Origin: a virus
Length of the DNA: 64,000 nucleotides
IMG/VR virus record: IMGVR_UViG_3300022745_000020
Coordinates: 83,903-147,902 of that record
Reading direction: 5' to 3' (one strand)
Shown: in pieces, positions 1 through 64,000 of the stretch
How the letters are laid out: each line of letters begins with the position of its first letter
Numbering within the stretch: position 1 is the first letter of the stretch
Translations under genes and position numbers: made by a program
Notes under the pieces: model-generated
Seen by the model: only the letters and a program-made list of their open reading frames with translations
Told to the model about the DNA's origin: nothing
The model's database searches: none

Positions 1-236
1 GCCAGCAGACGAGCCGTCTGAGCGTTGATGTCATTGGCCTTCTCATCGACTTTCATTCGCATACGACCTAAGCTCACCTTATCGTTGTCTGCGATGAATT
101 TCTGTAAAACCCCCAGCATCTTGACATCTTCGATCAGCTTGTCTTTGTCCTTGAGTAGCAAATCGATCAGATCGTCTCGGATCGTGCGCGAGCGCTGTAG
201 CTCCATGAGCAGTGGATCTTTATTTGCATCATCCAT
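1..236 (-). CDS. Hypothetical protein, coiled-coil, N-terminal part only (runs off left edge)
   Basis: The reading frame opens with ATG at 236 on the minus strand behind a GGAGAAT ribosome-binding site and stays open for 78 codons to the window edge, so the C-terminus is missing. It begins MDDANKDPLLMELQRSRTIR and is rich in Asp, Lys and Leu, with heptad-like spacing that suggests a long helix. Charged helical N-termini like this occur in small terminase subunits, but nothing here proves it. It diverges from the early promoter at about 380. Function unknown. Confidence 0.7.
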   Translation of the reverse strand, partial: MDDANKDPLLMELQRSRTIRDDLIDLLLKDKDKLIEDVKMLGVLQKFIADNDKVSLGRMRMKVDEKANDINAQTARLL

Positions 237-356
237 GATTCATTCTCCGTATATGACGTGTATCATTTAAGCGTTAAGTGGCTACTGGAGTGTACTCTCA
301 CAAATAAGATTTGTGAGATGTATCCGTTCACTACATGCGCATACACGAGTATCGGG

Positions 357-394
357 TACATTGGAAAAAATTACAGTCCTATATCATCTACTTG
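357..394 (+). promoter_or_regulatory. Early-type phage promoter
   Basis: Core TATATCATC at 380-388, preceded by an A-rich ATTACAG box and followed by TACTTG. It belongs to the repeated promoter family of this window and resembles the phiKZ early consensus TATATTAC. It lies 72 bases before the ATG at 452. Confidence 0.75.
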
Positions 395-451
395 AGTCAA
401 ACCACTTAAAAGGAGTGATCTCTACTATCTTTTACCACTTACGAGGTAAGC

Positions 452-931
452 ATGAATCGTGACAATGACAGTGAACACCATCGAAGGATGGGCAGCGATC
501 GCAGGGGCTTCACAGAGTACTGTGGCCCTGGCGGTGCGCTCAAACTGCTTTGGGTGCGTGTGCTTTTCGCCGTCGGGCTGGACCTCACCAGCTTCAAGTC
601 CTTGCTCAACGAGTACGTCCACAAGACGTATGGTGCTGCTGCTTCACAACCTGGCAGTGCCAAAGTCTCCAACGGCAGGATCGATCAGATCCATACGCTG
701 CGAGCGAACTTGAGGAGATCCTTGACTCAGCATCAGGAGTTGACTTTTAAGAAGTTGATTCAAGGGCTGAAGATCTTGGGCATGGTGAAGTTAACGATCA
801 CGTTGGATGGGGAGTTCAAGCCCAGAGATGGTCATCCCCCCAGAAAGATCAGCGTGAGCATCCCGATGAATCTGGGTAAGGTCAGCATCGAGCCCAGCGA
901 TGAATCAACAGGAGAATCTGAAGATGCATGA
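452..931 (+). CDS. Hypothetical early protein (159 aa)
   Basis: First gene after the early promoter. The ATG at 452 has GAGGT seven bases upstream. Residues from about 45 on look like a normal soluble protein, with basic helical stretches (FKKLIQGLKILG) and a beta-rich tail ending in an acidic Ser/Glu segment. The first 40 residues are less natural, and the frame starting at 459 competes there (see findings). The stop overlaps the start of the next gene, which indicates translational coupling. No family recognised. Confidence 0.6.
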   Translation: MNRDNDSEHHRRMGSDRRGFTEYCGPGGALKLLWVRVLFAVGLDLTSFKSLLNEYVHKTYGAAASQPGSAKVSNGRIDQIHTLRANLRRSLTQHQELTFKKLIQGLKILGMVKLTITLDGEFKPRDGHPPRKISVSIPMNLGKVSIEPSDESTGESEDA

Positions 932-1472
932 AGGTCAACCAGTGAAATCCCTCCTAGAGGTATTTCGTGACAACGTGAGCTACTGCCTGACAGAGCTCGA
1001 AGGCCCGGAGATCCGAGCAATCATTGACACCTGCTTGCGATGGGTGAAGATCCATCCGCAGCTCATGCTCAGTGATCCGGTCATCGAGCAGTTTCGCAGC
1101 GATTGCAACTTCACGCAGTTTGCACGTTTCGCATCGCGGGTATGCATGCTCAGTGAGGTGCAGCTGGACAAGAGCGTCTACGACGAACAGCTCATCGCCA
1201 TCGTCAGGGCACTGAACTGCCACGACGAGCACTACACCTTACCCGTGGGTGATGAGCCGGTGCTGGGTCTGCACTCCATGATCGATCGAGTGCTGGGTGA
1301 GCGACTACCTCTCCAAGTCGAGACGAAGTTGAGTGATGAACAAATCACCAGCGTGCTGATCACCATTGTCTTGGCCAACCGCTTCTTGCAATTCGCCTTG
1401 TTGCTGTCGTTTAGCCCATCGGTGATCGTTCTCAAGGAGATCAAGACTCTGATGGACAGGACCCCTGCGTGA
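924..1472 (+). CDS. Hypothetical protein (182 aa)
   Basis: I chose the ATG at 924 because AGGAGAAT precedes it; an in-frame ATG at 900 has no such site. The start overlaps the end of the preceding gene by eight bases. The protein is predicted largely helical (LLEVFRDNVSYCLTELE, then SDEQITSVLITIVLANRFLQFALLL) and has no recognisable catalytic motif or signal peptide. It is probably co-transcribed from the promoter at 380 with its neighbours. Function unknown. Confidence 0.75.
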   Translation: MHEGQPVKSLLEVFRDNVSYCLTELEGPEIRAIIDTCLRWVKIHPQLMLSDPVIEQFRSDCNFTQFARFASRVCMLSEVQLDKSVYDEQLIAIVRALNCHDEHYTLPVGDEPVLGLHSMIDRVLGERLPLQVETKLSDEQITSVLITIVLANRFLQFALLLSFSPSVIVLKEIKTLMDRTPA

Positions 1473-1555
1473 GCCAACGCACCAATCGCTCGTTACTCCC
1501 CCACAACGCGTTTTTTCTCCCTCAATCTCTTTTCTTCCCCCACAAAGGAATCATC

Positions 1556-2671
1556 ATGTCTGACAACGAACTCCACACCAGCGCCCAAATCGAAGCCCAA
1601 GCTGAAGCGGCTATCCAAGTCGAGACCATCGTCTATGAATCGGCTGAACTGACCACGCTGGAGCTGCCCGTGAACTTCCAGCCCATCGGCTCTGAAGGCT
1701 TCGACTTCTCCGACATCACTCTTCCCGATCCGATGAACACTGTCGCTGGCGACGCACTGAGCCAGACGCAACAGCAAGAGCCCCCGAGCGTGCCCGAGGT
1801 CACGTTCGACTACGAGTCCAGCGAAGACGATGTCCAAGAGCCCAAGCACACCAAGAAGGGCAAGAACAAGAACAAGAATCGCAAGGCTCACCGGGTGGAT
1901 GAGCCGCATGTGCTCAATGGTGAAGAAGCCGTCCACGCAGCAGGTGAACTTAAGCGCCACTTCCAAGAAGCCCCTCCGAAGAAGGTGGCTGCGCTGTTTC
2001 GCTCAGCAGATCTGCTGGGTGACATGATGAAGCAGCGCGGCATGGATGTCTGGCAACCCCCGAAGGAAGGAGTGGACTTCATCAACTTCTCCTCCCGATC
2101 CGCCACCCCCATGGGTAGGGTGTTCGACATCTACTCCCCCTTCAAGGCGTTCAACCCGAGCACCGACAAGGTCGAAATCACCCCAGTGACCATCCCCAAC
2201 TTGGGGAACTTCGTCACAGTGGCCGGCATCTTGTATGCCATCGCGGGTGTCTATCGCAGCGATGATACCGCTGCCTTGAGTGACGAGACTCAGCACGAGC
2301 TGCACACGTCCTACGCCGGACCGCTTAACGGCGTCACGTACGGGCTGCGACTGGTGGAGATGCCCGGGCTCAAGCGAGTGATGTGTGATGTGCTCTGGCT
2401 GGTGCTGAAAAGCAATCCGGTCATGGCCAACATGCTCAAGGAGTCGGGTGGCATCCAACTGCGCTCATTCTACGTCAATGACCAAGGTGTGGAGAAGAGC
2501 TCCATACATGAGGCCTGGCTGGTCGAGCTCTACTCGATCTGCCGCGTTTACTTGCAAAACGACGTGGAGGATCCGGAGTTCACCATCGGGGTCGACGAGC
2601 CGCTCCTGCCCGCACCGCGGCAGAGCTATAGCAAGCGCCAAGGCTATCGGGGTAATCGCAGCCGCGACTGA
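1556..2671 (+). CDS. Hypothetical protein with basic tracts, possible nucleic-acid binder (371 aa)
   Basis: The start at 1556 (MSDNELHT) has AAAGGAA upstream; the longer frame back to a GTG at 1469 overlaps the previous gene and reads as low-complexity leader. Residues 1-95 are acidic, 98-113 form a Lys-rich run (KHTKKGKNKNKNRKAHR), the middle is a folded domain, and the C-terminus is Arg/Tyr/Gly rich (SKRQGYRGNRSRD). Basic linkers and RG-rich tails are common in nucleic-acid-binding proteins, so that is my inference. Last gene of the operon before a strong terminator. Confidence 0.8.
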   Translation: MSDNELHTSAQIEAQAEAAIQVETIVYESAELTTLELPVNFQPIGSEGFDFSDITLPDPMNTVAGDALSQTQQQEPPSVPEVTFDYESSEDDVQEPKHTKKGKNKNKNRKAHRVDEPHVLNGEEAVHAAGELKRHFQEAPPKKVAALFRSADLLGDMMKQRGMDVWQPPKEGVDFINFSSRSATPMGRVFDIYSPFKAFNPSTDKVEITPVTIPNLGNFVTVAGILYAIAGVYRSDDTAALSDETQHELHTSYAGPLNGVTYGLRLVEMPGLKRVMCDVLWLVLKSNPVMANMLKESGGIQLRSFYVNDQGVEKSSIHEAWLVELYSICRVYLQNDVEDPEFTIGVDEPLLPAPRQSYSKRQGYRGNRSRD

Positions 2672-2693
2672 TCAATGCAACGCTGATCGATGA

Positions 2694-2759
2694 AGAGTCT
2701 GAGTGTGCTAGAGGGAGTCACATCCTTCTGGTCCACTCGGGCTCTTTTATTTTTTTTTT
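2694..2759 (+). terminator. Rho-independent terminator
   Basis: Imperfect stem 2694-2705 / 2734-2745 (AGAGTCTGAGTG with CACTCGGGCTCT) followed by a long T tract at 2746-2759. It closes the 452-2671 operon. Confidence 0.75.
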
Positions 2760-2825
2760 CATATATCGACTTTTTTCAATCCAATGATTTACTCATATAA
2801 AAACCCCCTCTCATAGGTGCGTGGC

Positions 2826-3947
2826 ATGACTCTGGCTCAATCTACATTTCAAACCGGTGCGAGCGATGCACTGCAAGCCGTAGACGTCTACAATCAAACG
2901 GGTGCGGCTGTCATCAACACCATCCGCGATACGGCAGGTTATATCAAGAGTCTGGATAGGACGTTCAAATCCGCCACTGACTTGAGCATCAATGGCATCT
3001 CTGTAGACTCTATACTCAAGATCAATCAAGGCCAACTCATGGTCAATCCAGATGCGATGCTCAAAGCTGCATTGAGAGACGTGCCTGGGTTGATGTCGGC
3101 TTATCAGACACTGTCGGATGCTCGTAAAGTGACCTTCACGGCCATTGAAGATGCCATCAGCCTAGTCAAGGTCACCAAAGGTGCTGCTCAGTCGTTTTTA
3201 AAGTCAGCTCCAATCAACGATGTGCGAGCCATCATGGGCATGGTCATGGCCATGGCCGAGGGCTGCCCACTGTTTCCCAATATCGTCGTAGAAGATATCG
3301 GAGCACTTCGATTTTTATTGAAGAAACTCCTGCATGAGGCCACCACACTGGGGCTGACTGGACTATATGGGGCTTTCGTAGGCTGCCCTAAATTCACTGA
3401 GGATACTCATCGGGCTGTTACGCAGTCCATGTGCTCGACGCTGTATGGTACATGTAACAACGACTTGCTGCTGGAGATCGCTGAGAATGGTGGAGGCAGA
3501 TTCCTCCTAGAGGGCGATCCTAATTTCTTTAGGAACTACGTCTGTAAGTATCAGCTGGGATACAGCTCTGCATCCGAACTCTGGAGAGCTAAGCAATCCA
3601 CATTCGCAGATGACTTGAAGAAGATCATCCGAGCCTTCGGTCTGATCGATCCGATGTGGTTTGTCTCTAAACTCAACAAAGACATCCATGCCATCCATGC
3701 GTATGTATTTGATAAAGCCAGTGATGATATGTTTGAGCTGATGCGTCACGCTCAGATGCTCAACTGTCCCAGCTCTCGAGCTATGATTCGCCACTGTGAG
3801 TCCACTCACGACTGGAGCACATTCGATACCCGCCAGTACGTCATGCTCACCTATCACGCGAGCATGCTGCGGCGTCAAAAAGACGCCAAGAAAGGCTACG
3901 CCCTACTGCGAGCTGAGATGGCCAAGAGCTTTCATTTTCTTAAATAA
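2826..3947 (+). CDS. Hypothetical protein, probable virion component (373 aa)
   Basis: The ATG at 2826 has AGGTG six bases upstream; a GTG at 2817 in frame is less likely. The protein starts MTLAQSTFQTGASDALQAVD and is mostly alpha-helical, with several Cys residues (CPKF, CSTLYGTC, CKYQ). Its N-terminal part (residues 1-130) resembles helical phage structural proteins in composition, but I recognise no family. It lies in a block of structural genes, is not preceded by the early promoter motif, and is followed by its own terminator. Confidence 0.75.
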   Translation: MTLAQSTFQTGASDALQAVDVYNQTGAAVINTIRDTAGYIKSLDRTFKSATDLSINGISVDSILKINQGQLMVNPDAMLKAALRDVPGLMSAYQTLSDARKVTFTAIEDAISLVKVTKGAAQSFLKSAPINDVRAIMGMVMAMAEGCPLFPNIVVEDIGALRFLLKKLLHEATTLGLTGLYGAFVGCPKFTEDTHRAVTQSMCSTLYGTCNNDLLLEIAENGGGRFLLEGDPNFFRNYVCKYQLGYSSASELWRAKQSTFADDLKKIIRAFGLIDPMWFVSKLNKDIHAIHAYVFDKASDDMFELMRHAQMLNCPSSRAMIRHCESTHDWSTFDTRQYVMLTYHASMLRRQKDAKKGYALLRAEMAKSFHFLK

Positions 3948-3964
3948 AACATACATACACCCCC

Positions 3965-4004
3965 CACAGTAGTGCAGGTCAATCCAATGACCTGCACTAC
4001 TGTG
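3965..4004 (+). terminator. Stem-loop terminator
   Basis: Perfect 17-base inverted repeat (CACAGTAGTGCAGGTCA / TGACCTGCACTACTGTG) with a six-base loop, directly downstream of the 2826-3947 gene. The T-rich run comes later, near 4020. Confidence 0.75.
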
Positions 4005-4087
4005 GTGTATAACTGTCTCTATTTTTACTCTATGCACTTCAGTAGTGCGCCAGCATCAGACACCCTGCGAAGAGGAATAAAACACCT

Positions 4088-6190
4088 ATGGCCACCACCT
4101 CCCCCATCGAGCAAGCCGCTCAGATTCGATTGGCTCAACGCAGCCTGATCAGCCCCAACGGAATGATCACTGATCGCTTATGGATACGTCAGGCGTTTTT
4201 GGTGCCTCCCACCCTAGGCTCCACAGGTGGACCCGCTTCTAGTCTAGACCCAGTGGATCAGGAAAACAGAGGCTACTCCAGTGCATCGTTTAAGTACACC
4301 GACTCTACTGTGGGTGGGAACTTCTGCATCAATCCACCTCCTCAGTTCACACCCTATGCGGATATCCCTGTTAAGGGGCTGAGTCGTCAAGCAGTGGATC
4401 AAGGCATCGCCTATTCAGCGGGCTTTACAGGCATGGGCAGGTACTACAGTGAAGCCATCGATGACAACAATCGCATCGTGCACTTGAGTTTTGGGTTTGT
4501 ATCGTACAACTCACTGACTCAGTTCTTCACAGGGTTTTACACGCCCTCACTGGCTACGCTGGCTCGCACGGGTAGATCGACCACTGGCTTCATTGATATG
4601 TTCTTGAAGACAGCTTTTGGTGTGATTAATCTAGCGGTACTGCCTCTGACGATCATCCCTATCTTGTTCATGACCATCGGTAATGCGATTCGGTTTATGT
4701 TCAAAATACCCGCTAGTAAGTTTTGCTATTTCAAAGAAGGTATGACCTCATACTGGAAGGTGGTGAACAACTTAGTCAACCAGCTAGCGGTCAATCGTCA
4801 GTTGATCACTTATACACAGTCCAGCGTGTTTGAATCGTTCATTGGTGAGAAACCTAAACTCGATAACGCTACAAAGACCATCTTTCATCAAATCTTTCCA
4901 GAGATGGCTGAAGATGGTATCATCGACGTCTATGCCATTGCTAACCGTGCTAAGCGCCTAGAGCAGCGTCACCGCAAGGAGATGTTCAAGCAACTGAGTG
5001 CCTTAGGAGATGAGGGTTGGTACGGTAAGGTCAGGAAAGTCTATAAGGAAAATGCAGGTCTGGAGCAAATCGATGCTCATGAGACCATGCCGTTTTCTCA
5101 AAAGACATTCTGGGAAAAGTTCTTCGCTGGAGCTGAGCTCAGTAAAGGCGATACTGAGGGCATCATCGAGCAGGATCTGCGCACTCGAAAAGACACTGCC
5201 AACGCAGCGACTGCCAGTGGAGGTAAGACACTCGAAGATCTAAAGACTCAGCCCTATGAGCCTAATGTCTCCGACGGATTTTTCGAATACTTCTTGGCAT
5301 CTGCTGCCGACGGCAGTTCTTGGGCATCGTTTCGGGTCGACGACACGGGATCCACCACTGAGACGTTCTCTAACTCTACTTCCCCGTCTTCTCTAGCGGA
5401 TAAACTCAACTCCGCTTCTAAGTCTGCACGAGAGACTCACATCAGCTTTGCTGAAGGTAATGTAGACAGTGCGGGGTTTGTCAAAGGTGTACTCGATGGG
5501 GCTGTGAGCATCCTCACCAACACGGCCGATTTGCTACATATCGGGGGGTTGGTGCAGTTTGCTGGTCGTGCATTTGTAGATATCCCTGAGCACTGGACAG
5601 ATCACGCCGCTAGTGTGGGGGAGACTTCTACGTACACCACCACACTCATCAGCCCCTATGGAAACGTAGTTTCGCAGATGATGCACATCTACATCCCGCT
5701 GTGTATGCTCCTAGCTGGAGCACTACCTTTAGCCACCGGTAAGCAGTCGTACACCAGTCCATTCGTGTGTCAGCTCTATGACAGAGGGCGAAGTATCACT
5801 CGCTTAGGTATGATCACATCACTCACCATCACTCGGGGTACGTCGAATATGGCCTGGGATAGAAACGGCAACGCCATGGCCATCGATGTGTCGTTTACGG
5901 TGAAGGATCTCTCCTCAGTGGTGAGTCTGCCTATCCATGAAGGCATGAGCATCATGCCCCTAGAAGGCGTCTTCGATAGTGAGAATAAATTCACAGATTA
6001 CATGATGGCGCTATCGGCCACGAGTCTGCCAGACGCTCATGATCGTCTACCCATCCTCAAGAGGCAGATGGATACCAAGATCGCTCAGATCAAACAGATC
6101 GCATCTCCTGCTATGTGGGGTATGCAGTTTGCGAATATGCTCCCAGGTCAGCTCATGAATATCTTTATGAGTCCGACTGATAAGCGTTGA
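4088..6190 (+). CDS. Virion structural protein, tail/baseplate-like, with membrane-like segment (700 aa)
   Basis: Large structural-type protein starting MATTSPIEQAAQIRLAQRSL. A strongly hydrophobic stretch lies at about residues 176-206 (VINLAVLPLTIIPILFMTIG) and a second at about 531-551. The C-terminal part (about 560-640) is beta-rich, with a TSLTITRGTSNMAWDRNGN segment similar in style to tail hub or LysM-adjacent domains of contractile phages. It is convergent with the giant tail hydrolase gene, and in phiKZ-like phages the genes next to gp181 encode virion proteins. That placement, not a catalytic motif, is the basis for the call. Confidence 0.75.
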   Translation: MATTSPIEQAAQIRLAQRSLISPNGMITDRLWIRQAFLVPPTLGSTGGPASSLDPVDQENRGYSSASFKYTDSTVGGNFCINPPPQFTPYADIPVKGLSRQAVDQGIAYSAGFTGMGRYYSEAIDDNNRIVHLSFGFVSYNSLTQFFTGFYTPSLATLARTGRSTTGFIDMFLKTAFGVINLAVLPLTIIPILFMTIGNAIRFMFKIPASKFCYFKEGMTSYWKVVNNLVNQLAVNRQLITYTQSSVFESFIGEKPKLDNATKTIFHQIFPEMAEDGIIDVYAIANRAKRLEQRHRKEMFKQLSALGDEGWYGKVRKVYKENAGLEQIDAHETMPFSQKTFWEKFFAGAELSKGDTEGIIEQDLRTRKDTANAATASGGKTLEDLKTQPYEPNVSDGFFEYFLASAADGSSWASFRVDDTGSTTETFSNSTSPSSLADKLNSASKSARETHISFAEGNVDSAGFVKGVLDGAVSILTNTADLLHIGGLVQFAGRAFVDIPEHWTDHAASVGETSTYTTTLISPYGNVVSQMMHIYIPLCMLLAGALPLATGKQSYTSPFVCQLYDRGRSITRLGMITSLTITRGTSNMAWDRNGNAMAIDVSFTVKDLSSVVSLPIHEGMSIMPLEGVFDSENKFTDYMMALSATSLPDAHDRLPILKRQMDTKIAQIKQIASPAMWGMQFANMLPGQLMNIFMSPTDKR

Positions 6191-6204
6191 TACAGCATAG
6201 AGCC

Positions 6205-6241
6205 CACTCACCACCCTAGCGCATTGCCAGGGTGGTGAGTG
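6205..6241. terminator. Bidirectional terminator hairpin
   Basis: Perfect 13-base inverted repeat (CACTCACCACCCT / AGGGTGGTGAGTG) with an 11-base loop in the 60-base gap between two convergent genes, so it can serve both strands. Confidence 0.8.
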
Positions 6242-6250
6242 AGTATGCTT

Positions 6251-9200
6251 TTATGCTCTGCGTCTCATGGACACAGGAAGATCGGGGATATCATATCGAG
6301 CACTCATTGGCTTGGAGTTACTCCTCACAGCTGGAGTATCATTAGTCAATTCAGTCTCGGGTTTAGCTGAGGGGTCCTTAGCCTGCATAGACTCCACAGC
6401 AGCAGGGATATTGGGTTTATTAGCGATGATGGCCAGTAGTTGCTCCATGCGCTTTTGTACAACCAGACTCTCGCTCAAGATCCCTTCGGTCTTAAACATC
6501 AGGTTGGCACCTGGGCTGTTATCGACTGCGGGTTCGATGCGAGTGGGCTGGAGATTGCTCATGTCTAAGCCCAGACTAGCGCGAGCAAAGTCTGACTTTA
6601 TAGCCGCTCTGGAGGGCTTGGGAGTAGCTGTGGCTACCTCTGTATCCCCCGAGGGGGTTTGAGGCCTTGTAGAGGCCTTTAAAGCCCTCCAAGAGCTATC
6701 CTGAGATGCATTTTGTACAGCAGAGACTCGCGTGCGCTCGACAGGGACAGTATCACTGCCTAAATCGATCCCAAACGCAGCTGCAGTCTTCCTGAGCTTA
6801 GCATCGATGTAGTCCACCAGAGCCTGTACAGATCTGGGAGATCCATTGTCGTAGAAGATACTTTCATTAGCAGCAGCTGCCTTAGGCAGGATCTGAGCAG
6901 CTGGAGTCTGAGGGGCATTTTGGTACACCTCATACAGGCGCTTGGCTCCAGCCTTACCCAGGAAGTGAGCCATGTAGGCTTTGGTCACATCCTGAGTCTG
7001 ACCGTCGCTGTTGGCCTTGATGAGGTGTGCTCCCATGAGAGCGTTAGCACGAGCATCGTAGACTGAAGTGCTCTCGGGCATATAGCCGTATCTAGAGCCA
7101 TACTTAGAAACAGTTTCCTCCCAAGTGGCTTGAGTGAAACCGTTGAGTCCGGCAGCACTGCCGAGCTTAGCTCTGGCGTCTGGGTTAAAGCCAGACTCCA
7201 TAGCTGCAGTAGCCAGTGCCACCTTAGGGTCCACACCCACCGCCTGAGCAGCTGCGGTGATGGTGTCTTTGACCGATTGCTTATCTCGGCTCTTGGGCTC
7301 AGGGACTTTAGTCAGAGCACCTATGGTGGGTTTTTCTGGCAGAGCACCGAATTGAGCCTTGTTAGGTGCATCGGTAGACGCCACTGCGGGCTTACTCTCC
7401 GCATCAGGCAGAGGAGCAAACTTGGGCTGATTGCTCGCTTGCAGTGGGGCTTTACCTGGCTGAGATACAGGCCCCACGATACCCGTTTGCAGTGTAGGCT
7501 TCTTAGATTGAGTCCCCAGTGGATCGATCTTCTCCAGAGGACCAGAGGCTTTAGCATCGGCATTGATGCCAGATAGTTTCACATTGGGCTGGATGCTGGC
7601 AGCAAGGATCTGGCGAGCAAGCTCTGGATTGCGAGAGCCATCGGTGGCACCCTTTTGAGTGCCTAAGCCCCCACCTCCTCGACCGATGCCTTCTTCTATG
7701 GCTTTCATCGCCAGCTCAGGCTGCTGCTTATAGCGATCGATATCGAGCTGCACGCCCACTGGCTCGATGTGCCAGGGCTCACCTCCCACAGGTCGAATCA
7801 GTCCATACTTGCGCAGCAGCCCCAGATCATCCATCTCATCGAGGGCTTTAGAGTCAGCATCCAGCGCTAAGCCGTAGCCATGTAGACTCTGACCAGGAAC
7901 AGCAGCTTTAGTGCCAAACTTCTGCCGCATAGCGACTTGGTCTTCATAGCTGCGATAGGCATCGGTGACGGTGATGCGCTTACCAGTGAGTTGGTAGTAT
8001 TCCTCCACAGCGCCGAAGAAGCTCTTCATGAGTGCTGGGTTGACCTGATCCATCTTGAGCTTGCCATCCTGGCGGATAAGGCTATAGCCATTGCGACCAT
8101 CCAAGAGTGGCCCATCGGCAAACTTCAAGCCACTGGGATTGACCTTGGAGTCAATTACACTCACACTGCTGGTGGCAGTGGGGGGCTTTTCCACATCCAA
8201 GGAGAAGTTGGTCTTAGGCAGCTCAGGTGCTGCCTTGGTCAACGTATCTTGCTGCTGCTTTTGAGCATCGGCTACGAGCTGTATACCACGCTGCTCACGA
8301 GTGGGCTTGGTGGTATCTGCAGCAGCCTTATTAGGCTTAGACTTGATCTCATCGAGCTTATACTTGAGTCGGATGTCTTGGATGACAGCCTTCACATCTG
8401 TCGATGAGCAGGCCTTATACGCTGCGTCATGCAGCGGTAATACCCCGTAGCCGTAAGGGCCATCCATGTAGGAGGCTAAGCTCATATACGACTGCAGATC
8501 TGCACCCTCCAGAGAGCTGATCGAATCGATATCGAATTTCCCAGTGACTTGCTTGACAGCCAGAGCGTGTGTCAAAAACACAGGCTTGAACCTGGCACGA
8601 TACCACATGGTGAAGCGATTGACATCTTCTTTGCTCTGACTGTCGAGATCGAAGATGGACATGATGTCCTTGAGATTGACCTTACTCTCAATGATATCAG
8701 GGCCTTGATTGGTAAACTGCACCCGATCTTGTAAGATGCGCTCGAACTTCACCACCTTGACATAATTGACTTCATCATCGGGATGAAAACCATACTGCAC
8801 CAGGCGCAGCTTGTCGATATCGCCGAGCTTGTCTTTGTAGTGACGATAGACTTTCCATGCCCCATAGCCCACAGCAGCAGCCACAGCCGCACCGATGACC
8901 ACAGGAGAGCCCAGGAAGGCCCCTAGCGCAGTACCCAGTGTAGCCAGACCAGTGCCAGCTGCAGCCATCAAACCGCCTCCAGTGGCTGCTGCAGTAGCAG
9001 CACCACCAGCCGCAGCTGTGGTGGCACTGGCAGCGCCTACAGCAGTGGCAGTACCTGCTGCTGCAGTCGCACCAGTCGTCGCTGCTGCAGCAGTAGCAGC
9101 AGCTCCCCCTAGACCCAGAGCACCGGCTCCCCAGCCCATGAGTTTACCGATACTGCCTTTGCCCAGAGACAGCAGATTCTTGATACCATCGATGAGATCG

Positions 9201-12200
9201 CTGAGCTTACCCAGCAATCCACCAGAGTCTTTATCTGTAGAGTCTTTCTTCTGGAGTTTACTCTGTACAGACTCTTTGGCTTTCTCGATCTCCTTAGCAT
9301 CTTCTTGATGCTGCGCAGCCGATTGCTTTTGATTGCGCTTGAAGATAGACTTCAGACTCTTCAATGGAGAGACTCCTGAGGACTTAGAGCCATCTGTAGA
9401 TTTATCAGCAGTGGGCGTCTCCCCACTCGATCCATCTGTAGCAGGCAGTCGATCATCCAAGATATCACGGATCTCCTCGAGTACGGACAGAGACTTTTTA
9501 GAGGTGATGGCATCGCTGCCACCGAAGAGTCCGCCGATACCCCCAGTGAGTAGATTACCCACTGCGCCCAGTCCCTTCATGCCGGCTGTGGCGATTTTCT
9601 TAGTGGCCTCCCAGCCCAGCTTCATGCCCTTGTATGCGAGTTTGCCAGCACCCATGACCAGGGACTTAGCTGCATTAAAGACCTTACCCAGGCGAGTGCG
9701 CACGGGCCGGCCCTTGTTATCGTACAGCCCTTTTTGGAGCATCTCGAGCGTGACGACTTCATTACCATCCCCATCGAGCACAGGTCCATCGATATCGGAG
9801 TAGGAGCGAATAGCCTTGCCCGTACTCTTAGATGTATAATAGCCCTTGACCATGAGGTTGGCCAGCAGTACAGGATCTTTTACACCTGGGCTGTATAGAT
9901 CCACAGGCCTGCCTAGGAAGTTGTATCCTGCTTTGAGTGCACTGCCTATGAACGATCGAGCAGACTTGAGGATGGTCATCTCCAGATTCCACATGGCAGA
10001 CACGCCACCTGTGGCTAGCCAGCCCAGGCCCTTGACGATCTTCTTGGGGACGTAAGCCAAACCCCTGCCCACCAGTGAGGTGAGCCTGACCATGATCCCA
10101 CGAGGATCTGGACACACCAGTTGATCGAGCTCCTCATCCTTGATGAGGATATTCCCACTCTCATCGGTGATGGCTTGATTGATGTCTTTATGGGACTTCA
10201 GCACATCCTTGCTGTGTAGACGACGATACTTACCCGCATCGATTTGTACTCCATACAGGCGAGGTTTATTCTCCCCCTTGACATACACATCACGAGTTTG
10301 TTCTTTAAACTTACCCGGGATACTTGCAGCGGCTTTGGCTACATCCCACATCCCACTGGCGATCTTCCCACTGAGCTTGGCACTACCCATGAAGAGTCTA
10401 CCTGTACCACTGATCAGTCCGGATACCCCACCGATGGCTTTATCCTTAGCCCAAATGAGAGAGCGGTTAGTCATACTCAGCTTGGGTTTACCACCCAAGC
10501 CAGCGATAGCCACGTGCTCGACTCGATCGAGGATCTTATTCAAAGTCTCATTGATTCGATCGAGTTGCTGAGGGACACCTTCTCCAGGCAGAGCAGTCTG
10601 AGCCGATACTGTAGCACCTGCCTTATCTGAAGCGGAGAATTTAGATTTCAATGTATCCCAGCTGGGGATATTGACTTGCCTGATGCGCTCAGCTGCAGCG
10701 GTGAAAGCCGCAGTGGCTTTCTCCACCATGGTCTCTACAGACTGAGGATCGATCTTGAGCTTGTCTTTGAGTGTGGACAGTGATGGCCGATCGATGTGCT
10801 CAGGGGGTGGCTCGACTGTCTTAGCCTCGATGTCTTGCGCTTGAGAGTTGTCATACTTAGATGTATACCCCGAGCGCTGACCCCGATCCATGATGACACT
10901 AAGCCTATCGTCAGGGGCTCTGACCACAGGCAATAGGGATCTGCGAGATCCATCTGGATTGAGCAGCTGCACACCGCCGTCTCCGATGGGCATGATGGCT
11001 TCTTTGCCATCTTCCCCAGCTACTGCTTCTTGCACACCTTTCTTGCCAAAGAGCTTGAACTTGGTGGCCTTACTCAAGATTTTGTTGATGAACACGCCAC
11101 CTTTGGCGAACTTCTTAGTGGCTGGATCGTCTTGCTGGCCTAAGCCCGATGCAGGCTGCTCACTGCCCTTGTCGACATTGGGCACAGATTGCTCTTGCTT
11201 GATGTCTTCGGCTTGCGATGCGGCAGTCGGAGGCGTTTTGGTTTGACTGTCCTCATCCTTTTTCTCACCAGCCTCTTTGATCTCTTTCCAAGATTCAAGA
11301 AGTCCTTCCTTGATTTTGATCATGCGCTGCATGACTGCGACTCGGATCTTCTCTGGCAGTGCAGCGAGCTCCTTGAGTAAGAGCTCATAGTCGATCTCGC
11401 CGTCGACCGTGCAGCGCTCGAGCATAGACTCAGCTTGAGCATTGACATTCTTGATCTTAGAAGTTACTGTCTCAGTGGCTTGTTTGCCAGCATCGACTAA
11501 TGCACTCAGATGGACATTGCCAGAGACTTCCTTGCTGATGGCTTTGGAGACCTCGTCGAGTTTGGCTTTAGCAGCCTGACCTGATTTACTCTTAGAGGCA
11601 TCTTCCATAGCAGCTTTGAGGATATCGGAGGGCTTACCTTCCGAGCCCTCATCCAGGGTCTTTTCCAGACCGGTAGCTCCCATGGACTTGGCCATCTTGC
11701 GAGCTTGAGCAAAAGCTCCCTTCTTGGCTTTCTTGCCACGAGCTCTGAGATTTTCTTTAGTCTGCTCGTATTTGGCTTTGGCCTTCTGGACGGTCTCAGA
11801 CTCACTCATGGCTTTCTTGAGCTCTTCGGCCATGGTGGGCCGCTTGGGCTCAGCCTTCTGAGCCGATGGAGTCATCTTCAGATAGTGCTCGAGCATGGCT
11901 TTGGTGTCGACTCGTCGACTCAATCCCCCCTCGTAGCCATCTTCTTGCGAAGATACGATCCCATGCTCTCTGAGCAAATCGCTGTGACCTTGATCTGCCA
12001 GTCGTTGGATATTGGTGGTGGTATCCCCCAAGTCACTGGTTAGGTTTCTGTGGATATTTCGCAGATTCATCTGCTTTTGTATAGGGACTTTTTCGAAGAA
12101 CTCTCGCATGACGCGAGCGGCTTCTTCTGCACCAGCCTTGATCTCATAGCGGTTAACGTCACCCAAGGTCTGCTCATCGGCATACTCTTTGCTCGACGAT

Positions 12201-13843
12201 GCCATGCGGTGCTTGAGAGCTTCTTTGGCTTCATCGGAGAGTTTGTAGCCATCTTTTTCTAAGTTGGTGATGATCTCATTTAACTTAGAGTGTAAGGCAT
12301 TGGCTTTGTTTTGATCGTACACTCTAGACAGTACGCGCTTACTCATCTCCTTCTTAGCGATAAACTCAGAGCGCTGCATATCAAACACAGTCAGACCTGT
12401 GGAGGTGTCGCCTGTGCGAGTGATCTGGAGCTCTTGCAAGATACGGGCTAAGTATCCTGGCATGATTTCGGTGAGAGACTTCTCCGTGCGAGAGACTTCA
12501 CCATCGGGGCCCGATGAGAACGCAGAGCCTGGAGTGGCACTGCTGTCAGCGATTTCGTGAGCGCTGTCTTGAGAAGGCATCATCTCTGCTAAGAAACGCT
12601 TGAGATGATTAGTGATACCACCTTCGTAGTTGCCGATGTTATTGTCTCGAAATCTTGAGGCTAGGGCCCCTGCGTTTTGAACCAGGTTAGCTCCTTTTAG
12701 ACCCAAGCGCACGAAGCTCTTATTCGTAGCGAGTTTATTGTCCACCAGGGACTTAGCAGCTTGCCCAGCCAGGCCTTGGGAGACGGTAGTGCCCAGCTGA
12801 TCACCAGCCATGCCCGCTACCGTCATGCCCGCACTGCTCATCATCTCTTTGGTGTCTTGGAGCTGAGTGGCCATATCGGCCAAAGAGCTCATCGCATCCT
12901 TGGCTTTACCTTTGAGCTTATTGCCCACTTCAGCGACTGCTCTAGATAGGTACTGACCGCTGTGGCCGAATAGGCCATTGCCGATCAAGCTGGCCATGCG
13001 GCGCTTATTATACTCCAGCAAGAATTCACTGGTTTGAAACTTGACGTAGTCAGGCAAGCCCGTGTTCTTTTGGATAGCAGGCAGCACCTGTGAGTGCAGA
13101 TCGAATGTAGCCTGAGCGATCTTGACGATGTCTTGGATACCGAAGAGTTGTCGGTAGGAGACTTCCAAAGACTTCTTTTGAAACTCCAGATTGATCGTGC
13201 GATTGTACTGATCGAGTCTGGCCATGGAAGCTGCTGCATCACTGAGCACACCCATCGTGTCTCGGTGTTTGCGCATATCCAGGCCCTGAGCTACCGCGTC
13301 TTGAGTGCTCTGGCGATCGTGATTGGCCTGCTCTTGTTGCAGCTGGGCTTGGAAGATGCCCGTGAGTGTGCTGCCTAGAAACTCTTCTCTTTGATTGTCT
13401 TGGTTACCAGAAGCAGCTACTCGATCCTCATATTCCTCGTCTTTTCTCCACTGACCGAGTCGCTCTTGGATGCTCTTGGGGATATACCAAGCATCCTCGG
13501 GGATGGTCTTGGACAGAGCCTTTTTGATGAGCTTGACCTCGGGCTTGATCTCTCGCAGAGTCTGCTCATACGTCGAGGAGATACGCCCAGCCAGATTGCT
13601 GGTGAAATCGATGGTCTGACCATATCCAGGAGGCAGTATCTCCTTCATGGTCTCTTTGATGAAAGCCCCGTCACGAGGCCCAGTCTTTATCCCCTCGATG
13701 ACACCTTCTTTGAAGTCGGTGACGGGAGAGCGATCTTTCTTAGGGGCATCGAAATCGAAATCCAATTCCCCCATATCCAGTTCATCATCGAAATCAAACC
13801 CGTCGTTGATTTTCTCTTTCTTGATCTTATTTGGCTTGGTCAT
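6251..13843 (-). CDS. Giant tail protein with M15 peptidase and lytic transglycosylase domains (2530 aa)
   Basis: The ATG at 13843 follows AAGGAG by six bases. N-terminal 900 residues: charged and helical, with coiled-coil and Lys-rich stretches. About 940-960: an EAIMPIG segment typical of tape-measure proteins. About 1565-1670: an Ala/Gly-rich segment that could cross a membrane. About 1920-2026: an M15/VanY-like D,D-carboxypeptidase domain with SLHGYGLALDAD (H1988, D1995) and HIEP (H2025). About 2200-2312: a soluble lytic transglycosylase domain with AAMESGFNP (catalytic Glu 2216) and an AGLNGFTQATW segment. It matches the position and architecture of phiKZ gp181, the tail lysozyme. Likely role: carried in the tail and digesting peptidoglycan glycan strands and peptides during DNA entry. 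Confidence 0.88.
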   Translation of the reverse strand: MTKPNKIKKEKINDGFDFDDELDMGELDFDFDAPKKDRSPVTDFKEGVIEGIKTGPRDGAFIKETMKEILPPGYGQTIDFTSNLAGRISSTYEQTLREIKPEVKLIKKALSKTIPEDAWYIPKSIQERLGQWRKDEEYEDRVAASGNQDNQREEFLGSTLTGIFQAQLQQEQANHDRQSTQDAVAQGLDMRKHRDTMGVLSDAAASMARLDQYNRTINLEFQKKSLEVSYRQLFGIQDIVKIAQATFDLHSQVLPAIQKNTGLPDYVKFQTSEFLLEYNKRRMASLIGNGLFGHSGQYLSRAVAEVGNKLKGKAKDAMSSLADMATQLQDTKEMMSSAGMTVAGMAGDQLGTTVSQGLAGQAAKSLVDNKLATNKSFVRLGLKGANLVQNAGALASRFRDNNIGNYEGGITNHLKRFLAEMMPSQDSAHEIADSSATPGSAFSSGPDGEVSRTEKSLTEIMPGYLARILQELQITRTGDTSTGLTVFDMQRSEFIAKKEMSKRVLSRVYDQNKANALHSKLNEIITNLEKDGYKLSDEAKEALKHRMASSSKEYADEQTLGDVNRYEIKAGAEEAARVMREFFEKVPIQKQMNLRNIHRNLTSDLGDTTTNIQRLADQGHSDLLREHGIVSSQEDGYEGGLSRRVDTKAMLEHYLKMTPSAQKAEPKRPTMAEELKKAMSESETVQKAKAKYEQTKENLRARGKKAKKGAFAQARKMAKSMGATGLEKTLDEGSEGKPSDILKAAMEDASKSKSGQAAKAKLDEVSKAISKEVSGNVHLSALVDAGKQATETVTSKIKNVNAQAESMLERCTVDGEIDYELLLKELAALPEKIRVAVMQRMIKIKEGLLESWKEIKEAGEKKDEDSQTKTPPTAASQAEDIKQEQSVPNVDKGSEQPASGLGQQDDPATKKFAKGGVFINKILSKATKFKLFGKKGVQEAVAGEDGKEAIMPIGDGGVQLLNPDGSRRSLLPVVRAPDDRLSVIMDRGQRSGYTSKYDNSQAQDIEAKTVEPPPEHIDRPSLSTLKDKLKIDPQSVETMVEKATAAFTAAAERIRQVNIPSWDTLKSKFSASDKAGATVSAQTALPGEGVPQQLDRINETLNKILDRVEHVAIAGLGGKPKLSMTNRSLIWAKDKAIGGVSGLISGTGRLFMGSAKLSGKIASGMWDVAKAAASIPGKFKEQTRDVYVKGENKPRLYGVQIDAGKYRRLHSKDVLKSHKDINQAITDESGNILIKDEELDQLVCPDPRGIMVRLTSLVGRGLAYVPKKIVKGLGWLATGGVSAMWNLEMTILKSARSFIGSALKAGYNFLGRPVDLYSPGVKDPVLLANLMVKGYYTSKSTGKAIRSYSDIDGPVLDGDGNEVVTLEMLQKGLYDNKGRPVRTRLGKVFNAAKSLVMGAGKLAYKGMKLGWEATKKIATAGMKGLGAVGNLLTGGIGGLFGGSDAITSKKSLSVLEEIRDILDDRLPATDGSSGETPTADKSTDGSKSSGVSPLKSLKSIFKRNQKQSAAQHQEDAKEIEKAKESVQSKLQKKDSTDKDSGGLLGKLSDLIDGIKNLLSLGKGSIGKLMGWGAGALGLGGAAATAAAATTGATAAAGTATAVGAASATTAAAGGAATAAATGGGLMAAAGTGLATLGTALGAFLGSPVVIGAAVAAAVGYGAWKVYRHYKDKLGDIDKLRLVQYGFHPDDEVNYVKVVKFERILQDRVQFTNQGPDIIESKVNLKDIMSIFDLDSQSKEDVNRFTMWYRARFKPVFLTHALAVKQVTGKFDIDSISSLEGADLQSYMSLASYMDGPYGYGVLPLHDAAYKACSSTDVKAVIQDIRLKYKLDEIKSKPNKAAADTTKPTREQRGIQLVADAQKQQQDTLTKAAPELPKTNFSLDVEKPPTATSSVSVIDSKVNPSGLKFADGPLLDGRNGYSLIRQDGKLKMDQVNPALMKSFFGAVEEYYQLTGKRITVTDAYRSYEDQVAMRQKFGTKAAVPGQSLHGYGLALDADSKALDEMDDLGLLRKYGLIRPVGGEPWHIEPVGVQLDIDRYKQQPELAMKAIEEGIGRGGGGLGTQKGATDGSRNPELARQILAASIQPNVKLSGINADAKASGPLEKIDPLGTQSKKPTLQTGIVGPVSQPGKAPLQASNQPKFAPLPDAESKPAVASTDAPNKAQFGALPEKPTIGALTKVPEPKSRDKQSVKDTITAAAQAVGVDPKVALATAAMESGFNPDARAKLGSAAGLNGFTQATWEETVSKYGSRYGYMPESTSVYDARANALMGAHLIKANSDGQTQDVTKAYMAHFLGKAGAKRLYEVYQNAPQTPAAQILPKAAAANESIFYDNGSPRSVQALVDYIDAKLRKTAAAFGIDLGSDTVPVERTRVSAVQNASQDSSWRALKASTRPQTPSGDTEVATATPKPSRAAIKSDFARASLGLDMSNLQPTRIEPAVDNSPGANLMFKTEGILSESLVVQKRMEQLLAIIANKPNIPAAVESMQAKDPSAKPETELTNDTPAVRSNSKPMSARYDIPDLPVSMRRRA

Positions 13844-14098
13844 CACTTGCTCCTTACGTTTGGAGGGGTGTATGCGTATGGTCTATATAGGTAGAGTATA
13901 CCCATACACCTTAGAGTGTGCTCTGCGCTCCCATAGGGGGCTCTATAAAGCTCACTCGATGGACATGCATTGAATAATGACAGATACGGGCCATGAGGTG
14001 TGAGCTCTGAGCGAGAGATGAGCCTGTATTTTTGTCTGTGGTTTTACTTTGAATCATTTTTTCTTCTACTTCCCCCTTTGCAGCAGGAGAGTCTATTC

Positions 14099-15721
14099 AT
14101 GAGCAACTTGAATGTCCCCTTTAATATCGGTCTACTCAACCTTGATAAGAACCCTCAGTGGACGAACTCCGTCAAGCCAGTGACCAGTCAAGATGTCTTC
14201 GAGGGCATCACGCGCAATTTCCACCCAGCTGGGCTGTTCTCGACGGAGATCTTTGGCACACCTGGCACTCCCGGGAGGTTTCTCAAGGAGTCATGGATCG
14301 ACACCAAGATCCAGATCTTGCATCCTGCCATCTACAAGACACTGATCTCCCTGAAGGGGCTCTACGAGGGCATCATCACTGGAAAAGCCTACGGCAAGTG
14401 GGATGAGCTGCTGTGTGACTTCGTGGAGTCCGATGCGAGTGAAGGATCTACCGGCTATACGTTTTTTCTCAACCATTTCCGGCTGATCAAGCACATCCCC
14501 AGTGAGAGCCTACAGAGGCAAGAGAAAATCAAGCTCGTCACCTCTCGACAAGACCAGGCTTTGATGAGCAAGATCTATGTCTTGCCTGCTGGATACCGGG
14601 ATGTGGAGATCGACGATACGGGTCGAGTCACCAGCGATGAGATCAATGAGCTCTACAACTCACTGTTGAGTGTGGCCAACACCATCCCTGCTTTGGTGGT
14701 CAGAAACGATCTGTCGAACTGTGATCGCCAGCGCGTATCGCTGCAAAACACATTTAACGATCTGTATCAAAAAGCCATCGATATCATCCGAGGCAAGAAC
14801 AACCTCATGATGAGTAAGTGGGCAGGTCGAGCAGTCTTTGACTCCACTCGAAATGTGCTCACAGCCATGAACACCACCATGACGGACTTGGATGATCCCT
14901 ATGCACCCAAGCTCAACGATACGATGGTGGGACTGCTGCAGTTCATGAAGACGGCTCGTTTGAAGACGCTGCACTATTTAAAGACAGGCTTTCTCTCTGA
15001 GGTGTTTAGCTCGGCATCGGCTCCTGCTGTCTTGTGTGATATGCGCTCTCTCAAGAGTGTGCATGTGACTGTGAAGTCTCGCACCTATGACAAGTGGATG
15101 AGCAATGAAGGCTTAGAAAAAGTCATCAACAGCTACCGAGAGTCGTCCATTCGCTCCAACCCCATCACAGTCGAAGGTAAATACTTGGGATTGGTCTATA
15201 GGGGCGAGGACAGCACCTATCGACTCATCCATGGCGTCGATGACCTACCCGATCCTCAGATGGCCAAGTACTGCACACCGATCACTTACAACGATTTGTT
15301 CTACGTGGCGTGCTATCGCTGGGCAGCTGCAGTACCTCAGATCGTCACGCGCTATCCGATCGCCACAGGGCGCAGCACCTATCCATCGAGCACATACCTC
15401 ATGAGCACGATGCGCACAGAAAAGCGCCATGCGCTCGATGCTCAGTTTAATCTCATCGAGGGTGATATCGCCCCACGTTTTCCCATCACGGGTGAGCCCA
15501 CCTACGATTCACAATCACCTCACCCATCTCGACTGGAGAATCTAGGCGCTGACCACGACGGTGATACTGGATCATTGATCAGCTTGGTGACTCAAGAGGC
15601 TGTGCAGGAAATCGATGCAGTCATGCATGATAAATCCTTCTATCTGGGACCCGAAGGTAAGATGGTCGCCAACTGTAATACCTCCACGATCAATTATGTC
15701 GTGACCAACTTGACCATGTAA
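14099..15721 (+). CDS. Virion RNA polymerase beta' subunit, N-terminal catalytic part (540 aa)
   Basis: The metal-binding loop of multisubunit RNA polymerase is present as GADHDGDTGS, with D485, D487 and D489 matching the three aspartates of bacterial NADFDGD. Upstream (about residue 415) is TRYPIATGRS, matching the beta' region before the catalytic loop. The ATG at 14099 has CAGGAGAG upstream; the frame extends back to 14000, but that extension is a hydrophobic, unlikely leader. No N-terminal zinc ribbon is visible. Next comes beta, and upstream the gp181-like gene, the order of phiKZ gp181-gp180-gp178. In that phage these are virion polymerase subunits injected with the DNA to transcribe early genes; assignment to the virion enzyme is by order. 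Confidence 0.88.
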   Translation: MSNLNVPFNIGLLNLDKNPQWTNSVKPVTSQDVFEGITRNFHPAGLFSTEIFGTPGTPGRFLKESWIDTKIQILHPAIYKTLISLKGLYEGIITGKAYGKWDELLCDFVESDASEGSTGYTFFLNHFRLIKHIPSESLQRQEKIKLVTSRQDQALMSKIYVLPAGYRDVEIDDTGRVTSDEINELYNSLLSVANTIPALVVRNDLSNCDRQRVSLQNTFNDLYQKAIDIIRGKNNLMMSKWAGRAVFDSTRNVLTAMNTTMTDLDDPYAPKLNDTMVGLLQFMKTARLKTLHYLKTGFLSEVFSSASAPAVLCDMRSLKSVHVTVKSRTYDKWMSNEGLEKVINSYRESSIRSNPITVEGKYLGLVYRGEDSTYRLIHGVDDLPDPQMAKYCTPITYNDLFYVACYRWAAAVPQIVTRYPIATGRSTYPSSTYLMSTMRTEKRHALDAQFNLIEGDIAPRFPITGEPTYDSQSPHPSRLENLGADHDGDTGSLISLVTQEAVQEIDAVMHDKSFYLGPEGKMVANCNTSTINYVVTNLTM

Positions 15722-15750
15722 ACTCCCTACAGAAGAAGGACCTCTTCACC

Positions 15751-18700
15751 ATGCTCTCACGTCTGGACAACACCCGATTCTATCGTGCGTACGGAATCTA
15801 TCGCACCTCCCAGCTCACGCAGCCTCATCTGGCTAACTCGAGCGCATTTGCTCTGCCGTACAACAGCATCTTTCACTACTGCAGCTGGGATGGGATCGGA
15901 TACGGCCCCATGGCCGATGACCCCATCTTCACGGGCATCAACAAGCCAGTGTACATCTTCAATATCCACATGCTCAACTCCTACGAGGGAGCTCCTCGCA
16001 GAGTCAGTGTGAACATCCCCGACATGGAAAGAGACCTGAGGGGGAAAAACCGAAGACTGCGCACGCTCAAAGACATCGCATCTTTGAATAACGACACGCA
16101 AACTCTGGTGGTGTACAACTACGACTTTATCCCTCACTGCTATCGATATACGAAGAACTTATACACGCGCTACTCCAAGTGGAGTAACTTGTATACTGAG
16201 ATCATCTCTCAGATCGCACGAGTGAGCCACAGCAGTGAGCATCACCAGTTCTTGAAGATCAATATCCCTCAGATCCTGCCGAGTCTGGCTCAGCTCAATA
16301 CAGCGGCTAAGGACACTCCGATCAAATCCTCTATGCTCAAGATCTTCACCGAAGAGAGAGCCTATACACTGCTGGACCTGTGGAAGTGGCTCAGTGCGGA
16401 TCGCCACACCAGCATCCTCTCACTGATCCCCAAGGAGAAGTTGCACCTGATCAACTTCATCGTTCAAGACGGCAGCGTCTGGTCGGTGTTGAATCTGGGG
16501 TTCTTGGACTCTGTGCGTGATGATGGGGAGAGTAAAGCTCAGAAGGCTGAAGATGTACCTGGTGCGATCGAGGAGAAAATATCTCCCATCCAGCTGCAAA
16601 AGCGTGTGCTGGTGTACCTCATGCGCATCATGGAATCACGCACCGTCACGGCCAACTTAAGTGATAAGCAAATCACAGAGCTGGAGCAAACTGGCTCCAT
16701 CGGCGATGATCAAGATGACACTCCTGGGTCTGAGGCGAGTGATCCTCAAAGCTCTGCTGCAGTGACAGTAGATGCTCCCAGTGACAGCAATGCCCCCATC
16801 GATCAGCGCATGATCCTCGATGAGGGAGAGGGTGATGAGGCGATGCTCAAGATGCTCGAAGATGAGCAAATCGATGAGAAGCTCAATCAACTCAATGCCA
16901 TCTCTGTCGATGAAAGTGAGGTCTCTGCAGGAGTCACTCTCAAGCACGTACTCTCCCAGAGTGCCCCGACTCCAGAGCAGGGGTTTGCTGTACACCTCAA
17001 TCACCTGGCTCAGACGGGCAATATCAGCGCAGCTGAGATGAGCCGCTTTAACAAGCTCAGCCAGCGATATAAGGAGCTGCCCTCACCAGATCCTAAAAAG
17101 ACACTGGATCAGTACACCCAGGTCAAGCATGAGGATCTGGCAGTCGATGCCAATACCCCAGTCTTCAAAGACAGCCAGAGTGTGCTGGATAAAAACATGC
17201 TCAAGGGCAGTCTGGAGAGCTTCGATAGCTCATATAGGCAAAAGGCTCTGAAGCAGCACACAGTGGCTATGGCGCTCGGTGTACAGCACGCTGGCGTGGC
17301 AGTGACCGACTACTCTGTGGAGCGCAATGAGTCCATACTGGGTAAGTATGATTTGCATGTGGTGCGCTTAGCACCTATCCAGGGCTCTCCGAGCACCATC
17401 TCTTTTCGAGTACCCCACTTAAATGACGACGGGACGTTTACTGCCAATGGAACCGATTACCGACTGCGTAAGCAATTCTCAGATATCCCACTGAGAAAGA
17501 TCGGCCCCGATGAGGTGGCGCTCACCAGCTACTACGGCAAGCTCTTTGTGCGCAGAGGTCTGAAGAAATCTCACGATCTCACAGCTTGGCTGCATGACGA
17601 GATCATGGCCAAGTACTACAGTGAGGATAAGTCCCCCATCGTGGAGATCAAGACCGCGTATACCTTCGACAATCTACCCAAACTACCTCGACTGTATACG
17701 GCTGCGGCTCACTCATTTCGAGAGATCCTCACCGATAAATACCGACTGATCTTCGATCGCGACAGCCTGATTAAGGAAGTCGATGGTCACACTCTGGGCG
17801 TGGAGACCACTCATGCTGGCATGACGCTGTGTGGGATGAGTCGCACTGAAGTCGTCCTCATGGATGAGTATGGTAATTTGTACACTATCCCTGCGAGTCA
17901 TCTGGAGGCTGAGCCTACATTGATTGGCTCTATGCTGAGCTATCTGGGGCTCAGTCAGAGCAGCTGCCCAGTAGAGTATGCTCAGCTGAGCATCTACGGA
18001 AAGGACATCCCCTTGGGGTTTGTGCTGGCGTACTACATGGGACTCAATGGACTGATCGATACTCTGAAGGTCGATGTGAGGAGAGTGCCAGCTGGCACTC
18101 GAGTCAAACTCGATGAGCTCACCGAGTACGCTGTGGCCTTCAGTGATGAGACGCTGGTCTTTCCCAAGGACAACACTCTGGCCAGTATGGTGCTGGCTGG
18201 ATTCAATCTGTACGCTAAAATCTTGAAACTCTATAGCGTCTACTCCTTCGATCAAAAGGCTGTCTACTTGAACATCCTCGAGGCAAACGCCATGAGCGTG
18301 AGGTATGTGCGGGAGATGGATCTGATTGAGCAGATGTTTATCGACCCGATCACTCTCATGAGGCTGAAGGCCCTAAAGCTGCCTCAGACACTCAAGGGGT
18401 TACTGTTTGAGTCGGCTCGGATGCTACTCACTGATCAGCATCCAGATGAGATGGATCTGAACTACATGAACATCAAAGGCTCTGAGCTGATCGCTGGAGC
18501 CGTCTACGCTGAGCTCGTGCAATCCCTGAGGGTACATAACGCCCAATACGGCAAGAGCAATCGCAAGATCGAGATGAATCCTCACGCCGTATGGACTCGC
18601 ATCGTCGATGACCCCGTCAAGATGCAAGAGTCACAGATCAACCCCCTGATGGAATTAAAGAGCATCGAAGCTGTGACGTTCTCAGGCACTGGTGGGCGCA

Positions 18701-20052
18701 ATCGCCGATCGATGACCAAGGACACTCGCATCATGCACCCCTCTCATCAGGGGGTGATCTCAGAGGCCACAGTCGATAGCTCCGATACTGGCATCAACGT
18801 CTTTTTGTCACCCAATGCAAAATTCAAAAATGCATTGGGTATGATTGATAAGTACGATTATAACAAAGACGGCATGCCCTCTACGCTGTCGAGCAGTGCA
18901 CTGGTGTGTGCAGCCAGCACCAACGACGATATGCGTCGAGTGGCATTCATCTCGATTCAGCAGGCTCATTCAGTGGCCTGTGCGGGCTATCACCAGTCGA
19001 CTGTGCGCACGGGTTATGAGGAGATCGTGCCTCAGCGCACAGGCTCGATGTATGCCATCACGGCTAAGAAGCCAGGTCGTGTCACCGATATCAATGAGCA
19101 CGGAGTCATCGTCACCTACGACGATGGTGAAATACTTGGCTATGAAACAGGTATTCGCTGTGGAAAGGCCGCTGGTTTGGTTATCCCACACCGCATCGTC
19201 TGTCCATTGAAGAAGGGCGATAAGCTGGAGGTGGGAGACCCCATCATCTACAACAGTGGGTTTTTTGAGCCTGACTTCTTCAATCCTAAAAAGATCGTCT
19301 GGAAGAACTCGATGGATGCGACCACAGTGCTGTGGGAGTCGGTGGACACTCACGATGACGCCTCATCCATCTCAGTGGAGTTTTCCAAGCGCATGCGCAC
19401 CACGGTTGCTAAGGTCAAGACAGTGGTCGTACCTTTTGACACAGTGGTCTCACGATTGATTTCAGTGGGCAAAGAGGTGGAGTTTGGCACGAGTGTGTGC
19501 GTGCTGCAAGACAGCGTCAGTGCCGCCTCGGGGGCGTTTGATGAGACGACTCTGGACTCCCTATCGGAGTTATCTACTCAGTCTCCTAAAGCAGGTGTCA
19601 AGGGCACAGTGGTCAATGTCGAGATCTACTACCACGGTGACTTAGACGATATGAGTGACTCGCTGAAGTCACTGGCCAGGGCCAGCGATAAACGACTAGC
19701 AGATAAGGCCAAGGCACTGGGTAAATCCATCTATACCGGACAAGTCGATTCTGGTTTTCGCATCGATGGAGATCCATTGGCGCTCGATCATGCGGCCATA
19801 CAGATCACCATCACTCAAGACGTCGGTATGGGTGTGGGCGATAAGGGCGTCTTCGGCGCTCAGCTCAAGAGCGTGATCTCCGCGACCATGAGCCAGCCCA
19901 TGACGACCAAGTCCGGTCGTCAAATCGACGCCATCTTTGGATACAAGAGCATCGATGATCGCATCGTCTTTAGCCCATACATCCTAGGCTCTACATCGAT
20001 GGTGCTAGAGGCCTTGGCTGAGAAGATGGTGCAGGAATATTACTCGTCTTGA
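15751..20052 (+). CDS. Virion RNA polymerase beta subunit (1433 aa)
   Basis: Beta-subunit signatures lie in the C-terminal third. NDDMRRVAFISIQQAHSV (about residue 1060) corresponds to the bacterial beta segment ANRALMGSNMQRQAVP, and VGMGVGDKGVFGAQLKS (G1363-K1365) to the GDK..G.HGNKG region near the active site. A central acidic linker (about 310-390, rich in Asp, Glu, Ser) separates a divergent N-terminal half. Unlike the split beta of the non-virion enzyme, both halves are in one chain, as in phiKZ gp178. It starts 30 bases after the beta' stop, so the two are surely one operon. It is the partner of the 14099-15721 product. Confidence 0.88.
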   Translation: MLSRLDNTRFYRAYGIYRTSQLTQPHLANSSAFALPYNSIFHYCSWDGIGYGPMADDPIFTGINKPVYIFNIHMLNSYEGAPRRVSVNIPDMERDLRGKNRRLRTLKDIASLNNDTQTLVVYNYDFIPHCYRYTKNLYTRYSKWSNLYTEIISQIARVSHSSEHHQFLKINIPQILPSLAQLNTAAKDTPIKSSMLKIFTEERAYTLLDLWKWLSADRHTSILSLIPKEKLHLINFIVQDGSVWSVLNLGFLDSVRDDGESKAQKAEDVPGAIEEKISPIQLQKRVLVYLMRIMESRTVTANLSDKQITELEQTGSIGDDQDDTPGSEASDPQSSAAVTVDAPSDSNAPIDQRMILDEGEGDEAMLKMLEDEQIDEKLNQLNAISVDESEVSAGVTLKHVLSQSAPTPEQGFAVHLNHLAQTGNISAAEMSRFNKLSQRYKELPSPDPKKTLDQYTQVKHEDLAVDANTPVFKDSQSVLDKNMLKGSLESFDSSYRQKALKQHTVAMALGVQHAGVAVTDYSVERNESILGKYDLHVVRLAPIQGSPSTISFRVPHLNDDGTFTANGTDYRLRKQFSDIPLRKIGPDEVALTSYYGKLFVRRGLKKSHDLTAWLHDEIMAKYYSEDKSPIVEIKTAYTFDNLPKLPRLYTAAAHSFREILTDKYRLIFDRDSLIKEVDGHTLGVETTHAGMTLCGMSRTEVVLMDEYGNLYTIPASHLEAEPTLIGSMLSYLGLSQSSCPVEYAQLSIYGKDIPLGFVLAYYMGLNGLIDTLKVDVRRVPAGTRVKLDELTEYAVAFSDETLVFPKDNTLASMVLAGFNLYAKILKLYSVYSFDQKAVYLNILEANAMSVRYVREMDLIEQMFIDPITLMRLKALKLPQTLKGLLFESARMLLTDQHPDEMDLNYMNIKGSELIAGAVYAELVQSLRVHNAQYGKSNRKIEMNPHAVWTRIVDDPVKMQESQINPLMELKSIEAVTFSGTGGRNRRSMTKDTRIMHPSHQGVISEATVDSSDTGINVFLSPNAKFKNALGMIDKYDYNKDGMPSTLSSSALVCAASTNDDMRRVAFISIQQAHSVACAGYHQSTVRTGYEEIVPQRTGSMYAITAKKPGRVTDINEHGVIVTYDDGEILGYETGIRCGKAAGLVIPHRIVCPLKKGDKLEVGDPIIYNSGFFEPDFFNPKKIVWKNSMDATTVLWESVDTHDDASSISVEFSKRMRTTVAKVKTVVVPFDTVVSRLISVGKEVEFGTSVCVLQDSVSAASGAFDETTLDSLSELSTQSPKAGVKGTVVNVEIYYHGDLDDMSDSLKSLARASDKRLADKAKALGKSIYTGQVDSGFRIDGDPLALDHAAIQITITQDVGMGVGDKGVFGAQLKSVISATMSQPMTTKSGRQIDAIFGYKSIDDRIVFSPYILGSTSMVLEALAEKMVQEYYSS

Positions 20053-20068
20053 TCCATGTATGTGGCAG

Positions 20069-20101
20069 GGATGCGGCTGGTGATGTGGAGCCGCATCCTT
20101 T
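20069..20101 (+). terminator. Stem-loop after RNA polymerase beta
   Basis: Perfect 10-base stem GGATGCGGCT / AGCCGCATCC with a short CTTTG tail. The T tract is weak, so it may be a partial terminator or a 3'-end stabiliser. Confidence 0.55.
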
Positions 20102-20167
20102 GACCACTGACTCACTCATGAGTAAATTCTCTATAGTTTTGACACACAAGAAAGGTTCTTTTGTAAC

Positions 20168-20374
20168 ATGAGCACTCCCATCGACAAGACCAGTGCAGTG
20201 GTGGCCGCAGTGGCCATCTCACTGGCACAAGAAATCATCGAACAGACCAGCGATGAGAATTTCTCCGATATGCTCCAGGGTAATGTCATCACTGGGGCGA
20301 TACTGGCTCAGATGGTGGCCACCTCTGCTGCTCAGCGTCTGAGCAGCAGCACCAAGCTCAATCAAGGGGCGTGA
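20168..20374 (+). CDS. Hypothetical small protein (68 aa)
   Basis: Starts MSTPIDKTSAVVAAVAISLA and is Ala/Ser-rich and probably helical, with an internal GNVITGAILAQMVATSAAQ segment. An AAAGG site lies 12 bases upstream. The stop and the next ATG are one base apart, so it is translationally coupled to the 475-residue structural gene. It lies between RNA polymerase beta and that gene. Unknown function. Confidence 0.75.
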   Translation: MSTPIDKTSAVVAAVAISLAQEIIEQTSDENFSDMLQGNVITGAILAQMVATSAAQRLSSSTKLNQGA

Positions 20375-20375
20375 T

Positions 20376-21803
20376 ATGATCAGCTACAACGCGGCCAAAG
20401 AAGCCTACACCTTGGCCAGTGAAGCCGCTGCCAAGGGCCTGAAGCTCTCAGCTCAGAATGGCTCAGTCGTGGCCATCCTGGCCAATAAGCTCTATGGGGG
20501 ACTGAGCGTCCTCGAAGAAAAGCAAGACCTCACACCCGAGTATATCGCCTCGCTGGCTCAAAACGTGCAAGGTGGCACCTCTAACGAGACGTTCATCCAA
20601 GTGCTCGATAAGACCGCGACGAGTGTGGCCAAGGCCGTGCAATCACATCTGTCATATGCGCGCAATGTGGTCATGCCTGTGATCTCTGACTTGGTGGTGG
20701 CTCTGGAGCTCGTGCAAAAAGAACTCATGCAAGAGGCCAGCCGCGATCTCAAGATCGTGGTGCAATCCATCCCAGCTCCGCTGAAAGCTGCCAGTCTGCG
20801 AGAGCACCTGCAGAGCTATCGAGACGCCCGTGTCTATGATCGCAAGAGTCTGCGGGGCTCGGCTCGGGAGGCTGGTGATCTGCGTGAGACCGTGCGAGAG
20901 GCCATCCCGGGTCTGGAAGAAGAACTCACCGCCTGGGTCAACACCCTCGATGATGCGTTTATCTCTTCGGTGTGGAGTGAGCGATTCATGGCCAGTGGCA
21001 ACTGGACTGGTTATGAGCGCACGCTCGACTATGATCTGCTGGTGTATATCCTGGCCGGGCGAGTGGTGGATAACCCCAGTGAAGGCTCTGAAGTCTCCCT
21101 GTCTCAGTGGAACACCACTGCTAACGAGATCCACGTCGAAGCCGGACGCAATCTGTGTGCGGCATTGGCTCGCTACGATGCGGCTGTGCAGCTCGGCGAT
21201 ATGATCGTCGACTACAGCGATGACTCCATCACGGTCAATGAGCCGCTATACAAGCGCTGGATCGATGAAGGTGGGGACAACGCCTCAATCATGGGCGCTA
21301 CGGTTCAAGCCCGTGTGCCTACGAGCATCCACGTCATCGCTGAGAACCGCGTCAAGTACGCCACCGATTGGGCTCGTCACTTATCTATGCGTGCGAGCAC
21401 TGTAGCCACTCGACGCTTCATGATGCTGCGTGATCGTCTGAGTCTGCTGGTGCACACTGAAGTGCGCGATCACTACAAGCAGATCTATGCGGCTTGGAAT
21501 CCAGATGAGAACACGTATATCAAACTCGAGCCCTATGTGCGCTTTCAAGCGCTGCTCAAGGAGAAGGTGCAGACTCTGAAGTCTGTGGACTTCGATGACT
21601 TGTGGAAGCTCTCTCGCGATGTACTGTGCGATACGGTGTTTTACTTCACCGATGCAAAGTCCATCCTGGAGTATCGTGAGCATGCATTTGCGCTCAACCG
21701 AGACTTGAGCAGCGATGATGCCGATCTGCTGGCTCGCATCGAGTACGTGGTGGACTACGTCTTCGATCAAGTCAACGTGGTCGATGCATATTCGACTCGG
21801 TAA
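20376..21803 (+). CDS. Probable virion structural protein (475 aa)
   Basis: A helical protein rich in Ala, Leu and Asp, beginning MISYNAAKEAYTLASEAAAK. Helix-forming segments run through most of its length (RNVVMPVISDLVVALELVQK, about residues 110-130), and no enzymatic motif is seen. The position just downstream of the virion RNA polymerase beta gene matches phiKZ gp177, which I recall as a virion protein, so a structural role is inferred from order. Codon use is GC-rich, hinting at good expression. A strong hairpin follows. Confidence 0.78.
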   Translation: MISYNAAKEAYTLASEAAAKGLKLSAQNGSVVAILANKLYGGLSVLEEKQDLTPEYIASLAQNVQGGTSNETFIQVLDKTATSVAKAVQSHLSYARNVVMPVISDLVVALELVQKELMQEASRDLKIVVQSIPAPLKAASLREHLQSYRDARVYDRKSLRGSAREAGDLRETVREAIPGLEEELTAWVNTLDDAFISSVWSERFMASGNWTGYERTLDYDLLVYILAGRVVDNPSEGSEVSLSQWNTTANEIHVEAGRNLCAALARYDAAVQLGDMIVDYSDDSITVNEPLYKRWIDEGGDNASIMGATVQARVPTSIHVIAENRVKYATDWARHLSMRASTVATRRFMMLRDRLSLLVHTEVRDHYKQIYAAWNPDENTYIKLEPYVRFQALLKEKVQTLKSVDFDDLWKLSRDVLCDTVFYFTDAKSILEYREHAFALNRDLSSDDADLLARIEYVVDYVFDQVNVVDAYSTR

Positions 21804-21819
21804 AGACAGCATATAGTGC

Positions 21820-21856
21820 CCCGATGCATACAGCAGTGACCGCTGTATGCATCGGG
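21820..21856 (+). terminator. Stem-loop terminator
   Basis: Perfect 15-base inverted repeat (CCCGATGCATACAGC / GCTGTATGCATCGGG) with a seven-base loop and no obvious T tract. It marks the boundary between the conserved RNA polymerase block and the accessory island. Confidence 0.65.
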
Positions 21857-21910
21857 CATGTATGCCGGTGTCTATAGAGATACACAGCCAAGTGTAGGAG
21901 AGAAAAATAG

Positions 21911-22642
21911 ATGTCCATACAATCACTCAAATGGATCCGAGATCCTGAACGTGTGAGGGCCACACGAGTCAGGCTCGAAGACGGCAGTGTCATCACCAAG
22001 ACAGGATGCAAGATCATCTTGCCTGCCAGGTACGAGGAAAAGGGGCTGATCGTCATCGGCACAAACACCTCCATCGTGGGTCTGTTTGCCATGGTGCTCG
22101 ACGATGGTGCTTATGCCGTCAGTATGATCAACGCCATGATCAACATCGATCCAGTCTCACACCGTAAAATCAAAATTGGTGTAGAAGACTACTATGAATT
22201 CACCTTCAACAAAGGCGGTACTCTATATAAGAACACCACACTGGTGAAGTCTGCTAACGTGGTCTATCAGTTGTATGTGGAGTTGCTCAGTGGGGGAAAG
22301 ATCCCTTTCTATCTGGGCTATGAGGACATGGCTAGACTCTTTGATACCGCTAAGAAACACGCTGGCAGTGTGGTGGGCACCAATAGAGAAGTCACTGAGT
22401 TGATCGTATCGCTGATGGCTAGGCGCAAAGATGACCTGACCAAATACTACCGAGAGGGGATTAAATCTCGCAGTGAACTGGTGAGTAACCCCCCTACATT
22501 TGTGGCACTGAGAAACGTATCGTTTACTCCGAGCAACACCACCGATAGACTGGGTGGGTCGTATTTTGAAGTGGGTATGGTGGCTGCATTGAACAACCCC
22601 ACTGAGAGACCTGAGCGCATCGAGACGATACTGCGTAGGTGA
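21911..22642 (+). CDS. Hypothetical protein (243 aa)
   Basis: Starts MSIQSLKWIRDPERVRATRV after GTAGGAG about 14 bases upstream. The first 140 residues look beta-rich (LEDGSVITKTGCKIILPARY, GLIVIGTNTSIVGLFAMVLD), as in a small barrel or jelly-roll, and the second half is helical and charged. It has its own strong terminator and no early-promoter motif, so it may belong to the core virion genes rather than to the accessory island. No family recognised. Confidence 0.75.
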   Translation: MSIQSLKWIRDPERVRATRVRLEDGSVITKTGCKIILPARYEEKGLIVIGTNTSIVGLFAMVLDDGAYAVSMINAMINIDPVSHRKIKIGVEDYYEFTFNKGGTLYKNTTLVKSANVVYQLYVELLSGGKIPFYLGYEDMARLFDTAKKHAGSVVGTNREVTELIVSLMARRKDDLTKYYREGIKSRSELVSNPPTFVALRNVSFTPSNTTDRLGGSYFEVGMVAALNNPTERPERIETILRR

Positions 22643-22656
22643 CGATGTTGTGATAT

Positions 22657-22705
22657 ATACACTCCCTCTACTGGTGCACTGAATGCACCAGTAGAGGGAG
22701 TGTAT
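22657..22705 (+). terminator. Terminator hairpin
   Basis: Very long perfect stem (about 22 bp; arms ATACACTCCCTCTACTGGTG and its complement) with a five-base loop, between the 21911 gene and the early promoter at 22730. Confidence 0.8.
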
Positions 22706-22710
22706 GTCTA

Positions 22711-22744
22711 CTGCATAAATTTATGACCCTATATTATCACATGG
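22711..22744 (+). promoter_or_regulatory. Early-type phage promoter
   Basis: Core TATATTATC at 22730-22738 with a TGCATAAAT upstream box at about 22712. The start codon of the next gene is 66 bases downstream. First promoter of the accessory island. Confidence 0.75.
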
Positions 22745-22795
22745 AGTTCCCATTACTAAACACCCCCCTTCAACCTCACACAGGAGAATCTCATC

Positions 22796-23368
22796 ATGGC
22801 TTTCACTAAACTGTCCCCCTCACGCATCGCAGCACTTAACATCAAAGGCTTGACGTCTGATGTACCGATGGAGTGCCACGATGTCTGCAAGCTGATTGCG
22901 CACACCGAGCTTAACGCACTACTTTTTAGTGCGCTGCAATATCGCCCTTTGATGAAATCTGGAGTTCAGTTCCATAAGGAGATAGTGGAGCACATTCTCG
23001 GATTGGCTTTTAAAATCATCCACTCACCGGGGCTTTATGTCGATCAAGCTGTGATGAGTTACTCAAAACTCTTCTATGAGTCGGCTGTAGAGCTATCTTC
23101 TCGTAAAATCAACTTTGCTGAGTTTTACGAGATTATGAAAAAACTCAGTGTGATGTACATCGAGCAGCTTGGTGCAATGGAGGTGCAATATCTGGAGATG
23201 TGCGGGTGTATCTACAGAGGTGCTGTCGACGTCGCGGCGCTTCAGGTGGATCAGTTCATTCGAGCCGCGATCGATCGTGCTCATGAAAACAAGGCAGCCA
23301 TCAGCGCCATATCGGGCGAGATTGTGGTCTTTAAAGCTCAAGTGATCCAGTGGTTAGCCGATTGCTGA
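22796..23368 (+). CDS. Hypothetical early protein (190 aa)
   Basis: First gene of the accessory island, 66 bases after an early promoter core, with an AGGAGAAT site. It is helical and starts MAFTKLSPSRIAALNIKGLT. A Cys-containing stretch (MCGCIYRGAVD) lies near residue 140, and the C-terminal third is a long helix ending WLADC. No signal peptide or known motif. It overlaps nothing; the next gene follows at 38 bases. Unknown function; location suggests an early, possibly host-directed, role. Confidence 0.75.
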   Translation: MAFTKLSPSRIAALNIKGLTSDVPMECHDVCKLIAHTELNALLFSALQYRPLMKSGVQFHKEIVEHILGLAFKIIHSPGLYVDQAVMSYSKLFYESAVELSSRKINFAEFYEIMKKLSVMYIEQLGAMEVQYLEMCGCIYRGAVDVAALQVDQFIRAAIDRAHENKAAISAISGEIVVFKAQVIQWLADC

Positions 23369-23406
23369 ACGGATATACCCCATACACCAATCCACAGGAG
23401 ACAGAG

Positions 23407-23988
23407 ATGTTTCTTATTCCCACATCGGTAGTGCATAACTACCTCTTCGATAACGGATACCATCACGAGCTATCGGAGTTAATTGCAAGGGCTAAGCTCA
23501 AGCCCGATACCCAAGTGCATCTCAGGGAGTTAAACAGATACCTCAGCACCGAGGTGATGTTGGAGTTGGCATCATTTATTCCTGAGTCCGATAAACTCTG
23601 GAATAAGTTCTTCCACGGACTTATCCAATATGTGACTCATACCGTGTTCGAGCTCAAGCACGATGAGTTCTGCGCCTGGTGGCTCGCCAGTATAACCATG
23701 ACTGAGTATGGCTCCACCTACTCAGCGGGTAAGTATTTATCTCAAGTGATCCCCCTGACAGAAGGGGAGATCAACCCTCACAATTACGCTCACATCTACG
23801 AGCTTTTGAAATTGGAGCTGCTGCACTATAGCATAGTTCCAGGTCCTGTCAAAAAGATCGATCATCGACAGGACCTGGAAGTCCTCAGTGTGAAGATGTT
23901 CAAGAAGATCTTCAGGATCGATCGCACTCGATCGATCCTTCGGGTGATCCATCACAAGACGCTCACACTCACCATCGGCTCTATCTGA
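23407..23988 (+). CDS. Hypothetical early protein with hairpins in its 3' coding end (193 aa)
   Basis: The ATG at 23407 sits eight bases after AGGAGACAG; the frame runs further back but only through the previous gene. The sequence starts MFLIPTSVVHNYLFDNGYHH and is helical and aromatic-rich (FCAWWLASITMTEYG near 95-115). The last 55 codons contain two perfect inverted repeats (see findings), so the end may have been reshaped by a hairpin insertion, although the frame stays open through them. Function unknown. Confidence 0.7.
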   Translation: MFLIPTSVVHNYLFDNGYHHELSELIARAKLKPDTQVHLRELNRYLSTEVMLELASFIPESDKLWNKFFHGLIQYVTHTVFELKHDEFCAWWLASITMTEYGSTYSAGKYLSQVIPLTEGEINPHNYAHIYELLKLELLHYSIVPGPVKKIDHRQDLEVLSVKMFKKIFRIDRTRSILRVIHHKTLTLTIGSI

Positions 23989-24024
23989 GCCTAACTCCCA
24001 CAAACTGTGAAAAGGAACCCTACC

Positions 24025-24183
24025 ATGTCTGACATGACTAACTCTAACTCCTCACAATACGTCAATCTACTCCGCCAAGAGCTCATGCGAGCGCTGAAGA
24101 AAGCCGTGGATGCTCTGCCGTCCGATGAAGGTGCATCCGACGACTCCGACGCAGTCAGTGAAAAGGTGACTCGGGTATTCTAA
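24025..24183 (+). CDS. Hypothetical small acidic protein (52 aa)
   Basis: A short gene starting MSDMTNSNSSQYVNLLRQEL after AAAGGAACCCTACC. It has a helical middle (LMRALKKAVDALP), an Asp/Ser-rich acidic tail, and ends EKVTRVF. The tight ribosome-binding site and position between two hairpin-flanked genes support translation. No family recognised. Confidence 0.6.
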   Translation: MSDMTNSNSSQYVNLLRQELMRALKKAVDALPSDEGASDDSDAVSEKVTRVF

Positions 24184-24196
24184 ACGTCAGTCAGAC

Positions 24197-24233
24197 CGAG
24201 GTAGGTACCTACAAATAAACAAGTACCTACTCG
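24197..24233 (+). terminator. Stem-loop between small early genes
   Basis: CGAGGTAGGTAC / GTACCTACTCG stem with one bulged base and a 14-base loop. There is no T tract, so this may be an RNA-stability or processing hairpin rather than a full terminator. Confidence 0.5.
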
Positions 24234-24265
24234 ATAGCATAACGAACACACAGGAGAATGCAATC

Positions 24266-24508
24266 ATGAGTGAAGACCAAATCAAAGTCAACCACATCCG
24301 CAGGCTCTATGAGAATCGTCCTGCAGCGATGCAGCCCCTTCGTCTGGGGCAGTGGTTTGTCAACGGCATGACGATCTTCGATGATGCGAAATTGGCCAGC
24401 ATCGTCGAGCCCGAACGTGCTCTAGCACACATCATCACCAAGGGCTACTACAAGCTCGATCTGAGCGCGCTGGAGCGGCTCAATAGCGGCCAAGTCAAGA
24501 AGTTCTAA
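24266..24508 (+). CDS. Hypothetical small early protein (80 aa)
   Basis: Starts MSEDQIKVNHIRRLYENRPA with AGGAGAATGC upstream. Predicted alpha-helical with basic and aromatic residues (RLGQWFVNGMTIFDD, then GYYKLDLSALERLN). It has hairpins on both sides. It could bind a small partner, but no motif shows this. Unknown. Confidence 0.7.
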   Translation: MSEDQIKVNHIRRLYENRPAAMQPLRLGQWFVNGMTIFDDAKLASIVEPERALAHIITKGYYKLDLSALERLNSGQVKKF

Positions 24509-24515
24509 TACGTGT

Positions 24516-24548
24516 CTGATCGTACTCGAGCTACTCGAGTACGATCAG
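24516..24548 (+). terminator. Stem-loop terminator
   Basis: Perfect 15-base stem CTGATCGTACTCGAG / CTCGAGTACGATCAG with a three-base loop, eight bases after the stop of the 80-residue gene. It lacks a T tract. Confidence 0.6.
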
Positions 24549-24581
24549 ATCGATCCAATTGGCACAAAAGGAGAATCCGGT

Positions 24582-25205
24582 ATGAATGAAGTAAACAAGA
24601 TCACGTTGGGTCAGCTCACCTGCCAAGCTACTCATCTGGGCTACCCAGACCCAGTGAGTCTTGAGCAGATACTGCGAGAAAAAGGCACTCTCACCTTCTT
24701 GTGCTTACTCGATCGCATCGAGGTGGCCAATGCACGACGTTGCCTCTCGTACAGGTTCTTACAAGTGCTGCTGTTCATTTACGTGGACAGCGCCATCTGT
24801 CTGAGTAAAGGTGTAGCCAAGATCTATAACGAGTTGGGGATTAATCAACTCGAGATCGATGGGAATGACTACACCGCTCCAGTGTTTGGACAGCAGTACC
24901 TCAAGACGCTGAGTGATCACTATTTGAGTGATCAATCCCCTTTGACCGTGTACGATAAAGCTCTGGTCAACGCTCTATCTCACTTCGATCACCCCTGGGT
25001 GATACACAGCTCCCTCACCACTCTAGGCGGAGTGAAGGGTCGTATCCTAGCTCAGAGCGGGTACATGCTCTGGCTAGGAGATGATGGTATGTTCTATGCA
25101 GGATGCAGAGGTCCTTGGACCAAAGAACAAGCACTAGCCCACTGGGGATCCCGTGAAGATGAACGTGCAGTCATCTTCACCAAAGCCATCAAAGAGCTGG
25201 AGTAA
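24582..25205 (+). CDS. Hypothetical early protein (207 aa)
   Basis: Starts MNEVNKITLGQLTCQATHLG behind AGGAGAAT. The middle is hydrophobic (about residues 55-85: LSYRFLQVLLFIYVDSAICL), possibly a buried helix or single membrane segment. The C-terminus carries a WTKEQALAHWGSREDERAVI region with a beta-rich stretch before it (GGVKGRILAQSGYMLWLGDD). Closed by a strong terminator. No recognised family. Confidence 0.75.
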   Translation: MNEVNKITLGQLTCQATHLGYPDPVSLEQILREKGTLTFLCLLDRIEVANARRCLSYRFLQVLLFIYVDSAICLSKGVAKIYNELGINQLEIDGNDYTAPVFGQQYLKTLSDHYLSDQSPLTVYDKALVNALSHFDHPWVIHSSLTTLGGVKGRILAQSGYMLWLGDDGMFYAGCRGPWTKEQALAHWGSREDERAVIFTKAIKELE

Positions 25206-25216
25206 GGTGTAAAGGA

Positions 25217-25272
25217 TAGATACAGTGGACTCCCCAGTCCACTGTATCTACTGATCTATTTTTTTATTTTTC
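25217..25272 (+). terminator. Rho-independent terminator
   Basis: Stem TAGATACAGTGGACT / AGTCCACTGTATCTA with a four-base loop, then a long T-rich tract at 25258-25272. Confidence 0.85.
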
Positions 25273-25286
25273 TCCTTACTACGTAA

Positions 25287-25318
25287 TGCATTTTTCTACA
25301 GTCGTATATTACTTAAGT
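25287..25318 (+). promoter_or_regulatory. Early-type phage promoter
   Basis: Core TATATTACT at 25305-25313, identical over eight bases to the phiKZ early core TATATTAC, with an ATGCATTTTT upstream box. The start codon at 25377 is 72 bases downstream. Confidence 0.78.
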
Positions 25319-25376
25319 GAGAGGAATTTCCTCATCAACCAATCAACCCTATCTTTACTCTACACAGGAGTACATC

Positions 25377-25610
25377 ATGCAAGAATACGCAGATCTGATC
25401 AAGTCCATCCAAGAAGCAACCGATGCCCACACGGCTCGTACAGGCATCGAGCAGCTGTACAAACTCTTTGATGACCCGGTGGCTATCGAGATGGCCATCG
25501 AGGTTGGTATCGTGGAGAAGTCAGATAACGGTCGATATTGGAGTATCGATGTGGCGCTGCAGTATGCGACCAGTAAAACATCGTCTCTGACCTATCTGAT
25601 CCCCCAGTGA
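25377..25610 (+). CDS. Hypothetical small early protein (77 aa)
   Basis: The ATG at 25377 follows CACAGGAGTACATC, a leader also found before the 27176 gene. Starts MQEYADLIKSIQEATDAHTA. It is a compact helical protein with an acidic surface (IEMAIEVGIVEKSDNGRYWS). Follows the early promoter at 25305 and is closed by a hairpin. Unknown function. Confidence 0.72.
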   Translation: MQEYADLIKSIQEATDAHTARTGIEQLYKLFDDPVAIEMAIEVGIVEKSDNGRYWSIDVALQYATSKTSSLTYLIPQ

Positions 25611-25617
25611 ATCCCCC

Positions 25618-25647
25618 ACAGGTGAGGTGCTCTCGCACCTCACCTGT
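25618..25647 (+). terminator. Stem-loop terminator
   Basis: Perfect 13-base stem ACAGGTGAGGTGC / GCACCTCACCTGT with a four-base loop, followed by CTTATCC rather than a T run. Confidence 0.6.
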
Positions 25648-25677
25648 CTTATCCATCGCCTTGAAAGGGAATGAAAC

Positions 25678-26004
25678 ATGGCATCAGAAATCCGTAAGGT
25701 CTATGATGACATCTGCGCAGCATTGCGCATTGTTGCCCCGGCACTGCAACACTACATGGAACATAAGGGTCACTCATGCTCACTGATCCTGTATGTGGTG
25801 GCCAGTCATCTGCCACATACCCAGAAGTGTTTGAACGATTGCGTGGACCTAGCGACAGTGATGCTCAAAGTCCATGGATGTGAAGTGCTACAGCCCTGGA
25901 GAGGAAATCCTCAAAGCACTGAGAACTACTACGGGTATGAGGCAGTTTACCAAAACTGCGAAACGGGCGGTACATTTACTGTGCGCATCTCATCGCACCT
26001 CTGA
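25678..26004 (+). CDS. Hypothetical early protein (108 aa)
   Basis: Starts MASEIRKVYDDICAALRIVA with AAGGGAATG upstream. It contains six or more Cys and His residues spread through the chain (HYMEHKGHSCSL, KCLNDCVDL, HGCEV), which could bind a metal, but the spacing does not match a classical finger. The C-terminus is beta-like (GYEAVYQNCETGGTFTVRIS). Unknown. Confidence 0.7.
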   Translation: MASEIRKVYDDICAALRIVAPALQHYMEHKGHSCSLILYVVASHLPHTQKCLNDCVDLATVMLKVHGCEVLQPWRGNPQSTENYYGYEAVYQNCETGGTFTVRISSHL

Positions 26005-26051
26005 CCCCCCTGCACACATAACGCGCTCACCAGCGCTAGGAGAATGACATC

Positions 26052-26291
26052 ATGACTTCACACCAAGAACAAATGGATGCATTGAGTGCTCGATTCATTG
26101 AGTTGCAAAAGGAACTCTGCCGCGTTCGCCTGAATGCTTGCCGAGCTGAGTTGCGCAACCCTCAGATCAACCACGTCGTGCGCAAGGAAGCGGAGAGTCG
26201 CATCCAAGCAGCTGCACGCAGCCTGAACACAGGTTCCCCCTGTGTGAGCCTGATTGTGCAGATCGAGCATTTGCTCGATCTGGATGAGTGA
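26052..26291 (+). CDS. Hypothetical small helical protein (79 aa)
   Basis: Starts MTSHQEQMDALSARFIELQK behind CTAGGAGAATGACATC. Almost entirely helical and charged (RLNACRAELRNP, KEAESRIQAAARSL). A terminator follows. It resembles the neighbouring 26364-27975 products in size and composition, possibly a diverged family. Function unknown. Confidence 0.7.
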   Translation: MTSHQEQMDALSARFIELQKELCRVRLNACRAELRNPQINHVVRKEAESRIQAAARSLNTGSPCVSLIVQIEHLLDLDE

Positions 26292-26309
26292 TACCCACCT
26301 CCATCATAC

Positions 26310-26349
26310 GGGGGAGCCTAGACAACTCCCCCCTTTCATTTACTCTTTT
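26310..26349 (+). terminator. Rho-independent terminator
   Basis: G/C-rich stem GGGGGAG / CTCCCCC with a nine-base loop, then a T-rich stretch ending CTCTTTTT. Confidence 0.7.
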
Positions 26350-26363
26350 TAGGAGAGAGCACC

Positions 26364-26663
26364 ATGATCGAATCGTTTCGTGACTTCGCCCCCACTGAGA
26401 CCGCCGATGACCATCGGACTCTGAGTGAGATGAACAAACCGCTCAAGACCTTCTACGTGAAGGATTTGATCTGCGCGCGCGATAGCGTGCTGGCCAACCC
26501 GTTCCTCGCCTACAATCACCTGAACATCGCCATGCTCAACATGCAAGTCTGTGCAGACATCACGCTGTGGAGTCGCACCAGTGAGATCCGTCACGATGTC
26601 TCTCGGGGTTTGCATCAGATGGCCCATCAAGCACTGGTCAATCTGTGTGATGAGTTGAGCTGA
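26364..26663 (+). CDS. Hypothetical early protein, paralogue of next gene (99 aa)
   Basis: Starts MIESFRDFAPTETADDHRTL after TTTAGGAGAGAG. The C-terminal half (RHDVSRGLHQMAHQALVNLC) matches the pattern in the next product (ERDLMIGLHHRAAHRLQSIV): R-D-x(3)-GLH-x2-A-x(2-3)-L. Both have an upstream helix of similar length, so I infer an ancient duplication. No catalytic motif; probably a small helical binding protein. Confidence 0.72.
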   Translation: MIESFRDFAPTETADDHRTLSEMNKPLKTFYVKDLICARDSVLANPFLAYNHLNIAMLNMQVCADITLWSRTSEIRHDVSRGLHQMAHQALVNLCDELS

Positions 26664-26691
26664 ACGTTATCTTATCTGAAGGAGTATCGCC

Positions 26692-26988
26692 ATGATCGAC
26701 CTGACTGTCATTTTGCGTCGCCTGTTCGACAGCGCCCCTGTGGCGACTCAGGTGCTCGCGCAGCCCACCTTGTACGAGCGCGCTCAGTCTCACGCTCGCA
26801 GTGCTCTGGAGCATATTCTCAGTAACAACTTGCCTCATGCGCAACGTGACATCTACATCAGCAATCAGTTGTTCAAGCTGGTTGACGATATAGATACACT
26901 GTGTGTAATCGGTCAAGTCGAGCGGGATTTGATGATTGGTCTGCATCATCGAGCGGCTCACCGCTTGCAATCGATCGTACTCAATTGA
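26692..26988 (+). CDS. Hypothetical early protein, paralogue of previous gene (98 aa)
   Basis: Starts MIDLTVILRRLFDSAPVATQ with AAGGAGTATC upstream. Predicted all-helical and shares the R-D-x(3)-GLH motif with the upstream 99-residue product. Last gene before the strong terminator at 27011. Function unknown. Confidence 0.72.
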   Translation: MIDLTVILRRLFDSAPVATQVLAQPTLYERAQSHARSALEHILSNNLPHAQRDIYISNQLFKLVDDIDTLCVIGQVERDLMIGLHHRAAHRLQSIVLN

Positions 26989-27010
26989 AACAACATAGAT
27001 ACAGTAAAAT

Positions 27011-27058
27011 CTACACCATTGAGGATCATCTCCTCAGTGGTGTAGAGTCTTTTTTTTT
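27011..27058 (+). terminator. Rho-independent terminator
   Basis: 15-base stem CTACACCATTGAGGA / TCCTCAGTGGTGTAG (one T-G pair) and a five-base loop, followed by nine T at 27050-27058. Confidence 0.88.
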
Positions 27059-27072
27059 CTTTTTTACTACGA

Positions 27073-27107
27073 GTTCCAAAAATTTATGGTCATATATTAC
27101 TAATCTG
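27073..27107 (+). promoter_or_regulatory. Early-type phage promoter
   Basis: Core TATATTACT at 27093-27101 with an upstream CCAAAAATTTATG box. Lies directly after a terminator and 83 bases before the ATG at 27176. Confidence 0.78.
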
Positions 27108-27175
27108 AGTAGGAAGTTGAATCTTCCTTCACCCAAGCAACCCAATCCTCAATCTTACTCTCACAGGAGTACACC

Positions 27176-27535
27176 ATGAACGCCATCACCACCTCTTGCA
27201 CCACCCTGTTCGCCTCCACCACTGGCGAATCCATCACCCGCCGTGTCAATGGCAACTACTTCGTGCGCGTCGCCTACCATTTCCGACACGCCCTGATGTC
27301 CGAAACCCATGCCCAGCTGCAGGGTGCTTGGTGTGCGATCACCATGTGCGACCGCACCATCGCGATCAAGCGCCTGCGCAATGCTCGTGCCGCCGCCGCG
27401 CTGGCCGGCATGACCATTGATGTCAAGGCCATCGGCGACGCCATCGAGCTGCTCGACCAAGTCAAGATCACCGAGGCGACGAAGGAAGTTGAACGCATCC
27501 ACGCAGCTCTCGAGCTGCGCATGCGTATTCAATAA
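27176..27535 (+). CDS. Hypothetical early protein, GC-rich codon use (119 aa)
   Basis: Starts MNAITTSCTTLFASTTGESI behind CACAGGAGTACACC. The codons are markedly richer in G and C at third positions than in neighbouring small genes, a sign of strong expression. The chain is helical (YHFRHALMSETHAQLQGAWC, then RLRNARAAAALAGM), with a charged C-terminal helix. First gene after the early promoter at 27093. Function unknown; a highly expressed early protein is my inference. Confidence 0.75.
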   Translation: MNAITTSCTTLFASTTGESITRRVNGNYFVRVAYHFRHALMSETHAQLQGAWCAITMCDRTIAIKRLRNARAAAALAGMTIDVKAIGDAIELLDQVKITEATKEVERIHAALELRMRIQ

Positions 27536-27539
27536 GCTC

Positions 27540-27570
27540 GTAGAGGTAGGGTGCTTCACCCTACCTCTAC
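27540..27570 (+). terminator. Stem-loop after 27176 gene
   Basis: Perfect 14-base stem GTAGAGGTAGGGTG / CACCCTACCTCTAC with a three-base loop. The next gene follows closely, so it may be a partial terminator that reduces downstream expression. Confidence 0.65.
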
Positions 27571-27609
27571 AGGCTCGCCTCATCATTTTTTTAGCTTTAG
27601 GAGCAAGTC

Positions 27610-27975
27610 ATGGAATTCGTCACCAAGTTCTTCGCGCAGTTGTACAACCCCATCGGCCTGTTCTTCGCACGCCGTCAAGTGCACGCCATCCAAAAATACC
27701 GTCAGGAGATTAATCGTCGAGTGGAGGATTCCCTAGTCGGGGCGACGCATGAACTGTACCTGGTTGAACGGGTGGTCATTTGCTTGGAGTGGGCCTTGGT
27801 CTATTTGAATCAATACAAATACGCCCAAGTCAACGATGAGCTTCATGTCTGCTACAAGACGTGCAAGTGCATCGACTGCCCCGAGTTGGGTGACTACATC
27901 GACTTCCTGATGTGCAAGATGGCGTCTGAGCAGTACGATGTTGTCAAACAGAGACTGAATCTGTTGACGCAGTGA
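27610..27975 (+). CDS. Hypothetical early protein (121 aa)
   Basis: Starts MEFVTKFFAQLYNPIGLFFA after TTTAGGAGCAAGTC. It has a hydrophobic N-terminal 20 residues, possibly membrane-interacting, then helices with a Cys cluster (HVCYKTCKCIDCPEL, about residues 81-95) that might bind a metal. The C-terminal helix is KMASEQYDVVKQRLNLL. Closed by a strong terminator. Unknown. Confidence 0.72.
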   Translation: MEFVTKFFAQLYNPIGLFFARRQVHAIQKYRQEINRRVEDSLVGATHELYLVERVVICLEWALVYLNQYKYAQVNDELHVCYKTCKCIDCPELGDYIDFLMCKMASEQYDVVKQRLNLLTQ

Positions 27976-27984
27976 TCGCGTCAG

Positions 27985-28042
27985 CTGCATGGGTGAGTAC
28001 ATCTCACCCATGCAGTCCTACTCTTTCTTTTTTTTTCTTTTT
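27985..28042 (+). terminator. Rho-independent terminator
   Basis: 13-base stem CTGCATGGGTGAG / CTCACCCATGCAG with a five-base loop, then a T/C-rich run (CTTTCTTTTTTTTTC). Confidence 0.85.
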
Positions 28043-28051
28043 TCACGAGTG

Positions 28052-28085
28052 TTGCAATTTAATATGGGTACATATTATCCACTTG
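28052..28085 (+). promoter_or_regulatory. Early-type phage promoter
   Basis: Core CATATTATC at 28071-28079 followed by CACTTGG, with a TTGCAATTT upstream box. The ATG at 28130 is 59 bases downstream. Confidence 0.72.
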
Positions 28086-28129
28086 GATACTGTTACGAGT
28101 ATTTTTCAACTCACCCAAAGGGGATCAAC

Positions 28130-28510
28130 ATGAATGACATCGAACGAACCTGGAAGCAGTCAGTATTTCGCAAGAGCATGATCGGCATGGGCTTTTTCAT
28201 CACCCACTGTGATGCGCAATCCATCATCATCTCTACGGATGTCGAGCAAGATGCAAAAGGCCCAGTACCTGCACTGTCGGTGATGACTATTCTGAACTCC
28301 ATCTACCGTCTACCCAACAGCTTCATCAAGAAGCTCGACATGATATTCCAGCCAAAGAGCGTGGTGATCTCGATAGAGTTCGAAGCTCAGGTGCAACTCT
28401 TCGATGAATACTTCGATGCTGCGCTGATGAAAGTGATCGAGGACTTTCGACACAGTCGAAGTGTACACGCAGTAGCTCATGAGCTGCACATGAACTATCT
28501 GGAAAACTGA
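28130..28510 (+). CDS. Hypothetical early protein (126 aa)
   Basis: I chose the ATG at 28130 (AAAGGGGATCAAC upstream); the frame runs back across the promoter. Starts MNDIERTWKQSVFRKSMIGM. Looks alpha/beta (GFFITHCDAQSIIISTDVEQ, then SVVISIEFEAQVQLFDEYFD). First gene of an operon that continues with the nucleotidyltransferase-like gene. No known family. Confidence 0.72.
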   Translation: MNDIERTWKQSVFRKSMIGMGFFITHCDAQSIIISTDVEQDAKGPVPALSVMTILNSIYRLPNSFIKKLDMIFQPKSVVISIEFEAQVQLFDEYFDAALMKVIEDFRHSRSVHAVAHELHMNYLEN

Positions 28511-28563
28511 TACCGTGTCAGCCGCTCACAATAAGGCACTCCACACCTACATGGAAAACCACC

Positions 28564-28977
28564 ATGTTCACAAACGCTTACAATGCATTTAAGAAGAAGC
28601 TCGACGCCACTGACATCGGTGACTGGTTCACAGCCTCATCTGAGTATGAATTGCAACAGTTCTACATTCACCGACTGGACGCACTGATAAAAGCAGGTCG
28701 TGAATGTGGTTACTGTATCTTACCTCATGGATCGCTATGCCGAGATTTGGATCTGGTTGCGCTACCTTGGGTGGAAGATGCGGTAGATAAAGATGAATTG
28801 TACTACCGTTTGGCGTTAGCTGCCAGTCCGGGTGTCCCCCGAAAGAAATATGCGGTATGGGAAGTCAAACCCCATGGACGCAGAGCCTGCTCTGTCCCCA
28901 TATGCATGATCGACTACTCCGATACCAGAGATGGAGTCGGGCATATCGATCTGAGTGTCATGGTGCAGGAGGTGTGA
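28564..28977 (+). CDS. Nucleotidyltransferase-fold protein, minimal NTase-like (137 aa)
   Basis: Residues 55-68 (HGSLCRDLDLVALP) match the NTase signature, a Gly-Ser turn followed by two acidic residues (G56, S57, D61, D63). A conserved VKPHGRRA segment (101-108) and IDLSVM (128-133, D129 a possible third acid) match a family of small bacterial and phage NTase-like proteins that I recognise by these blocks. Such proteins transfer nucleotides to proteins or small molecules, or act as antitoxins; the substrate here is unknown. Second gene of an early operon; the next product may be an acetyltransferase. There is no strong ribosome-binding site (AAAACCACC). Confidence 0.65.
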   Translation: MFTNAYNAFKKKLDATDIGDWFTASSEYELQQFYIHRLDALIKAGRECGYCILPHGSLCRDLDLVALPWVEDAVDKDELYYRLALAASPGVPRKKYAVWEVKPHGRRACSVPICMIDYSDTRDGVGHIDLSVMVQEV

Positions 28978-28983
28978 CCTATC

Positions 28984-29421
28984 ATGGACGAGTTATCTCT
29001 TATCCGCAAATCTCTTCTCCACTGCCAAGCTGTTGCGCGCAGCGTACTGCCGGTGGTGGAGACTGTTTTGTATAGAGGCAGCACTGTACATATAGGCGCT
29101 CAGGTGATCTTGGATCATCGACTCTGCATGCCTGGATGGATAATGGGCAACGTGTGTACATCCATCTTGAATGGAGATGAGCAGACCGCAGATAGTCGAG
29201 TGGCTATCACTTATGTGAATGAAAAACCAGTGAGTGCCTGTCTGGCATTTTGCAGACCTGACGAAAAGGATCCAGAAGTCCATACGTTCACCAAGTGGGC
29301 ATACCGCAGATGCGGGTATGGTACACTGGCAGTGGTGGCCACTGGAGTGCAAGACTTCGACTACCGCATAGGTCGAAGTGAAGAGGAAACTGTAGGCTTT
29401 TACGAGAGCCTGTCCAACTGA
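28984..29421 (+). CDS. Possible GNAT-type acetyltransferase (145 aa)
   Basis: The order of blocks is that of a GNAT domain: a beta pair (SRVAITYVNEKPVSACLAFC, 71-90), then an AYRRCGYGT segment (106-114) resembling the acetyl-CoA pyrophosphate loop R/Q-x-x-G-x-G/A, and FYESL (139-143) near the C-terminus like the FYEKLGF end of many members. The first 65 residues are less typical. It starts six bases after the NTase-like gene stop and is certainly co-expressed. Identification rests on pattern only and is uncertain. Confidence 0.5.
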   Translation: MDELSLIRKSLLHCQAVARSVLPVVETVLYRGSTVHIGAQVILDHRLCMPGWIMGNVCTSILNGDEQTADSRVAITYVNEKPVSACLAFCRPDEKDPEVHTFTKWAYRRCGYGTLAVVATGVQDFDYRIGRSEEETVGFYESLSN

Positions 29422-29451
29422 CCCTAACAAGCGAAAAAGGAACCAAAGATC

Positions 29452-30780
29452 ATGACTACCCACACACTCGAACAAAAGATCATCGACACCATCGAAGGTG
29501 GAACGAAGATTGCTGTAGGACGAATCCAGTCGCTGTCCAAGACGTATAATGATAATCTGACTGTATACGAGCTGAATGTGCACCTTAGACTGCGAAATGA
29601 CATCACGATACCAGATTGGTGCACACGCATGACTTCGAGGATTTCCGTGCTACTGCACAATCATGGTTACTCCGAATACAGCGGACCACTGACATACGGC
29701 ACAGCACCTACATTTGAACTAATGGCCATCGATCCGATCAATGGCGCTGGAGTGCATGTGATTGTGCGAGTCATGCATTCCGAACAGGCTGCAAAAGACC
29801 ACGTAAATGACAAAGATCTTAAGTCTCAGAAAAAGACCTGCTCCGGCCAATGTGGATCCTGCCAATGTAAGGATCCCTCGTCGCAAAGCTCCACTCCTGC
29901 TCAGCAAGTTCCCGAATGGCGCGGGATTCAAAGGTCGGATTTTCATTCCCATGAGCTGTCTATGATGAAAGCCAACTTTGCTACTGCGCGCACTTTAATC
30001 ACGGATAAGCAACCTGAGCTGAGGGCATTTTCCGACAATGTCATCTTGGATATCCTCAATGACAGCGGCATGCACCTGATCGAAGGTAACCGAGAGCTGG
30101 TTGCTGGTGTATTTGTACAAGCTGCTCGTAAGCTGATTGAAAGCTGTTACACCAAGTTCTCGTCAGTCAAACCGAATACCGACACCACCCCCACCACTGA
30201 AGAAAATCAAATGGTGCGAGTTTGCTCGGGTTGCCTGCGCACACAACAAGAAATGCTTACGGCTGGTGGGTGTGATAGTCAGCGATGTGGAAATATGGTC
30301 GATATGACCAGAGAGGCTCTGGAGTACAATAAGAAATCCAGGCGTGATCTTGATGACCGGTTGCGAGAGGCGGCTCAAAAGGCAGTCCAAGAGAAATCTG
30401 TGGACACGTCGAGTTCCAAAGATACGTCTCATGACAAGGATGGTGCTCAGAAGGAGACCATTAACATTTATCGTTTCACCATTCCTAGCGATGGTGGTCA
30501 GGTTCTCGCGGTGATCGGGGAGGCTGGCGGTGGTCAAGGTGCAGTTCCTCAGCCGACTGCGACTGATCGTCCCAGATTCGTGGCCAGTAGTTTTCACAAG
30601 ATCCAAACCGATGGGGTGGTCGTGCCAGACTCCCTGATTCGAGAGATTCTCATGAAACACGGATACACGATCAAAGAAGGTCAAACGGATCTGAAACCGT
30701 GCGTTTATGAAGGTGCGAGGGAGTTGATCGGACTGGTTTTGGAACAATGCGGATTGAAGTTGAATAAGATCCGTAACTAA
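29452..30780 (+). CDS. Hypothetical multidomain protein with two Cys clusters and an internal repeat (442 aa)
   Basis: Four regions can be seen. Residues 1-110 form an alpha/beta domain (VYELNVHLRLRNDITIPDWC). A Cys knot CSGQCGSCQC lies at 130-139. A helical domain spans about 190-235. A second Cys set (C258, C261, C274, C279) has zinc-finger-like spacing. After a charged linker, the C-terminal 50 residues repeat the first helical domain (see findings). It may bind zinc and a nucleic acid or protein, but nothing proves it. Last gene of the 28130 operon. The start has AAAAAGGAACC upstream. Confidence 0.75.
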   Translation: MTTHTLEQKIIDTIEGGTKIAVGRIQSLSKTYNDNLTVYELNVHLRLRNDITIPDWCTRMTSRISVLLHNHGYSEYSGPLTYGTAPTFELMAIDPINGAGVHVIVRVMHSEQAAKDHVNDKDLKSQKKTCSGQCGSCQCKDPSSQSSTPAQQVPEWRGIQRSDFHSHELSMMKANFATARTLITDKQPELRAFSDNVILDILNDSGMHLIEGNRELVAGVFVQAARKLIESCYTKFSSVKPNTDTTPTTEENQMVRVCSGCLRTQQEMLTAGGCDSQRCGNMVDMTREALEYNKKSRRDLDDRLREAAQKAVQEKSVDTSSSKDTSHDKDGAQKETINIYRFTIPSDGGQVLAVIGEAGGGQGAVPQPTATDRPRFVASSFHKIQTDGVVVPDSLIREILMKHGYTIKEGQTDLKPCVYEGARELIGLVLEQCGLKLNKIRN

Positions 30781-30787
30781 AGTGTCA

Positions 30788-30841
30788 CACATAGACCCCA
30801 GTGCATCGTCGCACTGGGGTCTATGTGCATCTATCTTTTTC
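30788..30841 (+). terminator. Rho-independent terminator
   Basis: 14-base stem ATAGACCCCAGTGC / GCACTGGGGTCTAT with a six-base loop, then CTATCTTTTT. Confidence 0.82.
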
Positions 30842-30855
30842 TCCCCACCCTCACG

Positions 30856-30890
30856 ATTGCAAAATACTACAATCGCACATCATAAATTAG
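30856..30890 (+). promoter_or_regulatory. Weak early-type promoter candidate
   Basis: GATTGCAAAATACTACAATC followed by GCACATCATAA at about 30875. The upstream box fits the family well, while the core (CACATCATA) deviates from TATATCATC. It follows a terminator and lies about 114 bases before the ATG at 30989. Confidence 0.5.
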
Positions 30891-30988
30891 AGCCGCTGCA
30901 TTCAACACTCTGTCGACTAGAGATTAATCGCGTCGCATAAAAGTGCAGATTTAGTTTATCAACGTACAAACCTACCGGAGAATCAAAC

Positions 30989-31240
30989 ATGACTACTATT
31001 GAGAAAGAGATCACCTTCTTCCTGAGACAACGCGGTCTTTGGGAAGAGGAGGCCAAGATCGTCATCGAAGAGATGAAGAATAAGGGGTCTGCAGTCCCAA
31101 CAGACTTGAAATGGGGATCAAATGTCGATGACTACCCCACTGGCGCGTTGCGCATCTTGAAGACGGCGGCCAAACGAGCTGCTCTGAATTACATCGACCA
31201 CAAAGCGCCGAAGCATTGGGCTCGCGGCAATTTCGAGTAA
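30989..31240 (+). CDS. Conserved small phage protein, family seen in many phages (83 aa)
   Basis: Starts MTTIEKEITFFLRQRGLWEE with CCGGAGAATCAAAC upstream. The C-terminal block ALNYIDHKAPKHWARGNFE is one I recognise from small proteins of unknown function in diverse phages, usually reading A-L-x-W-I-D-x-x-x-P-x-HWAR. The N-terminal helix is acidic and basic. Function unknown even in the family. The next gene follows within 30 bases. Confidence 0.72.
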   Translation: MTTIEKEITFFLRQRGLWEEEAKIVIEEMKNKGSAVPTDLKWGSNVDDYPTGALRILKTAAKRAALNYIDHKAPKHWARGNFE

Positions 31241-31267
31241 ATCATTCATCATGCAGGAACTTCCATC

Positions 31268-31981
31268 ATGTCTACTCACAGTGGTAACACCAGTTTCATC
31301 GGGGTCTGCAGCCTGCTGGGCATTCACTGGGGGATGGGACAAGAGACCCTCAGTGCGAACGCCACCTACTATTCCCAACCGACCAACGCGAGACTGGTGC
31401 GGGCAGTGCATACCGTATTAATGACGTGCATCAATAACGAACGCGCTTCGCTCTCTCACCAATTCAGTTGTGCCCTGACCCAATCGGGCGCTAGTCTCAT
31501 GATGCTGATTTGGGTGTGCAATACTGACAGCCTGGATAAGATCCTGGAGCGTGCGCTGGTGAACGGAACTGACATTCCCTGGACCGTCACCTTCATGAAC
31601 GCGGTCAATGAAACCCTCATCGGTCGGGAGTTCAAGCTGAAGTCTCGACCCGTCTGTCCTACTCCCCCCAGTGTGCAAGCTGTGGATCCGAAATTGACGA
31701 TCCTTGAGGGAGACTACTCGCCCAGTCTTGTTGCTGAGGAGCTGGTGCGTGCCATCAAGCTCGCGCAATGGTGTTCTAAGCCTATGGATGACCCCTACAC
31801 GCGGGCGTTGATTGGTAAGCTGGTGCAGATGTATTTCTCTACCGACCACAACCATACAGTGCCAAGTGGTGAGTCCTATGTCCACACACCGTTGACCAAA
31901 GTCAGACAAGATTCAAAGATGGAGACTTCACATCCGCGATATAGTGAGGTTGAAAAGAAAGACTTCCTTGCTCACAAATAG
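31268..31981 (+). CDS. Hypothetical early protein (237 aa)
   Basis: Starts MSTHSGNTSFIGVCSLLGIH after CAGGAACTTCCATC. About 150 residues of helical protein (LVRAVHTVLMTCINNERASL) are followed by a Pro/Ser linker (RPVCPTPPSVQAVDPKL), a second helical unit and a basic, probably disordered tail (SEVEKKDFLAHK). No motif recognised. It lies mid-operon. Confidence 0.72.
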   Translation: MSTHSGNTSFIGVCSLLGIHWGMGQETLSANATYYSQPTNARLVRAVHTVLMTCINNERASLSHQFSCALTQSGASLMMLIWVCNTDSLDKILERALVNGTDIPWTVTFMNAVNETLIGREFKLKSRPVCPTPPSVQAVDPKLTILEGDYSPSLVAEELVRAIKLAQWCSKPMDDPYTRALIGKLVQMYFSTDHNHTVPSGESYVHTPLTKVRQDSKMETSHPRYSEVEKKDFLAHK

Positions 31982-32036
31982 GGCCCGAATGGGAAAGAGA
32001 ATATACCAACATCTGGGTCAAACAAGGAGATTGATC

Positions 32037-32132
32037 ATGCACATGTCTCACGTCACCCGTTCTCATATACGTAACTTCCGGAGCGTATATGAGCAGGTCC
32101 AACAAGTCATACCTTCGCAGGAATCCTCCTAA
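32037..32132 (+). CDS. Possible very small protein (31 aa), overlaps next gene
   Basis: ATG at 32037 with AAGGAGATTGATC directly upstream, giving MHMSHVTRSHIRNFRSVYEQ and ending IPSQESS. The good ribosome-binding site suggests it is translated, either as a product or as a leader that couples translation to the 56-residue gene beginning inside it at 32089. Sequence alone cannot decide. Confidence 0.4.
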   Translation: MHMSHVTRSHIRNFRSVYEQVQQVIPSQESS

Positions 32133-32259
32133 GAGCCTGCGAAAGATTGCAAAGCGTCAAATTCGAGCAGTGGAGAAATCCCGTCTGCGCAGGATGGAAG
32201 AATACCAATCCATCTCCAACAAACTCTACAGCGACTTCATGGGGAGCTGGTGGTGGTGA
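32089..32259 (+). CDS. Small highly basic protein (56 aa)
   Basis: Starts MSRSNKSYLRRNPPKSLRKI, has GGAG six bases upstream and about 17 Lys/Arg residues, ending in three Trp (GSWWW). The first 44 bases lie inside the preceding 31-codon frame. Basic composition suggests nucleic-acid binding or binding to an acidic host protein; this is inference. No family recognised. Confidence 0.55.
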   Translation: MSRSNKSYLRRNPPKSLRKIAKRQIRAVEKSRLRRMEEYQSISNKLYSDFMGSWWW

Positions 32260-32331
32260 GGTAATAGGTGAGTGCGGATATTGATATCCACACTCGTTGA
32301 TCATTCACACGAAAGACAGGAGAAAAGAATC

Positions 32332-32553
32332 ATGACCAAGAAAATCGTCAAAGAAGATGGTGACTGTTATTTCAATGACGAAATCACCATTGCACGGTAG
32401 TGGATAACCAGGACTCCCGGCGGGAATAGATTTAATGGACGCTGGGTCGCCCGCAATCCTCAAGGGGATATCCTTGACTTCGACACGTATGTCAACGACA
32501 TCCTCGAGAGATTGGGCTTAGAGGTCGAGAGGGCTCCGACCCTCCCCACGTAA
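32332..32553 (+). pseudogene. Small gene interrupted by an in-frame TAG (72 codons plus amber)
   Basis: ATG at 32332 behind CAGGAGAAAAGAATC gives MTKKIVKEDGDCYFNDEITI then AR and a TAG at 32398-32400. The same frame then stays open for 50 more codons (WITRTPGGNRFNGRWVARNP ... VERAPTLPT) to TAA at 32551. Both parts read as one ordinary compact protein. Explanations are recent inactivation, sequencing error or readthrough. TAG is used as a normal stop elsewhere (62145), so general recoding is unlikely. Confidence 0.6.
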
Positions 32554-32586
32554 GCAACTTCACTTCAAAGTAAAGGAAACATAGTC

Positions 32587-33054
32587 ATGACCACGCAACA
32601 CATCACCCCCGAGCAGATCGAGCATGCCATCAAAATGTCCACTGTGGCCGATGGTATCGTTGATTTCAGTTATATCTTCGATGTGACTTATGGTGATGGA
32701 AATGAGATCCATTCATACTGGATTTGGTTGGAGTACATCGATCTGGATAAAAACTCAACGCGCATCCCCGGCGTGAACACTCGAGAAGCAATCTGTAAGC
32801 TTTTCGATGATGGATTCTACTACGTGGCAGCCAATTGCCGTAAACCGCCCTCCGAGCAAGGTGGAGAGATGATCGAACATATCAAATCCCATCCGTTGAG
32901 GACACAAAACCATTGCACTCAGTATATCATCCAACCCCAAGGTGCTGAGGGCACTCAGATCAATCTCATCTTCTCCAATCGCAATGCGAGTTCAGCAGTG
33001 GTGTGCACGAACGACGAGTATCCGGACTGGCTCACCAAGGTCGTTGCGATCTGA
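32587..33054 (+). CDS. Hypothetical early protein (155 aa)
   Basis: Starts MTTQHITPEQIEHAIKMSTV with AAAGGAAACATAGTC upstream. Alpha/beta in look (VADGIVDFSYIFDVTYGDGN, SYWIWLEYIDLDKNSTRIPG), with a later beta region (TQYIIQPQGAEGTQINLIFS). It lies downstream of the interrupted gene in the same run. Unknown function. Confidence 0.72.
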   Translation: MTTQHITPEQIEHAIKMSTVADGIVDFSYIFDVTYGDGNEIHSYWIWLEYIDLDKNSTRIPGVNTREAICKLFDDGFYYVAANCRKPPSEQGGEMIEHIKSHPLRTQNHCTQYIIQPQGAEGTQINLIFSNRNASSAVVCTNDEYPDWLTKVVAI

Positions 33055-33101
33055 AGCGCAACTCATTGATCAAGAAACACTCCCTAAACGAAAGGTCAGT
33101 C

Positions 33102-33737
33102 ATGAGCACAAATGAAACTCTCCTCCAGAGCGATGGTAACATCAACTACAACGATCTCACAGATGCACTGGAGGAAGTGCATCAGTCTATGCGAGATCAT
33201 CACGCCCCAGATGACAAGCCGCAGCTGCAAGTCATCGACGTGCAAGCCACTGAAGTCCCTGAGCCGCCCGAGCGTGAGCTCACCGATGAGGAAAAAGAGC
33301 TTCAGGTCACTCAAGAAATCCTAAACATCTTCAACCCCCTGAAGGTGCTGCTCGAGCAAGTCGCTCACCTATCCAGTCTAGGCGAGGAAGGTAAGCTCTC
33401 CACTGAGCAAGCCATGCAGCTGGCTGAGCTGATCGGACACTACAATCAGTTCATCAACGAGGTGCAGTGGACTTCACCTAAGCCGATCCCTCCTTTTGAT
33501 TATGAATACTACCTCGTATCCAAGCGCTTGCTGTGGGTGAGTAAATCCACCCCGGAAAATACGCTGGTCATCGAGGTGATTCGAGTCTTCCTGATCAAAG
33601 GCATGTGTCTGATCTACGGACGACCTGCGGCCAGTGCCATCGAGTATTTCTCTAAGGCACCGCCTGCGCCTGCCCAACTCATCTTGGCGCCGCAGGACTT
33701 GGCTGGACTGGATTATACATTGGAATCGATTGACTGA
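33102..33737 (+). CDS. Hypothetical protein, acidic N-terminus (211 aa)
   Basis: The ATG at 33102 follows CGAAAGGTCAGTC; the frame extends upstream into the previous gene and was trimmed. Starts MSTNETLLQSDGNINYNDLT. Residues 20-65 are acidic and Pro-rich (QATEVPEPPERELTDEEKEL), followed by helices (ILNIFNPLKVLLEQVAHLSS) and a hydrophobic C-terminal half. Last gene of the island, closed by a strong terminator. Unknown. Confidence 0.75.
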   Translation: MSTNETLLQSDGNINYNDLTDALEEVHQSMRDHHAPDDKPQLQVIDVQATEVPEPPERELTDEEKELQVTQEILNIFNPLKVLLEQVAHLSSLGEEGKLSTEQAMQLAELIGHYNQFINEVQWTSPKPIPPFDYEYYLVSKRLLWVSKSTPENTLVIEVIRVFLIKGMCLIYGRPAASAIEYFSKAPPAPAQLILAPQDLAGLDYTLESID

Positions 33738-33757
33738 TCTAGTCAAGGCATAACAGT

Positions 33758-33808
33758 CCCCTACACCACGGAGTAGTATCCGTGGTGTAGGGGGATCTGT
33801 TTCTTTTT
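33758..33808. terminator. Terminator hairpin between convergent genes
   Basis: 14-base stem CCCCTACACCACGG / CCGTGGTGTAGGGG, eight-base loop, then TCTGTTTCTTTTTTC. It separates the plus-strand island from the minus-strand protease gene. Confidence 0.82.
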
Positions 33809-33818
33809 TCTCTATTGT

Positions 33819-34586
33819 TTACCAACGAGCCCACTCAGGCTTATTGTCCTCAGTGAACTGCCACCCCAGAGCTTGGAAGAGCTCGATGCCTTGAGAGCGA
33901 ATGCTCTCCGTAGCGATATTGCGCACAGCGGGCTTGAGCACACCCTTGAAGTGCGCGGGCTTCAATTGCATCGCTTGGATCTCTCGATCACTCTCCAGAG
34001 TGGGAGAGTAGTACTTCTTAGCGAATTCAATACCGCTGTGCTGCACCCAATCAAACGTGACCACATGCTTGATGGTGCGATTCCACACACCTGCGATATT
34101 GACATCCTCAGTAGCACCACGCAGACTAAAGCACGTGTTCATGCGAGGATTCTTCAGTGCACTCTCGAGCGCTTGCTGGTAGGGGCCTTCTGGCTTGACC
34201 TTGGCCATGATGGTTATCTGGGGACTGCCATCGGGCTTTTTAACGCCATCGAAGTCTAACCAGAGCTCAGCGAAGTGGTGAGAGATGCGAGTCTCCTCGA
34301 TCATCATAAATCGCTCCGTATACGACTCCATCGACTGCCCAGGCAGAGGTTTGGGATGCCCGCATTCACCCGACAGAGTACTGGCCTTGACACGGCGCAT
34401 GAACAGGCTATTCGATTCGAACAGGTCCCGTGCTGCTTTATCAGCAGTGTAGTACTCACCCACGCTATTGACTGCATCGAGTGCACCGACGGGGTGAGTG
34501 TAGTAGCCGTCAGCATCGACGGGGAGTTCCCCCTTCTTATTGACGGGGAGGGTGGTGCAGGTAAACGAGATGGTGTTGTTGCTCAT
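33819..34586 (-). CDS. Prohead maturation serine protease (255 aa)
   Basis: Triad residues can be placed from the sequence: H77 in LSGECGHPKP, S154 in NTCFSLRGATED and a likely acid at D179 (VVTFDWVQHSG). This is the arrangement of phage prohead proteases of the phiKZ gp175 and T4 gp21 type (herpes-assemblin-like fold). It cleaves scaffold and capsid proteins during head maturation, at a cleavage site conserved within the phage. Size (255 aa) is normal. The start ATG at 34586 is preceded by a run of A (TATAAAGAGGCAGTCCCC in the minus direction). Recognition is by motifs. Confidence 0.8.
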   Translation of the reverse strand: MSNNTISFTCTTLPVNKKGELPVDADGYYTHPVGALDAVNSVGEYYTADKAARDLFESNSLFMRRVKASTLSGECGHPKPLPGQSMESYTERFMMIEETRISHHFAELWLDFDGVKKPDGSPQITIMAKVKPEGPYQQALESALKNPRMNTCFSLRGATEDVNIAGVWNRTIKHVVTFDWVQHSGIEFAKKYYSPTLESDREIQAMQLKPAHFKGVLKPAVRNIATESIRSQGIELFQALGWQFTEDNKPEWARW

Positions 34587-34703
34587 GGGGACTGCCTCTT
34601 TATAAAAGGGGGTATGTGGCTCGATGGATGGTGAGGTAGGGGTAGTATACCCCCAGTCAAATTAAACGTCTCTATACCATGTCCATGCGCCTGTATAGGG
34701 CGT

Positions 34704-34738
34704 ATTGCAGAAATATACAAGCATATATCATCACTACG
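34704..34738 (+). promoter_or_regulatory. Early-type phage promoter
   Basis: Core TATATCATC at 34724-34732 with the upstream box TATTGCAGAAATATAC. Nearly the same sequence recurs at 57049. The ATG at 34799 is 75 bases downstream. Confidence 0.8.
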
Positions 34739-34798
34739 AATTGGGATAGCGAAACCCAATACACCGCTGAATCTTCAACTTCCATTGCGAGGTCAATC

Positions 34799-35029
34799 AT
34801 GTTCTCATCTGTTTTCAATTGGTCACTGGATCACTTCTCGATCGCGATGATCGGTGTGATCACCTTCTTGTTCACGATGTACATCGGGAGTGTGCTGATC
34901 CAAAAGTACCACTGCTGCGTCGGTGTCGATCAGCTGAACCTGGTGGACATCTACCGGAAGATCCTTCCGTTCATCGCGTTTTGCTCAGCCTGCGCTGGCA
35001 TGCTGATCGCACACCAGTGGGGATTGTAA
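34799..35029 (+). CDS. Small early membrane protein, two predicted helices (76 aa)
   Basis: The ATG at 34799 follows TTGCGAGGTCAATC and lies 75 bases after an early promoter. Two hydrophobic segments, about 13-34 (FSIAMIGVITFLFTMYIGSV) and about 55-71 (ILPFIAFCSACAGMLIA), are joined by a loop with two Cys (KYHCCVGVDQ). Small two-helix membrane proteins made early are candidates for superinfection exclusion or membrane remodelling, but that is inference. No signal peptide cleavage site is obvious. Confidence 0.65.
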   Translation: MFSSVFNWSLDHFSIAMIGVITFLFTMYIGSVLIQKYHCCVGVDQLNLVDIYRKILPFIAFCSACAGMLIAHQWGL

Positions 35030-35196
35030 GAAAATACCCACTGGTCGTATGTAGTAGATGGCTAAATCTACGAGACTCAAACCTCACACAAGGAGAGTGT
35101 ATGAAACACGATTCGGGCTGATCGAAGAGCTACCTTGATGTCACAGTAAGTGGAAATACCCTCCTCCGGTCCGGGAAGGGATCTTATACCCACTAC

Positions 35197-35220
35197 AACT
35201 CCTAGATGACTGGAGTTTTT
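35197..35220 (+). terminator. Short terminator hairpin
   Basis: Stem AACTCC / GGAGTT with a nine-base loop and a TTTTT end. It lies in the gap of about 290 bases between 35029 and 35320, which otherwise holds only a six-codon mini-frame at 35101. Confidence 0.55.
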
Positions 35221-35320
35221 CGCTTACCAAAACCAGCTCTCGTATAGAAACAAACGGAACTGGCTGGACATCAAAGTGCATACACACGTACATTTGAATA
35301 CCAACGAAAGGAAAATCCCA

Positions 35321-35794
35321 ATGAGCAAGACGAAAACCGCTGAAGGTCACGTGAGCGTGGCCGACATCTCCGCCAAGCTGCGCGACGAGGTCAAGGAAGT
35401 CGACGGCAAGCTGAACATCGACGGCGAACAGTACTACGTCCACGGCAACAACGAGGGGCTGAGTCGCCAGACACTCGACCACGTCGAGAACTACACCGGA
35501 CGCTACGCGGCTGCAGCTACTCTGGCCATCGGCAGCGCCGCGCACGACCTGATCGTCAACGGCGCCAGTGAGAGTGGAGTGGTCGAAGGTGCTGCCGAGA
35601 TCGGCCACAAGAGCCTGGAGGTGGTCTACAAGAAGGAACACTCCTTCACTCCCCCCGGTGGCGAAGCCCGTACCGTGCATGGTCACACCACTGTGCGAGT
35701 CGTGGACAAGCTCAAGGAAGTGCGTGCCGTTCGCAAGGAGCTGCAATCCGCAGCTGCTGCGGTGTGGGGAGCCCCCGAGGGCAACAACAGCTGA
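35321..35794 (+). CDS. Hypothetical protein, high-expression codon use (157 aa)
   Basis: Starts MSKTKTAEGHVSVADISAKL with AAAGGAAAATCCC upstream. Codons are strongly GC-biased, like the tail genes next door, so I expect abundant expression. Helical Ala-rich middle (YAAAATLAIGSAAHDLIVNG), beta-rich part (EARTVHGHTTVRVV) and a helical tail. Its Ala/Glu/Val composition would suit a structural or accessory virion protein. No signal peptide or known family. Confidence 0.75.
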   Translation: MSKTKTAEGHVSVADISAKLRDEVKEVDGKLNIDGEQYYVHGNNEGLSRQTLDHVENYTGRYAAAATLAIGSAAHDLIVNGASESGVVEGAAEIGHKSLEVVYKKEHSFTPPGGEARTVHGHTTVRVVDKLKEVRAVRKELQSAAAAVWGAPEGNNS

Positions 35795-35824
35795 TCGAAA
35801 GATCAGTCGACAAACAGAGCATAC

Positions 35825-35882
35825 ACCACCACACTGAGGATCACTCCTCAGTGTGGTGGTGATCATCTATCTATTTTTTTTT
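35825..35882. terminator. Bidirectional terminator hairpin
   Basis: Perfect 16-base stem ACCACCACACTGAGGA / TCCTCAGTGTGGTGGT with a four-base loop and a ten-T run at 35873-35882, between the convergent 35321 gene and the tail tube gene. Confidence 0.88.
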
Positions 35883-35890
35883 TCAGAATA

Positions 35891-36760
35891 TCACGAAGCG
35901 ATGACGGCTTGAGCCGCCAGAGACGCCGTCGAGCTGGCCAGGCCATTCATGTCAGGCTGGACCATATCGGCTTGGATACCCTTCAAGAAGGCACTGCGCA
36001 TCATCGGGTTGGCGTTGAGCTGGGAGATGTTGTTCATCACGGTCTGAGCCAGCAGCTCCACACCACGACCAGTCTGAGTCACGCCGGTCCATTGGATCGA
36101 GATCTCCAGATGTTCCATCCCGTTGGTGAGGTCACGCTTGCCCAGGATATCATTGGTGCCCTTTGGATACATACCAGCGGTCAGCCAGGCTTTGGAGACC
36201 TGGGTGTTGGTCGGATCGGGCTCCCAGCTCAGGATGGTCATGGAGTACATATCCAGCGTCATGGGGCCCACTGGTACACCGCTGACCGTGTTGATCATCG
36301 GAGTCTTGGTCTCCGGATCCATGATCAGATAGGTGATCCAGTCGTGCAGCATGTTCTGGAAAGGACGACCATACAGATCGACCACTGTGCACTGCGGATT
36401 GGTGCGCTCACGGGTGACGTTGGTGGGCGTCTCCAGGATCTCACCAGCCCCACCGACGGTGGACTCAGTGGTAGCCACAGTCAGGCCGCTGTTGAAGCCT
36501 TCCCAGGAGATGGCATGCAGCTCCACGAGGGACTTCAGTGCCGCCAGATAAAACTCACTGTTGGGCAGTTGCGAAAACCCCAGAGGGGCTTCCATGACCA
36601 TGTGGCGAGTGTGATTGCGCCGATACTTGGTCGAGCTGACCAGTTGCGACAGATCCACAGCGGTGCCATGCTGGCCACCGAAGCGTGGATCCAGGATGGG
36701 TTCTTGTCGACCATAGGCATAGGCCTTGTCGGTCATCAGAGCGTTGGGTAGACGAGCCAT
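35891..36760 (-). CDS. Tail tube protein (289 aa)
   Basis: Lies immediately downstream of the sheath gene on the same strand, the order seen in phiKZ (gp29 sheath, gp30 tube), and has a tube-like size. Starts MARLPNALMTDKAYAYGRQE with AAGGAGAG upstream. The C-terminal half (GKRDLTNGMEHLEISIQWTG) is beta-rich and ends in a helical, Ala-rich tail. Codon use is GC-rich as expected for a major virion protein. It forms the inner tube through which DNA passes. No motif is diagnostic; the call rests on order, size and expression-type codons. Confidence 0.75.
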   Translation of the reverse strand: MARLPNALMTDKAYAYGRQEPILDPRFGGQHGTAVDLSQLVSSTKYRRNHTRHMVMEAPLGFSQLPNSEFYLAALKSLVELHAISWEGFNSGLTVATTESTVGGAGEILETPTNVTRERTNPQCTVVDLYGRPFQNMLHDWITYLIMDPETKTPMINTVSGVPVGPMTLDMYSMTILSWEPDPTNTQVSKAWLTAGMYPKGTNDILGKRDLTNGMEHLEISIQWTGVTQTGRGVELLAQTVMNNISQLNANPMMRSAFLKGIQADMVQPDMNGLASSTASLAAQAVIAS

Positions 36761-36804
36761 ATAGACTCTCCTTTCGATGAGTAAAGTCGTGTGGTGAGGG
36801 TGTG

Positions 36805-36834
36805 GATGAGTGCTGTAACTCTACAGCACTCATC
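36805..36834 (-). terminator. Hairpin between sheath and tube genes
   Basis: Perfect 13-base stem GATGAGTGCTGTA / TACAGCACTCATC with a four-base loop. There is no T tract on the minus strand, so this is more likely an RNA-processing or attenuation signal that sets the sheath to tube ratio. Confidence 0.5.
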
Positions 36835-36841
36835 TCAGTGC

Positions 36842-38950
36842 TTAGGCAGCCAGATCGCTCATGCGACGACCGCGCACATCCAGGGTCATGACCGTCTTCA
36901 TGTTGTTGGCATACAGGGTGATCGGAAGCGACCAGCTGTAGCCACGCTGTGCATCGGCGTTGGTGATCTGGCACTCCGGGATGATCTTGTAGAGATCACA
37001 GAAGCGTCCGATCGTGCGTTCTTGCACGCGCTGATTCACCCGTTCGATGAACTGGGCATCGGTCAGACTGGTCTTGCCCGTGAATTCACGCCACACACGC
37101 TGACCCACCTTCTGCAGCTCTACAGCACAAGCCATGGTCAGGAAGGAGGTGAAGATAGAGGTGTCATCATCACACACCGTGTGGATGGCCGGGAAGAAGG
37201 TGTTTTGCGTGTCGTACGCTTGCACCCAGTTCAGCCCCAGAGCCCAGTCGGTGTTGCGGATGTGAGCGGGCATGAACGTGCTGTTGATGTTCTTAAACAT
37301 CGTCACACGGGTGTTGGGCCAGCTGTCCATCAGGGCAGTGGACTTCCACACACCGTTGCCAGCGCCCATCATCTTCGCAGCCATAGAGGCGACTTCGATG
37401 GTCAGGGGCAACTTACCCTTGTAGGCAGAGCCAATGAGCTCACCGTAGCGACCGACGATTGCACCACGGCGGATGCTCGTGCCGAAGTAGTCACTCTCCG
37501 GATACATCTGCAGATAGCCCAGCAGCACAGCTGCAATCGAGCTCTCCTGAGAGCGAGTAAGCTCAGGTCCGCCGACCGTATAAGTCGACAGCACCACGGC
37601 CGTGTCCTTGCGCTCAGAGATGAATTGGCACAGAGCACGCTTGGTCGTCAGCGGGAAGCCCGTGTCGTAGAGGAACGACTCGGGATACATCGCATCGTCT
37701 TGATACTTGTGATTGGGGTCGGCGTAGGCGGCCACAGCAGCACTCACTGCAGTGGCAAAAGCCGTATCATTCATCGTACCGTCAGAGCCACCGGCTGCGT
37801 AGAGGTTGGTGCTCTCGCTGGGCCAGATAGAGCCAGCCGACGCGGTATCGATCTGGAAGGTGTGATAGGGCTCACCCGTGCTGTAAGTGCCGCTGAGCAG
37901 GTTGACCAAGTACTTGGTGGCGCCCGCTACCTTGAGCTCGGAGCTCACAGCCACAGCCGCACTCTCATCGGCAAAGACCGTTTGCAGGATCTGCTCGATG
38001 TTGGCCGTGTACAGATGCATCTCCCCGAAGTCACCGAAGTTAATCGGAGCTGCGGCATTATCGATGTTACGATACGAATCCGGGAAGACCTTACCCAGGC
38101 TCACTTCGACGTTGGTGGTGGGGTCAATCGCGCCTGGCTTGAGCACGAATTCCACAAACTGATCGCCGCCTTGAGTCGATACAATCTTGGCCGTATCCTT
38201 GGAGGTGGCACGACGCGCCACAGCCAGACGGAACGGGTAAGCCCCCACCTTCTCCATGAGGGTGGAGTTGATTGCGTTGTTCGACAGGGCAGTGGGCGCC
38301 CACAGGCGCAGTGCAGCATCGTTGCCACGCTTACCGTAGCACGAAGCGCGGATCTCAGCGATCGGGTACTTGGTACCTTGCACGGGCGTGGCGTCCAGGC
38401 TCAGCAGAGTACCAGCACCAGAGCTCACTTGACCGAAATTGGCTTCATCGCTCAGGGCAGAGACGTTAGACAGGCTCCACTTGGCCAGATGACCTTGAGT
38501 CCATTGAGGAGCACCACCGGTGGTCGCTTGCACAGGCAAGCCGGTGATGGCGTCACGGGCATAGGTGCCATCGGAGTTGCGCTGATACACGGGCAGACGG
38601 CTGGCCACGATGTCCAAGCTGAGCAGCAAGTTAGAGCGAGGCCCCACATCAGCAGGCAAGATGCGCTCGATCATCTGGGCACTGCCAGCTGCCGAGAGGG
38701 TGTTGCTCAGCACGGTCTGGTGATTCGCATACTCGCTGCGCAGATCAAACGTGTCCAGGCCAAAGATATTGGTGCGCATGGCGCCCGCGACGAGTTGAGC
38801 GTCGGTGGGGCCCCATGCAGCGTAGATGTAGACCTTGGCCAGGTGGGTAGGCAGACCCACTTCATCGACCACGGGCGTGCGAGTGCTCAGGTCTTGGATA
38901 CCGCGCGCGATGACCATCGGCGCGGCGTTGACGATACGAGTAGATGCCAT
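36842..38950 (-). CDS. Contractile tail sheath protein (702 aa)
   Basis: Size, order before the tube gene and domain layout fit phiKZ-like sheath proteins (phiKZ gp29, about 700 aa). The N-terminal domain starts MASTRIVNAAPMVIARGIQD, a large variable insertion occupies about residues 100-330, and the C-terminal domain carries the conserved sheath core (TDWALGLNWVQAYDTQNTFF, ERVNQRVQERTIGRFCDLY, SLPITLYANNMKTVMTLDVR). It assembles around the tube and contracts to drive DNA entry. AAGGAGTCC precedes the start at 38950. GC-rich codons indicate high expression. A long open frame on the opposite strand is a shadow. Confidence 0.8.
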   Translation of the reverse strand: MASTRIVNAAPMVIARGIQDLSTRTPVVDEVGLPTHLAKVYIYAAWGPTDAQLVAGAMRTNIFGLDTFDLRSEYANHQTVLSNTLSAAGSAQMIERILPADVGPRSNLLLSLDIVASRLPVYQRNSDGTYARDAITGLPVQATTGGAPQWTQGHLAKWSLSNVSALSDEANFGQVSSGAGTLLSLDATPVQGTKYPIAEIRASCYGKRGNDAALRLWAPTALSNNAINSTLMEKVGAYPFRLAVARRATSKDTAKIVSTQGGDQFVEFVLKPGAIDPTTNVEVSLGKVFPDSYRNIDNAAAPINFGDFGEMHLYTANIEQILQTVFADESAAVAVSSELKVAGATKYLVNLLSGTYSTGEPYHTFQIDTASAGSIWPSESTNLYAAGGSDGTMNDTAFATAVSAAVAAYADPNHKYQDDAMYPESFLYDTGFPLTTKRALCQFISERKDTAVVLSTYTVGGPELTRSQESSIAAVLLGYLQMYPESDYFGTSIRRGAIVGRYGELIGSAYKGKLPLTIEVASMAAKMMGAGNGVWKSTALMDSWPNTRVTMFKNINSTFMPAHIRNTDWALGLNWVQAYDTQNTFFPAIHTVCDDDTSIFTSFLTMACAVELQKVGQRVWREFTGKTSLTDAQFIERVNQRVQERTIGRFCDLYKIIPECQITNADAQRGYSWSLPITLYANNMKTVMTLDVRGRRMSDLAA

Positions 38951-39246
38951 GAAGGACTCCTTGTTTCGGGGACTGGAATGTGAGAAAAATAGTGTCTCAA
39001 ACGAACTGATTGCTCAGAAAAAGCCTCTTAAAGATGAAGGGGATCATTATGATTACCGCCCGTATGAGCACATGCAGAACCCTATCAATCGATTGATGTA
39101 TTTTATCACAGTGCCATATATAGATACCTCATTGATCTGACAGTCACAGGATCTCTATTTATATATGCACTACACCCGACGGATCTTATGATCACCCACT
39201 CAACCGATCTGTGGCCAGAGTCCACTTACATGGAGCACACCTCAAA
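38951..39246. other. Divergent non-coding gap (296 bases)
   Basis: Region between the sheath gene (minus) and the 39247 gene (plus). No convincing gene found. It holds AT-rich blocks (CATATATAG near 39115, TTATATATGC near 39158) that could be late or middle promoters, but no clear early-promoter core. Confidence 0.5.
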
Positions 39247-40215
39247 ATGATCTTCGATACCGCCTACGATACGTCCAGTGCACCTTACAACTTGAAAACC
39301 ATCCTCAGCACACTGCAGTTGGCTATGGCAAGTTATGAGCTCAAGCTGCAGAACAACGAATGCCATACCACGGGTAAAGTCACCAACCTGTGGCTGTTGA
39401 TGGACACGGGTCTACACAGCAAGACCTGCCCTGTGTTCAACCACCCTGTGGTGATTTATACGCAGCGCGATGACAACTCTGCGATGGTGCTCGATGTCAG
39501 GCAATTTGGCTCTACCGATAAAGCCACTGGGGCATTTAAGTATCGCTCTGGCTCTGAGGTGAGCTGGGCACTGACTCGTGCATATCTTAATGGTATCTGG
39601 ATCGAAGAAGGTCCTAAGCTACTGCAAGATCTGAGCACCATCCCTATGTCAGCTTATAGTGCGATGATCTCTCAGACCATCACTCGGCGCTATAATCTAG
39701 AGCCTGCCGATCAGGTCAATATCGCCATCTTGGCAGGCTACTTCTATCTGGGGCTGTACGAGGATGCACCTGTAGCCGATGAGACCGACTTGATGAAGAC
39801 GGCAGTGAAGATCGCTCGAGCCACTCACTTGCCCACTGCCAAGGTCTTCGATCGCATCAAAGACTTAGGTGCTATTGATTCCATTGAGGAGTTCTGCCAT
39901 CGACTCAAGGACTTTGTGGGCAACATCCGCTTGAAGGATTTCAACACAGCTATGCTGCTGCAGATCACTTGTGGGAATTGGTTTGGCCCCAATGGCAGAG
40001 AGAATATGGCCATCTCTTTAGAGCATCCTCCGACGTGGCTGGCTATTTGCTATCACTGCCTGAGTGATGCGACTTCGATGCGCTCTCCTCTGGCTAAACT
40101 CGTGCAGCAGCAAGATCGCTCCGGTGAAGGCGAGCGCTTCATCAGAGCCATCGATGCACTGGTCAATCCTGAAGAGGTCAGCAAAGCCATCTCAGGTGAG
40201 CCCTACTCACGCTAA
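39247..40215 (+). CDS. Virion structural protein (322 aa)
   Basis: I chose the ATG at 39247 over a GTG at 39211 in frame; neither has a strong site. Starts MIFDTAYDTSSAPYNLKTIL. Mixed alpha/beta, no enzyme motif. It is the first of three plus-strand genes between sheath and terminase, an interval filled by structural genes gp26-gp28 in phiKZ as I recall, so a virion role is inferred from position. A hairpin follows. Confidence 0.68.
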   Translation: MIFDTAYDTSSAPYNLKTILSTLQLAMASYELKLQNNECHTTGKVTNLWLLMDTGLHSKTCPVFNHPVVIYTQRDDNSAMVLDVRQFGSTDKATGAFKYRSGSEVSWALTRAYLNGIWIEEGPKLLQDLSTIPMSAYSAMISQTITRRYNLEPADQVNIAILAGYFYLGLYEDAPVADETDLMKTAVKIARATHLPTAKVFDRIKDLGAIDSIEEFCHRLKDFVGNIRLKDFNTAMLLQITCGNWFGPNGRENMAISLEHPPTWLAICYHCLSDATSMRSPLAKLVQQQDRSGEGERFIRAIDALVNPEEVSKAISGEPYSR

Positions 40216-40232
40216 CCAAGTCGCAGACATAA

Positions 40233-40269
40233 GAGTCAGACAGCGCTCTATATAGAGGCTGTCTGACTC
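40233..40269 (+). terminator. Stem-loop terminator or attenuator
   Basis: Perfect 12-base stem GAGTCAGACAGC / GCTGTCTGACTC with a 13-base AT-rich loop, then GGGTCATTTT. It sits just before the start of the 860-residue gene. Confidence 0.7.
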
Positions 40270-40307
40270 GGGTCATTTTGCAACGCTTTCAAGAGGTACG
40301 AGCTTAT

Positions 40308-42890
40308 ATGAGCTACTTCGTCACACAAGCCATCCGAAATATCTGGTGCACTCCAGCTCAAGATGGACAGTATATCTTTAAGATGAAGAGGCAGACTGGC
40401 TATCTGGGTTTTTCCTCTCGCACTGAGGTGATGACCACTGCGATCAATCCCCCAGTGATAGGTACTCGCTTTCACTTGTTCAGCCTGAGCGCAGCATACC
40501 CGGATCTGTTGTCGATGATAAACTTTCCTCAGCACTGGGTGAAGTTCAGCGACTGCGCCATTCAGACCAGGCGAGTCGTAGATATCTACAATGCACTGGG
40601 TGTGCGTATCCCATTGAGTCATTGTTACTTCACCTACACGACAGAGCGCATGCTGCTGGTGGCTGTGCAGGAGTTGAATATCCTGGGCGTGATGGGCAAT
40701 GATCGACTGTTGAGTCTGCCAGTCGATGATCTGTACATCAGAATCTACAAGAACAGCTATTACAACAGCACTCGCTGGGTCGTGGATCAAACAGCTGCTC
40801 AGCAGAACATCACCAATCCCGTCTATGTCGAAGGTATGGTGGTCAAGACCATCAACGACATCGTAGCCTTGCAAAACAAGATCAGCACGTATGCCAGTAA
40901 ACTCGGTAAGAGTCTATTCTTCAAGAATGGTTTCGAAGTACCTAGCCTGACTCTGGTCAATGTCGGTATAGGCGATCAGATCGAATGGGTCTATGATGCC
41001 TCACTGACCACATACGAGGATCTGGGCTATATCGCAGATCTGCCCTCATTCACCTCCAGTCAGGACAATCGAGGTAAATACATCTTGCATATGACTGAAC
41101 ATCAAAGCAGCATCATCTACCAAGACGATGTGGTGCTGGTCATGAGAAATGGTGCAGTGGGTATCCAGATCCCGAGAAATGCCACATGGACTCTGAGGAA
41201 CTTGACCCATCAGGACTTTGCCCTGCGTGAGGATGTGATCGGCTCTATCTTACAGAGCTTTAGCTCTGGTTGGAGCGCGAGTAACACCAAGATTGGACTG
41301 TATGCTCGCAAGAGTGGCTATGAGCGTGCACTGGTAGATCAGCACACTCGCATCAAAGAGCTCTATCGCCTCAGCGATGATAAGATCTTAAAGGCCATGC
41401 AGGGCGTGGACTCCACCGTCTCTACGTGGAGTGCAGATGCGCTAGAGAGCGGAAGCTACGCTAAGATCATGTCCAGTGATTATCGAGACATCACACACGC
41501 TATGGTGATCGATGCACTCGGATACAATGCGATAGCCAACGATGTGGCCAAGCCCTCTCAGAAGCTGCTGGGTGGATCTACTGTCGTTAACATCCCTTCG
41601 GCCTATCAAGATGAATGCTCCTCATACTGGTACGATGCAGACGGGTATTTGCTGAGCTACCACAATCACAGTGGTGTGACGACGCTACAAGTTGACAACT
41701 CAGTGCGATATGTGGAATTTGTACGAGAGGCGTACACCGATCGATTTGAGGAGTACTTGAATGTATCGGGCTTGACACTGCGCAGTGATCGGGATTATCG
41801 GTACTTCATCCGCGAGGCTTCCAGCAATCCCCAGGAACATCTGTGGAGGCAGCTCGATCAGAGTGATCCGCGCATCTCCATCACTGGATCATCCATGACC
41901 TGGAATGGAGTAAGTGCCATGTATAACACTTTGATCCGCAGCACTCGAGGTGTGGTGATCAATGACTATACGCTACCAATCACAGATGGATTGCTGGCGT
42001 TTAATCTGACTCACAAGGTGGTAGTAGATGGACAGCTCATCTCTAAAGAGTTGGAAGTCCCCCCAGGTGAGCTCGACATCTGGCTCAATGGTCGATATCT
42101 CATCCGCAATCTAGACTATCACATCAAAGACAACGCGGTGGCGATCTGTGCCAAGCAGTACATCTCCACCGCAGGAGATCAGCATGTAGTCGTCCGCATG
42201 AAAGGTGTCTGCAATGTCGATATGGATTTCAGAGACAGCAGTGAATACGGCTTCGTTGTCGATGGGGTGTTATCCATCGACAACGAGTTCGACACCCGAG
42301 ATGACAAACCCACCACCATCTACATCGGCGGGGGTATGCGCACACGCGACGATGTCACCTACCAAGAAGACAGCTCTGCAGTCTACGTGCCCAACAGCGC
42401 ACTCAATGGTAAACCCTATATCACCAAAGACATCTATATCCGACTGAGTGATCTGATCTTGAGTGATACACTCAAGCTAAAGGATCGCTCGGCTGCTCTG
42501 GATAGAGAAATCTCCCAATACCTCAGCGTCCATTTGCCTGCAGCGCCTACTCCACCAGTAGGCACTAAGCAAGCCAATCATCTCCTGTACAGTCCACTGA
42601 TCTCCAAGGTGCTCAACGCTGTGGTCAACAAGGTCATCGATAACTCAATCATGACCTCCCAGTACAGTGACAATCAAGTGCTCGATCTGATCTCCCCATA
42701 CATCTACTTGTATGCACTGGATCCCATCCATCCGAACAACAGACTCACTGCTGGATTGGTGGATATCCACCCCACTCACTTGAGCACGGTACTCACAGTC
42801 AACATCTGGCAATACGCATTCGTCAATCGGGTCATCCGTCTGCTGGCCGGAGATCTTGTGACATTGTCCAATCACGTACAGATCTCTTAA
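40308..42890 (+). CDS. Large virion structural protein (860 aa)
   Basis: The ATG at 40308 follows CAAGAGGTACGAGC; an upstream TTG at 40278 is less likely. Starts MSYFVTQAIRNIWCTPAQDG. Almost entirely beta-rich, with many Tyr and Asp residues (LDIWLNGRYLIRNLDYHIKD) and repeated short beta hairpins, typical of phage tail, baseplate or fibre-like proteins. No catalytic motif seen. It lies in the phiKZ gp26-28-like block between sheath and terminase; the next gene starts 13 bases on. Confidence 0.75.
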   Translation: MSYFVTQAIRNIWCTPAQDGQYIFKMKRQTGYLGFSSRTEVMTTAINPPVIGTRFHLFSLSAAYPDLLSMINFPQHWVKFSDCAIQTRRVVDIYNALGVRIPLSHCYFTYTTERMLLVAVQELNILGVMGNDRLLSLPVDDLYIRIYKNSYYNSTRWVVDQTAAQQNITNPVYVEGMVVKTINDIVALQNKISTYASKLGKSLFFKNGFEVPSLTLVNVGIGDQIEWVYDASLTTYEDLGYIADLPSFTSSQDNRGKYILHMTEHQSSIIYQDDVVLVMRNGAVGIQIPRNATWTLRNLTHQDFALREDVIGSILQSFSSGWSASNTKIGLYARKSGYERALVDQHTRIKELYRLSDDKILKAMQGVDSTVSTWSADALESGSYAKIMSSDYRDITHAMVIDALGYNAIANDVAKPSQKLLGGSTVVNIPSAYQDECSSYWYDADGYLLSYHNHSGVTTLQVDNSVRYVEFVREAYTDRFEEYLNVSGLTLRSDRDYRYFIREASSNPQEHLWRQLDQSDPRISITGSSMTWNGVSAMYNTLIRSTRGVVINDYTLPITDGLLAFNLTHKVVVDGQLISKELEVPPGELDIWLNGRYLIRNLDYHIKDNAVAICAKQYISTAGDQHVVVRMKGVCNVDMDFRDSSEYGFVVDGVLSIDNEFDTRDDKPTTIYIGGGMRTRDDVTYQEDSSAVYVPNSALNGKPYITKDIYIRLSDLILSDTLKLKDRSAALDREISQYLSVHLPAAPTPPVGTKQANHLLYSPLISKVLNAVVNKVIDNSIMTSQYSDNQVLDLISPYIYLYALDPIHPNNRLTAGLVDIHPTHLSTVLTVNIWQYAFVNRVIRLLAGDLVTLSNHVQIS

Positions 42891-42903
42891 AGAAGGAGTA
42901 TAT

Positions 42904-44619
42904 ATGCTCAATCCCATCAACGTGGGAGGTGTGGTCGGCACCGATAATGTGCAGCCCATCTACAACCCCAGTGCCCTGTGGCAAGAGTGGAACATCAACG
43001 ACATCTACCTCGGGGGAGTCGGTGCTAATAAACACGTCCCCAAGATCGGCGATGTGGTGGTCACCATCGCAGGAGCTCAGATCACCCGTCAGATCGTCAC
43101 CGATATCAACCCCACGACACTGGTGCCTACTCTGCACGAGGAGCTCCAAGGAGCACTGTCTGGCGATATGCCCGATGTGGACCTCCTGCTCAGTGTGAGT
43201 GTACCCCGGTACAGCGACACCTATCGAATGCTCATCGATAAGAGCGTGCAGCCCCATCGCATCTTGGTCGATGAGCGCTGTCGCATCGGTGTGGTCAACG
43301 CCACCGGGGTGAAGATCTATCGTGGCTCAGACATCTCATCGAGTGGCCAAGTCATCAGCCAGACCTATGACGCCAGTGGGAATTACACGGGTGACACGCT
43401 GGGCTTGAGTACTCTGGCTATGGAGAACTTGAGTAACATCGCCATCAAGAGTGTGGCCGAGGGCTACACCACAGCCAACTTACAAAACAACGAGCTGGTC
43501 ACAGCTGTAGTCTATGCAGCCAATAGCTCTGTGGTGAGCTATCGACAGCTCCTGGTGGAAAATACCAGCTACATCAAGCCCGTGGGAGCTCCCACGAAAT
43601 CCATCGTCGGCATCACCTTAGAGAGCCCATTCCTGTCTACGACCGATCAGGGACTGATCGAGGTACCGTATAACCTACCAGTGGCCAGTCTGGATATGGT
43701 GGGGGTCGTGCATTACTCCAATGGAGATAGCGTACGTTATCCGGCCGATGGGGTGAAGTTCACCCTCTATGGACTCGATGAATACGTCAGCACGCAGAGT
43801 GGTCAGATTCTCTACCCCGTACTCAAGTACACGCTTGACTCCACCGAGCGCAGTATCGTCTCTGCGGCTGCTGATGGAAAATCCATCACCAAGGCCTATC
43901 GCATCAAGACCCTGTCCGCTGATGGGACTTACGGGGTCAAACTCTATCCATATCCAGTCTGGGTGGACTTTGTCAACGGCTGGAGACTGCGCTGGTTCTT
44001 GCTGAACCTGTCTCGCAACATCTGGTATGATGTCACCTCCCATGTGATCATCAATGCTGACTATGCACCGTACAACCCGATTGCATATGGTCAGGTGCAA
44101 ACACTCAGTGTGAGCGTGAACATGAGTGCCGTCAACGGCATCTACCAGCCCTATATCCACACTCAGACTGTGGAGATCGTGCTGGCTCGTCAGGGCACTG
44201 AGCGACTGACGCCATGGATGATTGGCTTTACTGCGAATCAAAACCCCCGCTATGGCGAAGGTGTATACGCCAGTGCTAAGTTCATCAACACAGCCCGGTA
44301 TGAAGTGCGGGTGGACTTTGCTCAGGCTACTCAGACAGCCTGGTTGGATAAGCTGTACTACCAGACTAAGCCCCTGTATAATACAAGCACAGAGTCTACA
44401 GCGCCTGCACCTACTCACTTCGCTTTGATGATCGACACCGTCGAGACCATCTATGCGATCAGTCAGTGGAATCAGGCACTGACCATCAATCGCAATTTGA
44501 CCAATGGTGCTACGGTGTACGTGCGCTTCATGCGACAGCTGGGGCAGGAGATGCTGCAGCTGAGCGTGGCAGGTCTGCCACTGTGGTTTGTAAATTCTCA
44601 AGGTGCAATCATCGTTTAA
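42904..44619 (+). CDS. Virion structural protein, beta-rich (571 aa)
   Basis: Starts MLNPINVGGVVGTDNVQPIY with AAGGAGTATAT upstream, 13 bases after the previous stop, so in one operon. Strongly beta-structured, many Val/Thr/Ser/Tyr, in a series of short units (YVSTQSGQILYPVLKYTLDS). Such composition fits a tail or head fibre, or a baseplate protein. It converges with the terminase gene at a bidirectional hairpin. Confidence 0.75.
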   Translation: MLNPINVGGVVGTDNVQPIYNPSALWQEWNINDIYLGGVGANKHVPKIGDVVVTIAGAQITRQIVTDINPTTLVPTLHEELQGALSGDMPDVDLLLSVSVPRYSDTYRMLIDKSVQPHRILVDERCRIGVVNATGVKIYRGSDISSSGQVISQTYDASGNYTGDTLGLSTLAMENLSNIAIKSVAEGYTTANLQNNELVTAVVYAANSSVVSYRQLLVENTSYIKPVGAPTKSIVGITLESPFLSTTDQGLIEVPYNLPVASLDMVGVVHYSNGDSVRYPADGVKFTLYGLDEYVSTQSGQILYPVLKYTLDSTERSIVSAAADGKSITKAYRIKTLSADGTYGVKLYPYPVWVDFVNGWRLRWFLLNLSRNIWYDVTSHVIINADYAPYNPIAYGQVQTLSVSVNMSAVNGIYQPYIHTQTVEIVLARQGTERLTPWMIGFTANQNPRYGEGVYASAKFINTARYEVRVDFAQATQTAWLDKLYYQTKPLYNTSTESTAPAPTHFALMIDTVETIYAISQWNQALTINRNLTNGATVYVRFMRQLGQEMLQLSVAGLPLWFVNSQGAIIV

Positions 44620-44631
44620 TATGTAGATAGT

Positions 44632-44680
44632 ACAGCTCCCTCCTACTACAGGTATAGTGCCTGTAGTAGGAGGGAGCTGT
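44632..44680. terminator. Bidirectional terminator hairpin
   Basis: 21-base stem (ACAGCTCCCTCCTACTACAG and complement) with a short loop, between two convergent genes. GTGTCTTTT follows on the plus strand. One of the longest perfect stems in the window. Confidence 0.88.
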
Positions 44681-44685
44681 GTCTT

Positions 44686-46812
44686 TTACTCATTCATGAA
44701 GCGCTTGAGCTTGCGTTTTTTCTGCAGATCTTGCAAGATAGCGTCCAGTGCGAGAGTCTCATTGTCATGTAGCACGATGCGACTCGATAGCGTCCTGAAC
44801 TGATTCTCCAGTCGAGCGATCACCATGGGATCGCGTTCTGATTGCAGTGTCTCATAGAGCTCACTGAGGCGATGACGGATCTCATTTTGTTCTCTATTGA
44901 ACAGTAGATTTTCTGGCTCGATTTGAGTCTTCTCACGCTCATCGACAAAGACGTTGGTGACATCGATGCCGTAGTGAGACAGATTCTTACCATTGGCCAG
45001 TAGCCAGTGAGTCATCAAGAACGGAATGATCAAGTCATCGTGTCCACTGGTGGAGTGATCGATGCGATTGTTTCGAGTCGTCAAGGCTAAGAACTGCTCA
45101 ATGAGTGTGCGATCCAAGATGCGATCGGCGCAGCGCTTGAGAGAACTCATCAGCGTGGTCGAGTACAGAGAGTCTCGACTGGTCTGACCTGAGCCAGATG
45201 TAGAAAAACCAAACACTTTGGCTTGCTTGGCCTTGATGTAGACATCGCTGGCTCTGCGCCTCAGGGGCAGTTTGATCTCAGTGGCTAAGAGGGGGTATTC
45301 CATCGGGTCATTGACCACCCAATTGAAGATGCGGGTAAATGGATCGATCCCCATCTCGGGTAGGTAAAGCAGCAGATAGTCAATGATGGACACTGCAGAG
45401 GATCTGCGCTCAGGCATGAGCACCACTGTGCGATATCGCACCATGAATTCCCCGATGAACTGAGCAAATGAGTGCAGGTTAGTTAAATAGATATCGGTAG
45501 CGGCTACTGTAGCTCCAGTGCGACTATCGGTGAGGAGCAGGCCGATACCATCGTTGCCCACTGCATCGGAGGAGTCCAGTGCCAAGACACAATTACTCGT
45601 ACTGAGGTAGTGCTCGATGTCGCTCTCGGGGATATACCACCTCACCATGTATTTACCCACTCCCATGATCTTCGTGCATGTCTCTGGAGTCATGGACTTG
45701 GAGATGGTGTTGAGGATATCCGAGGGCAGTGGGTTGCCTGAGTTACCGGCTGTCCAGACGTTGAAGTAATCTCGGTTAGCCGCATCTGGGCTGGAGTTAT
45801 TGCGCTCGAGCTGGGACATCAGCCACTCGTCGGACTTACCGAGCTGCCTGTGGTTGAACGCCGCGTAGACTCTCAAGTATCCCTTCTTGGAATAGCCTCG
45901 AATCATCTTACCCAAATCGAACTCATCTTGAGCATCGTAGAACAAATCGGTCCACGGGGCGCTGTCGCTGACGTACTCGTGCACATAGCGCCCACTCTTA
46001 TCGTCGAGTTTACCCGCAGTGGTAGTCAGGATCAGACCATACGGCTCGTTATTGCGCTGAGCCGATTCGATCACAGCACCCATAGAGCCGGTGATGGCTT
46101 CCATGGCGATATCGATGTTGGGCTGGAAGGGGGCCTCATCGATGTGCAAGATGCCAGTACTCACACCACGACCGACTCGGTTAGCACCCACTACGGAGGC
46201 AGAAGGTACTCGTCCGTTATAGCGATTGCCTAAGGCATTGATCGTGATGGCCTCGTTGCTATTAGTATCATCGGGAGTCTTGAAATTTAGATAGGGGGGT
46301 AGTTCTGAGTAGATGTCCTTTAATCGAATCAGGTTCTCAGTGCGCAGGCCATCATCTTTGGTCAGCAAATTAATCTTGGTGTTTCTGCAGATGAAGCCCT
46401 TTAGCGCCACCATCAGTGCATCGGTGTTAAATGACTTACCGGTCTGTCGCGGTTGAGTTAAGATGGTGGTGATGTGGTTGAAGAACAGCCACCACAGTGC
46501 TAGGTTAGCACGATTAGCGATGATGGGTGATCCATAGTCACCCGACTGAGCAGGAGCTCGCAGCACATTACGTACGATATACCAGAAGTTTTGCCTACAC
46601 TCGATCAAGATAGCTGCTTTTTGATCCGCAGTCAGCTCTTCACTGTGAGGGTCCACCCCCAAGAGATCGGGGTTATGCAGCGCCAGCATGAAGTGGTGAT
46701 TCTTCACCACCGACTTGAGTTTATAGGCCATCTCGATGAACGAAGTGTTTTTCGTTTGCATATCGAGCACTGCCCTAGGGTGGCGTTTCCAGTCTTCTAA
46801 AAATAAGATCAT
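44686..46812 (-). CDS. terL: Terminase large subunit (708 aa)
   Basis: All the motifs of a packaging motor are visible: Walker A TQPRQTGKS (119-127), Walker B ILHIDEAP (221-228, acid at E226), a motor-coupling LTTTAG (262-267), and a nuclease domain with VLALDSSD (D413) and GHDDLI (D592/D593). The ATP-driven motor pushes DNA into the prohead and the nuclease cuts the concatemer. The start at 46812 (MILFLEDWKRHP) is chosen because the upstream TTG at 46839 has no better site. It resembles phiKZ gp25 by order. It follows its own hairpin-bounded region and is divergent from no early promoter. Length is usual. Confidence 0.92.
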   Translation of the reverse strand: MILFLEDWKRHPRAVLDMQTKNTSFIEMAYKLKSVVKNHHFMLALHNPDLLGVDPHSEELTADQKAAILIECRQNFWYIVRNVLRAPAQSGDYGSPIIANRANLALWWLFFNHITTILTQPRQTGKSFNTDALMVALKGFICRNTKINLLTKDDGLRTENLIRLKDIYSELPPYLNFKTPDDTNSNEAITINALGNRYNGRVPSASVVGANRVGRGVSTGILHIDEAPFQPNIDIAMEAITGSMGAVIESAQRNNEPYGLILTTTAGKLDDKSGRYVHEYVSDSAPWTDLFYDAQDEFDLGKMIRGYSKKGYLRVYAAFNHRQLGKSDEWLMSQLERNNSSPDAANRDYFNVWTAGNSGNPLPSDILNTISKSMTPETCTKIMGVGKYMVRWYIPESDIEHYLSTSNCVLALDSSDAVGNDGIGLLLTDSRTGATVAATDIYLTNLHSFAQFIGEFMVRYRTVVLMPERRSSAVSIIDYLLLYLPEMGIDPFTRIFNWVVNDPMEYPLLATEIKLPLRRRASDVYIKAKQAKVFGFSTSGSGQTSRDSLYSTTLMSSLKRCADRILDRTLIEQFLALTTRNNRIDHSTSGHDDLIIPFLMTHWLLANGKNLSHYGIDVTNVFVDEREKTQIEPENLLFNREQNEIRHRLSELYETLQSERDPMVIARLENQFRTLSSRIVLHDNETLALDAILQDLQKKRKLKRFMNE

Positions 46813-46846
46813 GATCTCGTCTTCTTCCTTATGCGTCAAATACAGC

Positions 46847-46883
46847 CTACACTACAGGGGATACGCTCCCCTGTAGTGTAGGT
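46847..46883 (-). terminator. Terminator hairpin upstream of terminase gene
   Basis: Perfect 15-base stem CCTACACTACAGGGG / CCCCTGTAGTGTAGG with a seven-base loop. It lies after the end of the 46896 gene on the minus strand and separates it from terL. Confidence 0.8.
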
Positions 46884-46895
46884 CACATGATATCC

Positions 46896-47294
46896 TTAGC
46901 GCAGTGTAGCCCCCCACATGGAGCGTACTTTGTTGGAGAATACGATCTCCTCATAGACTATATCCAGATACAGTGCCACTGCTCGCTTAGCGGATTTGGT
47001 GCGACTGAGCAGCGGTGGTGTTCTTAACTTCACATAACGAGGGTGCTTGAACACCTCAGCGAGCTTATAGCCCTCTTTGGCTTCGAATGTACACCAGACC
47101 TTGTAGAGTCTACTGCGTATGCCCAGCTTGGTCGTGATGTAGTTGTGTACGCCCGTATATGCTAGAGCCCTACAGTGGATGACCAGACGGCCTCCGTGTT
47201 TGAGGTGTGCTACATAGCGATAGCTCTTACCCCACTTATGCGCCGGAGGGCCAGTGGGGTATTTTTCATTGAGAAATGTCCAGTCCGTATCCAC
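46896..47294 (-). CDS. Hypothetical basic protein (132 aa)
   Basis: Starts with GTG at 47294 (MDTDWTFLNEKYPTGPPAHK); no ATG lies nearby in frame. It is rich in Lys/Arg/Tyr (GKSYRYVAHLKHGGRLVIHC) and ends MWGATLR. It could bind DNA or another protein. Positioned downstream of a 408-residue gene and upstream of terL, in a block likely to be head- or tail-connected. No known family. Confidence 0.65.
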   Translation of the reverse strand: MDTDWTFLNEKYPTGPPAHKWGKSYRYVAHLKHGGRLVIHCRALAYTGVHNYITTKLGIRSRLYKVWCTFEAKEGYKLAEVFKHPRYVKLRTPPLLSRTKSAKRAVALYLDIVYEEIVFSNKVRSMWGATLR

Positions 47295-47318
47295 GATTAC
47301 ACTCTACCCCGGAGTTGG

Positions 47319-48545
47319 TTATTGAGATTTGTAGTAGCCCATCGTGAACGTACGCAGTATCACGTAAAGGCAAAATGCAGTGCGTACACTGGCCACGAGT
47401 GTCTTCCCCTTGATGCCCAGTGCACTGGAGATGAGTTTCTCCGTATCGGTTTTGATCTGGTTGAGCAGCGGTGAGCTCTGCCTGGAGTTGGTGTAGGTGC
47501 CTCGCATCTTAGACATCACCTCGATGACATCGGGATTGTTCTTAAGCAGCCCCTTATTCTCACTGAGGTAGGCGAATGCGTGCTCCAGTATCAAATCGAT
47601 CAGCTTATCCAGAGAGCCATTTTTGATGTGGACATAGTTCACACTCACCCACTTGACCATCGCTTCGACTTGCTTAGGTGGTGCAGTAGGTACGACTCTG
47701 CAGATGTTATCGAGTAACTCCTGCTTCACAAATGAAGCCGGGTCTGGCAAGATCGTGTGGATGTAGTGGGCGTAGTTGGCTTGACCGCGAGTGCGATCTT
47801 TTAGAATCACCTCTCCATCGATCTCCACCATGGCTGTGCTCGAGGAGATGCGAGTGCCCTGCTGGTGAGTGGTGATAAAGACATCATAGATGTTCTTGAT
47901 GATGTCGTTGATCGCACCTTTGATGCTGTTGAGCATGAGCACCACATCGTAGTCGTGCTCGAGCTTGGAGAACTTCGGATAGAGGATGCCTTTAGGGTCG
48001 ATGATGGCCTCTGAGCGTATCCTCAGCAGAGCACTCCAGCTACCAGCGGCTTTCAGACCGAAGCGATACGATAGACGTGCATAGGTCGCACGAGCTACAT
48101 CTGGATCTGCTGGGTACTTGAAATACTTGAACAGTGTGCTGGTGAGGTATCGGTAGTTCAGGTACAGCGTGATGGACATCAAAGCGCCATGCTTTTGTTT
48201 GTCATCGAGGTACTTAGACTGCACGATCTTGTACATCACCCAGATGCAGGAGATGGCGAAGATATCACTGGAGACAGCAAACTCTGGATTGATATCGGGC
48301 AAGTTATGCACACGGCTGGTCAATCGACTCTCATCGGCATCGATGATGTCTGTGTATAATCGATCAAAATCATCAGTGGTGAATCTCACCACCTGTACAC
48401 CAGTGAGGTTGCCGCCAAAGAACTCAATATGGTCGGGATACTTATTGACGAATCCCGACTCCATGGCAGCCAGTCGTGCAGCGAATGCTTTATCGACTCT
48501 GAGATTAGGACTCTCTTCCTCGTAGATCTCACGAATCGATGACAT
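47319..48545 (-). CDS. Hypothetical protein (408 aa)
   Basis: The ATG at 48545 overlaps the stop of the gene before it (TGATG), so the two are translationally coupled. Starts MSSIREIYEEESPNLRVDKA. Largely helical, with hydrophobic patches (YRYLTSTLFKYFKYPADPDV), a conserved-looking middle (AAGSWSALLRIRSEAIIDPK) and a hydrophobic C-terminus (VRTAFCLYVILRTFTMGYY) that may cross or bind membrane. Probably a virion protein by position in the terminase neighbourhood; no motif confirms it. Confidence 0.72.
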   Translation of the reverse strand: MSSIREIYEEESPNLRVDKAFAARLAAMESGFVNKYPDHIEFFGGNLTGVQVVRFTTDDFDRLYTDIIDADESRLTSRVHNLPDINPEFAVSSDIFAISCIWVMYKIVQSKYLDDKQKHGALMSITLYLNYRYLTSTLFKYFKYPADPDVARATYARLSYRFGLKAAGSWSALLRIRSEAIIDPKGILYPKFSKLEHDYDVVLMLNSIKGAINDIIKNIYDVFITTHQQGTRISSSTAMVEIDGEVILKDRTRGQANYAHYIHTILPDPASFVKQELLDNICRVVPTAPPKQVEAMVKWVSVNYVHIKNGSLDKLIDLILEHAFAYLSENKGLLKNNPDVIEVMSKMRGTYTNSRQSSPLLNQIKTDTEKLISSALGIKGKTLVASVRTAFCLYVILRTFTMGYYKSQ

Positions 48546-49015
48546 CACTTTGCCCCACGATAGTGCTCAGTGAGCTCTTGCAGATTGTGTATGACTTTGA
48601 CACCTCGGCTCTTGGCGAGCTTGAGCATCTCAGCGGCCATCACGTTAGGGCCGATCTCATCGTCGGCCATATACAACGTGGCTTGAGCATCCTCCATCGC
48701 ATCCAAAGCGGATGCGAATCTTAGGACATCGGACATTGTCACGTCACCTTGCCTGGCCGCGTAGAGGTAGTTGATGCGCTCTTGAGGATCACTGGGGATT
48801 TTGTTGGCTGCTCTGAGCCCATCCCAGACTCCGAGAGTGTTGACCAAATCGACCTCGTAGGACTCCAGGGTGATGCTCAGAGATTGATCTTGCTCCTGGG
48901 GGTAGAGCTCGATCAGTGCGTCTGTACACAGCTTGGATAAGCCACCATCGACTACCAGAGCTCCTTGACTGACTTGTACGATGAGCTCTTGTATACCTTG
49001 GGATTGCTGTTGCAT
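48545..49015 (-). CDS. Hypothetical acidic protein (156 aa)
   Basis: ATG at 49015 with AAAGGAAAAAG upstream (minus direction). Starts MQQQSQGIQELIVQVSQGAL. The second half (ATLYMADDEIGPNVMAAEML, then KSRGVKVIHNLQELT) looks like a small alpha/beta unit. Third gene in the minus-strand run. Unknown function. Confidence 0.72.
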   Translation of the reverse strand: MQQQSQGIQELIVQVSQGALVVDGGLSKLCTDALIELYPQEQDQSLSITLESYEVDLVNTLGVWDGLRAANKIPSDPQERINYLYAARQGDVTMSDVLRFASALDAMEDAQATLYMADDEIGPNVMAAEMLKLAKSRGVKVIHNLQELTEHYRGAK

Positions 49016-49054
49016 GGGGTCTTTTTCCTTTTGTTTGGTTGGTGGGGATGGTCC

Positions 49055-49891
49055 TTAGCGATTACCGCCCACACTCATGCGTACGATGTTGCGCCAGCGC
49101 ACCTTGTCGTTCATCAGTGCGATCTTCTTCCACTTGTGATCTCGATAGTCTACGTATGCGGCGTCTGCATCGGAGTAGGTATCCAAGATGGATTTGAACA
49201 CACCGATTTGAAAGCCACCTTCGAGCTCTGCCATATCCATCTCTACGACCAGTGTATTATAGATGTAGGCTTTGGTCGCTAGCAGCACGAGTTCTGAAAA
49301 TGCTGGGATGCTGCGGGGGTTGATGTTGCCCATGTTGTCCTGGTTAGACAGCACACACATCAAAAAGCTATCACCGATGACTGCCAGGTTATCGCGTACG
49401 GCGATCACGTTCTCAGCGATGAGCTCCACCCCGGCTGTAGAGGTGATCGGGATGCGATCGAATGCATTCATGAGCGCATTCATGGCGTTACCTACGGCTG
49501 TCGAGCGCGTCGGGTAGGTGGAGATCGCGGTGCCACTGACCCCATTTGCGTAGGCCATAGCACCCAGTGACGATGGGCTGATGAAGCCCACCGTCACCAC
49601 TGAGGTGATGGACCTGCCTTGCGTGAGGGTCTTGGGGATTCGGATGACTGTGGTGTACGCATCAGGGTAAGATGTCTCTAGGCCTCTGAGGGGGATGACC
49701 ACTTGTGTGCCGCCCAGGAGATCACAGTCGGGCATGACACGTTGTTTGACGACGAGGTTTTCGATCTGAGCATCGATGTTGTTATCAATGGGCGAGTTCC
49801 ATCCCTGGAAGCGATTGATGAATGCTTTCTCAAGCAGCGCTTTAGGGATACGGGCTCGTACATCGGCAATGGCCTTACGGATTGCATCCAT
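49055..49891 (-). CDS. Probable virion structural protein (278 aa)
   Basis: The ATG at 49891 has GGAGAATG upstream; the frame runs back to a TTG at 49906 with no site. Starts MDAIRKAIADVRARIPKALL. The pattern is beta-rich with helices (GGTQVVIPLRGLETSYPDAY, then IPITSTAGVELIAENVIAVR), a fold common in neck, connector or baseplate proteins. First gene of the minus-strand run of four, close to terL, where phiKZ-like phages keep head-tail genes. No enzymatic motif. Confidence 0.68.
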   Translation of the reverse strand: MDAIRKAIADVRARIPKALLEKAFINRFQGWNSPIDNNIDAQIENLVVKQRVMPDCDLLGGTQVVIPLRGLETSYPDAYTTVIRIPKTLTQGRSITSVVTVGFISPSSLGAMAYANGVSGTAISTYPTRSTAVGNAMNALMNAFDRIPITSTAGVELIAENVIAVRDNLAVIGDSFLMCVLSNQDNMGNINPRSIPAFSELVLLATKAYIYNTLVVEMDMAELEGGFQIGVFKSILDTYSDADAAYVDYRDHKWKKIALMNDKVRWRNIVRMSVGGNR

Positions 49892-49902
49892 GTGTACATT
49901 CT

Positions 49903-49935
49903 CCAACTATTTAAAGACCTACATTATCTTAACGA
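49903..49935 (+). promoter_or_regulatory. Early-type phage promoter
   Basis: TACATTATC at 49920-49928 with CCAACTATTT upstream. Core one base from the TATATTATC family. Next start codons at 50011 (91 bases) and 50161. It begins the plus-strand small-gene cassette. Confidence 0.6.
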
Positions 49936-49957
49936 GAATCACTTCAGGCTGAATTAA

Positions 49958-49999
49958 CCTATCAGATCATGCCCGCCGGGTCGGGGGCGATTTGATAGG
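49958..49999 (+). promoter_or_regulatory. Leader hairpin overlapping a ribosome-binding site
   Basis: CCTATCA (49958-49964) can pair with TGATAGG (49993-49999), and the interior (GCCCGCC with GGGGGC) can pair again. The right arm overlaps AGGAG at 49997-50001, the site for the small gene at 50011. This could be a translational switch or simply a leader structure. Confidence 0.45.
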
Positions 50000-50010
50000 A
50001 GCCATTTAAA

Positions 50011-50127
50011 ATGACACAGGTATATCTAGGTATGGACGATGATAAAAAATCACCGTATACGTCCATCTGGTGCGAAGTGATCATGTATCCTGGGGTAGGG
50101 GTTTGTATAACAAAGCTCTACCGGTGA
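50011..50127 (+). CDS. Possible small protein (38 aa)
   Basis: ATG at 50011, AGGAG about nine bases upstream. Product starts MTQVYLGMDDDKKSPYTSIW and ends CITKLYR. Follows an early-type promoter core and precedes the 50161 gene. Composition is normal for a protein and a ribosome-binding site is present, but it is short and no family is recognised. Confidence 0.45.
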   Translation: MTQVYLGMDDDKKSPYTSIWCEVIMYPGVGVCITKLYR

Positions 50128-50160
50128 TCAAAATTACCAACGAACGAGGACGCAAAGAAG

Positions 50161-50904
50161 ATGAACAACCTGTTGAAGACCTACAAGTCGATGTGTATCA
50201 ACGTCGATGCCATCGCCGAGCTCATCGAGATGAGGTGTGGTCACTTCCTCACCCCAGCCCCTGAGGGTCTGTACTATGAGGGGATACTCAACCCCGTGAT
50301 CGTGCGAGGTGAGCAGTATGTCTACGTGACCGACTCCGGGCAAGTCAAGCCTCTGGAGCATATCGACCATCTCCCAGCCGATGCTGTATCAATCTATCGC
50401 CAGCTCTCCTACCCCAGCACACCCATAGTATCCCCCCAGATGCTTAAATCGCCTGGGCGTATGTGGAGCCCCATACCGACACTACCCTACCGGGGCATGT
50501 ACGCTATACTGGCTTGCGGTAGAGAGTATATCCAAGACATCACCAGTCATGGGGCATATGACGACAATGGTGATGTATGGGATACACTACTGGCTGTCGA
50601 TCAGCTCGAAGCAGTAGCCAGACAAAGCGATGTCCTTCGACTGGATCTGGATAAATTAACCAAATGGTCTCGCAGTGGAGCGGTCAACATCGGTGAGTAC
50701 ATCGGTGAGCGGGTCATCGGGATGATTCGTCGCCACACTCGACCTGTCTACGAGCGCATCTTGGACTTTGTAGGCCCTCACGTGGATAACATCTACACGG
50801 TGAATTTCAAGGGTGCTGAGTTGTTCATTGAGCAAAAAACAGATTGGAGAGCTATCGCATGGGAAACTCATCAGCTGCAACTACAAGCTCAACTACAGGA
50901 GTGA
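50161..50904 (+). CDS. Hypothetical protein (247 aa)
   Basis: Starts MNNLLKTYKSMCINVDAIAE after ACGAGGACGCAAAG. Alpha/beta in look (ADAVSIYRQLSYPSTPIVSP) with a charged helical C-terminus that ends ETHQLQLQAQLQE. First full-length gene of the cassette 50161-53277. The stop leads into AGGAGTGA, the ribosome-binding site of the next gene. No known family. Confidence 0.75.
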   Translation: MNNLLKTYKSMCINVDAIAELIEMRCGHFLTPAPEGLYYEGILNPVIVRGEQYVYVTDSGQVKPLEHIDHLPADAVSIYRQLSYPSTPIVSPQMLKSPGRMWSPIPTLPYRGMYAILACGREYIQDITSHGAYDDNGDVWDTLLAVDQLEAVARQSDVLRLDLDKLTKWSRSGAVNIGEYIGERVIGMIRRHTRPVYERILDFVGPHVDNIYTVNFKGAELFIEQKTDWRAIAWETHQLQLQAQLQE

Positions 50905-50912
50905 TCTCTACG

Positions 50913-51287
50913 ATGATCGTGGGTGTGCAGGTGTACTCCAGTATCCTCTTGCTCACCCAGAGCTTAAGGCTCAATGAGGTCATAGCCGACGACGATGCAC
51001 AAGAAGACGCGATGGTGGGAGGACTACTCTCATTCGTCAAAGACTTCTTGTGCCTGATGATCGCCCCTGGTACTGTAGCGGGTGATTACACGCGCTTTGT
51101 CTATGAGACTCTAGCCGATGCAGGATACACCAACTTCCCTTTGAGTGCGTTGGTGGATATGCTGCACACCAGGCTGAGTCGGTCTCTGCAGGAGTCGATC
51201 CCTATAGACATAGATCGAGTCAGGCAGCTGAGGTACATCGGTTTGTTTAGTAACGATCGCATCGCATTGGAGGTGAGTTATGTCTAG
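50913..51287 (+). CDS. Hypothetical small protein, cassette paralogue 1 (124 aa)
   Basis: ATG at 50913 about 11 bases after AGGAG, eight bases after the previous stop. Starts MIVGVQVYSSILLLTQSLRL. The C-terminal block RSLQESIPIDIDRVRQLRYI followed by SNDRIALEVSYV matches the 51663 product (see findings). Stop overlaps the next start. Possibly a small helical/beta protein; function unknown. Confidence 0.62.
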   Translation: MIVGVQVYSSILLLTQSLRLNEVIADDDAQEDAMVGGLLSFVKDFLCLMIAPGTVAGDYTRFVYETLADAGYTNFPLSALVDMLHTRLSRSLQESIPIDIDRVRQLRYIGLFSNDRIALEVSYV

Positions 51288-51666
51288 TCGAGTGACCATC
51301 GCTTTCGATATGAGTCACTATCAGGATCAGTTGAGGATACACTGTACACACGGCCAGGACAGCGCTCAGGCGTTGGCCTGGTTCGTGCGTTGTTTGGTCT
51401 GTCGAGGCAACGCCACTGATTTCGACCCTAGAGATCTGCTGATGAGCTATATCTGTGACAATTTCGGAGAAGGTTTCATCTACCGAGACGATGCTGCTGA
51501 GATTTTCGAGGGAATCATCACCAATGTGAGGGCGAGATTGCCAGGCTTTAATCCCTACGAAGATGGACTCACTCATGTGAAGACCGGCGAGGTGGGGGTG
51601 ACCCGATTGGGGTATGTCTACATCAACATGTCCAGTGAAACGTTCACCAAGTGGGTGAGTGCATGA
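51280..51666 (+). CDS. Hypothetical small protein, cassette paralogue 2 (128 aa)
   Basis: ATG at 51280 overlaps the previous gene by eight bases and GAGGTGAG lies upstream. Starts MSSRVTIAFDMSHYQDQLRI. Contains FEGIITNVRARLPG and RLGYVYINMSSETFT: a helix then a strand at the C-terminus, the common plan of this cassette. The next gene starts inside its last codons (ATGA). Unknown function. Confidence 0.65.
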   Translation: MSSRVTIAFDMSHYQDQLRIHCTHGQDSAQALAWFVRCLVCRGNATDFDPRDLLMSYICDNFGEGFIYRDDAAEIFEGIITNVRARLPGFNPYEDGLTHVKTGEVGVTRLGYVYINMSSETFTKWVSA

Positions 51667-52172
51667 TCACTAGACACTACGCAGTGCACAGTGGACTCCT
51701 AGATGTACATCGCCACAACTTCGAGATGTGCTTGGGCGATATCATGACCATGAGTGATGATCTATTCCCCTACATCGTGGAGCTGCTGGTGGTGACTTGT
51801 CAGAGCTACAATGAGGGGGATTGGTATTTGCAATACGATCACTTCGACACATTTGTCGATGAGCTCACGAACAAGTGCGTCTGCATCGATGAGGCATTGG
51901 GGGTGTGCTTCATCGATAGTCGATCCGACATGCTGGAAAAAGCCATCGTCACAGGCACTCTGTGGAGAGCGTATGAGGCCCTGGCGCGATATATCTACAC
52001 GGTCTTGAGAGAGAGTATCCCTCGCTCGTACAAGAGCTTAGAGCTACCTTGCCTAGAGCCCAGCGGGTATCGGGATCGAATCGTGATCCAGGCCTATTTC
52101 CACTCTCAGGAGAACACCGATGCACCTACCCCTACACCGAGTCGATCTTACCCTGGCCTACAGCCATGGTGA
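51663..52172 (+). CDS. Hypothetical protein, cassette paralogue 3 (169 aa)
   Basis: The ATG at 51663 overlaps the previous stop (ATGA), a translational coupling sign; a GTG at 51651 is possible but weaker. Starts MITRHYAVHSGLLDVHRHNF. Contains the cassette pattern YIYTVLRESIPRSYKSLELP followed by YRDRIVIQAYF and a short Pro/Thr tail. Longest member. Unknown role. Confidence 0.66.
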   Translation: MITRHYAVHSGLLDVHRHNFEMCLGDIMTMSDDLFPYIVELLVVTCQSYNEGDWYLQYDHFDTFVDELTNKCVCIDEALGVCFIDSRSDMLEKAIVTGTLWRAYEALARYIYTVLRESIPRSYKSLELPCLEPSGYRDRIVIQAYFHSQENTDAPTPTPSRSYPGLQPW

Positions 52173-52521
52173 GTACATTGAGTGGTGCGACAGGCTGCTC
52201 GATGCCCGCATCGACTTGGTCGATATTGAATCCATCCTGTACCACAGTTTGAACAGTGTGCTCAAGGGGGTGGATATCTCTCTGATCGTAGCGCACTGCT
52301 TAGACGCTTGCCCACGACTGAGGGACCTGGAGGAATTGAGCTTAGAGGAGAAGGTCATTCCACCGTCCGTGGAGTTGGATAATTTTATACGTAACATGAC
52401 TCATCGGCTGAACAAATTTATCGGCCGATATGTCATCGTAGGGACCACAGCCAATGAAAACAATTTCACCATCTCTTTGCAGGTCTCGATCATATCTACT
52501 GAGCTTGGACTGCTACGATGA
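52120..52521 (+). CDS. Hypothetical small protein, cassette paralogue 4 (133 aa)
   Basis: ATG at 52120 with CAGGAGAACACCG upstream, inside the end of the previous gene. Starts MHLPLHRVDLTLAYSHGEYI. C-terminal RLNKFIGRYVIVGTTANENN then FTISLQVSII matches the helix-then-strand plan of the family. The overlap with both neighbours shows coupled translation. Function unknown. Confidence 0.65.
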   Translation: MHLPLHRVDLTLAYSHGEYIEWCDRLLDARIDLVDIESILYHSLNSVLKGVDISLIVAHCLDACPRLRDLEELSLEEKVIPPSVELDNFIRNMTHRLNKFIGRYVIVGTTANENNFTISLQVSIISTELGLLR

Positions 52522-52840
52522 TCAGACTCAGTCTATCTTACTGGAGTATGCATTCGATGCTCTGAGTCAGGAGAGTTTCTCCAAGTACTTGGAGCTGCTG
52601 AGAAAGCACCGCAGTGATGCGCATGCTCTACAAGTCAGTCTGATGGCATATATCCTAGAGCAGATGCCTTGTTGTGATCGCTGGCAAGCCATCGATGTCT
52701 TCACTCTGGTGTATCGACTGACTTGTAAATTGGCCTCACTCATCGAGTGTGGAGGTCATACTCGCCTAGCCTGCGCTCATATCAACTACCTGGGCGTGAT
52801 GACCATAGAAGCGGATTTCGATGTCAGTATCGATGACTGA
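52454..52840 (+). CDS. Hypothetical small protein, cassette paralogue 5 (128 aa)
   Basis: ATG at 52454 lies 68 bases inside the previous gene. No clear ribosome-binding site, but no other plausible start lies closer. Starts MKTISPSLCRSRSYLLSLDC. The last part (RLTCKLASLIECGGHTRLAC, then HINYLGVMTIEADFDVSI) again shows helix then strand. Last of the five paralogues. Unknown. Confidence 0.58.
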   Translation: MKTISPSLCRSRSYLLSLDCYDDQTQSILLEYAFDALSQESFSKYLELLRKHRSDAHALQVSLMAYILEQMPCCDRWQAIDVFTLVYRLTCKLASLIECGGHTRLACAHINYLGVMTIEADFDVSIDD

Positions 52841-52890
52841 CATCACACAGAGCACATGTGCTGTAGAGAGTCTAAACCAAAGGTGACATC

Positions 52891-53277
52891 ATGAGTCTGG
52901 CCATCAATTCTGAATACACATTCACCATGAGATCGCCTGCGATCTTGGGTGCATCGTACGACGCCACACTGCTGGCAGTCCTGGGCTGGGATACCGCTCG
53001 CGCACTGCAAAGTGATCTGGCATTTACCCATCAGGCTGTATTGCCCGATCTGCCAGCAGGCACTGCAATGAACGTGGCTGATCTGGAATTTTATCGCATC
53101 AAGACTGCGGTAGATACCCGAGTCATCTGTAAGGAGTGGCTTGCACGAGAGCCTGAGTTGATCGAGCGAAAGACCATCTCCATCATGATCCCCAATGCCT
53201 CTGCGGGATCTATCCCTTTGCTCCGAGAGCTACTCACTGCCAACGGCTTTGGTACGGTATATATCACCTCAGTGTGA
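52891..53277 (+). CDS. Hypothetical protein (128 aa)
   Basis: Starts MSLAINSEYTFTMRSPAILG, 50 bases after the previous stop, with AAAGGTGACATC upstream. It does not share the cassette motif as clearly. Alpha/beta look, with a C-terminal GSIPLLRELLTANGFGTVYI. Ends at the strong palindromic terminator. No known family. Confidence 0.7.
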   Translation: MSLAINSEYTFTMRSPAILGASYDATLLAVLGWDTARALQSDLAFTHQAVLPDLPAGTAMNVADLEFYRIKTAVDTRVICKEWLAREPELIERKTISIMIPNASAGSIPLLRELLTANGFGTVYITSV

Positions 53278-53299
53278 TAACAGAAAAAATGTTTACACT

Positions 53300-53360
53300 C
53301 TCTACAGTGCTGAGTATATACTCAGCACTGTAGAGCTGTGTCTTTATTTATTTTTTATTA
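53300..53360 (+). terminator. Palindromic Rho-independent terminator
   Basis: A perfect 36-base palindrome from 53300 to 53335 (arms CTCTACAGTGCTGAGTAT and its complement), followed by a T-rich stretch (CTTTATTTATTTTTTATT). It closes the small-gene cassette. Confidence 0.88.
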
Positions 53361-53371
53361 CTTAATAGTAT

Positions 53372-53493
53372 GGCCAAACATTCGGGCAAGGGTGGTTGGT
53401 TGCTGAAGGCCCTTAGGGGATGGTCGGCGTTTTCATGCTTTTCTTCCTTTCGCTATTAATACCACGGGGACTTCGGTCCTCGTGGTCTTTTTT
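53372..53493 (+). ncRNA. Candidate small non-coding RNA
   Basis: A segment of about 120 bases lies between two terminators and before the DNA polymerase gene. It ends in a classical terminator (ACCACGGGGAC, loop TTCG, GTCCTCGTGGT, TTTTTT at 53461-53493). Internal AAGGGT (about 53389) can pair with GCCCTT (about 53409). A 29-codon frame from ATG at 53372 has no ribosome-binding site. An AT-rich region with TTACTTAATAGTATGG at its start could be its promoter. No known RNA family recognised. Confidence 0.5.
53461..53493 (+). terminator. Rho-independent terminator with UUCG loop
   Basis: 11-base stem (one G-T pair), stable TTCG tetraloop and six T. It ends the candidate small RNA rather than a protein gene. 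Confidence 0.9.
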
Positions 53494-53570
53494 ATGCTCT
53501 CTATCTTTAAAAATAGAGTCGATCCATGAGGTGTTTCGATATAAGCGATGTGTGTGAAGGAAGATTAAAC

Positions 53571-55721
53571 ATGACAAAATTCGTAGATCCATTCGTGCTG
53601 CCTGTGGATCAGTATCGCAGGTGCATCAACCCGCTGGGTGACTACAAGGCAGATGCGGTGAGGTACCTGATGCTCATCAGCGGGGATGATGAGGCCTCTT
53701 GCACTCAGGCTGTGGAGCGCATGCTCGCTAAGGGTGGTGAGTTTGAGTTCAAAGATCCGAAGGTGGAGTACTTTGAGCGCGGTGAGAGTAGGGATCGTGA
53801 GCGCAAGGTGTCGAGCGCACTGAGGTACATCGGTGAGTCGATTAAAAGCGAAGACATCATCGCCCCTACGTTTACTACCTACATGCCTGCTAAGAGAAAG
53901 CGCTCTATCTTATCCATCGACGTGGATGAGAAGATCCGACTGCGCAGTGTGGCTAAGAAGGCTATGTTCAAAGCCCGTGCTCAGGGCGATACCTTCCATG
54001 CGAACTTCTACAAGAACGAACAAACGCAGCGCAAGCGCAGTAACAACTCACTGAGCGGGGCTGCTAACTCCACAGGTACTCCTTTAGCGAATAAGACGTC
54101 TCACAGCTCACTGACGAGCACGTGCCGCATCACCAGCGGCTACGGCAATGCTAACAACGAGAAGCTCCTCAGTGGCAATCGCCACTACTATCGCCACGAT
54201 CTGGTGATCAATAACATCATCTCGATCATCGGGCACACTGACTACGTGGCATTGAGTGCTGTGGTGGATAAGTACGCTCTACGCGTCCCTACTGTGGATG
54301 AAGTGATGAGCTGTATCACCTACTCTACAGATCTGTACTGGAAGTCGAGTCTGTGGTTAGAGCAAATCCGCACACTGGTGCAGAAGTTAAATGGACTGCA
54401 GCGTGCTGCATTTGTCTACACGGGTGATCTACACCAGGTGAGGATACTCAATCCGGATTTCATGAAGGTGTTTCTCGCTCAGCTGTGTAAGCGCTGTGAT
54501 TGCGATGATCTACCGGGTGCTCTCGATATCATCAAGTCCGCTATGGATAGTCACATCAACTTGGCTCATCAAATCTGCTCTGACTGCGTCAAGGGGCGTG
54601 GTAAGGAGTATGACAAGATGAGTCATACAGAGCTATCCACCATCGCAGCCACACTGAACAACATCGCTCAGGTGGTGATGAAGTACGCTGACTTTATCAA
54701 AGTCATCATGGTGAGTCCAAACATGCCCACCAATGTGGGGCAGTTTCCTCACTCCACTCGCAGGTCTGCAGTCACTTCCGATACCGACTCGACGATCTTT
54801 ACGGTGCAAGACTGGATCTCTTGGTATACAGGGGGTGAGTACTTTACGCCTGAGGGGATTGCTATCCAAGCAGGCATGACATTTCTGGCCAGCAGCGCAA
54901 TCACCCACTTGCTGGCGATGATGAGTGCGAACATCGGAGTGGAAAGAGATAAGCTCTTTCGTATTCAGATGAAGAGTGAATTCCGATTTGATGTGTTTGT
55001 GCCCACAGGGGTGGCGAAAACATACTTTGCATCGATTGCCTGTCAAGAAGGCGCTGTGTTCGAGCACAATGAACTCGAGATCAAGGGGGTGATGCTCAAA
55101 AACAGCAACAACCCAGCCGATATCAATGAGCAAACCAGTGACATGATCGAGCGCATCATGGAGACAGTCCGAGCGGGTAAGAAGATCCGTCTGCTGGACT
55201 ATATCCGCGAGGTCGCCGCTGTCGAGCAGCGCATCATGGCCTCAGTGCTCAAGGGTGAGACTCACTATCTGAAGTCGCTGAACATCAATTCAGATGAAGC
55301 TTATAGTGCCGATCCTGAGGATTCGCCGTTCCAAAACCATTTGTTCTGGGAACAGACATTCCAGGGCAGCTATGGGGTGATCAAACCGCCTCCATATAAG
55401 ACTTCGAAGATCTCACTGACACTGAAGAACGCGCAGTCGATCAAGAAGTGGCTCGATGAGATGGAGGACAAAGCTCTGGCTGAGAGACTGCGAGCATACC
55501 TCCTCAAGAAGAACAAGACATCATACTTGACCTTCTATGCTCCTGAGGAAGTGTTAGATAAGGCAGGAGTGCCCAAGGAAATTGCCTGTGTGGTCGATGT
55601 CAGAAAGATCGCCTCTCAGTTGTGCAAATCCTTCTATCTGATCCTAGAGACTCTGGGGGTGTATATCCACCAGAAGGATCTCAGGCGTCTGGCCAGTGAC
55701 TTGTTACAAGAATCCACTTGA
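53571..55721 (+). CDS. Split family B DNA polymerase, C-terminal part (716 aa)
   Basis: The ATG at 53571 (MTKFVDPFVLPVDQYRRCIN) follows AAGGAAG; an ATG at 53526 has no site. Motif B is visible at 155-164 (KRSNNSLSGA, matching K-x3-N-S-x-Y-G although the Tyr is Ser here). Motif C is SDTDST (D404, D406). The thumb-proximal K-x-Y block reads VAKTYFAS (about 483), with ELEIKGVMLKNSNNP after it. Neither the 3'-5' exonuclease motifs nor motif A (D-x2-S-L-Y-P) is in this chain, so they must be on another gene. It copies phage DNA together with that partner. Confidence 0.82.
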   Translation: MTKFVDPFVLPVDQYRRCINPLGDYKADAVRYLMLISGDDEASCTQAVERMLAKGGEFEFKDPKVEYFERGESRDRERKVSSALRYIGESIKSEDIIAPTFTTYMPAKRKRSILSIDVDEKIRLRSVAKKAMFKARAQGDTFHANFYKNEQTQRKRSNNSLSGAANSTGTPLANKTSHSSLTSTCRITSGYGNANNEKLLSGNRHYYRHDLVINNIISIIGHTDYVALSAVVDKYALRVPTVDEVMSCITYSTDLYWKSSLWLEQIRTLVQKLNGLQRAAFVYTGDLHQVRILNPDFMKVFLAQLCKRCDCDDLPGALDIIKSAMDSHINLAHQICSDCVKGRGKEYDKMSHTELSTIAATLNNIAQVVMKYADFIKVIMVSPNMPTNVGQFPHSTRRSAVTSDTDSTIFTVQDWISWYTGGEYFTPEGIAIQAGMTFLASSAITHLLAMMSANIGVERDKLFRIQMKSEFRFDVFVPTGVAKTYFASIACQEGAVFEHNELEIKGVMLKNSNNPADINEQTSDMIERIMETVRAGKKIRLLDYIREVAAVEQRIMASVLKGETHYLKSLNINSDEAYSADPEDSPFQNHLFWEQTFQGSYGVIKPPPYKTSKISLTLKNAQSIKKWLDEMEDKALAERLRAYLLKKNKTSYLTFYAPEEVLDKAGVPKEIACVVDVRKIASQLCKSFYLILETLGVYIHQKDLRRLASDLLQEST

Positions 55722-55732
55722 TGCATCATAGC

Positions 55733-55783
55733 ACTCATCCACCTCCCTGTCATAGGGGAGGTGGATGAGTGTATGTTCTTTTA
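55733..55783. terminator. Bidirectional terminator hairpin
   Basis: 15-base stem ACTCATCCACCTCCC / GGGAGGTGGATGAGT with an eight-base loop between convergent genes, followed by GTATGTTCTTTTAGTTTT on the plus strand. Confidence 0.82.
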
Positions 55784-55786
55784 GTT

Positions 55787-56881
55787 TTACTCTGTCAACA
55801 TAGCCAGTAGATCGGCGATCTTTAGCTGAGTGGAGATGAGTTGATCTCCATAGAGTTTACTCTCTAGAGTAGCAGGTACATGATACTGAGTCAGACTGCG
55901 TTTAAAGTCCGCGAGGTTCATTTTGTTGGTGGAGATCTTTACATCCTCAGGGCGCAGCTCGGTGAGCTTATAGAATTGATCTAGACGCGAGAGTACGAGT
56001 GACCACATCACCTGCTGGGTGTAGAGCATCTCAGGTAAGATCAATGCGTGATGCATCGTGGGTGAGTATAGGCTGGGGATGTTGCTCAGCAGGTGATGGT
56101 ATTCCCCATTGACCTTGGAGAGGTTATACAGGATGCGACTGAGCACTCGATCGAGTTGGGCTTCACAGTCCACCAGAGCCATCGGGGGCGGGTTCAGTAT
56201 CTCATAGTGGGAGATAGATCCATCGGACTTATCAAACAGGCGATTGAGCAGGGCGATCTCCATGTGACTGGGGATCATGTTTGGTAAGACGTACCTAGAT
56301 AGAAAGATCTGCTTACCCGTAGCGTCTTGATTGTGATCGACTGTGAGCATCTGCAAGTAGCAGTGATACTGAATCGCCAGTTTCAGCAAATCGACTGCGA
56401 TGACTGCCATACCCGACTGACTGGAGTGGTCTCTGCCATCGAGGATGGGGATAGAGATGTCGGATTTAGGATGAGTCAGCACAGTGGTGCTGTCGAGGTC
56501 TTGCCAGTGCTCGGCTGCATCGAGTTCATCGAAGCTGCCGATGTAGCCGATATACAGCTCAGTGATGTGGTGATCGTAGAAGTGAGCTGCGCTGGTGTGC
56601 CCAAAACTCACCGAGGTGCTCCACCCGAGTTGAGCAGCATACCTCAGTAGGGTAGGTTTGATGTTAGTGATGTACGCTTGCAGCGGGGCTTGTGCATCCA
56701 GATTCAGCTCACTGAGTAGTCTGATAAACGGATGAGTGGCTTTGACTGGCTTGACCTGATGACGTTGCCAGGCTTGTACCGTGCGTACGTTGTGCTGGAT
56801 GTTTCCACTGACTAAATCCCAGAGACTGGGCTTGAGGATGGCTACAGCCACAGGGCTGACGCTTTCGAACAGATTGATCAT
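55787..56881 (-). CDS. Hypothetical protein, probable virion component (364 aa)
   Basis: ATG at 56881; upstream minus-strand sequence has AAGG 12 bases away and no stronger site. Starts MINLFESVSPVAVAILKPSL. Mostly helical with His-rich stretches (FGHTSAAHFYDHHITELYIG) and a helical C-terminus (LKIADLLAMLTE). No catalytic motif. It lies between the DNA polymerase and the early region, in reverse orientation. A virion role is a guess from length and composition. Confidence 0.68.
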   Translation of the reverse strand: MINLFESVSPVAVAILKPSLWDLVSGNIQHNVRTVQAWQRHQVKPVKATHPFIRLLSELNLDAQAPLQAYITNIKPTLLRYAAQLGWSTSVSFGHTSAAHFYDHHITELYIGYIGSFDELDAAEHWQDLDSTTVLTHPKSDISIPILDGRDHSSQSGMAVIAVDLLKLAIQYHCYLQMLTVDHNQDATGKQIFLSRYVLPNMIPSHMEIALLNRLFDKSDGSISHYEILNPPPMALVDCEAQLDRVLSRILYNLSKVNGEYHHLLSNIPSLYSPTMHHALILPEMLYTQQVMWSLVLSRLDQFYKLTELRPEDVKISTNKMNLADFKRSLTQYHVPATLESKLYGDQLISTQLKIADLLAMLTE

Positions 56882-57129
56882 GACTGTTTAAACCTTGTAT
56901 GCTCTTGGGGCCTTGCTACTCAATTCATGTCACAGTGGTAGTATGTATATATCTTATGTAGACGAGGTGTCACAGCCGAGTATGCCGTCAGGGCCTATAT
57001 GGGCTTCTGACGTAAACACCACATACGTCAGGTAGTTATGTCGGGTGTATTGCAGAAATGTACACTCCTATATCATCTACTTGGACACCTACATGTGTAG
57101 AGTGATTCAGTCAATCAACAGGAGAGTAG
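56882..57129 (+). other. Intergenic region with early promoter (248 bases)
   Basis: Gap between the divergent minus-strand gene at 55787-56881 and the small plus-strand gene at 57130. It contains the promoter at 57049-57084 and a short inverted segment around TGACGT/ACGTCA (57008-57030). No further gene is evident. Confidence 0.5.
57049..57084 (+). promoter_or_regulatory. Early-type phage promoter
   Basis: Core TATATCATC at 57069-57077 with upstream TATTGCAGAAATGTACAC and downstream TACTTGG. Almost the same as the copy at 34704. The start codon at 57130 is 61 bases downstream. Confidence 0.82.
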
Positions 57130-57402
57130 ATGATGGGAATTCAAGCCTACATCACCATCGAAGACATGGTGAAAGCCGGATGTACAGTCACGACCACACA
57201 CCAGATCCATGAGGCTGGTATGGAGGATGAATGGGTGGATATCAATCATGAAGTCACCTTTCCCAATGGGGAGGTGCGCAGCTTTCACGGACTGATTCAT
57301 GACAAGTACACTTGCTGGATCGATGCGAACCACTGGGGTGAAAATCGACGCACGCACCTGAGTCTGCTCGATCAATACGGAATCAGCTATCGCGAGTGGT
57401 GA
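57130..57402 (+). CDS. Small early protein (90 aa)
   Basis: ATG at 57130 or 57133, both after AACAGGAGAGTAG. Starts MMGIQAYITIEDMVKAGCTV. Beta-rich and acidic (DINHEVTFPNGEVRSFHGLI), ending in a basic/aromatic stretch (RTHLSLLDQYGISYREW). It sits alone behind the early promoter, just ahead of the chimallin promoter. No family recognised. Confidence 0.72.
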   Translation: MMGIQAYITIEDMVKAGCTVTTTHQIHEAGMEDEWVDINHEVTFPNGEVRSFHGLIHDKYTCWIDANHWGENRRTHLSLLDQYGISYREW

Positions 57403-57496
57403 ACACCTCTGAACTGGACAAACCATGCTCTTGTACCATTACTCCAAAGAACAGTATGACCACCTTCTCACCCCTCACCCATAGGAGATGACGTAA

Positions 57497-57530
57497 TCTA
57501 AAAAATTACAGTCCCATATCATCATAGTGA
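57497..57530 (+). promoter_or_regulatory. Early-type promoter of probable chimallin gene
   Basis: AAAAAATTACAGTCC followed by CATATCATCATAG; core CATATCATC at 57515-57523. The start codon of the major early gene is 132 bases downstream, so its leader is the longest of the set. Confidence 0.75.
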
Positions 57531-57646
57531 GCAAGATCACAACTGTCCTTTAAACGGGATGGTCGAGCTTACTTGCTCTGACGTCAGAAAAAGTGTTTCC
57601 TCTAAGTGTTTGTTTTTCCCCTGTTCTACAGCGAAAGGTCATGACC

Positions 57647-59332
57647 ATGAATACCCCTTCGAACACCGCTCGTTCGTTCTCCACGACTCTGCCGGGCGCC
57701 ATCCTCAGCCTGGGTACTGTCTCGGGTTCCACCCAAGTCGCAGTCGATGCCATCACCAAGTGCATCAATGCCATCAAGCCCCAGATCCCGATGATGGATC
57801 TGGCTGTGGTCGGGCTCGACCGCGCTCAGACTCAACTATACTTCAGCAGCGTGGCCATCGTCGACAAGATCTCGCGCGCCGCGGTGGTCATCTTGCTGGC
57901 GGCTTCGAACAACCCGCTGCCCTGGGTCAACGAGACGGTGCCCAATGGCGTCATCTCCGTGCCGGTGACTCCGGCGGACTCCATCGATAGCCAGTTCTCC
58001 ATCACCGTCAGTCAGACCCTGGGCAACATGTTCGGTAAGGGTGAGGCTCTCACTCTGAACTACCTGGTGGCTCCGCGGGTGCTGCAAATCACCGAGGAGA
58101 CGATGGCTGCATACGTGGTGCAAGCCGCCACCATCATCTATCGCTGCGCCAACCAAGTCGAAGATCTGGATCTGTCGCGCTATGGTGCAGCATCCTTCCT
58201 GGCTGTGAACGCCAGCACCGCAGTGCGTGAAGAGATCGGACTGGATGGCCTGCCGCGCTTTTTCACCCACACCATCACGGTCTCGGGTGGGCAGCAAGCC
58301 GCCGGTGGCAAGAACCGCATCAACGACACCGCTCAGCGCACCATCGTCGAGGTCAACGCCTTTGTCGATGCAGCTTGGGCACCGGGCCCTCGCGGTGGTG
58401 TGCAAGGTGCGCCGATTGCCCACTATATCCCTCGCGCTATCTTGCGCCAAGGTCGCAACAACGCAGGCAACTCGATCGAGTCGCATCTGCTGGGACTGGC
58501 CGCAGCCACTTGCCTGGGTAACCAACAAGCTTGGGCTGCTCAGTATCTGGGACGTCACCCCCTGCTCAACGTCGGCGCGCTGCTGAGCGATCCGTCTATC
58601 GCGGGTAAGACCCTGGATACGACGGCGGCAGACGTCACCATCGAAGACATGTACAAGCTCATCGGTGAGCTGTTCCAGCCGACGATGGTGTACTCGATGG
58701 CGATCCCGCGCTACTCCATCACGGCCATCGGGCAAGAGGTCTTCGTTGCTGCATCTCGCGGTAACGCTGATGCGAATGCGGAAATCATCGCCTCAGCCAA
58801 CCGTCTGACGGGAGGCCACTTCGGTACATTCTTCCGTGGCACTCGCACGGTGGTGGTCAATGGCAGTCCTGATAACGGCAATGACGATGTCATGGCCGTG
58901 GGCACGTGGCTCGACAACGAGCAGCGCCTGAACAGCACTGGCAAGATCGACAACGTGGTGGGCTTCATGTGCCGAGCTGGTGATCAAGGCGCAGGTGCTT
59001 TGAGCGCCTACACCGAGACCAAGATGACCTCCAGTGGTCCGGCTCGCGTACGTCTGGCCAAGACGCAAGCGCTGCTTCATCAACTCACGGGCGGCTACCC
59101 CATCGAGATCCATGACGTCGAGCGTCTGGTGACCTTCACTCGTGAGTTCATCGACGCGCTGAGCCAAGCTGTGCAGGCTTGCACCATCAAGCTCAACGTC
59201 AATATCACCAACCCGATGACCAATGTCCAGATGCGTCCGTCGTTCACTCAGGCATTTGACCTGTCGGTCGTGGGCGTGAGTGGTGGTATGCAGCAGCGCG
59301 CTGCGAGCTACCAGGGCGGCGTGAGCTGGTAA
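57647..59332 (+). CDS. Probable chimallin, phage nuclear shell protein (561 aa)
   Basis: A highly expressed early protein: an early promoter, strong GC-biased codons and its own double-hairpin terminator. It begins MNTPSNTARSFSTTLPGAIL (ATG 57647, eight bases after AAAGG; an ATG at 57641 is close). The N-terminal 160 residues are an alpha/beta domain (LAVVGLDRAQTQLYFSSVAI), followed by a second domain with many beta strands (SMAIPRYSITAIGQEVFVAA). Chimallins are about 600 residues, and the next gene is a non-virion RNA polymerase subunit, as phiKZ gp54 precedes gp55. No catalytic motif. The alternative, a major capsid protein, is less likely because that would be late and would carry a cleaved propeptide. 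Confidence 0.68.
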   Translation: MNTPSNTARSFSTTLPGAILSLGTVSGSTQVAVDAITKCINAIKPQIPMMDLAVVGLDRAQTQLYFSSVAIVDKISRAAVVILLAASNNPLPWVNETVPNGVISVPVTPADSIDSQFSITVSQTLGNMFGKGEALTLNYLVAPRVLQITEETMAAYVVQAATIIYRCANQVEDLDLSRYGAASFLAVNASTAVREEIGLDGLPRFFTHTITVSGGQQAAGGKNRINDTAQRTIVEVNAFVDAAWAPGPRGGVQGAPIAHYIPRAILRQGRNNAGNSIESHLLGLAAATCLGNQQAWAAQYLGRHPLLNVGALLSDPSIAGKTLDTTAADVTIEDMYKLIGELFQPTMVYSMAIPRYSITAIGQEVFVAASRGNADANAEIIASANRLTGGHFGTFFRGTRTVVVNGSPDNGNDDVMAVGTWLDNEQRLNSTGKIDNVVGFMCRAGDQGAGALSAYTETKMTSSGPARVRLAKTQALLHQLTGGYPIEIHDVERLVTFTREFIDALSQAVQACTIKLNVNITNPMTNVQMRPSFTQAFDLSVVGVSGGMQQRAASYQGGVSW

Positions 59333-59352
59333 GGTGATTTGAAAAGGGACGC

Positions 59353-59376
59353 AGTCACATCTTCACGGATGTGACT
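59353..59376 (+). terminator. First stem-loop after chimallin
   Basis: Perfect nine-base stem AGTCACATC / GATGTGACT with a six-base loop, 20 bases after the stop. Confidence 0.55.
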
Positions 59377-59387
59377 AGTCATAGCAC

Positions 59388-59438
59388 AGTGAGTGTATGA
59401 GGGGATGACCCTCATACACTCACTATTCTTTTTTTTTT
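59388..59438 (+). terminator. Strong Rho-independent terminator after chimallin
   Basis: Stem AGTGAGTGTATGAGGG / CCCTCATACACTCACT, five-base loop, then a T run at 59428-59438. Confidence 0.9.
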
Positions 59439-59491
59439 GTCACGTTTGAAAAAATAGAGTCTAGCTCAATAAGATACAATGGGTGTGGTCA

Positions 59492-59526
59492 CTGCAGAAA
59501 GTTTCAAACATATATTATCTATTTGC
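59492..59526 (+). promoter_or_regulatory. Early-type promoter of non-virion RNA polymerase gene
   Basis: Core TATATTATC at 59511-59519 with upstream ACTGCAGAAAGTTTC. Fifty-seven bases before the ATG at 59568. Supports early expression of the second RNA polymerase. Confidence 0.78.
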
Positions 59527-59567
59527 AGTGCTGTGTAAGTGTCATCAACAAAAGGAGTACCCTTACT

Positions 59568-61082
59568 ATGGGAATCGGCATCGTACAGATCAATCAAGAG
59601 CGTGACATCTTCAACCACATCAAAGAACCTGTCATCTTCCTCAATGACATCCCAACGACCAATGAATCCGATCGAGAAGCTGGAGCTAAACTCACCAGCA
59701 TCACCTTTGCTCACGATGATAGCTTTGATGTAGTGCCCACTTGTGGGTGCGGGAAGTACAAAGGTGTGGTCTATATGGACGTGGTGTGTGAGCAATGTAA
59801 CACCAAAGTCACGGATCTGCTCAGTGAGGACCTCACGCCCAAGGTGTGGATCCGCACTCCCTTGAAGGTCAGTGGACTGATTAATCCACACGCACTGACT
59901 CTGATGCAGACGACCTTTAAGATCAAGACATTCAAGATCGTACAGTGGCTCATCGATACCACGTATAATCCGAGGAACGTAGCGGATTTGAACTTGAGGG
60001 CTTTCGAAGAGATGGGGGTCTCACGGGGATACAACTTCTTCTTCGAGAACTTCGAGTTGTGTATCCAAGCCATCCGTACGTTTTTATTTCGCTATCGGGG
60101 CGTGTTGCGCAAGCGTGAGCGCAATCCCAACTATATCCTGGAGAAAGCCGACCAGACCATCGATGATCTGGCTGAGCTGATGCTCCAAGATGCCAATACC
60201 GTACGCACTCAATATATCGCAGTGCCCAATAAGTCCATGATGATCATCGAGAGTACGGCCACAGGCACATACATCGACCCCATCGTCGTGGCAGCCAAAG
60301 ATGCCATCAACATGGTCACAGGCATAGATACTTCACTGTTTGTGAATCAATCTCAGCGCCTGCGCGAGAACCGAGTGGCTAAGATACTGCTGAAGTTGAG
60401 TGAATACTATTCAAGTTACATCTCGACGGCTTTGGTGAAAAAGGGCGGCGCGTTTCGCAGACAAGTCTATGGCTTTCGCACGCACATGTCCATGCGAGCG
60501 GTGATCACCGCACTGACTAAGCCGCATAAGTACAACGAGTTGCATCTGCCGTGGGGGCGCAGTCTGGTGACGTTCTATCTGCACATCTCCAACGAGTTGT
60601 TTCGCAGAGGTTATCAGGAAAACGAGATCCATGAGCGCATCAGCCGTGCTCACTTTCACTACGATCCGCTGATTCGGGAGATCTTCGATACCATCTTGGC
60701 TGACTACGGCGGTGAGATCCCTTTCTACTGGAATCGAAACCCCTCACTGCATCGAGGCTCGTGTGAGCTGATGATGGTCACTCAGATCAAATCCGATATC
60801 GATGACTACACCATCAGCCATCCAGCGACCAACGTGGCTGCATTCAATGCCGACTATGACGGCGACCAGATGACAGGTGTAGTGCTCGATAAGTACCAAG
60901 CCAGGCTGGCTGCTGGGCTCAGACCGCATCACTCTGTGGCCGATCTCAATAAGGTCAATAAGATCGGCAATCAGATCGCACTGCCTCGACCGTTCCTGTA
61001 CACGGTCTTTAAGTGGTGGCGCGATGCCGATCGCAATCGCACACCAGAGCAAGAGAAGTTCTTGCAAGCTCTGTACGATTGA
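59568..61082 (+). CDS. Non-virion RNA polymerase beta' subunit, N-terminal catalytic part (504 aa)
   Basis: Zinc-ribbon cysteines C59, C61, C74 and C77 match the beta' N-terminal finger. RNPSLHRGS (about 390) matches the beta' R-x-P-x-L-H-R segment, and NADYDGDQM (N427, D429, D431, D433) the catalytic magnesium loop, closer to bacterial beta' than the virion-type GADHDGD at 14099-15721. The protein ends soon after, so the C-terminal half of beta' must be elsewhere. ATG at 59568 has AAAGGAGTACCC upstream. Early promoter and position next to the probable chimallin gene match phiKZ gp55, a subunit of the polymerase that reads later genes. Confidence 0.85.
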   Translation: MGIGIVQINQERDIFNHIKEPVIFLNDIPTTNESDREAGAKLTSITFAHDDSFDVVPTCGCGKYKGVVYMDVVCEQCNTKVTDLLSEDLTPKVWIRTPLKVSGLINPHALTLMQTTFKIKTFKIVQWLIDTTYNPRNVADLNLRAFEEMGVSRGYNFFFENFELCIQAIRTFLFRYRGVLRKRERNPNYILEKADQTIDDLAELMLQDANTVRTQYIAVPNKSMMIIESTATGTYIDPIVVAAKDAINMVTGIDTSLFVNQSQRLRENRVAKILLKLSEYYSSYISTALVKKGGAFRRQVYGFRTHMSMRAVITALTKPHKYNELHLPWGRSLVTFYLHISNELFRRGYQENEIHERISRAHFHYDPLIREIFDTILADYGGEIPFYWNRNPSLHRGSCELMMVTQIKSDIDDYTISHPATNVAAFNADYDGDQMTGVVLDKYQARLAAGLRPHHSVADLNKVNKIGNQIALPRPFLYTVFKWWRDADRNRTPEQEKFLQALYD

Positions 61083-61127
61083 TCTATCCCACACACACAT
61101 ACGAGCGAGAAAAGGAGAATCTCAAAA

Positions 61128-61715
61128 ATGAATCCTGCAGATGAACTAGCCGATGCATTGTTATTTCCCACGATGCTGCAAAGCAATGTGGATTATCTAC
61201 GTAGCCAGTTTGCACACATCTCCACCATCACCGATCCCGTGCAGCAGCAATTCCTGCAACAAGCACGCGCTGCGATGGAGGCCAATTACGGACTAGAGGC
61301 TCAGCTGCGCAAGCAACGCCTAGTCATGGAGAATCTAGGGTCTGGCTATGCCAGCAACAGCACCATCTTGCCGCTGCAAGACATCGACGACTTCCAAAAC
61401 GCCAGTCTGCTCATGCAGCAGTACATCATGGCGTGCCCCGCTGTGCATGAGAAGTACACCTCTCAGCAAATCGAGGGATACTATCAAACATACGTCGATC
61501 CCTGTATCGATATGCCACTGTGGAGCAATCCCTATCACCAGCAAATCGCTGATGGTCTGGTCATGGAAGATGGCACGGTATCTCACATCGCCGATGAAGA
61601 TATTCCCAAGCTCAGTATGGCTGAGTATATGACTGTACTCACTGTGTGGGACAACGCAGAGGCCCTACTGCAGGGTCAGTACGACCCCACCAGTCCCACT
61701 AATGCGCAGATCTAA
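61128..61715 (+). CDS. Hypothetical protein (195 aa)
   Basis: Starts MNPADELADALLFPTMLQSN after AAAAGGAGAATC, 45 bases after the polymerase subunit stop, so in the same early operon. Mostly helical (VQQQFLQQARAAMEANYGLE) with a Tyr-rich region (QIEGYYQTYVDPCIDMPLWS). No motif recognised. It could be a polymerase partner by position only. Confidence 0.72.
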   Translation: MNPADELADALLFPTMLQSNVDYLRSQFAHISTITDPVQQQFLQQARAAMEANYGLEAQLRKQRLVMENLGSGYASNSTILPLQDIDDFQNASLLMQQYIMACPAVHEKYTSQQIEGYYQTYVDPCIDMPLWSNPYHQQIADGLVMEDGTVSHIADEDIPKLSMAEYMTVLTVWDNAEALLQGQYDPTSPTNAQI

Positions 61716-61748
61716 ATACAGTGATCTGTCTTTTACTGAGAGTGAGTT

Positions 61749-62147
61749 ATGCGCAATGTACCTGTCCCATCGATGAGCACTGCTGGATGGATCAATGACC
61801 CCACCAGCAAGCTCGATCGACTGCTGTCGTATTACTTCACGAGTCTGCGAGACCAAGATGCACTGCATCGTGATGTGATCAAGTCTGCTCAGTATGACTT
61901 GGCTGTGAGCTCCTACAAGCCCAGCGCTGCTGTGGATACGATGGCTGACTCCATCAAGACACTGATGAGTCCATACTTCAGCAGTGTGACTGTCTCAGTC
62001 ACCACCAATGCTGATACAGTAGCCGACAGTCAAGCTACTGTCTTTATTGTGATTGAGTTCAGCGACACTGGCTACACCGACATGGTGTCGTATGTGTACG
62101 ATCCACGACTGATGAAATTCACCAAGGTGGTGGATCAGCTCCAGTAG
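61749..62147 (+). CDS. Hypothetical protein (132 aa)
   Basis: Starts MRNVPVPSMSTAGWINDPTS with ACTGAGAGTG upstream. Helical N-terminal half (KLDRLLSYYFTSLRDQDALH) followed by strands (PYFSSVTVSVTTNADTVADS). The layout is faintly like small baseplate-wedge or tail-connector proteins, but I cannot place it. Ends with TAG, one of the few in the window. Third gene of the operon. Confidence 0.7.
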   Translation: MRNVPVPSMSTAGWINDPTSKLDRLLSYYFTSLRDQDALHRDVIKSAQYDLAVSSYKPSAAVDTMADSIKTLMSPYFSSVTVSVTTNADTVADSQATVFIVIEFSDTGYTDMVSYVYDPRLMKFTKVVDQLQ

Positions 62148-62190
62148 GATCGAGGAGAGTGAAAAAGCAAACTGTGAGCAAATGACATAG

Positions 62191-62240
62191 CACCTGACCT
62201 GAGGAGATACACTCCCTCAGGTCAGGTGATGTTTCTTTTT
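62191..62240 (+). terminator. Rho-independent terminator
   Basis: 14-base stem CACCTGACCTGAGG / CCTCAGGTCAGGTG with a ten-base loop, then GTTTCTTTTTG. Confidence 0.85.
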
Positions 62241-62262
62241 GACTCTAAACATGAGGGTAGAC

Positions 62263-62796
62263 ATGGCCGATACCATCCGCGATATCAATCGCCGTAATTT
62301 GGATAAGCGCAACAGTGGGTTGCTCGAAGTCATCAAAGATAATAAGTATGTCAATGTGCGCACACTCACAGAGGCCAACTTCATCAAGTTCTTCTTACCT
62401 TACTTCAGTGGTAAGGTGGCAGTCACCAAAGAAGTGATCGATGCATGGGGCACCATCGCAGGAGAACTCGATCGCCCAGTCGATCTGATCGATGCAGCTG
62501 GGCAGATCATCGCTCGTGTACCTCCAGTAGTGAGTGTCGATGCGTATGTACCCATCGTCACTCGTCGTGTGGGTATCCACCATGAACTCGAGCTTTCCAC
62601 CAAAGGCTCTATGCCCATGGGGGAGAATTACATGTACGCTGCTCTGACTCAGCGCCTAAAGCAGATGTATAAGCAGGGTGATAAAAGCCAGCAAGAAAAG
62701 CAATGGGCAACATTTCTAAAGCGCTACGGCATCGATGTAGATACTGCGGCAGCACCGACTGGCAGCGATCCCGATGACCTCGAATATGAGTACTGA
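62263..62796 (+). CDS. Hypothetical protein (177 aa)
   Basis: ATG at 62263 with GAGGGTAGAC upstream; an in-frame ATG at 62251 lacks a site. Starts MADTIRDINRRNLDKRNSGL. Helical with a beta-rich middle (VVSVDAYVPIVTRRVGIHHE) and an acidic tail (GSDPDDLEYEY). Overlaps the start of the nuclease gene, so translation is coupled. No family recognised. Confidence 0.72.
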   Translation: MADTIRDINRRNLDKRNSGLLEVIKDNKYVNVRTLTEANFIKFFLPYFSGKVAVTKEVIDAWGTIAGELDRPVDLIDAAGQIIARVPPVVSVDAYVPIVTRRVGIHHELELSTKGSMPMGENYMYAALTQRLKQMYKQGDKSQQEKQWATFLKRYGIDVDTAAAPTGSDPDDLEYEY

Positions 62797-63961
62797 GTAT
62801 AGCCGACAGCCCAAGCATGATGGGTATATCCACGTGGCTTGTGTATCTGATATCCACCTGGAGAGTAAGCGCACACCCACGGACTTGATCATTCGAAACT
62901 TAAACACCTATTTGACCAACGATCGGGTGTTTAAAGACTTGGATGTGCTGTTCCTAGCAGGAGACGTGTTTGACAACAACATCGCCCTATCTAGACCTCA
63001 CTGCACATCGGTGATGTCATGGATGCAGCATCTGATCTTGTTGAGCATCAAGCACAAGGTGTGTGTGCGGGTGTTGGAGGGCACTCCCTCTCACGATCGC
63101 GCTCAGAGTAGGCACTTCATCACCAAGCGAGATGATATTTATCATGCCGTAGGTGTGAGGGCCGATATCGAGTACTTCGATACGCTCAGTGTAGAGGCTT
63201 TGGTGTTCACCAATCGCACTTTGCAAGTGCTCTATGTCCCCGATGAGTGGGGACCTGCTCAGTCTACGCTGGAGCAAGTCGATGAACTCATGCACTCCAG
63301 AGGTCTGAATCGATTCGATTTGGCTGTCATGCATGGGACTTTTGATTTTCAAAACCCCATCATTGCGCATCACGCGGGCACTCACAAGTCCGAGGAGTAC
63401 AGCAAGCGCGCTAAGTTGATATTCATTGGCCATGAGCACACTGCACGCACTCAGGGCAATATCATCGCTCAGGGCAGTTTCGATCGCCTAGAGCATGGTC
63501 AGGAGCAACCCAAGGGCTATATCCGAGTCAAGATCTTAGAAGACGACTCTTATATCGCTCAGAGGGTGGTGAATAAAACAGCCGCTGTCTTTAAGACGAT
63601 CATCTGTAAGAGCGATGATGTTGAGGCCATGTACGAGGATGTCCACGCCACAGCCAGGTCTTTGGAAGACGGCTCTCATGTGTGCATAGAGACATTCAAG
63701 TCCAGTGCGATGGCTCAGTCTCTGACTTATTTTGAGCGCAACTATCCCCAACATGTATGGAAGCTGTCTCTAAAGGACAGTAAAGCCTCTAAGGAGATAC
63801 TGGCTGACGCCACCCTCACTCAGATACCTTCTTCCATCGTTCTCAATGAGCATACCTTACTGGGGCTGTGCGAGCAGCAAGCAAAATTCAAGTGTGTGGC
63901 CGATGGTGATATCGCTGGGGTGTTAGATATCATCAAACAGGTCATGCAGACATCAAAATAA
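62786..63961 (+). CDS. SbcD/Mre11-type nuclease, recombination endonuclease subunit (391 aa)
   Basis: Calcineurin-like phosphoesterase motifs are in the right order. SDIHLE (D22, H24) is motif I, LAGDVFDNN (D60) motif II, EGTPSHDR (98-105) stands for the usual GNHD motif III with a Thr/Pro insertion, VMHGTFDF is the next His motif, and GHEHT closes the set. Length suits an SbcD, T4 gp47 or Mre11 protein with a capping domain. It would process DNA ends with an SbcC-type ATPase partner. Two in-frame starts exist (62774 and 62786), neither with a strong site; the second is taken. The next gene begins 28 bases later and may be that partner. Confidence 0.85.
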   Translation: MSTEYSRQPKHDGYIHVACVSDIHLESKRTPTDLIIRNLNTYLTNDRVFKDLDVLFLAGDVFDNNIALSRPHCTSVMSWMQHLILLSIKHKVCVRVLEGTPSHDRAQSRHFITKRDDIYHAVGVRADIEYFDTLSVEALVFTNRTLQVLYVPDEWGPAQSTLEQVDELMHSRGLNRFDLAVMHGTFDFQNPIIAHHAGTHKSEEYSKRAKLIFIGHEHTARTQGNIIAQGSFDRLEHGQEQPKGYIRVKILEDDSYIAQRVVNKTAAVFKTIICKSDDVEAMYEDVHATARSLEDGSHVCIETFKSSAMAQSLTYFERNYPQHVWKLSLKDSKASKEILADATLTQIPSSIVLNEHTLLGLCEQQAKFKCVADGDIAGVLDIIKQVMQTSK

Positions 63962-63988
63962 ACCCGATAGTCTCTCGAAAGGAGTATC

Positions 63989-64000
63989 ATGATCACCGAT
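63989..64000 (+). CDS. Start of next gene (partial)
   Basis: AAAGGAG precedes an ATG at 63989 giving MITD before the window ends. Directly downstream of the SbcD-type gene, so an SbcC-like ATPase is a reasonable guess, but four codons cannot show it. Confidence 0.4.

Follow-up and report, generated by a model that had tools for sequence, protein, structure and literature searches.

The window analysed here comprises 64,000 nucleotides and is the last 64 kb of an IMG/VR viral record of 147,902 bp (IMGVR_UViG_3300022745_000020). One of its genes raises the question of how a DNA polymerase can work when the polypeptide that carries motifs B and C has neither motif A nor a proofreading domain. 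An earlier note on this DNA had proposed that the enzyme must be made of two or more polypeptides, with the catalytic aspartates on different chains. We hold with high confidence that the product of this gene is the polymerase chain of a family B replicase with two obligate chains, that the phage is a nucleus-forming relative of phiKZ, and that motif A is supplied in trans.

The 716-aa product matches the divDNApol family PF20286 over positions 3–704 of 705 (E 9.5e-232; 771.5 bits versus a cut-off of 25.7) and phrog_2927 (E 4.8e-236). Of 50,697 phage records, 284 contain homologues, mostly phiKZ-related, every one at less than 60% identity, and no member from a named phage exceeds 43.5%. No nucleotide-level relatives of the window were found among the phages and plasmids searched. 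Direct reading of the sequence shows no Shine-Dalgarno-like stretch upstream of position 53526, where a longer ORF could start. We prefer the ATG at 53571 because GAAGGAAG precedes it by 7 nt and homologues begin at about that point. A terminator-like hairpin with a T run was seen by eye at window positions 53461–53493, between the polymerase gene and the gene for an SH3-fold protein (SH3DP).

SH3DP belongs to a protein family associated with polymerases of this kind and is a candidate third subunit. The order of the SH3DP, chimallin-like, RNA polymerase subunit and SbcD-like neighbours (Table 1) matches that of PhiPA3 and SPN3US. From these neighbours, the source phage is most likely nucleus-forming and phiKZ-related, i.e., of the Chimalliviridae type. 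The longest ORF in the window, of 2531 aa, is found at 6251–13846 on the minus strand.

Table 1. Features of the polymerase-chain region of the window, and group I introns in the exonuclease-chain gene of related loci.
Feature	Sequence	Position	Strand	Evidence or remark
SH3-fold protein (SH3DP), candidate third subunit	window	52891..53277	+	PF20287, E 2.2e-12; upstream of polymerase gene
Shine-Dalgarno-like GAAGGAAG	window	53556..53563	+	7 nt before ATG 53571; sequence read directly
Polymerase chain, divergent family B DNA polymerase, 716 aa	window	53571..55721	+	PF20286, phrog_2927, AF2 model
Motif B, K155-R-S-N-N-S-L-S-G-A164	window	54033..54062	+	Ser162 replaces family B Tyr
Motif C, D404-T-D-S407	window	54780..54791	+	D404, D406 invariant
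K-x-Y block, K483-T-Y485	window	55017..55025	+	K483, Y485 invariant in 52/52
Chimallin-like phage nucleus shell protein	window	57593..59332	+	PF25677, E 6.3e-9, over cut-off; phrog_4795, E 1.6e-26
Multisubunit RNA polymerase subunit	window	59523..61082	+	phrog_2987, E 1.6e-117
SbcD-like nuclease subunit, conserved downstream neighbour	window	62774..63961	+	phrog_100, E 2.5e-27
Group I intron	L144	11465-11758		RF00028
Group I intron	L153	11357-11682		RF00028
Group I intron	L159 (PhiPA3)	11800-12105		RF00028
Group I intron	L106	11428-11849		RF00028
Group I intron, first of two	L135	12552-12835		RF00028
Group I intron, second of two	L135	14323-14624		RF00028

Conservation was judged in an alignment of 52 sequences, i.e., the window chain and 51 non-redundant ORFs of at least 690 aa. 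The family B Lys, Asn and Gly of motif B are present as K155, N159 and G163, all invariant. Position 162 is Ser in all 52 chains and Tyr in phages AR9 and S6, whose KLLANSFYGA and KILANSYYGA align with the window motif. The motif B Tyr of family B polymerases is the nascent-base-pair Tyr. D404 and D406 of motif C are the only invariant Asp residues in the alignment. DTDS is found in 80/80 polymerase-chain ORFs, taken as the best 80 of 192 loci, and none of these 80 has the motif A pattern D-x4-[YFW]-P. Pfam and phrog profile searches returned no exonuclease family match to the 716-aa chain.

The AF2 model of the chain (pLDDT 88.9) has a palm, fingers and thumb fold, and all 50 matches listed for it are family B polymerases. 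Model residues 86–716 superpose on RB69 gp43 residues 433–896 only (Z 11.8, rmsd 5.8, 375 aligned), a score to be read with caution, as a middling Z can arise by chance when the model is helical. Foldseek TM-scores are low, 0.18–0.26 by query length, and at the sequence level the match to RB69 is weak (probability 27% and E 7e-4 in hhalign). We take D411, Y416 and Y567 of RB69 as its known functional sites, D411 being the motif A Asp; D411 precedes the stretch that the model matches. In domain terms, the 716-aa product comprises the fingers, the thumb and most of the palm of a divergent DNA polymerase of family B. The earlier note had described a chain with motifs B, C and K-x-Y, with no motif A or exonuclease, and with Ser apparently in place of the motif B Tyr (NNSLSGA), and the description is borne out throughout.

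The missing elements are found in relatives, on a second family, phrog_3011, which was reached via SPN3US gp44 and has members in 276 phage records. In the relatives examined in which both genes are present, this one other chain carries the exonuclease motifs as well as motif A. Its ExoI, ExoII and ExoIII residues (D170/E172, N263/D267 and Y400/D404) and, near the C-terminus, its motif A residues (D512-x4-Y517-P518, N525 and T530) are each present in 44/44 aligned sequences. The alignment contains 44 of the 45 non-redundant ORFs of at least 560 aa. L159, from PhiPA3, was omitted, as it has an intron at motif A, and the length limit excludes shorter, interrupted ORFs. A motif A pattern anywhere in the ORF is found in 70 of the best 80 of 106 exonuclease loci; this count includes first matches that are not motif A, such as DYQERYP, and the column-based 44/44 is sounder. 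Motif A is near-canonical in the exonuclease chains of AR9 (DLSSLYPSI) and Staphylococcus phage S6 (DLSALYPSI), and the polymerase chains of both are without it. The distribution supports the view that the catalytic aspartates of the palm come from two polypeptides.

It might be argued that the polymerase chain is active alone, using a carboxylate of its own such as D75, and that proofreading is left to the exonuclease chain as a separate factor. D75 is the best conserved Asp preceding motif B, being Asp in 48 of 52 polymerase chains, and could in principle serve as a ligand. Moreover, Iyer et al. 2021 (PMC7824862) call the polymerase chain a palm polymerase that has no exonuclease fused to it, and the exonuclease a standalone protein, encoded elsewhere, that may associate; the available sections of that paper do not name the missing motif A. 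However, D75 varies between chains, and it precedes residue 86, where the superposition on family B polymerases starts. Furthermore, a plain exonuclease would not need a motif A, yet the full motif is kept in every aligned exonuclease chain. We therefore regard a self-sufficient polymerase chain as very unlikely.

The polymerase and exonuclease chains are complementary in motifs and folds. An exonuclease-chain model, built from the relative L124 rather than from this phage, superposes through residues 18–462/489 on RB69 1–386/421 (Z 26.1). Its pLDDT is mostly above 80 to about residue 460 and falls below 50 in the motif A stretch (segments 462–489 and 504–535) of the chain folded alone, as would be expected of an orphan strand. 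Profile comparison of the exonuclease chain with RB69 plus T4 gave 98.9% across RB69 106–434. The T4-type profile phrog_262 is covered from 4 to 853 by the one chain of T4. In AR9, its positions 18–450 are on the exonuclease chain and 416–570 and 565–840 on the polymerase chain, and in the record studied here only 446–552 and 572–715 are found. PF00136 is likewise divided in AR9, with 46–91 on one chain and 103–211 on the other, both over the cut-off. Thus the two chains together tile gp43 of RB69 and T4, which differs in being one polypeptide and in having the motif B Tyr (NSLYG) where the window chain has Ser. A sequence search of the PDB found no solved structure for a member of either chain family and, for this reason, the replicase appears to be structurally unsolved.

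Could the chains be joined after translation? In cyanobacterial DnaE, a split intein ligates two chains into one polypeptide, and split polymerases with inteins exist in phages, e.g., MIJ3, as reported in passages of PMC6892783. Against such ligation here, neither chain has a Pfam intein match, an HN[CST] junction is absent from the first 150 residues of all 52 polymerase chains, and the exonuclease chain extends only 71–148 residues beyond its motif A Asp. Ligation by a split intein is accordingly judged extremely improbable. Nor was a natural fusion of the two chains found among the best 80 of 192 polymerase loci and the best 80 of 106 exonuclease loci, in which the longest open frames are 799 and 775 codons, respectively.

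Where, then, is the partner of the window chain? The earlier note held that nothing upstream could supply the missing parts. Indeed, searches with a single protein, with phrog_3011 and with an alignment profile found no exonuclease-chain homologue in the 147.9-kb record, so that a protein with exonuclease motifs and motif A, which the note suggested looking for, is found in relatives and not in the record itself. The exonuclease-chain profile search was positive in 10/10 other records and failed only in this one. In all 14 IMG/VR contigs that carry the pair, the exonuclease-chain gene lies 28–46 kb downstream on the opposite strand; two of these contigs were taken as circular and measured across the record ends. 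Among named phages, the distance is 28–52 kb downstream in 11/11, on the opposite strand in 10 of the 11, KTN4 being the exception. The record ends 8.3 kb after the polymerase gene. The partner is most probably absent because the fragment stops short of the distance at which it is found in relatives.

A further reading makes the window protein an inactive paralogue or scaffold, with another polymerase copying the genome. Inactivated family B polymerases are known, e.g., in archaea, according to parts of PMC2527604, and the earlier note had named a complete family B polymerase elsewhere in the genome as the finding that would make this protein a paralogue. Searches of this record, of four related contigs and of PhiPA3 and SPN3US yielded no complete polymerase of family B or A. 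All polymerase chains have an intact motif C. Also contrary to that reading, knock-down of phiKZ050 (++/++) is reported to impair infection in the available text of PMC12571901. Knock-down of phiKZ082 (+/+++) is reported there to do so too, and the pair of phenotypes favours the two-chain replicase. A role as an inactive protein is scarcely credible.

For the preferred two-chain replicase, the following arrangement is proposed. The second chain would be encoded some 30–50 kb further on, beyond the contig end and most likely on the opposite strand, and would bring the N-terminal and exonuclease domains together with the first palm strand bearing motif A. The two chains would associate, and the strand that bears motif A in the exonuclease chain would dock into the palm of the polymerase chain, bringing its Asp next to both aspartates of DTDS. 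Docking would create one two-metal active site with the proofreading domain attached, and the complex would polymerise and proofread. The data show directly how the motifs are divided, that this division is conserved, that the folds complement each other and that gene order is kept. From two-metal polymerase chemistry we infer that the chains bind each other, that the active site assembles in trans and that neither chain suffices alone. We also consider a more specific version, which we think has an even chance of being correct. In this version, motif A is disordered in the free chain and folds on docking, such that assembly switches on polymerisation and proofreading, perhaps only inside the phage nucleus; the Tyr-to-Ser change in motif B would predict altered base selectivity.

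The split itself has precedent. As stated in the accessible portions of PMC5694885 and PMC5105663, the phiKZ-related phages OBP, phiKZ and SPN3US have a split subunit DNA polymerase, which PMC5694885 credits to 2012 work on OBP. AR9 gp132 is described in PMC5312081, in the part available, as an exonuclease plus "a partial catalytic domain", and PMC7544198, likewise seen as an extract, places the PhiKZ cluster among divergent PolBs. Thus the two-chain split is already published for phiKZ-type and AR9-type phages, and the window gene is very probably a further example. SPN3US gp18 and gp44, phiKZ gp050 and gp082, and the OBP polymerase resemble the system proposed here in their families (PF20286/phrog_2927 and phrog_3011), gene order and division of motifs; the window chain differs in its identity to named members, given above, and in having no partner within the contig. 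AR9 (gp152 and gp132) likewise carries motif A on its exonuclease chain and the B and C motifs on its polymerase chain, with a break at a position similar to that in the phiKZ-related group. In contrast to the window chain, it keeps the motif B Tyr (NSFYG), and the polymerase chains are only about 18% identical. Aeromonas phage 44RR2.8t, with T4-like genes 43 and 43B ("split gene for core DNA polymerase"), also has motif A on one polypeptide (chain 1, 498 aa) and the B and C motifs on another (chain 2, 391 aa). However, its genes are adjacent, its break at RB69 512/521 is inside the fingers, versus about 421–450 here, and it is otherwise typically T4-like. The 44RR2.8t split is independent of the phiKZ/AR9-type split.

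In the open-access papers searched, no biochemical proof that both chains are needed and no demonstration of a trans active site was found. The sections of the related papers that were available do not state an explicit trans-assembled active site or a lineage-wide motif B Tyr-to-Ser change. Use of the large phiKZ and AR9 groups as models and for therapy is increasing. A trans active site, if true, would correct the view of a standalone exonuclease, and the conserved motif A makes a direct test feasible on the chain usually called the exonuclease. A two-chain replicase would also bear on the phenotype of the phiKZ082 knock-down, for which the authors of PMC12571901 suggest Pf4 suppression in the text available; this phenotype may instead reflect a replicase defect.

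The interrupted exonuclease-chain genes deserve comment. In 5/6 loci scanned, group I introns (RF00028) lie at the motif A codons or immediately ahead of them, with the motif A exon downstream (Table 1); the sixth locus, L130, gave no Rfam match. The gene is broken at the same place in L130, L133, L136 and L148. Where the exonuclease ORF is without the motif A pattern, the pattern is present in a downstream ORF in seven cases (L106, L130, L133, L135, L136, L144 and L153), and in L148 the downstream motif A exon is found by profile only. The L105 ORF is cut by the contig end. The ORFs of L161 (469 aa) and L170 (458 aa) stop before motif A, and a downstream search found no motif A exon for them. 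Finally, the annotation of Pseudomonas phage vB_PQ1 (L010) divides the exonuclease-chain region into five small ORFs, each labelled "DNA polymerase", and sequencing frameshifts are perhaps the cause.

Follow-up and report, generated by a model that had tools for sequence, protein, structure and literature searches.

Chimallin builds a nucleus-like shell around the DNA in some large phages, and it is, to our knowledge, the only protein of a bacterial virus known to build such a compartment. In PhiPA3, the N-terminal segment (NTS, residues 19-36) joins neighbouring subunits inside the tetramer, while the tetramers are linked by a β-hairpin, a loop, and the C-terminal tail. Deletions of these linking segments impair assembly, and the loss of the N-terminal 37 residues abolishes it (PMC9938867). 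The tubulin PhuZ is present in only about two thirds of Chimalliviridae (PMC10299810), and membership without PhuZ is possible. Regarding transcription, the early promoters of AR9 show the layout AAATATATATTAT-6N-G (PMC5312081), and in phiKZ the start is located 6 nt after the consensus element (PMC5312081; PMC7598289).

The gene analyzed here lies in a window of 64,000 nucleotides (the whole stretch of DNA under study), taken from IMG/VR record IMGVR_UViG_3300022745_000020, a fragment of 147,902 bases whose end is also the end of the window. Its product is almost certainly ChmA, also called chimallin or PhuN, the principal protein of the phage-nucleus shell, from an uncultured phage of the Chimalliviridae lineage. 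An earlier sequence-only reading had proposed this name from gene order, size and expression pattern; it is now supported by the sequence profile, the predicted fold, the gene order, and the promoter (Table 1).

Table 1. Features of the chmA locus, in window coordinates.
Feature	Position	Strand	Evidence
DNA polymerase, phiKZ gp50 position	53526..55721	+	PHROG 2927, E 4.8e-236
phiKZ gp52-like, on the reverse strand as in relatives	55787..56881	-	PHROG 3938, E 7.6e-48; tblastn to gp52-position genes
Small ORF, 90 aa, without family match; preceded by an early-type promoter of its own with core at 57067	57130..57402	+	
Early-type chmA promoter with core CATATCAT at 57515-57522, an A-rich box upstream of it and, after 6N, G 57529 as predicted start	57495..57529	+	Matrix score, conservation, layout
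Probable ribosome binding site (AAAGG), with a spacing of 8 nt to ATG 57647	57634..57638	+	Sequence
chmA, chimallin / nuclear shell protein	57647..59332	+	PHROG, Pfam, PhuN and AF2 matches
ChmA residues about 3-24, the segment N-terminal to the first core helix, modelled with low confidence; putative PhiPA3 NTS counterpart	57653..57718	+	AF2, alignments
ChmA C-terminal tail (residues 527-561), disordered in model, ends in Trp; putative counterpart of lattice-linking tail	59225..59329	+	AF2, alignment
Hairpin pair downstream of chmA; the second, at 59388-59424 and followed by a T run, is an intrinsic terminator	59352..59438	+	
Early-type promoter before the RNA polymerase gene, with core TATATTAT and G 59525 as predicted start	59491..59525	+	Matrix, relatives
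Non-virion RNA polymerase beta'-like subunit, phiKZ gp55 family	59568..61082	+	PHROG 2987, E 1.4e-117
phiKZ gp59-like	61128..61715	+	PHROG 3254, E 3.2e-23; PhiPA3 gp55, E 1.8e-10
FLC9 gp379-like, phiKZ gp62 position	61749..62147	+	PHROG 3294, E 2.7e-20; E 3.1e-10
FLC9 gp378-like, phiKZ gp64 position	62239..62796	+	E 1.5e-5
SbcD-like nuclease subunit, phiKZ gp65	62774..63961	+	PHROG 100, E 2.5e-27; FLC9 gp377, E 4.1e-63
Early-type promoter sites in window (further copies elsewhere in record)	378, 22728, 34722, 49918, 57067, 57513, 59509	+	

When searched alone, the protein matches PHROG 4795 ('nuclear shell protein', E 1.5e-26), the Pfam family PF25677 (Chimallin_Phikzvirus, 34.7 bits over a cut-off of 27), and, with phmmer, the solved PhuN from PhiPA3 (8fne, E 1.5e-9). 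The sequence-only reading had suggested such a profile search while stating that the name rested on no residue signature; a profile signature is present, and it is clear. A 49-row alignment of metagenomic ChmA proteins, used as a profile, recovers all four sequence sets of solved chimallins at E 3e-86 or better. Searches by tblastn against 50,697 phage records returned a single weak match, gp382 from Burkholderia phage FLC9 (21.5% identity), the only isolate phage reached in this way. When FLC9 gp382 served in turn as the query, 110 records matched, and in many of these the annotation reads nuclear shell protein or chimallin.

The AlphaFold2 (AF2) model of the protein (pLDDT 80.8, pTM 0.82, with low confidence for residues 1-24 and 527-561) shows the small N-terminal domain and the acetyltransferase-like domain that define the chimallin fold. 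Comparison with solved structures, also suggested by the sequence-only reading, yielded nine PDB matches at E<=0.001, all of them chimallins (201phi2-1, Goslar, and PhiPA3; TM 0.72-0.80). Because the alignment given to AF2 consisted of ChmA relatives, this fold match depends in part on the sequence match; the single-sequence matches are independent. The next PDB match has an E value of 0.067, and the best match to an HK97 fold that had been named as a refutation did not occur. The viral structure library BFVD points to the same family, its leading named matches being proteins from Noxifer, Eowyn, and two Ralstonia phages, RSF1 and RP12.

The open frame encodes 561 amino acids plus a stop codon, as had been read, and it is the only ChmA copy in the record. 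Alternative starts at ATG 57641 and GTG 57593 were rejected, since the spacing from AAAGG favours the ATG chosen. The claim of GC-rich codons also holds: chmA has a GC content of 0.60 and a GC3 of 0.74, among the highest in the window (GC 0.52). In relatives, the GC of chmA exceeds that of its own locus by 0.09-0.16 in five out of six cases, and by 0.06 in the sixth. The major head gene of the same phage exhibits an equal skew (0.61/0.74), so that the bias is most simply explained by the codon use of abundant proteins. The 'double terminator' that had been described downstream is partly confirmed: both hairpins (59352-59377 and 59388-59424) are strong (fold z -8.35), but on this strand a T run follows only the second one. 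Another strong hairpin of 18 pairs, terminator-like, is found at 55731-55772, where the DNA polymerase gene and the gp52-like gene converge.

The gene neighbourhood reproduces that of described Chimalliviridae. The order DNA polymerase, gp52-like, chmA, RNA polymerase beta', gp59-, gp62- and gp64-like, and SbcD is that of PhiPA3, Noxifer, RAY, Eowyn, and others. Both the beta' gene following chmA and the phiKZ-type order had been predicted by the sequence-only reading, and both were confirmed, the latter by the match to PhiPA3, RAY, and relatives. With a chimallin gene and the core block polymerase-gp52-chmA-RNAP-gp59-SbcD in the PhiPA3/RAY order, the phage shows two of the features by which Chimalliviridae are recognized. 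The window also encodes a tail sheath, a head protease, a terminase, and large RNA polymerase subunits, and the core capsid, terminase, sheath, protease, helicase, and RNA polymerase genes are present. Three RNA polymerase beta/beta'-like proteins are found in the window (PHROGs 2986, 3148, and 2987), a count to be read in the light of the record being a fragment, in which no gp68 homologue was found. PicA is a core gene of the family and encodes the protein import factor of the shell. No PicA match appears in the record, which ends one gene after the start of SbcD and before the place expected for PicA; a PicA homologue is present in six of six related contigs, at a place beyond the end of this record. 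In the L028 contig (G002), a single in-frame TAA interrupts the PicA-like match at 34854-36170 within a frame of 1051 codons; the gene may be split there, or the assembly may be wrong. The shell-associated ChmC was not found in the record, and PhuZ tubulin had no match in the 148 kb fragment, the contig L022, or the 270 kb contig L055. Elsewhere in the window, the largest ORF (2531 aa) occupies 6251-13846 on the minus strand, and a 730-aa open frame (36791-38983, plus strand) runs antisense to the tail sheath gene (36842-38950, minus strand), probably as a by-product of GC-rich codon use.

An early-type promoter had been proposed upstream of chmA. A motif matrix was built from the word CCTATATCATC, repeated among the intergenic k-mers, and the site at 57513-57523 scores 27.5 with the matrix derived from eight other sites of the record (leave-one-out), versus a top score of 16.7 when the full 148 kb record was Markov-shuffled 20 times and both strands were scored. 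These scores bear out the promoter, whose early class is suggested by its motif. About 14 copies of the motif occur in the record, mostly 40-120 nt before ORFs, and the high-scoring ones are all on the plus strand; the sites at 57067 and 59509 precede the 90-aa ORF and the RNA polymerase gene, respectively. A generic sigma-70 scan of the plus strand before chmA found no host-type promoter. The exact octamer TATATTAC, which we take to be the phiKZ early motif, occurs only three times in the record and was dropped in favour of the recurrent CCTATATCATC. As in the early promoters of AR9 and phiKZ, a start G lies beyond an AT-rich core, separated from it by 6 nt. This genome differs from the published core in preferring TATATCAT/TATATTAT, and, in a comparison made with the published core-6N-G layout only, it adds a ATTGCANAAA-like box located upstream, about 18 nt from the core on its 5' side.

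The same promoter was then sought across genomes with a matrix trained without the chmA and RNA polymerase sites, ranking all positions of both strands (18,000-44,000 per locus). The region upstream of chmA ranks first in 27 of 52 distinct metagenomic loci (0.57 first ranks being expected from area alone) and among the top three in 49. In isolate phages, it ranks first in 12 cases out of 15 and second in the other three. Column-shuffled matrices gave 0-5 first ranks in 58 metagenomic loci, compared to 30 with the true matrix, and the region upstream of the DNA polymerase gene, scored with this same matrix, ranked first in none of the 58. That an early-type promoter of chmA is common to the whole family is a conclusion well supported by motif comparison.

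The protein itself is very divergent. Relatives were gathered from IMG/VR with the DNA polymerase as bait, which produced 80 loci, 58 of which carry a gene matching the ChmA profile downstream of the polymerase (most of the others are short loci). The window ChmA, used as the only bait, retrieved no related locus, and the alignments of ChmA and of the RNA polymerase contain no stretch conserved enough to serve as bait. The closest ChmA found is at most about 25% identical over the aligned length. With 561 aa, the window protein is the shortest of 64 full-length ChmA compared, and it has the longest end branch in the ChmA tree. In the DNA polymerase tree, the window belongs to a group of seven rows, all metagenomic and with a support of 97, with L022 (IMGVR_UViG_3300050144_000109) as its nearest neighbour; FLC9 is missing from this tree, the fetched FLC9 locus being without the polymerase. 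L022, likewise uncultured, is also nearest in the ChmA tree (support 99), and in both phages promoters precede the chmA and the RNA polymerase genes. Nevertheless, in comparison with the 53% identity of their DNA polymerases, the L022 ChmA (613 aa) is only about 25% identical. FLC9 gp382, annotated as a hypothetical protein, shares the gene order from chmA through SbcD but has 641 aa and matches over 80% of the query. Among pairs with 40-50% polymerase identity, the median identity is 26% for ChmA versus 39% for the RNA polymerase, and, when divergence is measured relative to the DNA polymerase of the same phage, only one of 60 ChmA proteins exceeds that of the window. Judged from these sequence comparisons, ChmA is the fast-changing gene of a conserved block in which the DNA and RNA polymerases change more slowly.

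Compared with PhiPA3 gp53, 201phi2-1 gp105, and Goslar ChmA/PhuN, the window protein is matched by profile and fold over almost the whole chain, and it shares the gene neighbourhood, the single copy, and the upstream early-type promoter. In contrast, it has 561 aa instead of about 600-630, shows 16-19% identity in the alignment, and is shortened in its N-terminal region, in the loop between the domains, and in its C-terminal tail. Putative counterparts of all four PhiPA3 linking elements were placed in it by alignment, each of them short. In L028 and L065, neighbours in the polymerase tree, the ChmA N-terminus is shorter still: by alignment, the first core helix is preceded by about 12-16 residues, so short a stretch that part of the NTS may be lost.

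These reductions could also fit a ChmA homologue that in this lineage has lost lattice assembly and taken on a different role, with the phage nucleus absent or made in some other way. The shortest length among the full-length proteins, the longest end branch, and the divergence relative to the DNA polymerase are all compatible with such a loss, as is the fact that both tails are shorter than those of PhiPA3, whose protein cannot assemble without its N-terminal 37 residues (PMC9938867). We consider this explanation very unlikely. The record holds no second ChmA copy, the promoter, position, and high-expression codon use have all been kept, and about 18 potential NTS residues remain together with a 35-residue tail carrying a terminal aromatic residue. 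Still less credible, to the point of being negligible, is a virion structural protein (an HK97-fold major capsid protein or a scaffold) located before the polymerase gene by chance: the size of about 560 aa, the strong expression signals, and a codon skew equal to that of the major head protein would suit it, but the significant PDB matches are chimallins only, no capsid appears among those in PDB or BFVD, the promoter class of chmA precedes early-type genes and not the capsid gene, and the head protease, terminase, tail sheath, and major head protein (record 24575-26794, PHROG 3231, E 7.8e-180) are separate genes, the last of which removes this rival.

Points that weigh against a ChmA are the low identity to any known member, the short end segments of low model confidence, the partial dependence of the fold match on the sequence match, and the absence of PicA, ChmC, and PhuZ from the record. 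For the product as ChmA, homology, fold, gene order, and promoter conservation are established here, and from them we infer expression timing, assembly, and enclosure as follows. Most likely, the virion RNA polymerase would transcribe chmA at the start of infection from its upstream promoter, as the motif suggests for both its class and its timing, and transcription would stop at the hairpin after the gene. By analogy with described chimallins, ChmA tetramers would form through the core and the N-terminal segment, and the C-terminal tail would link neighbouring tetramers into a two-dimensional sheet. This sheet would enclose the replicating DNA and exclude DNA-cutting defences. The trimmed subunit would be expected to give the same lattice as PhiPA3, and, by homology, this phage is predicted to form a shell and thus a phage nucleus.

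Taken jointly, these data can be read in a way that we propose tentatively, finding it plausible but somewhat doubtful. One type of chmA promoter, with an upstream ATTNNAAA-like box besides the known core-6N-G, may be kept across Chimalliviridae much better than the ChmA protein itself, and no rule of the phage nucleus may be conserved more strongly than the timing of chmA expression. In this lineage, ChmA itself may have been reduced to something close to a minimal shell subunit, its N- and C-terminal linkers cut short.

The protein family was already known, and what is new is a far-off member from a lineage known only from metagenomes, a modest novelty. So divergent and short a ChmA helps to tell which residues and tail segments the lattice needs. 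In addition, the comparison of promoters offers a simple test of early chmA control across the family, and the promoter motif provides a handle for chmA in contigs in which the protein has diverged beyond recognition. With this lineage, the uncultured diversity of nucleus-forming phages is widened.
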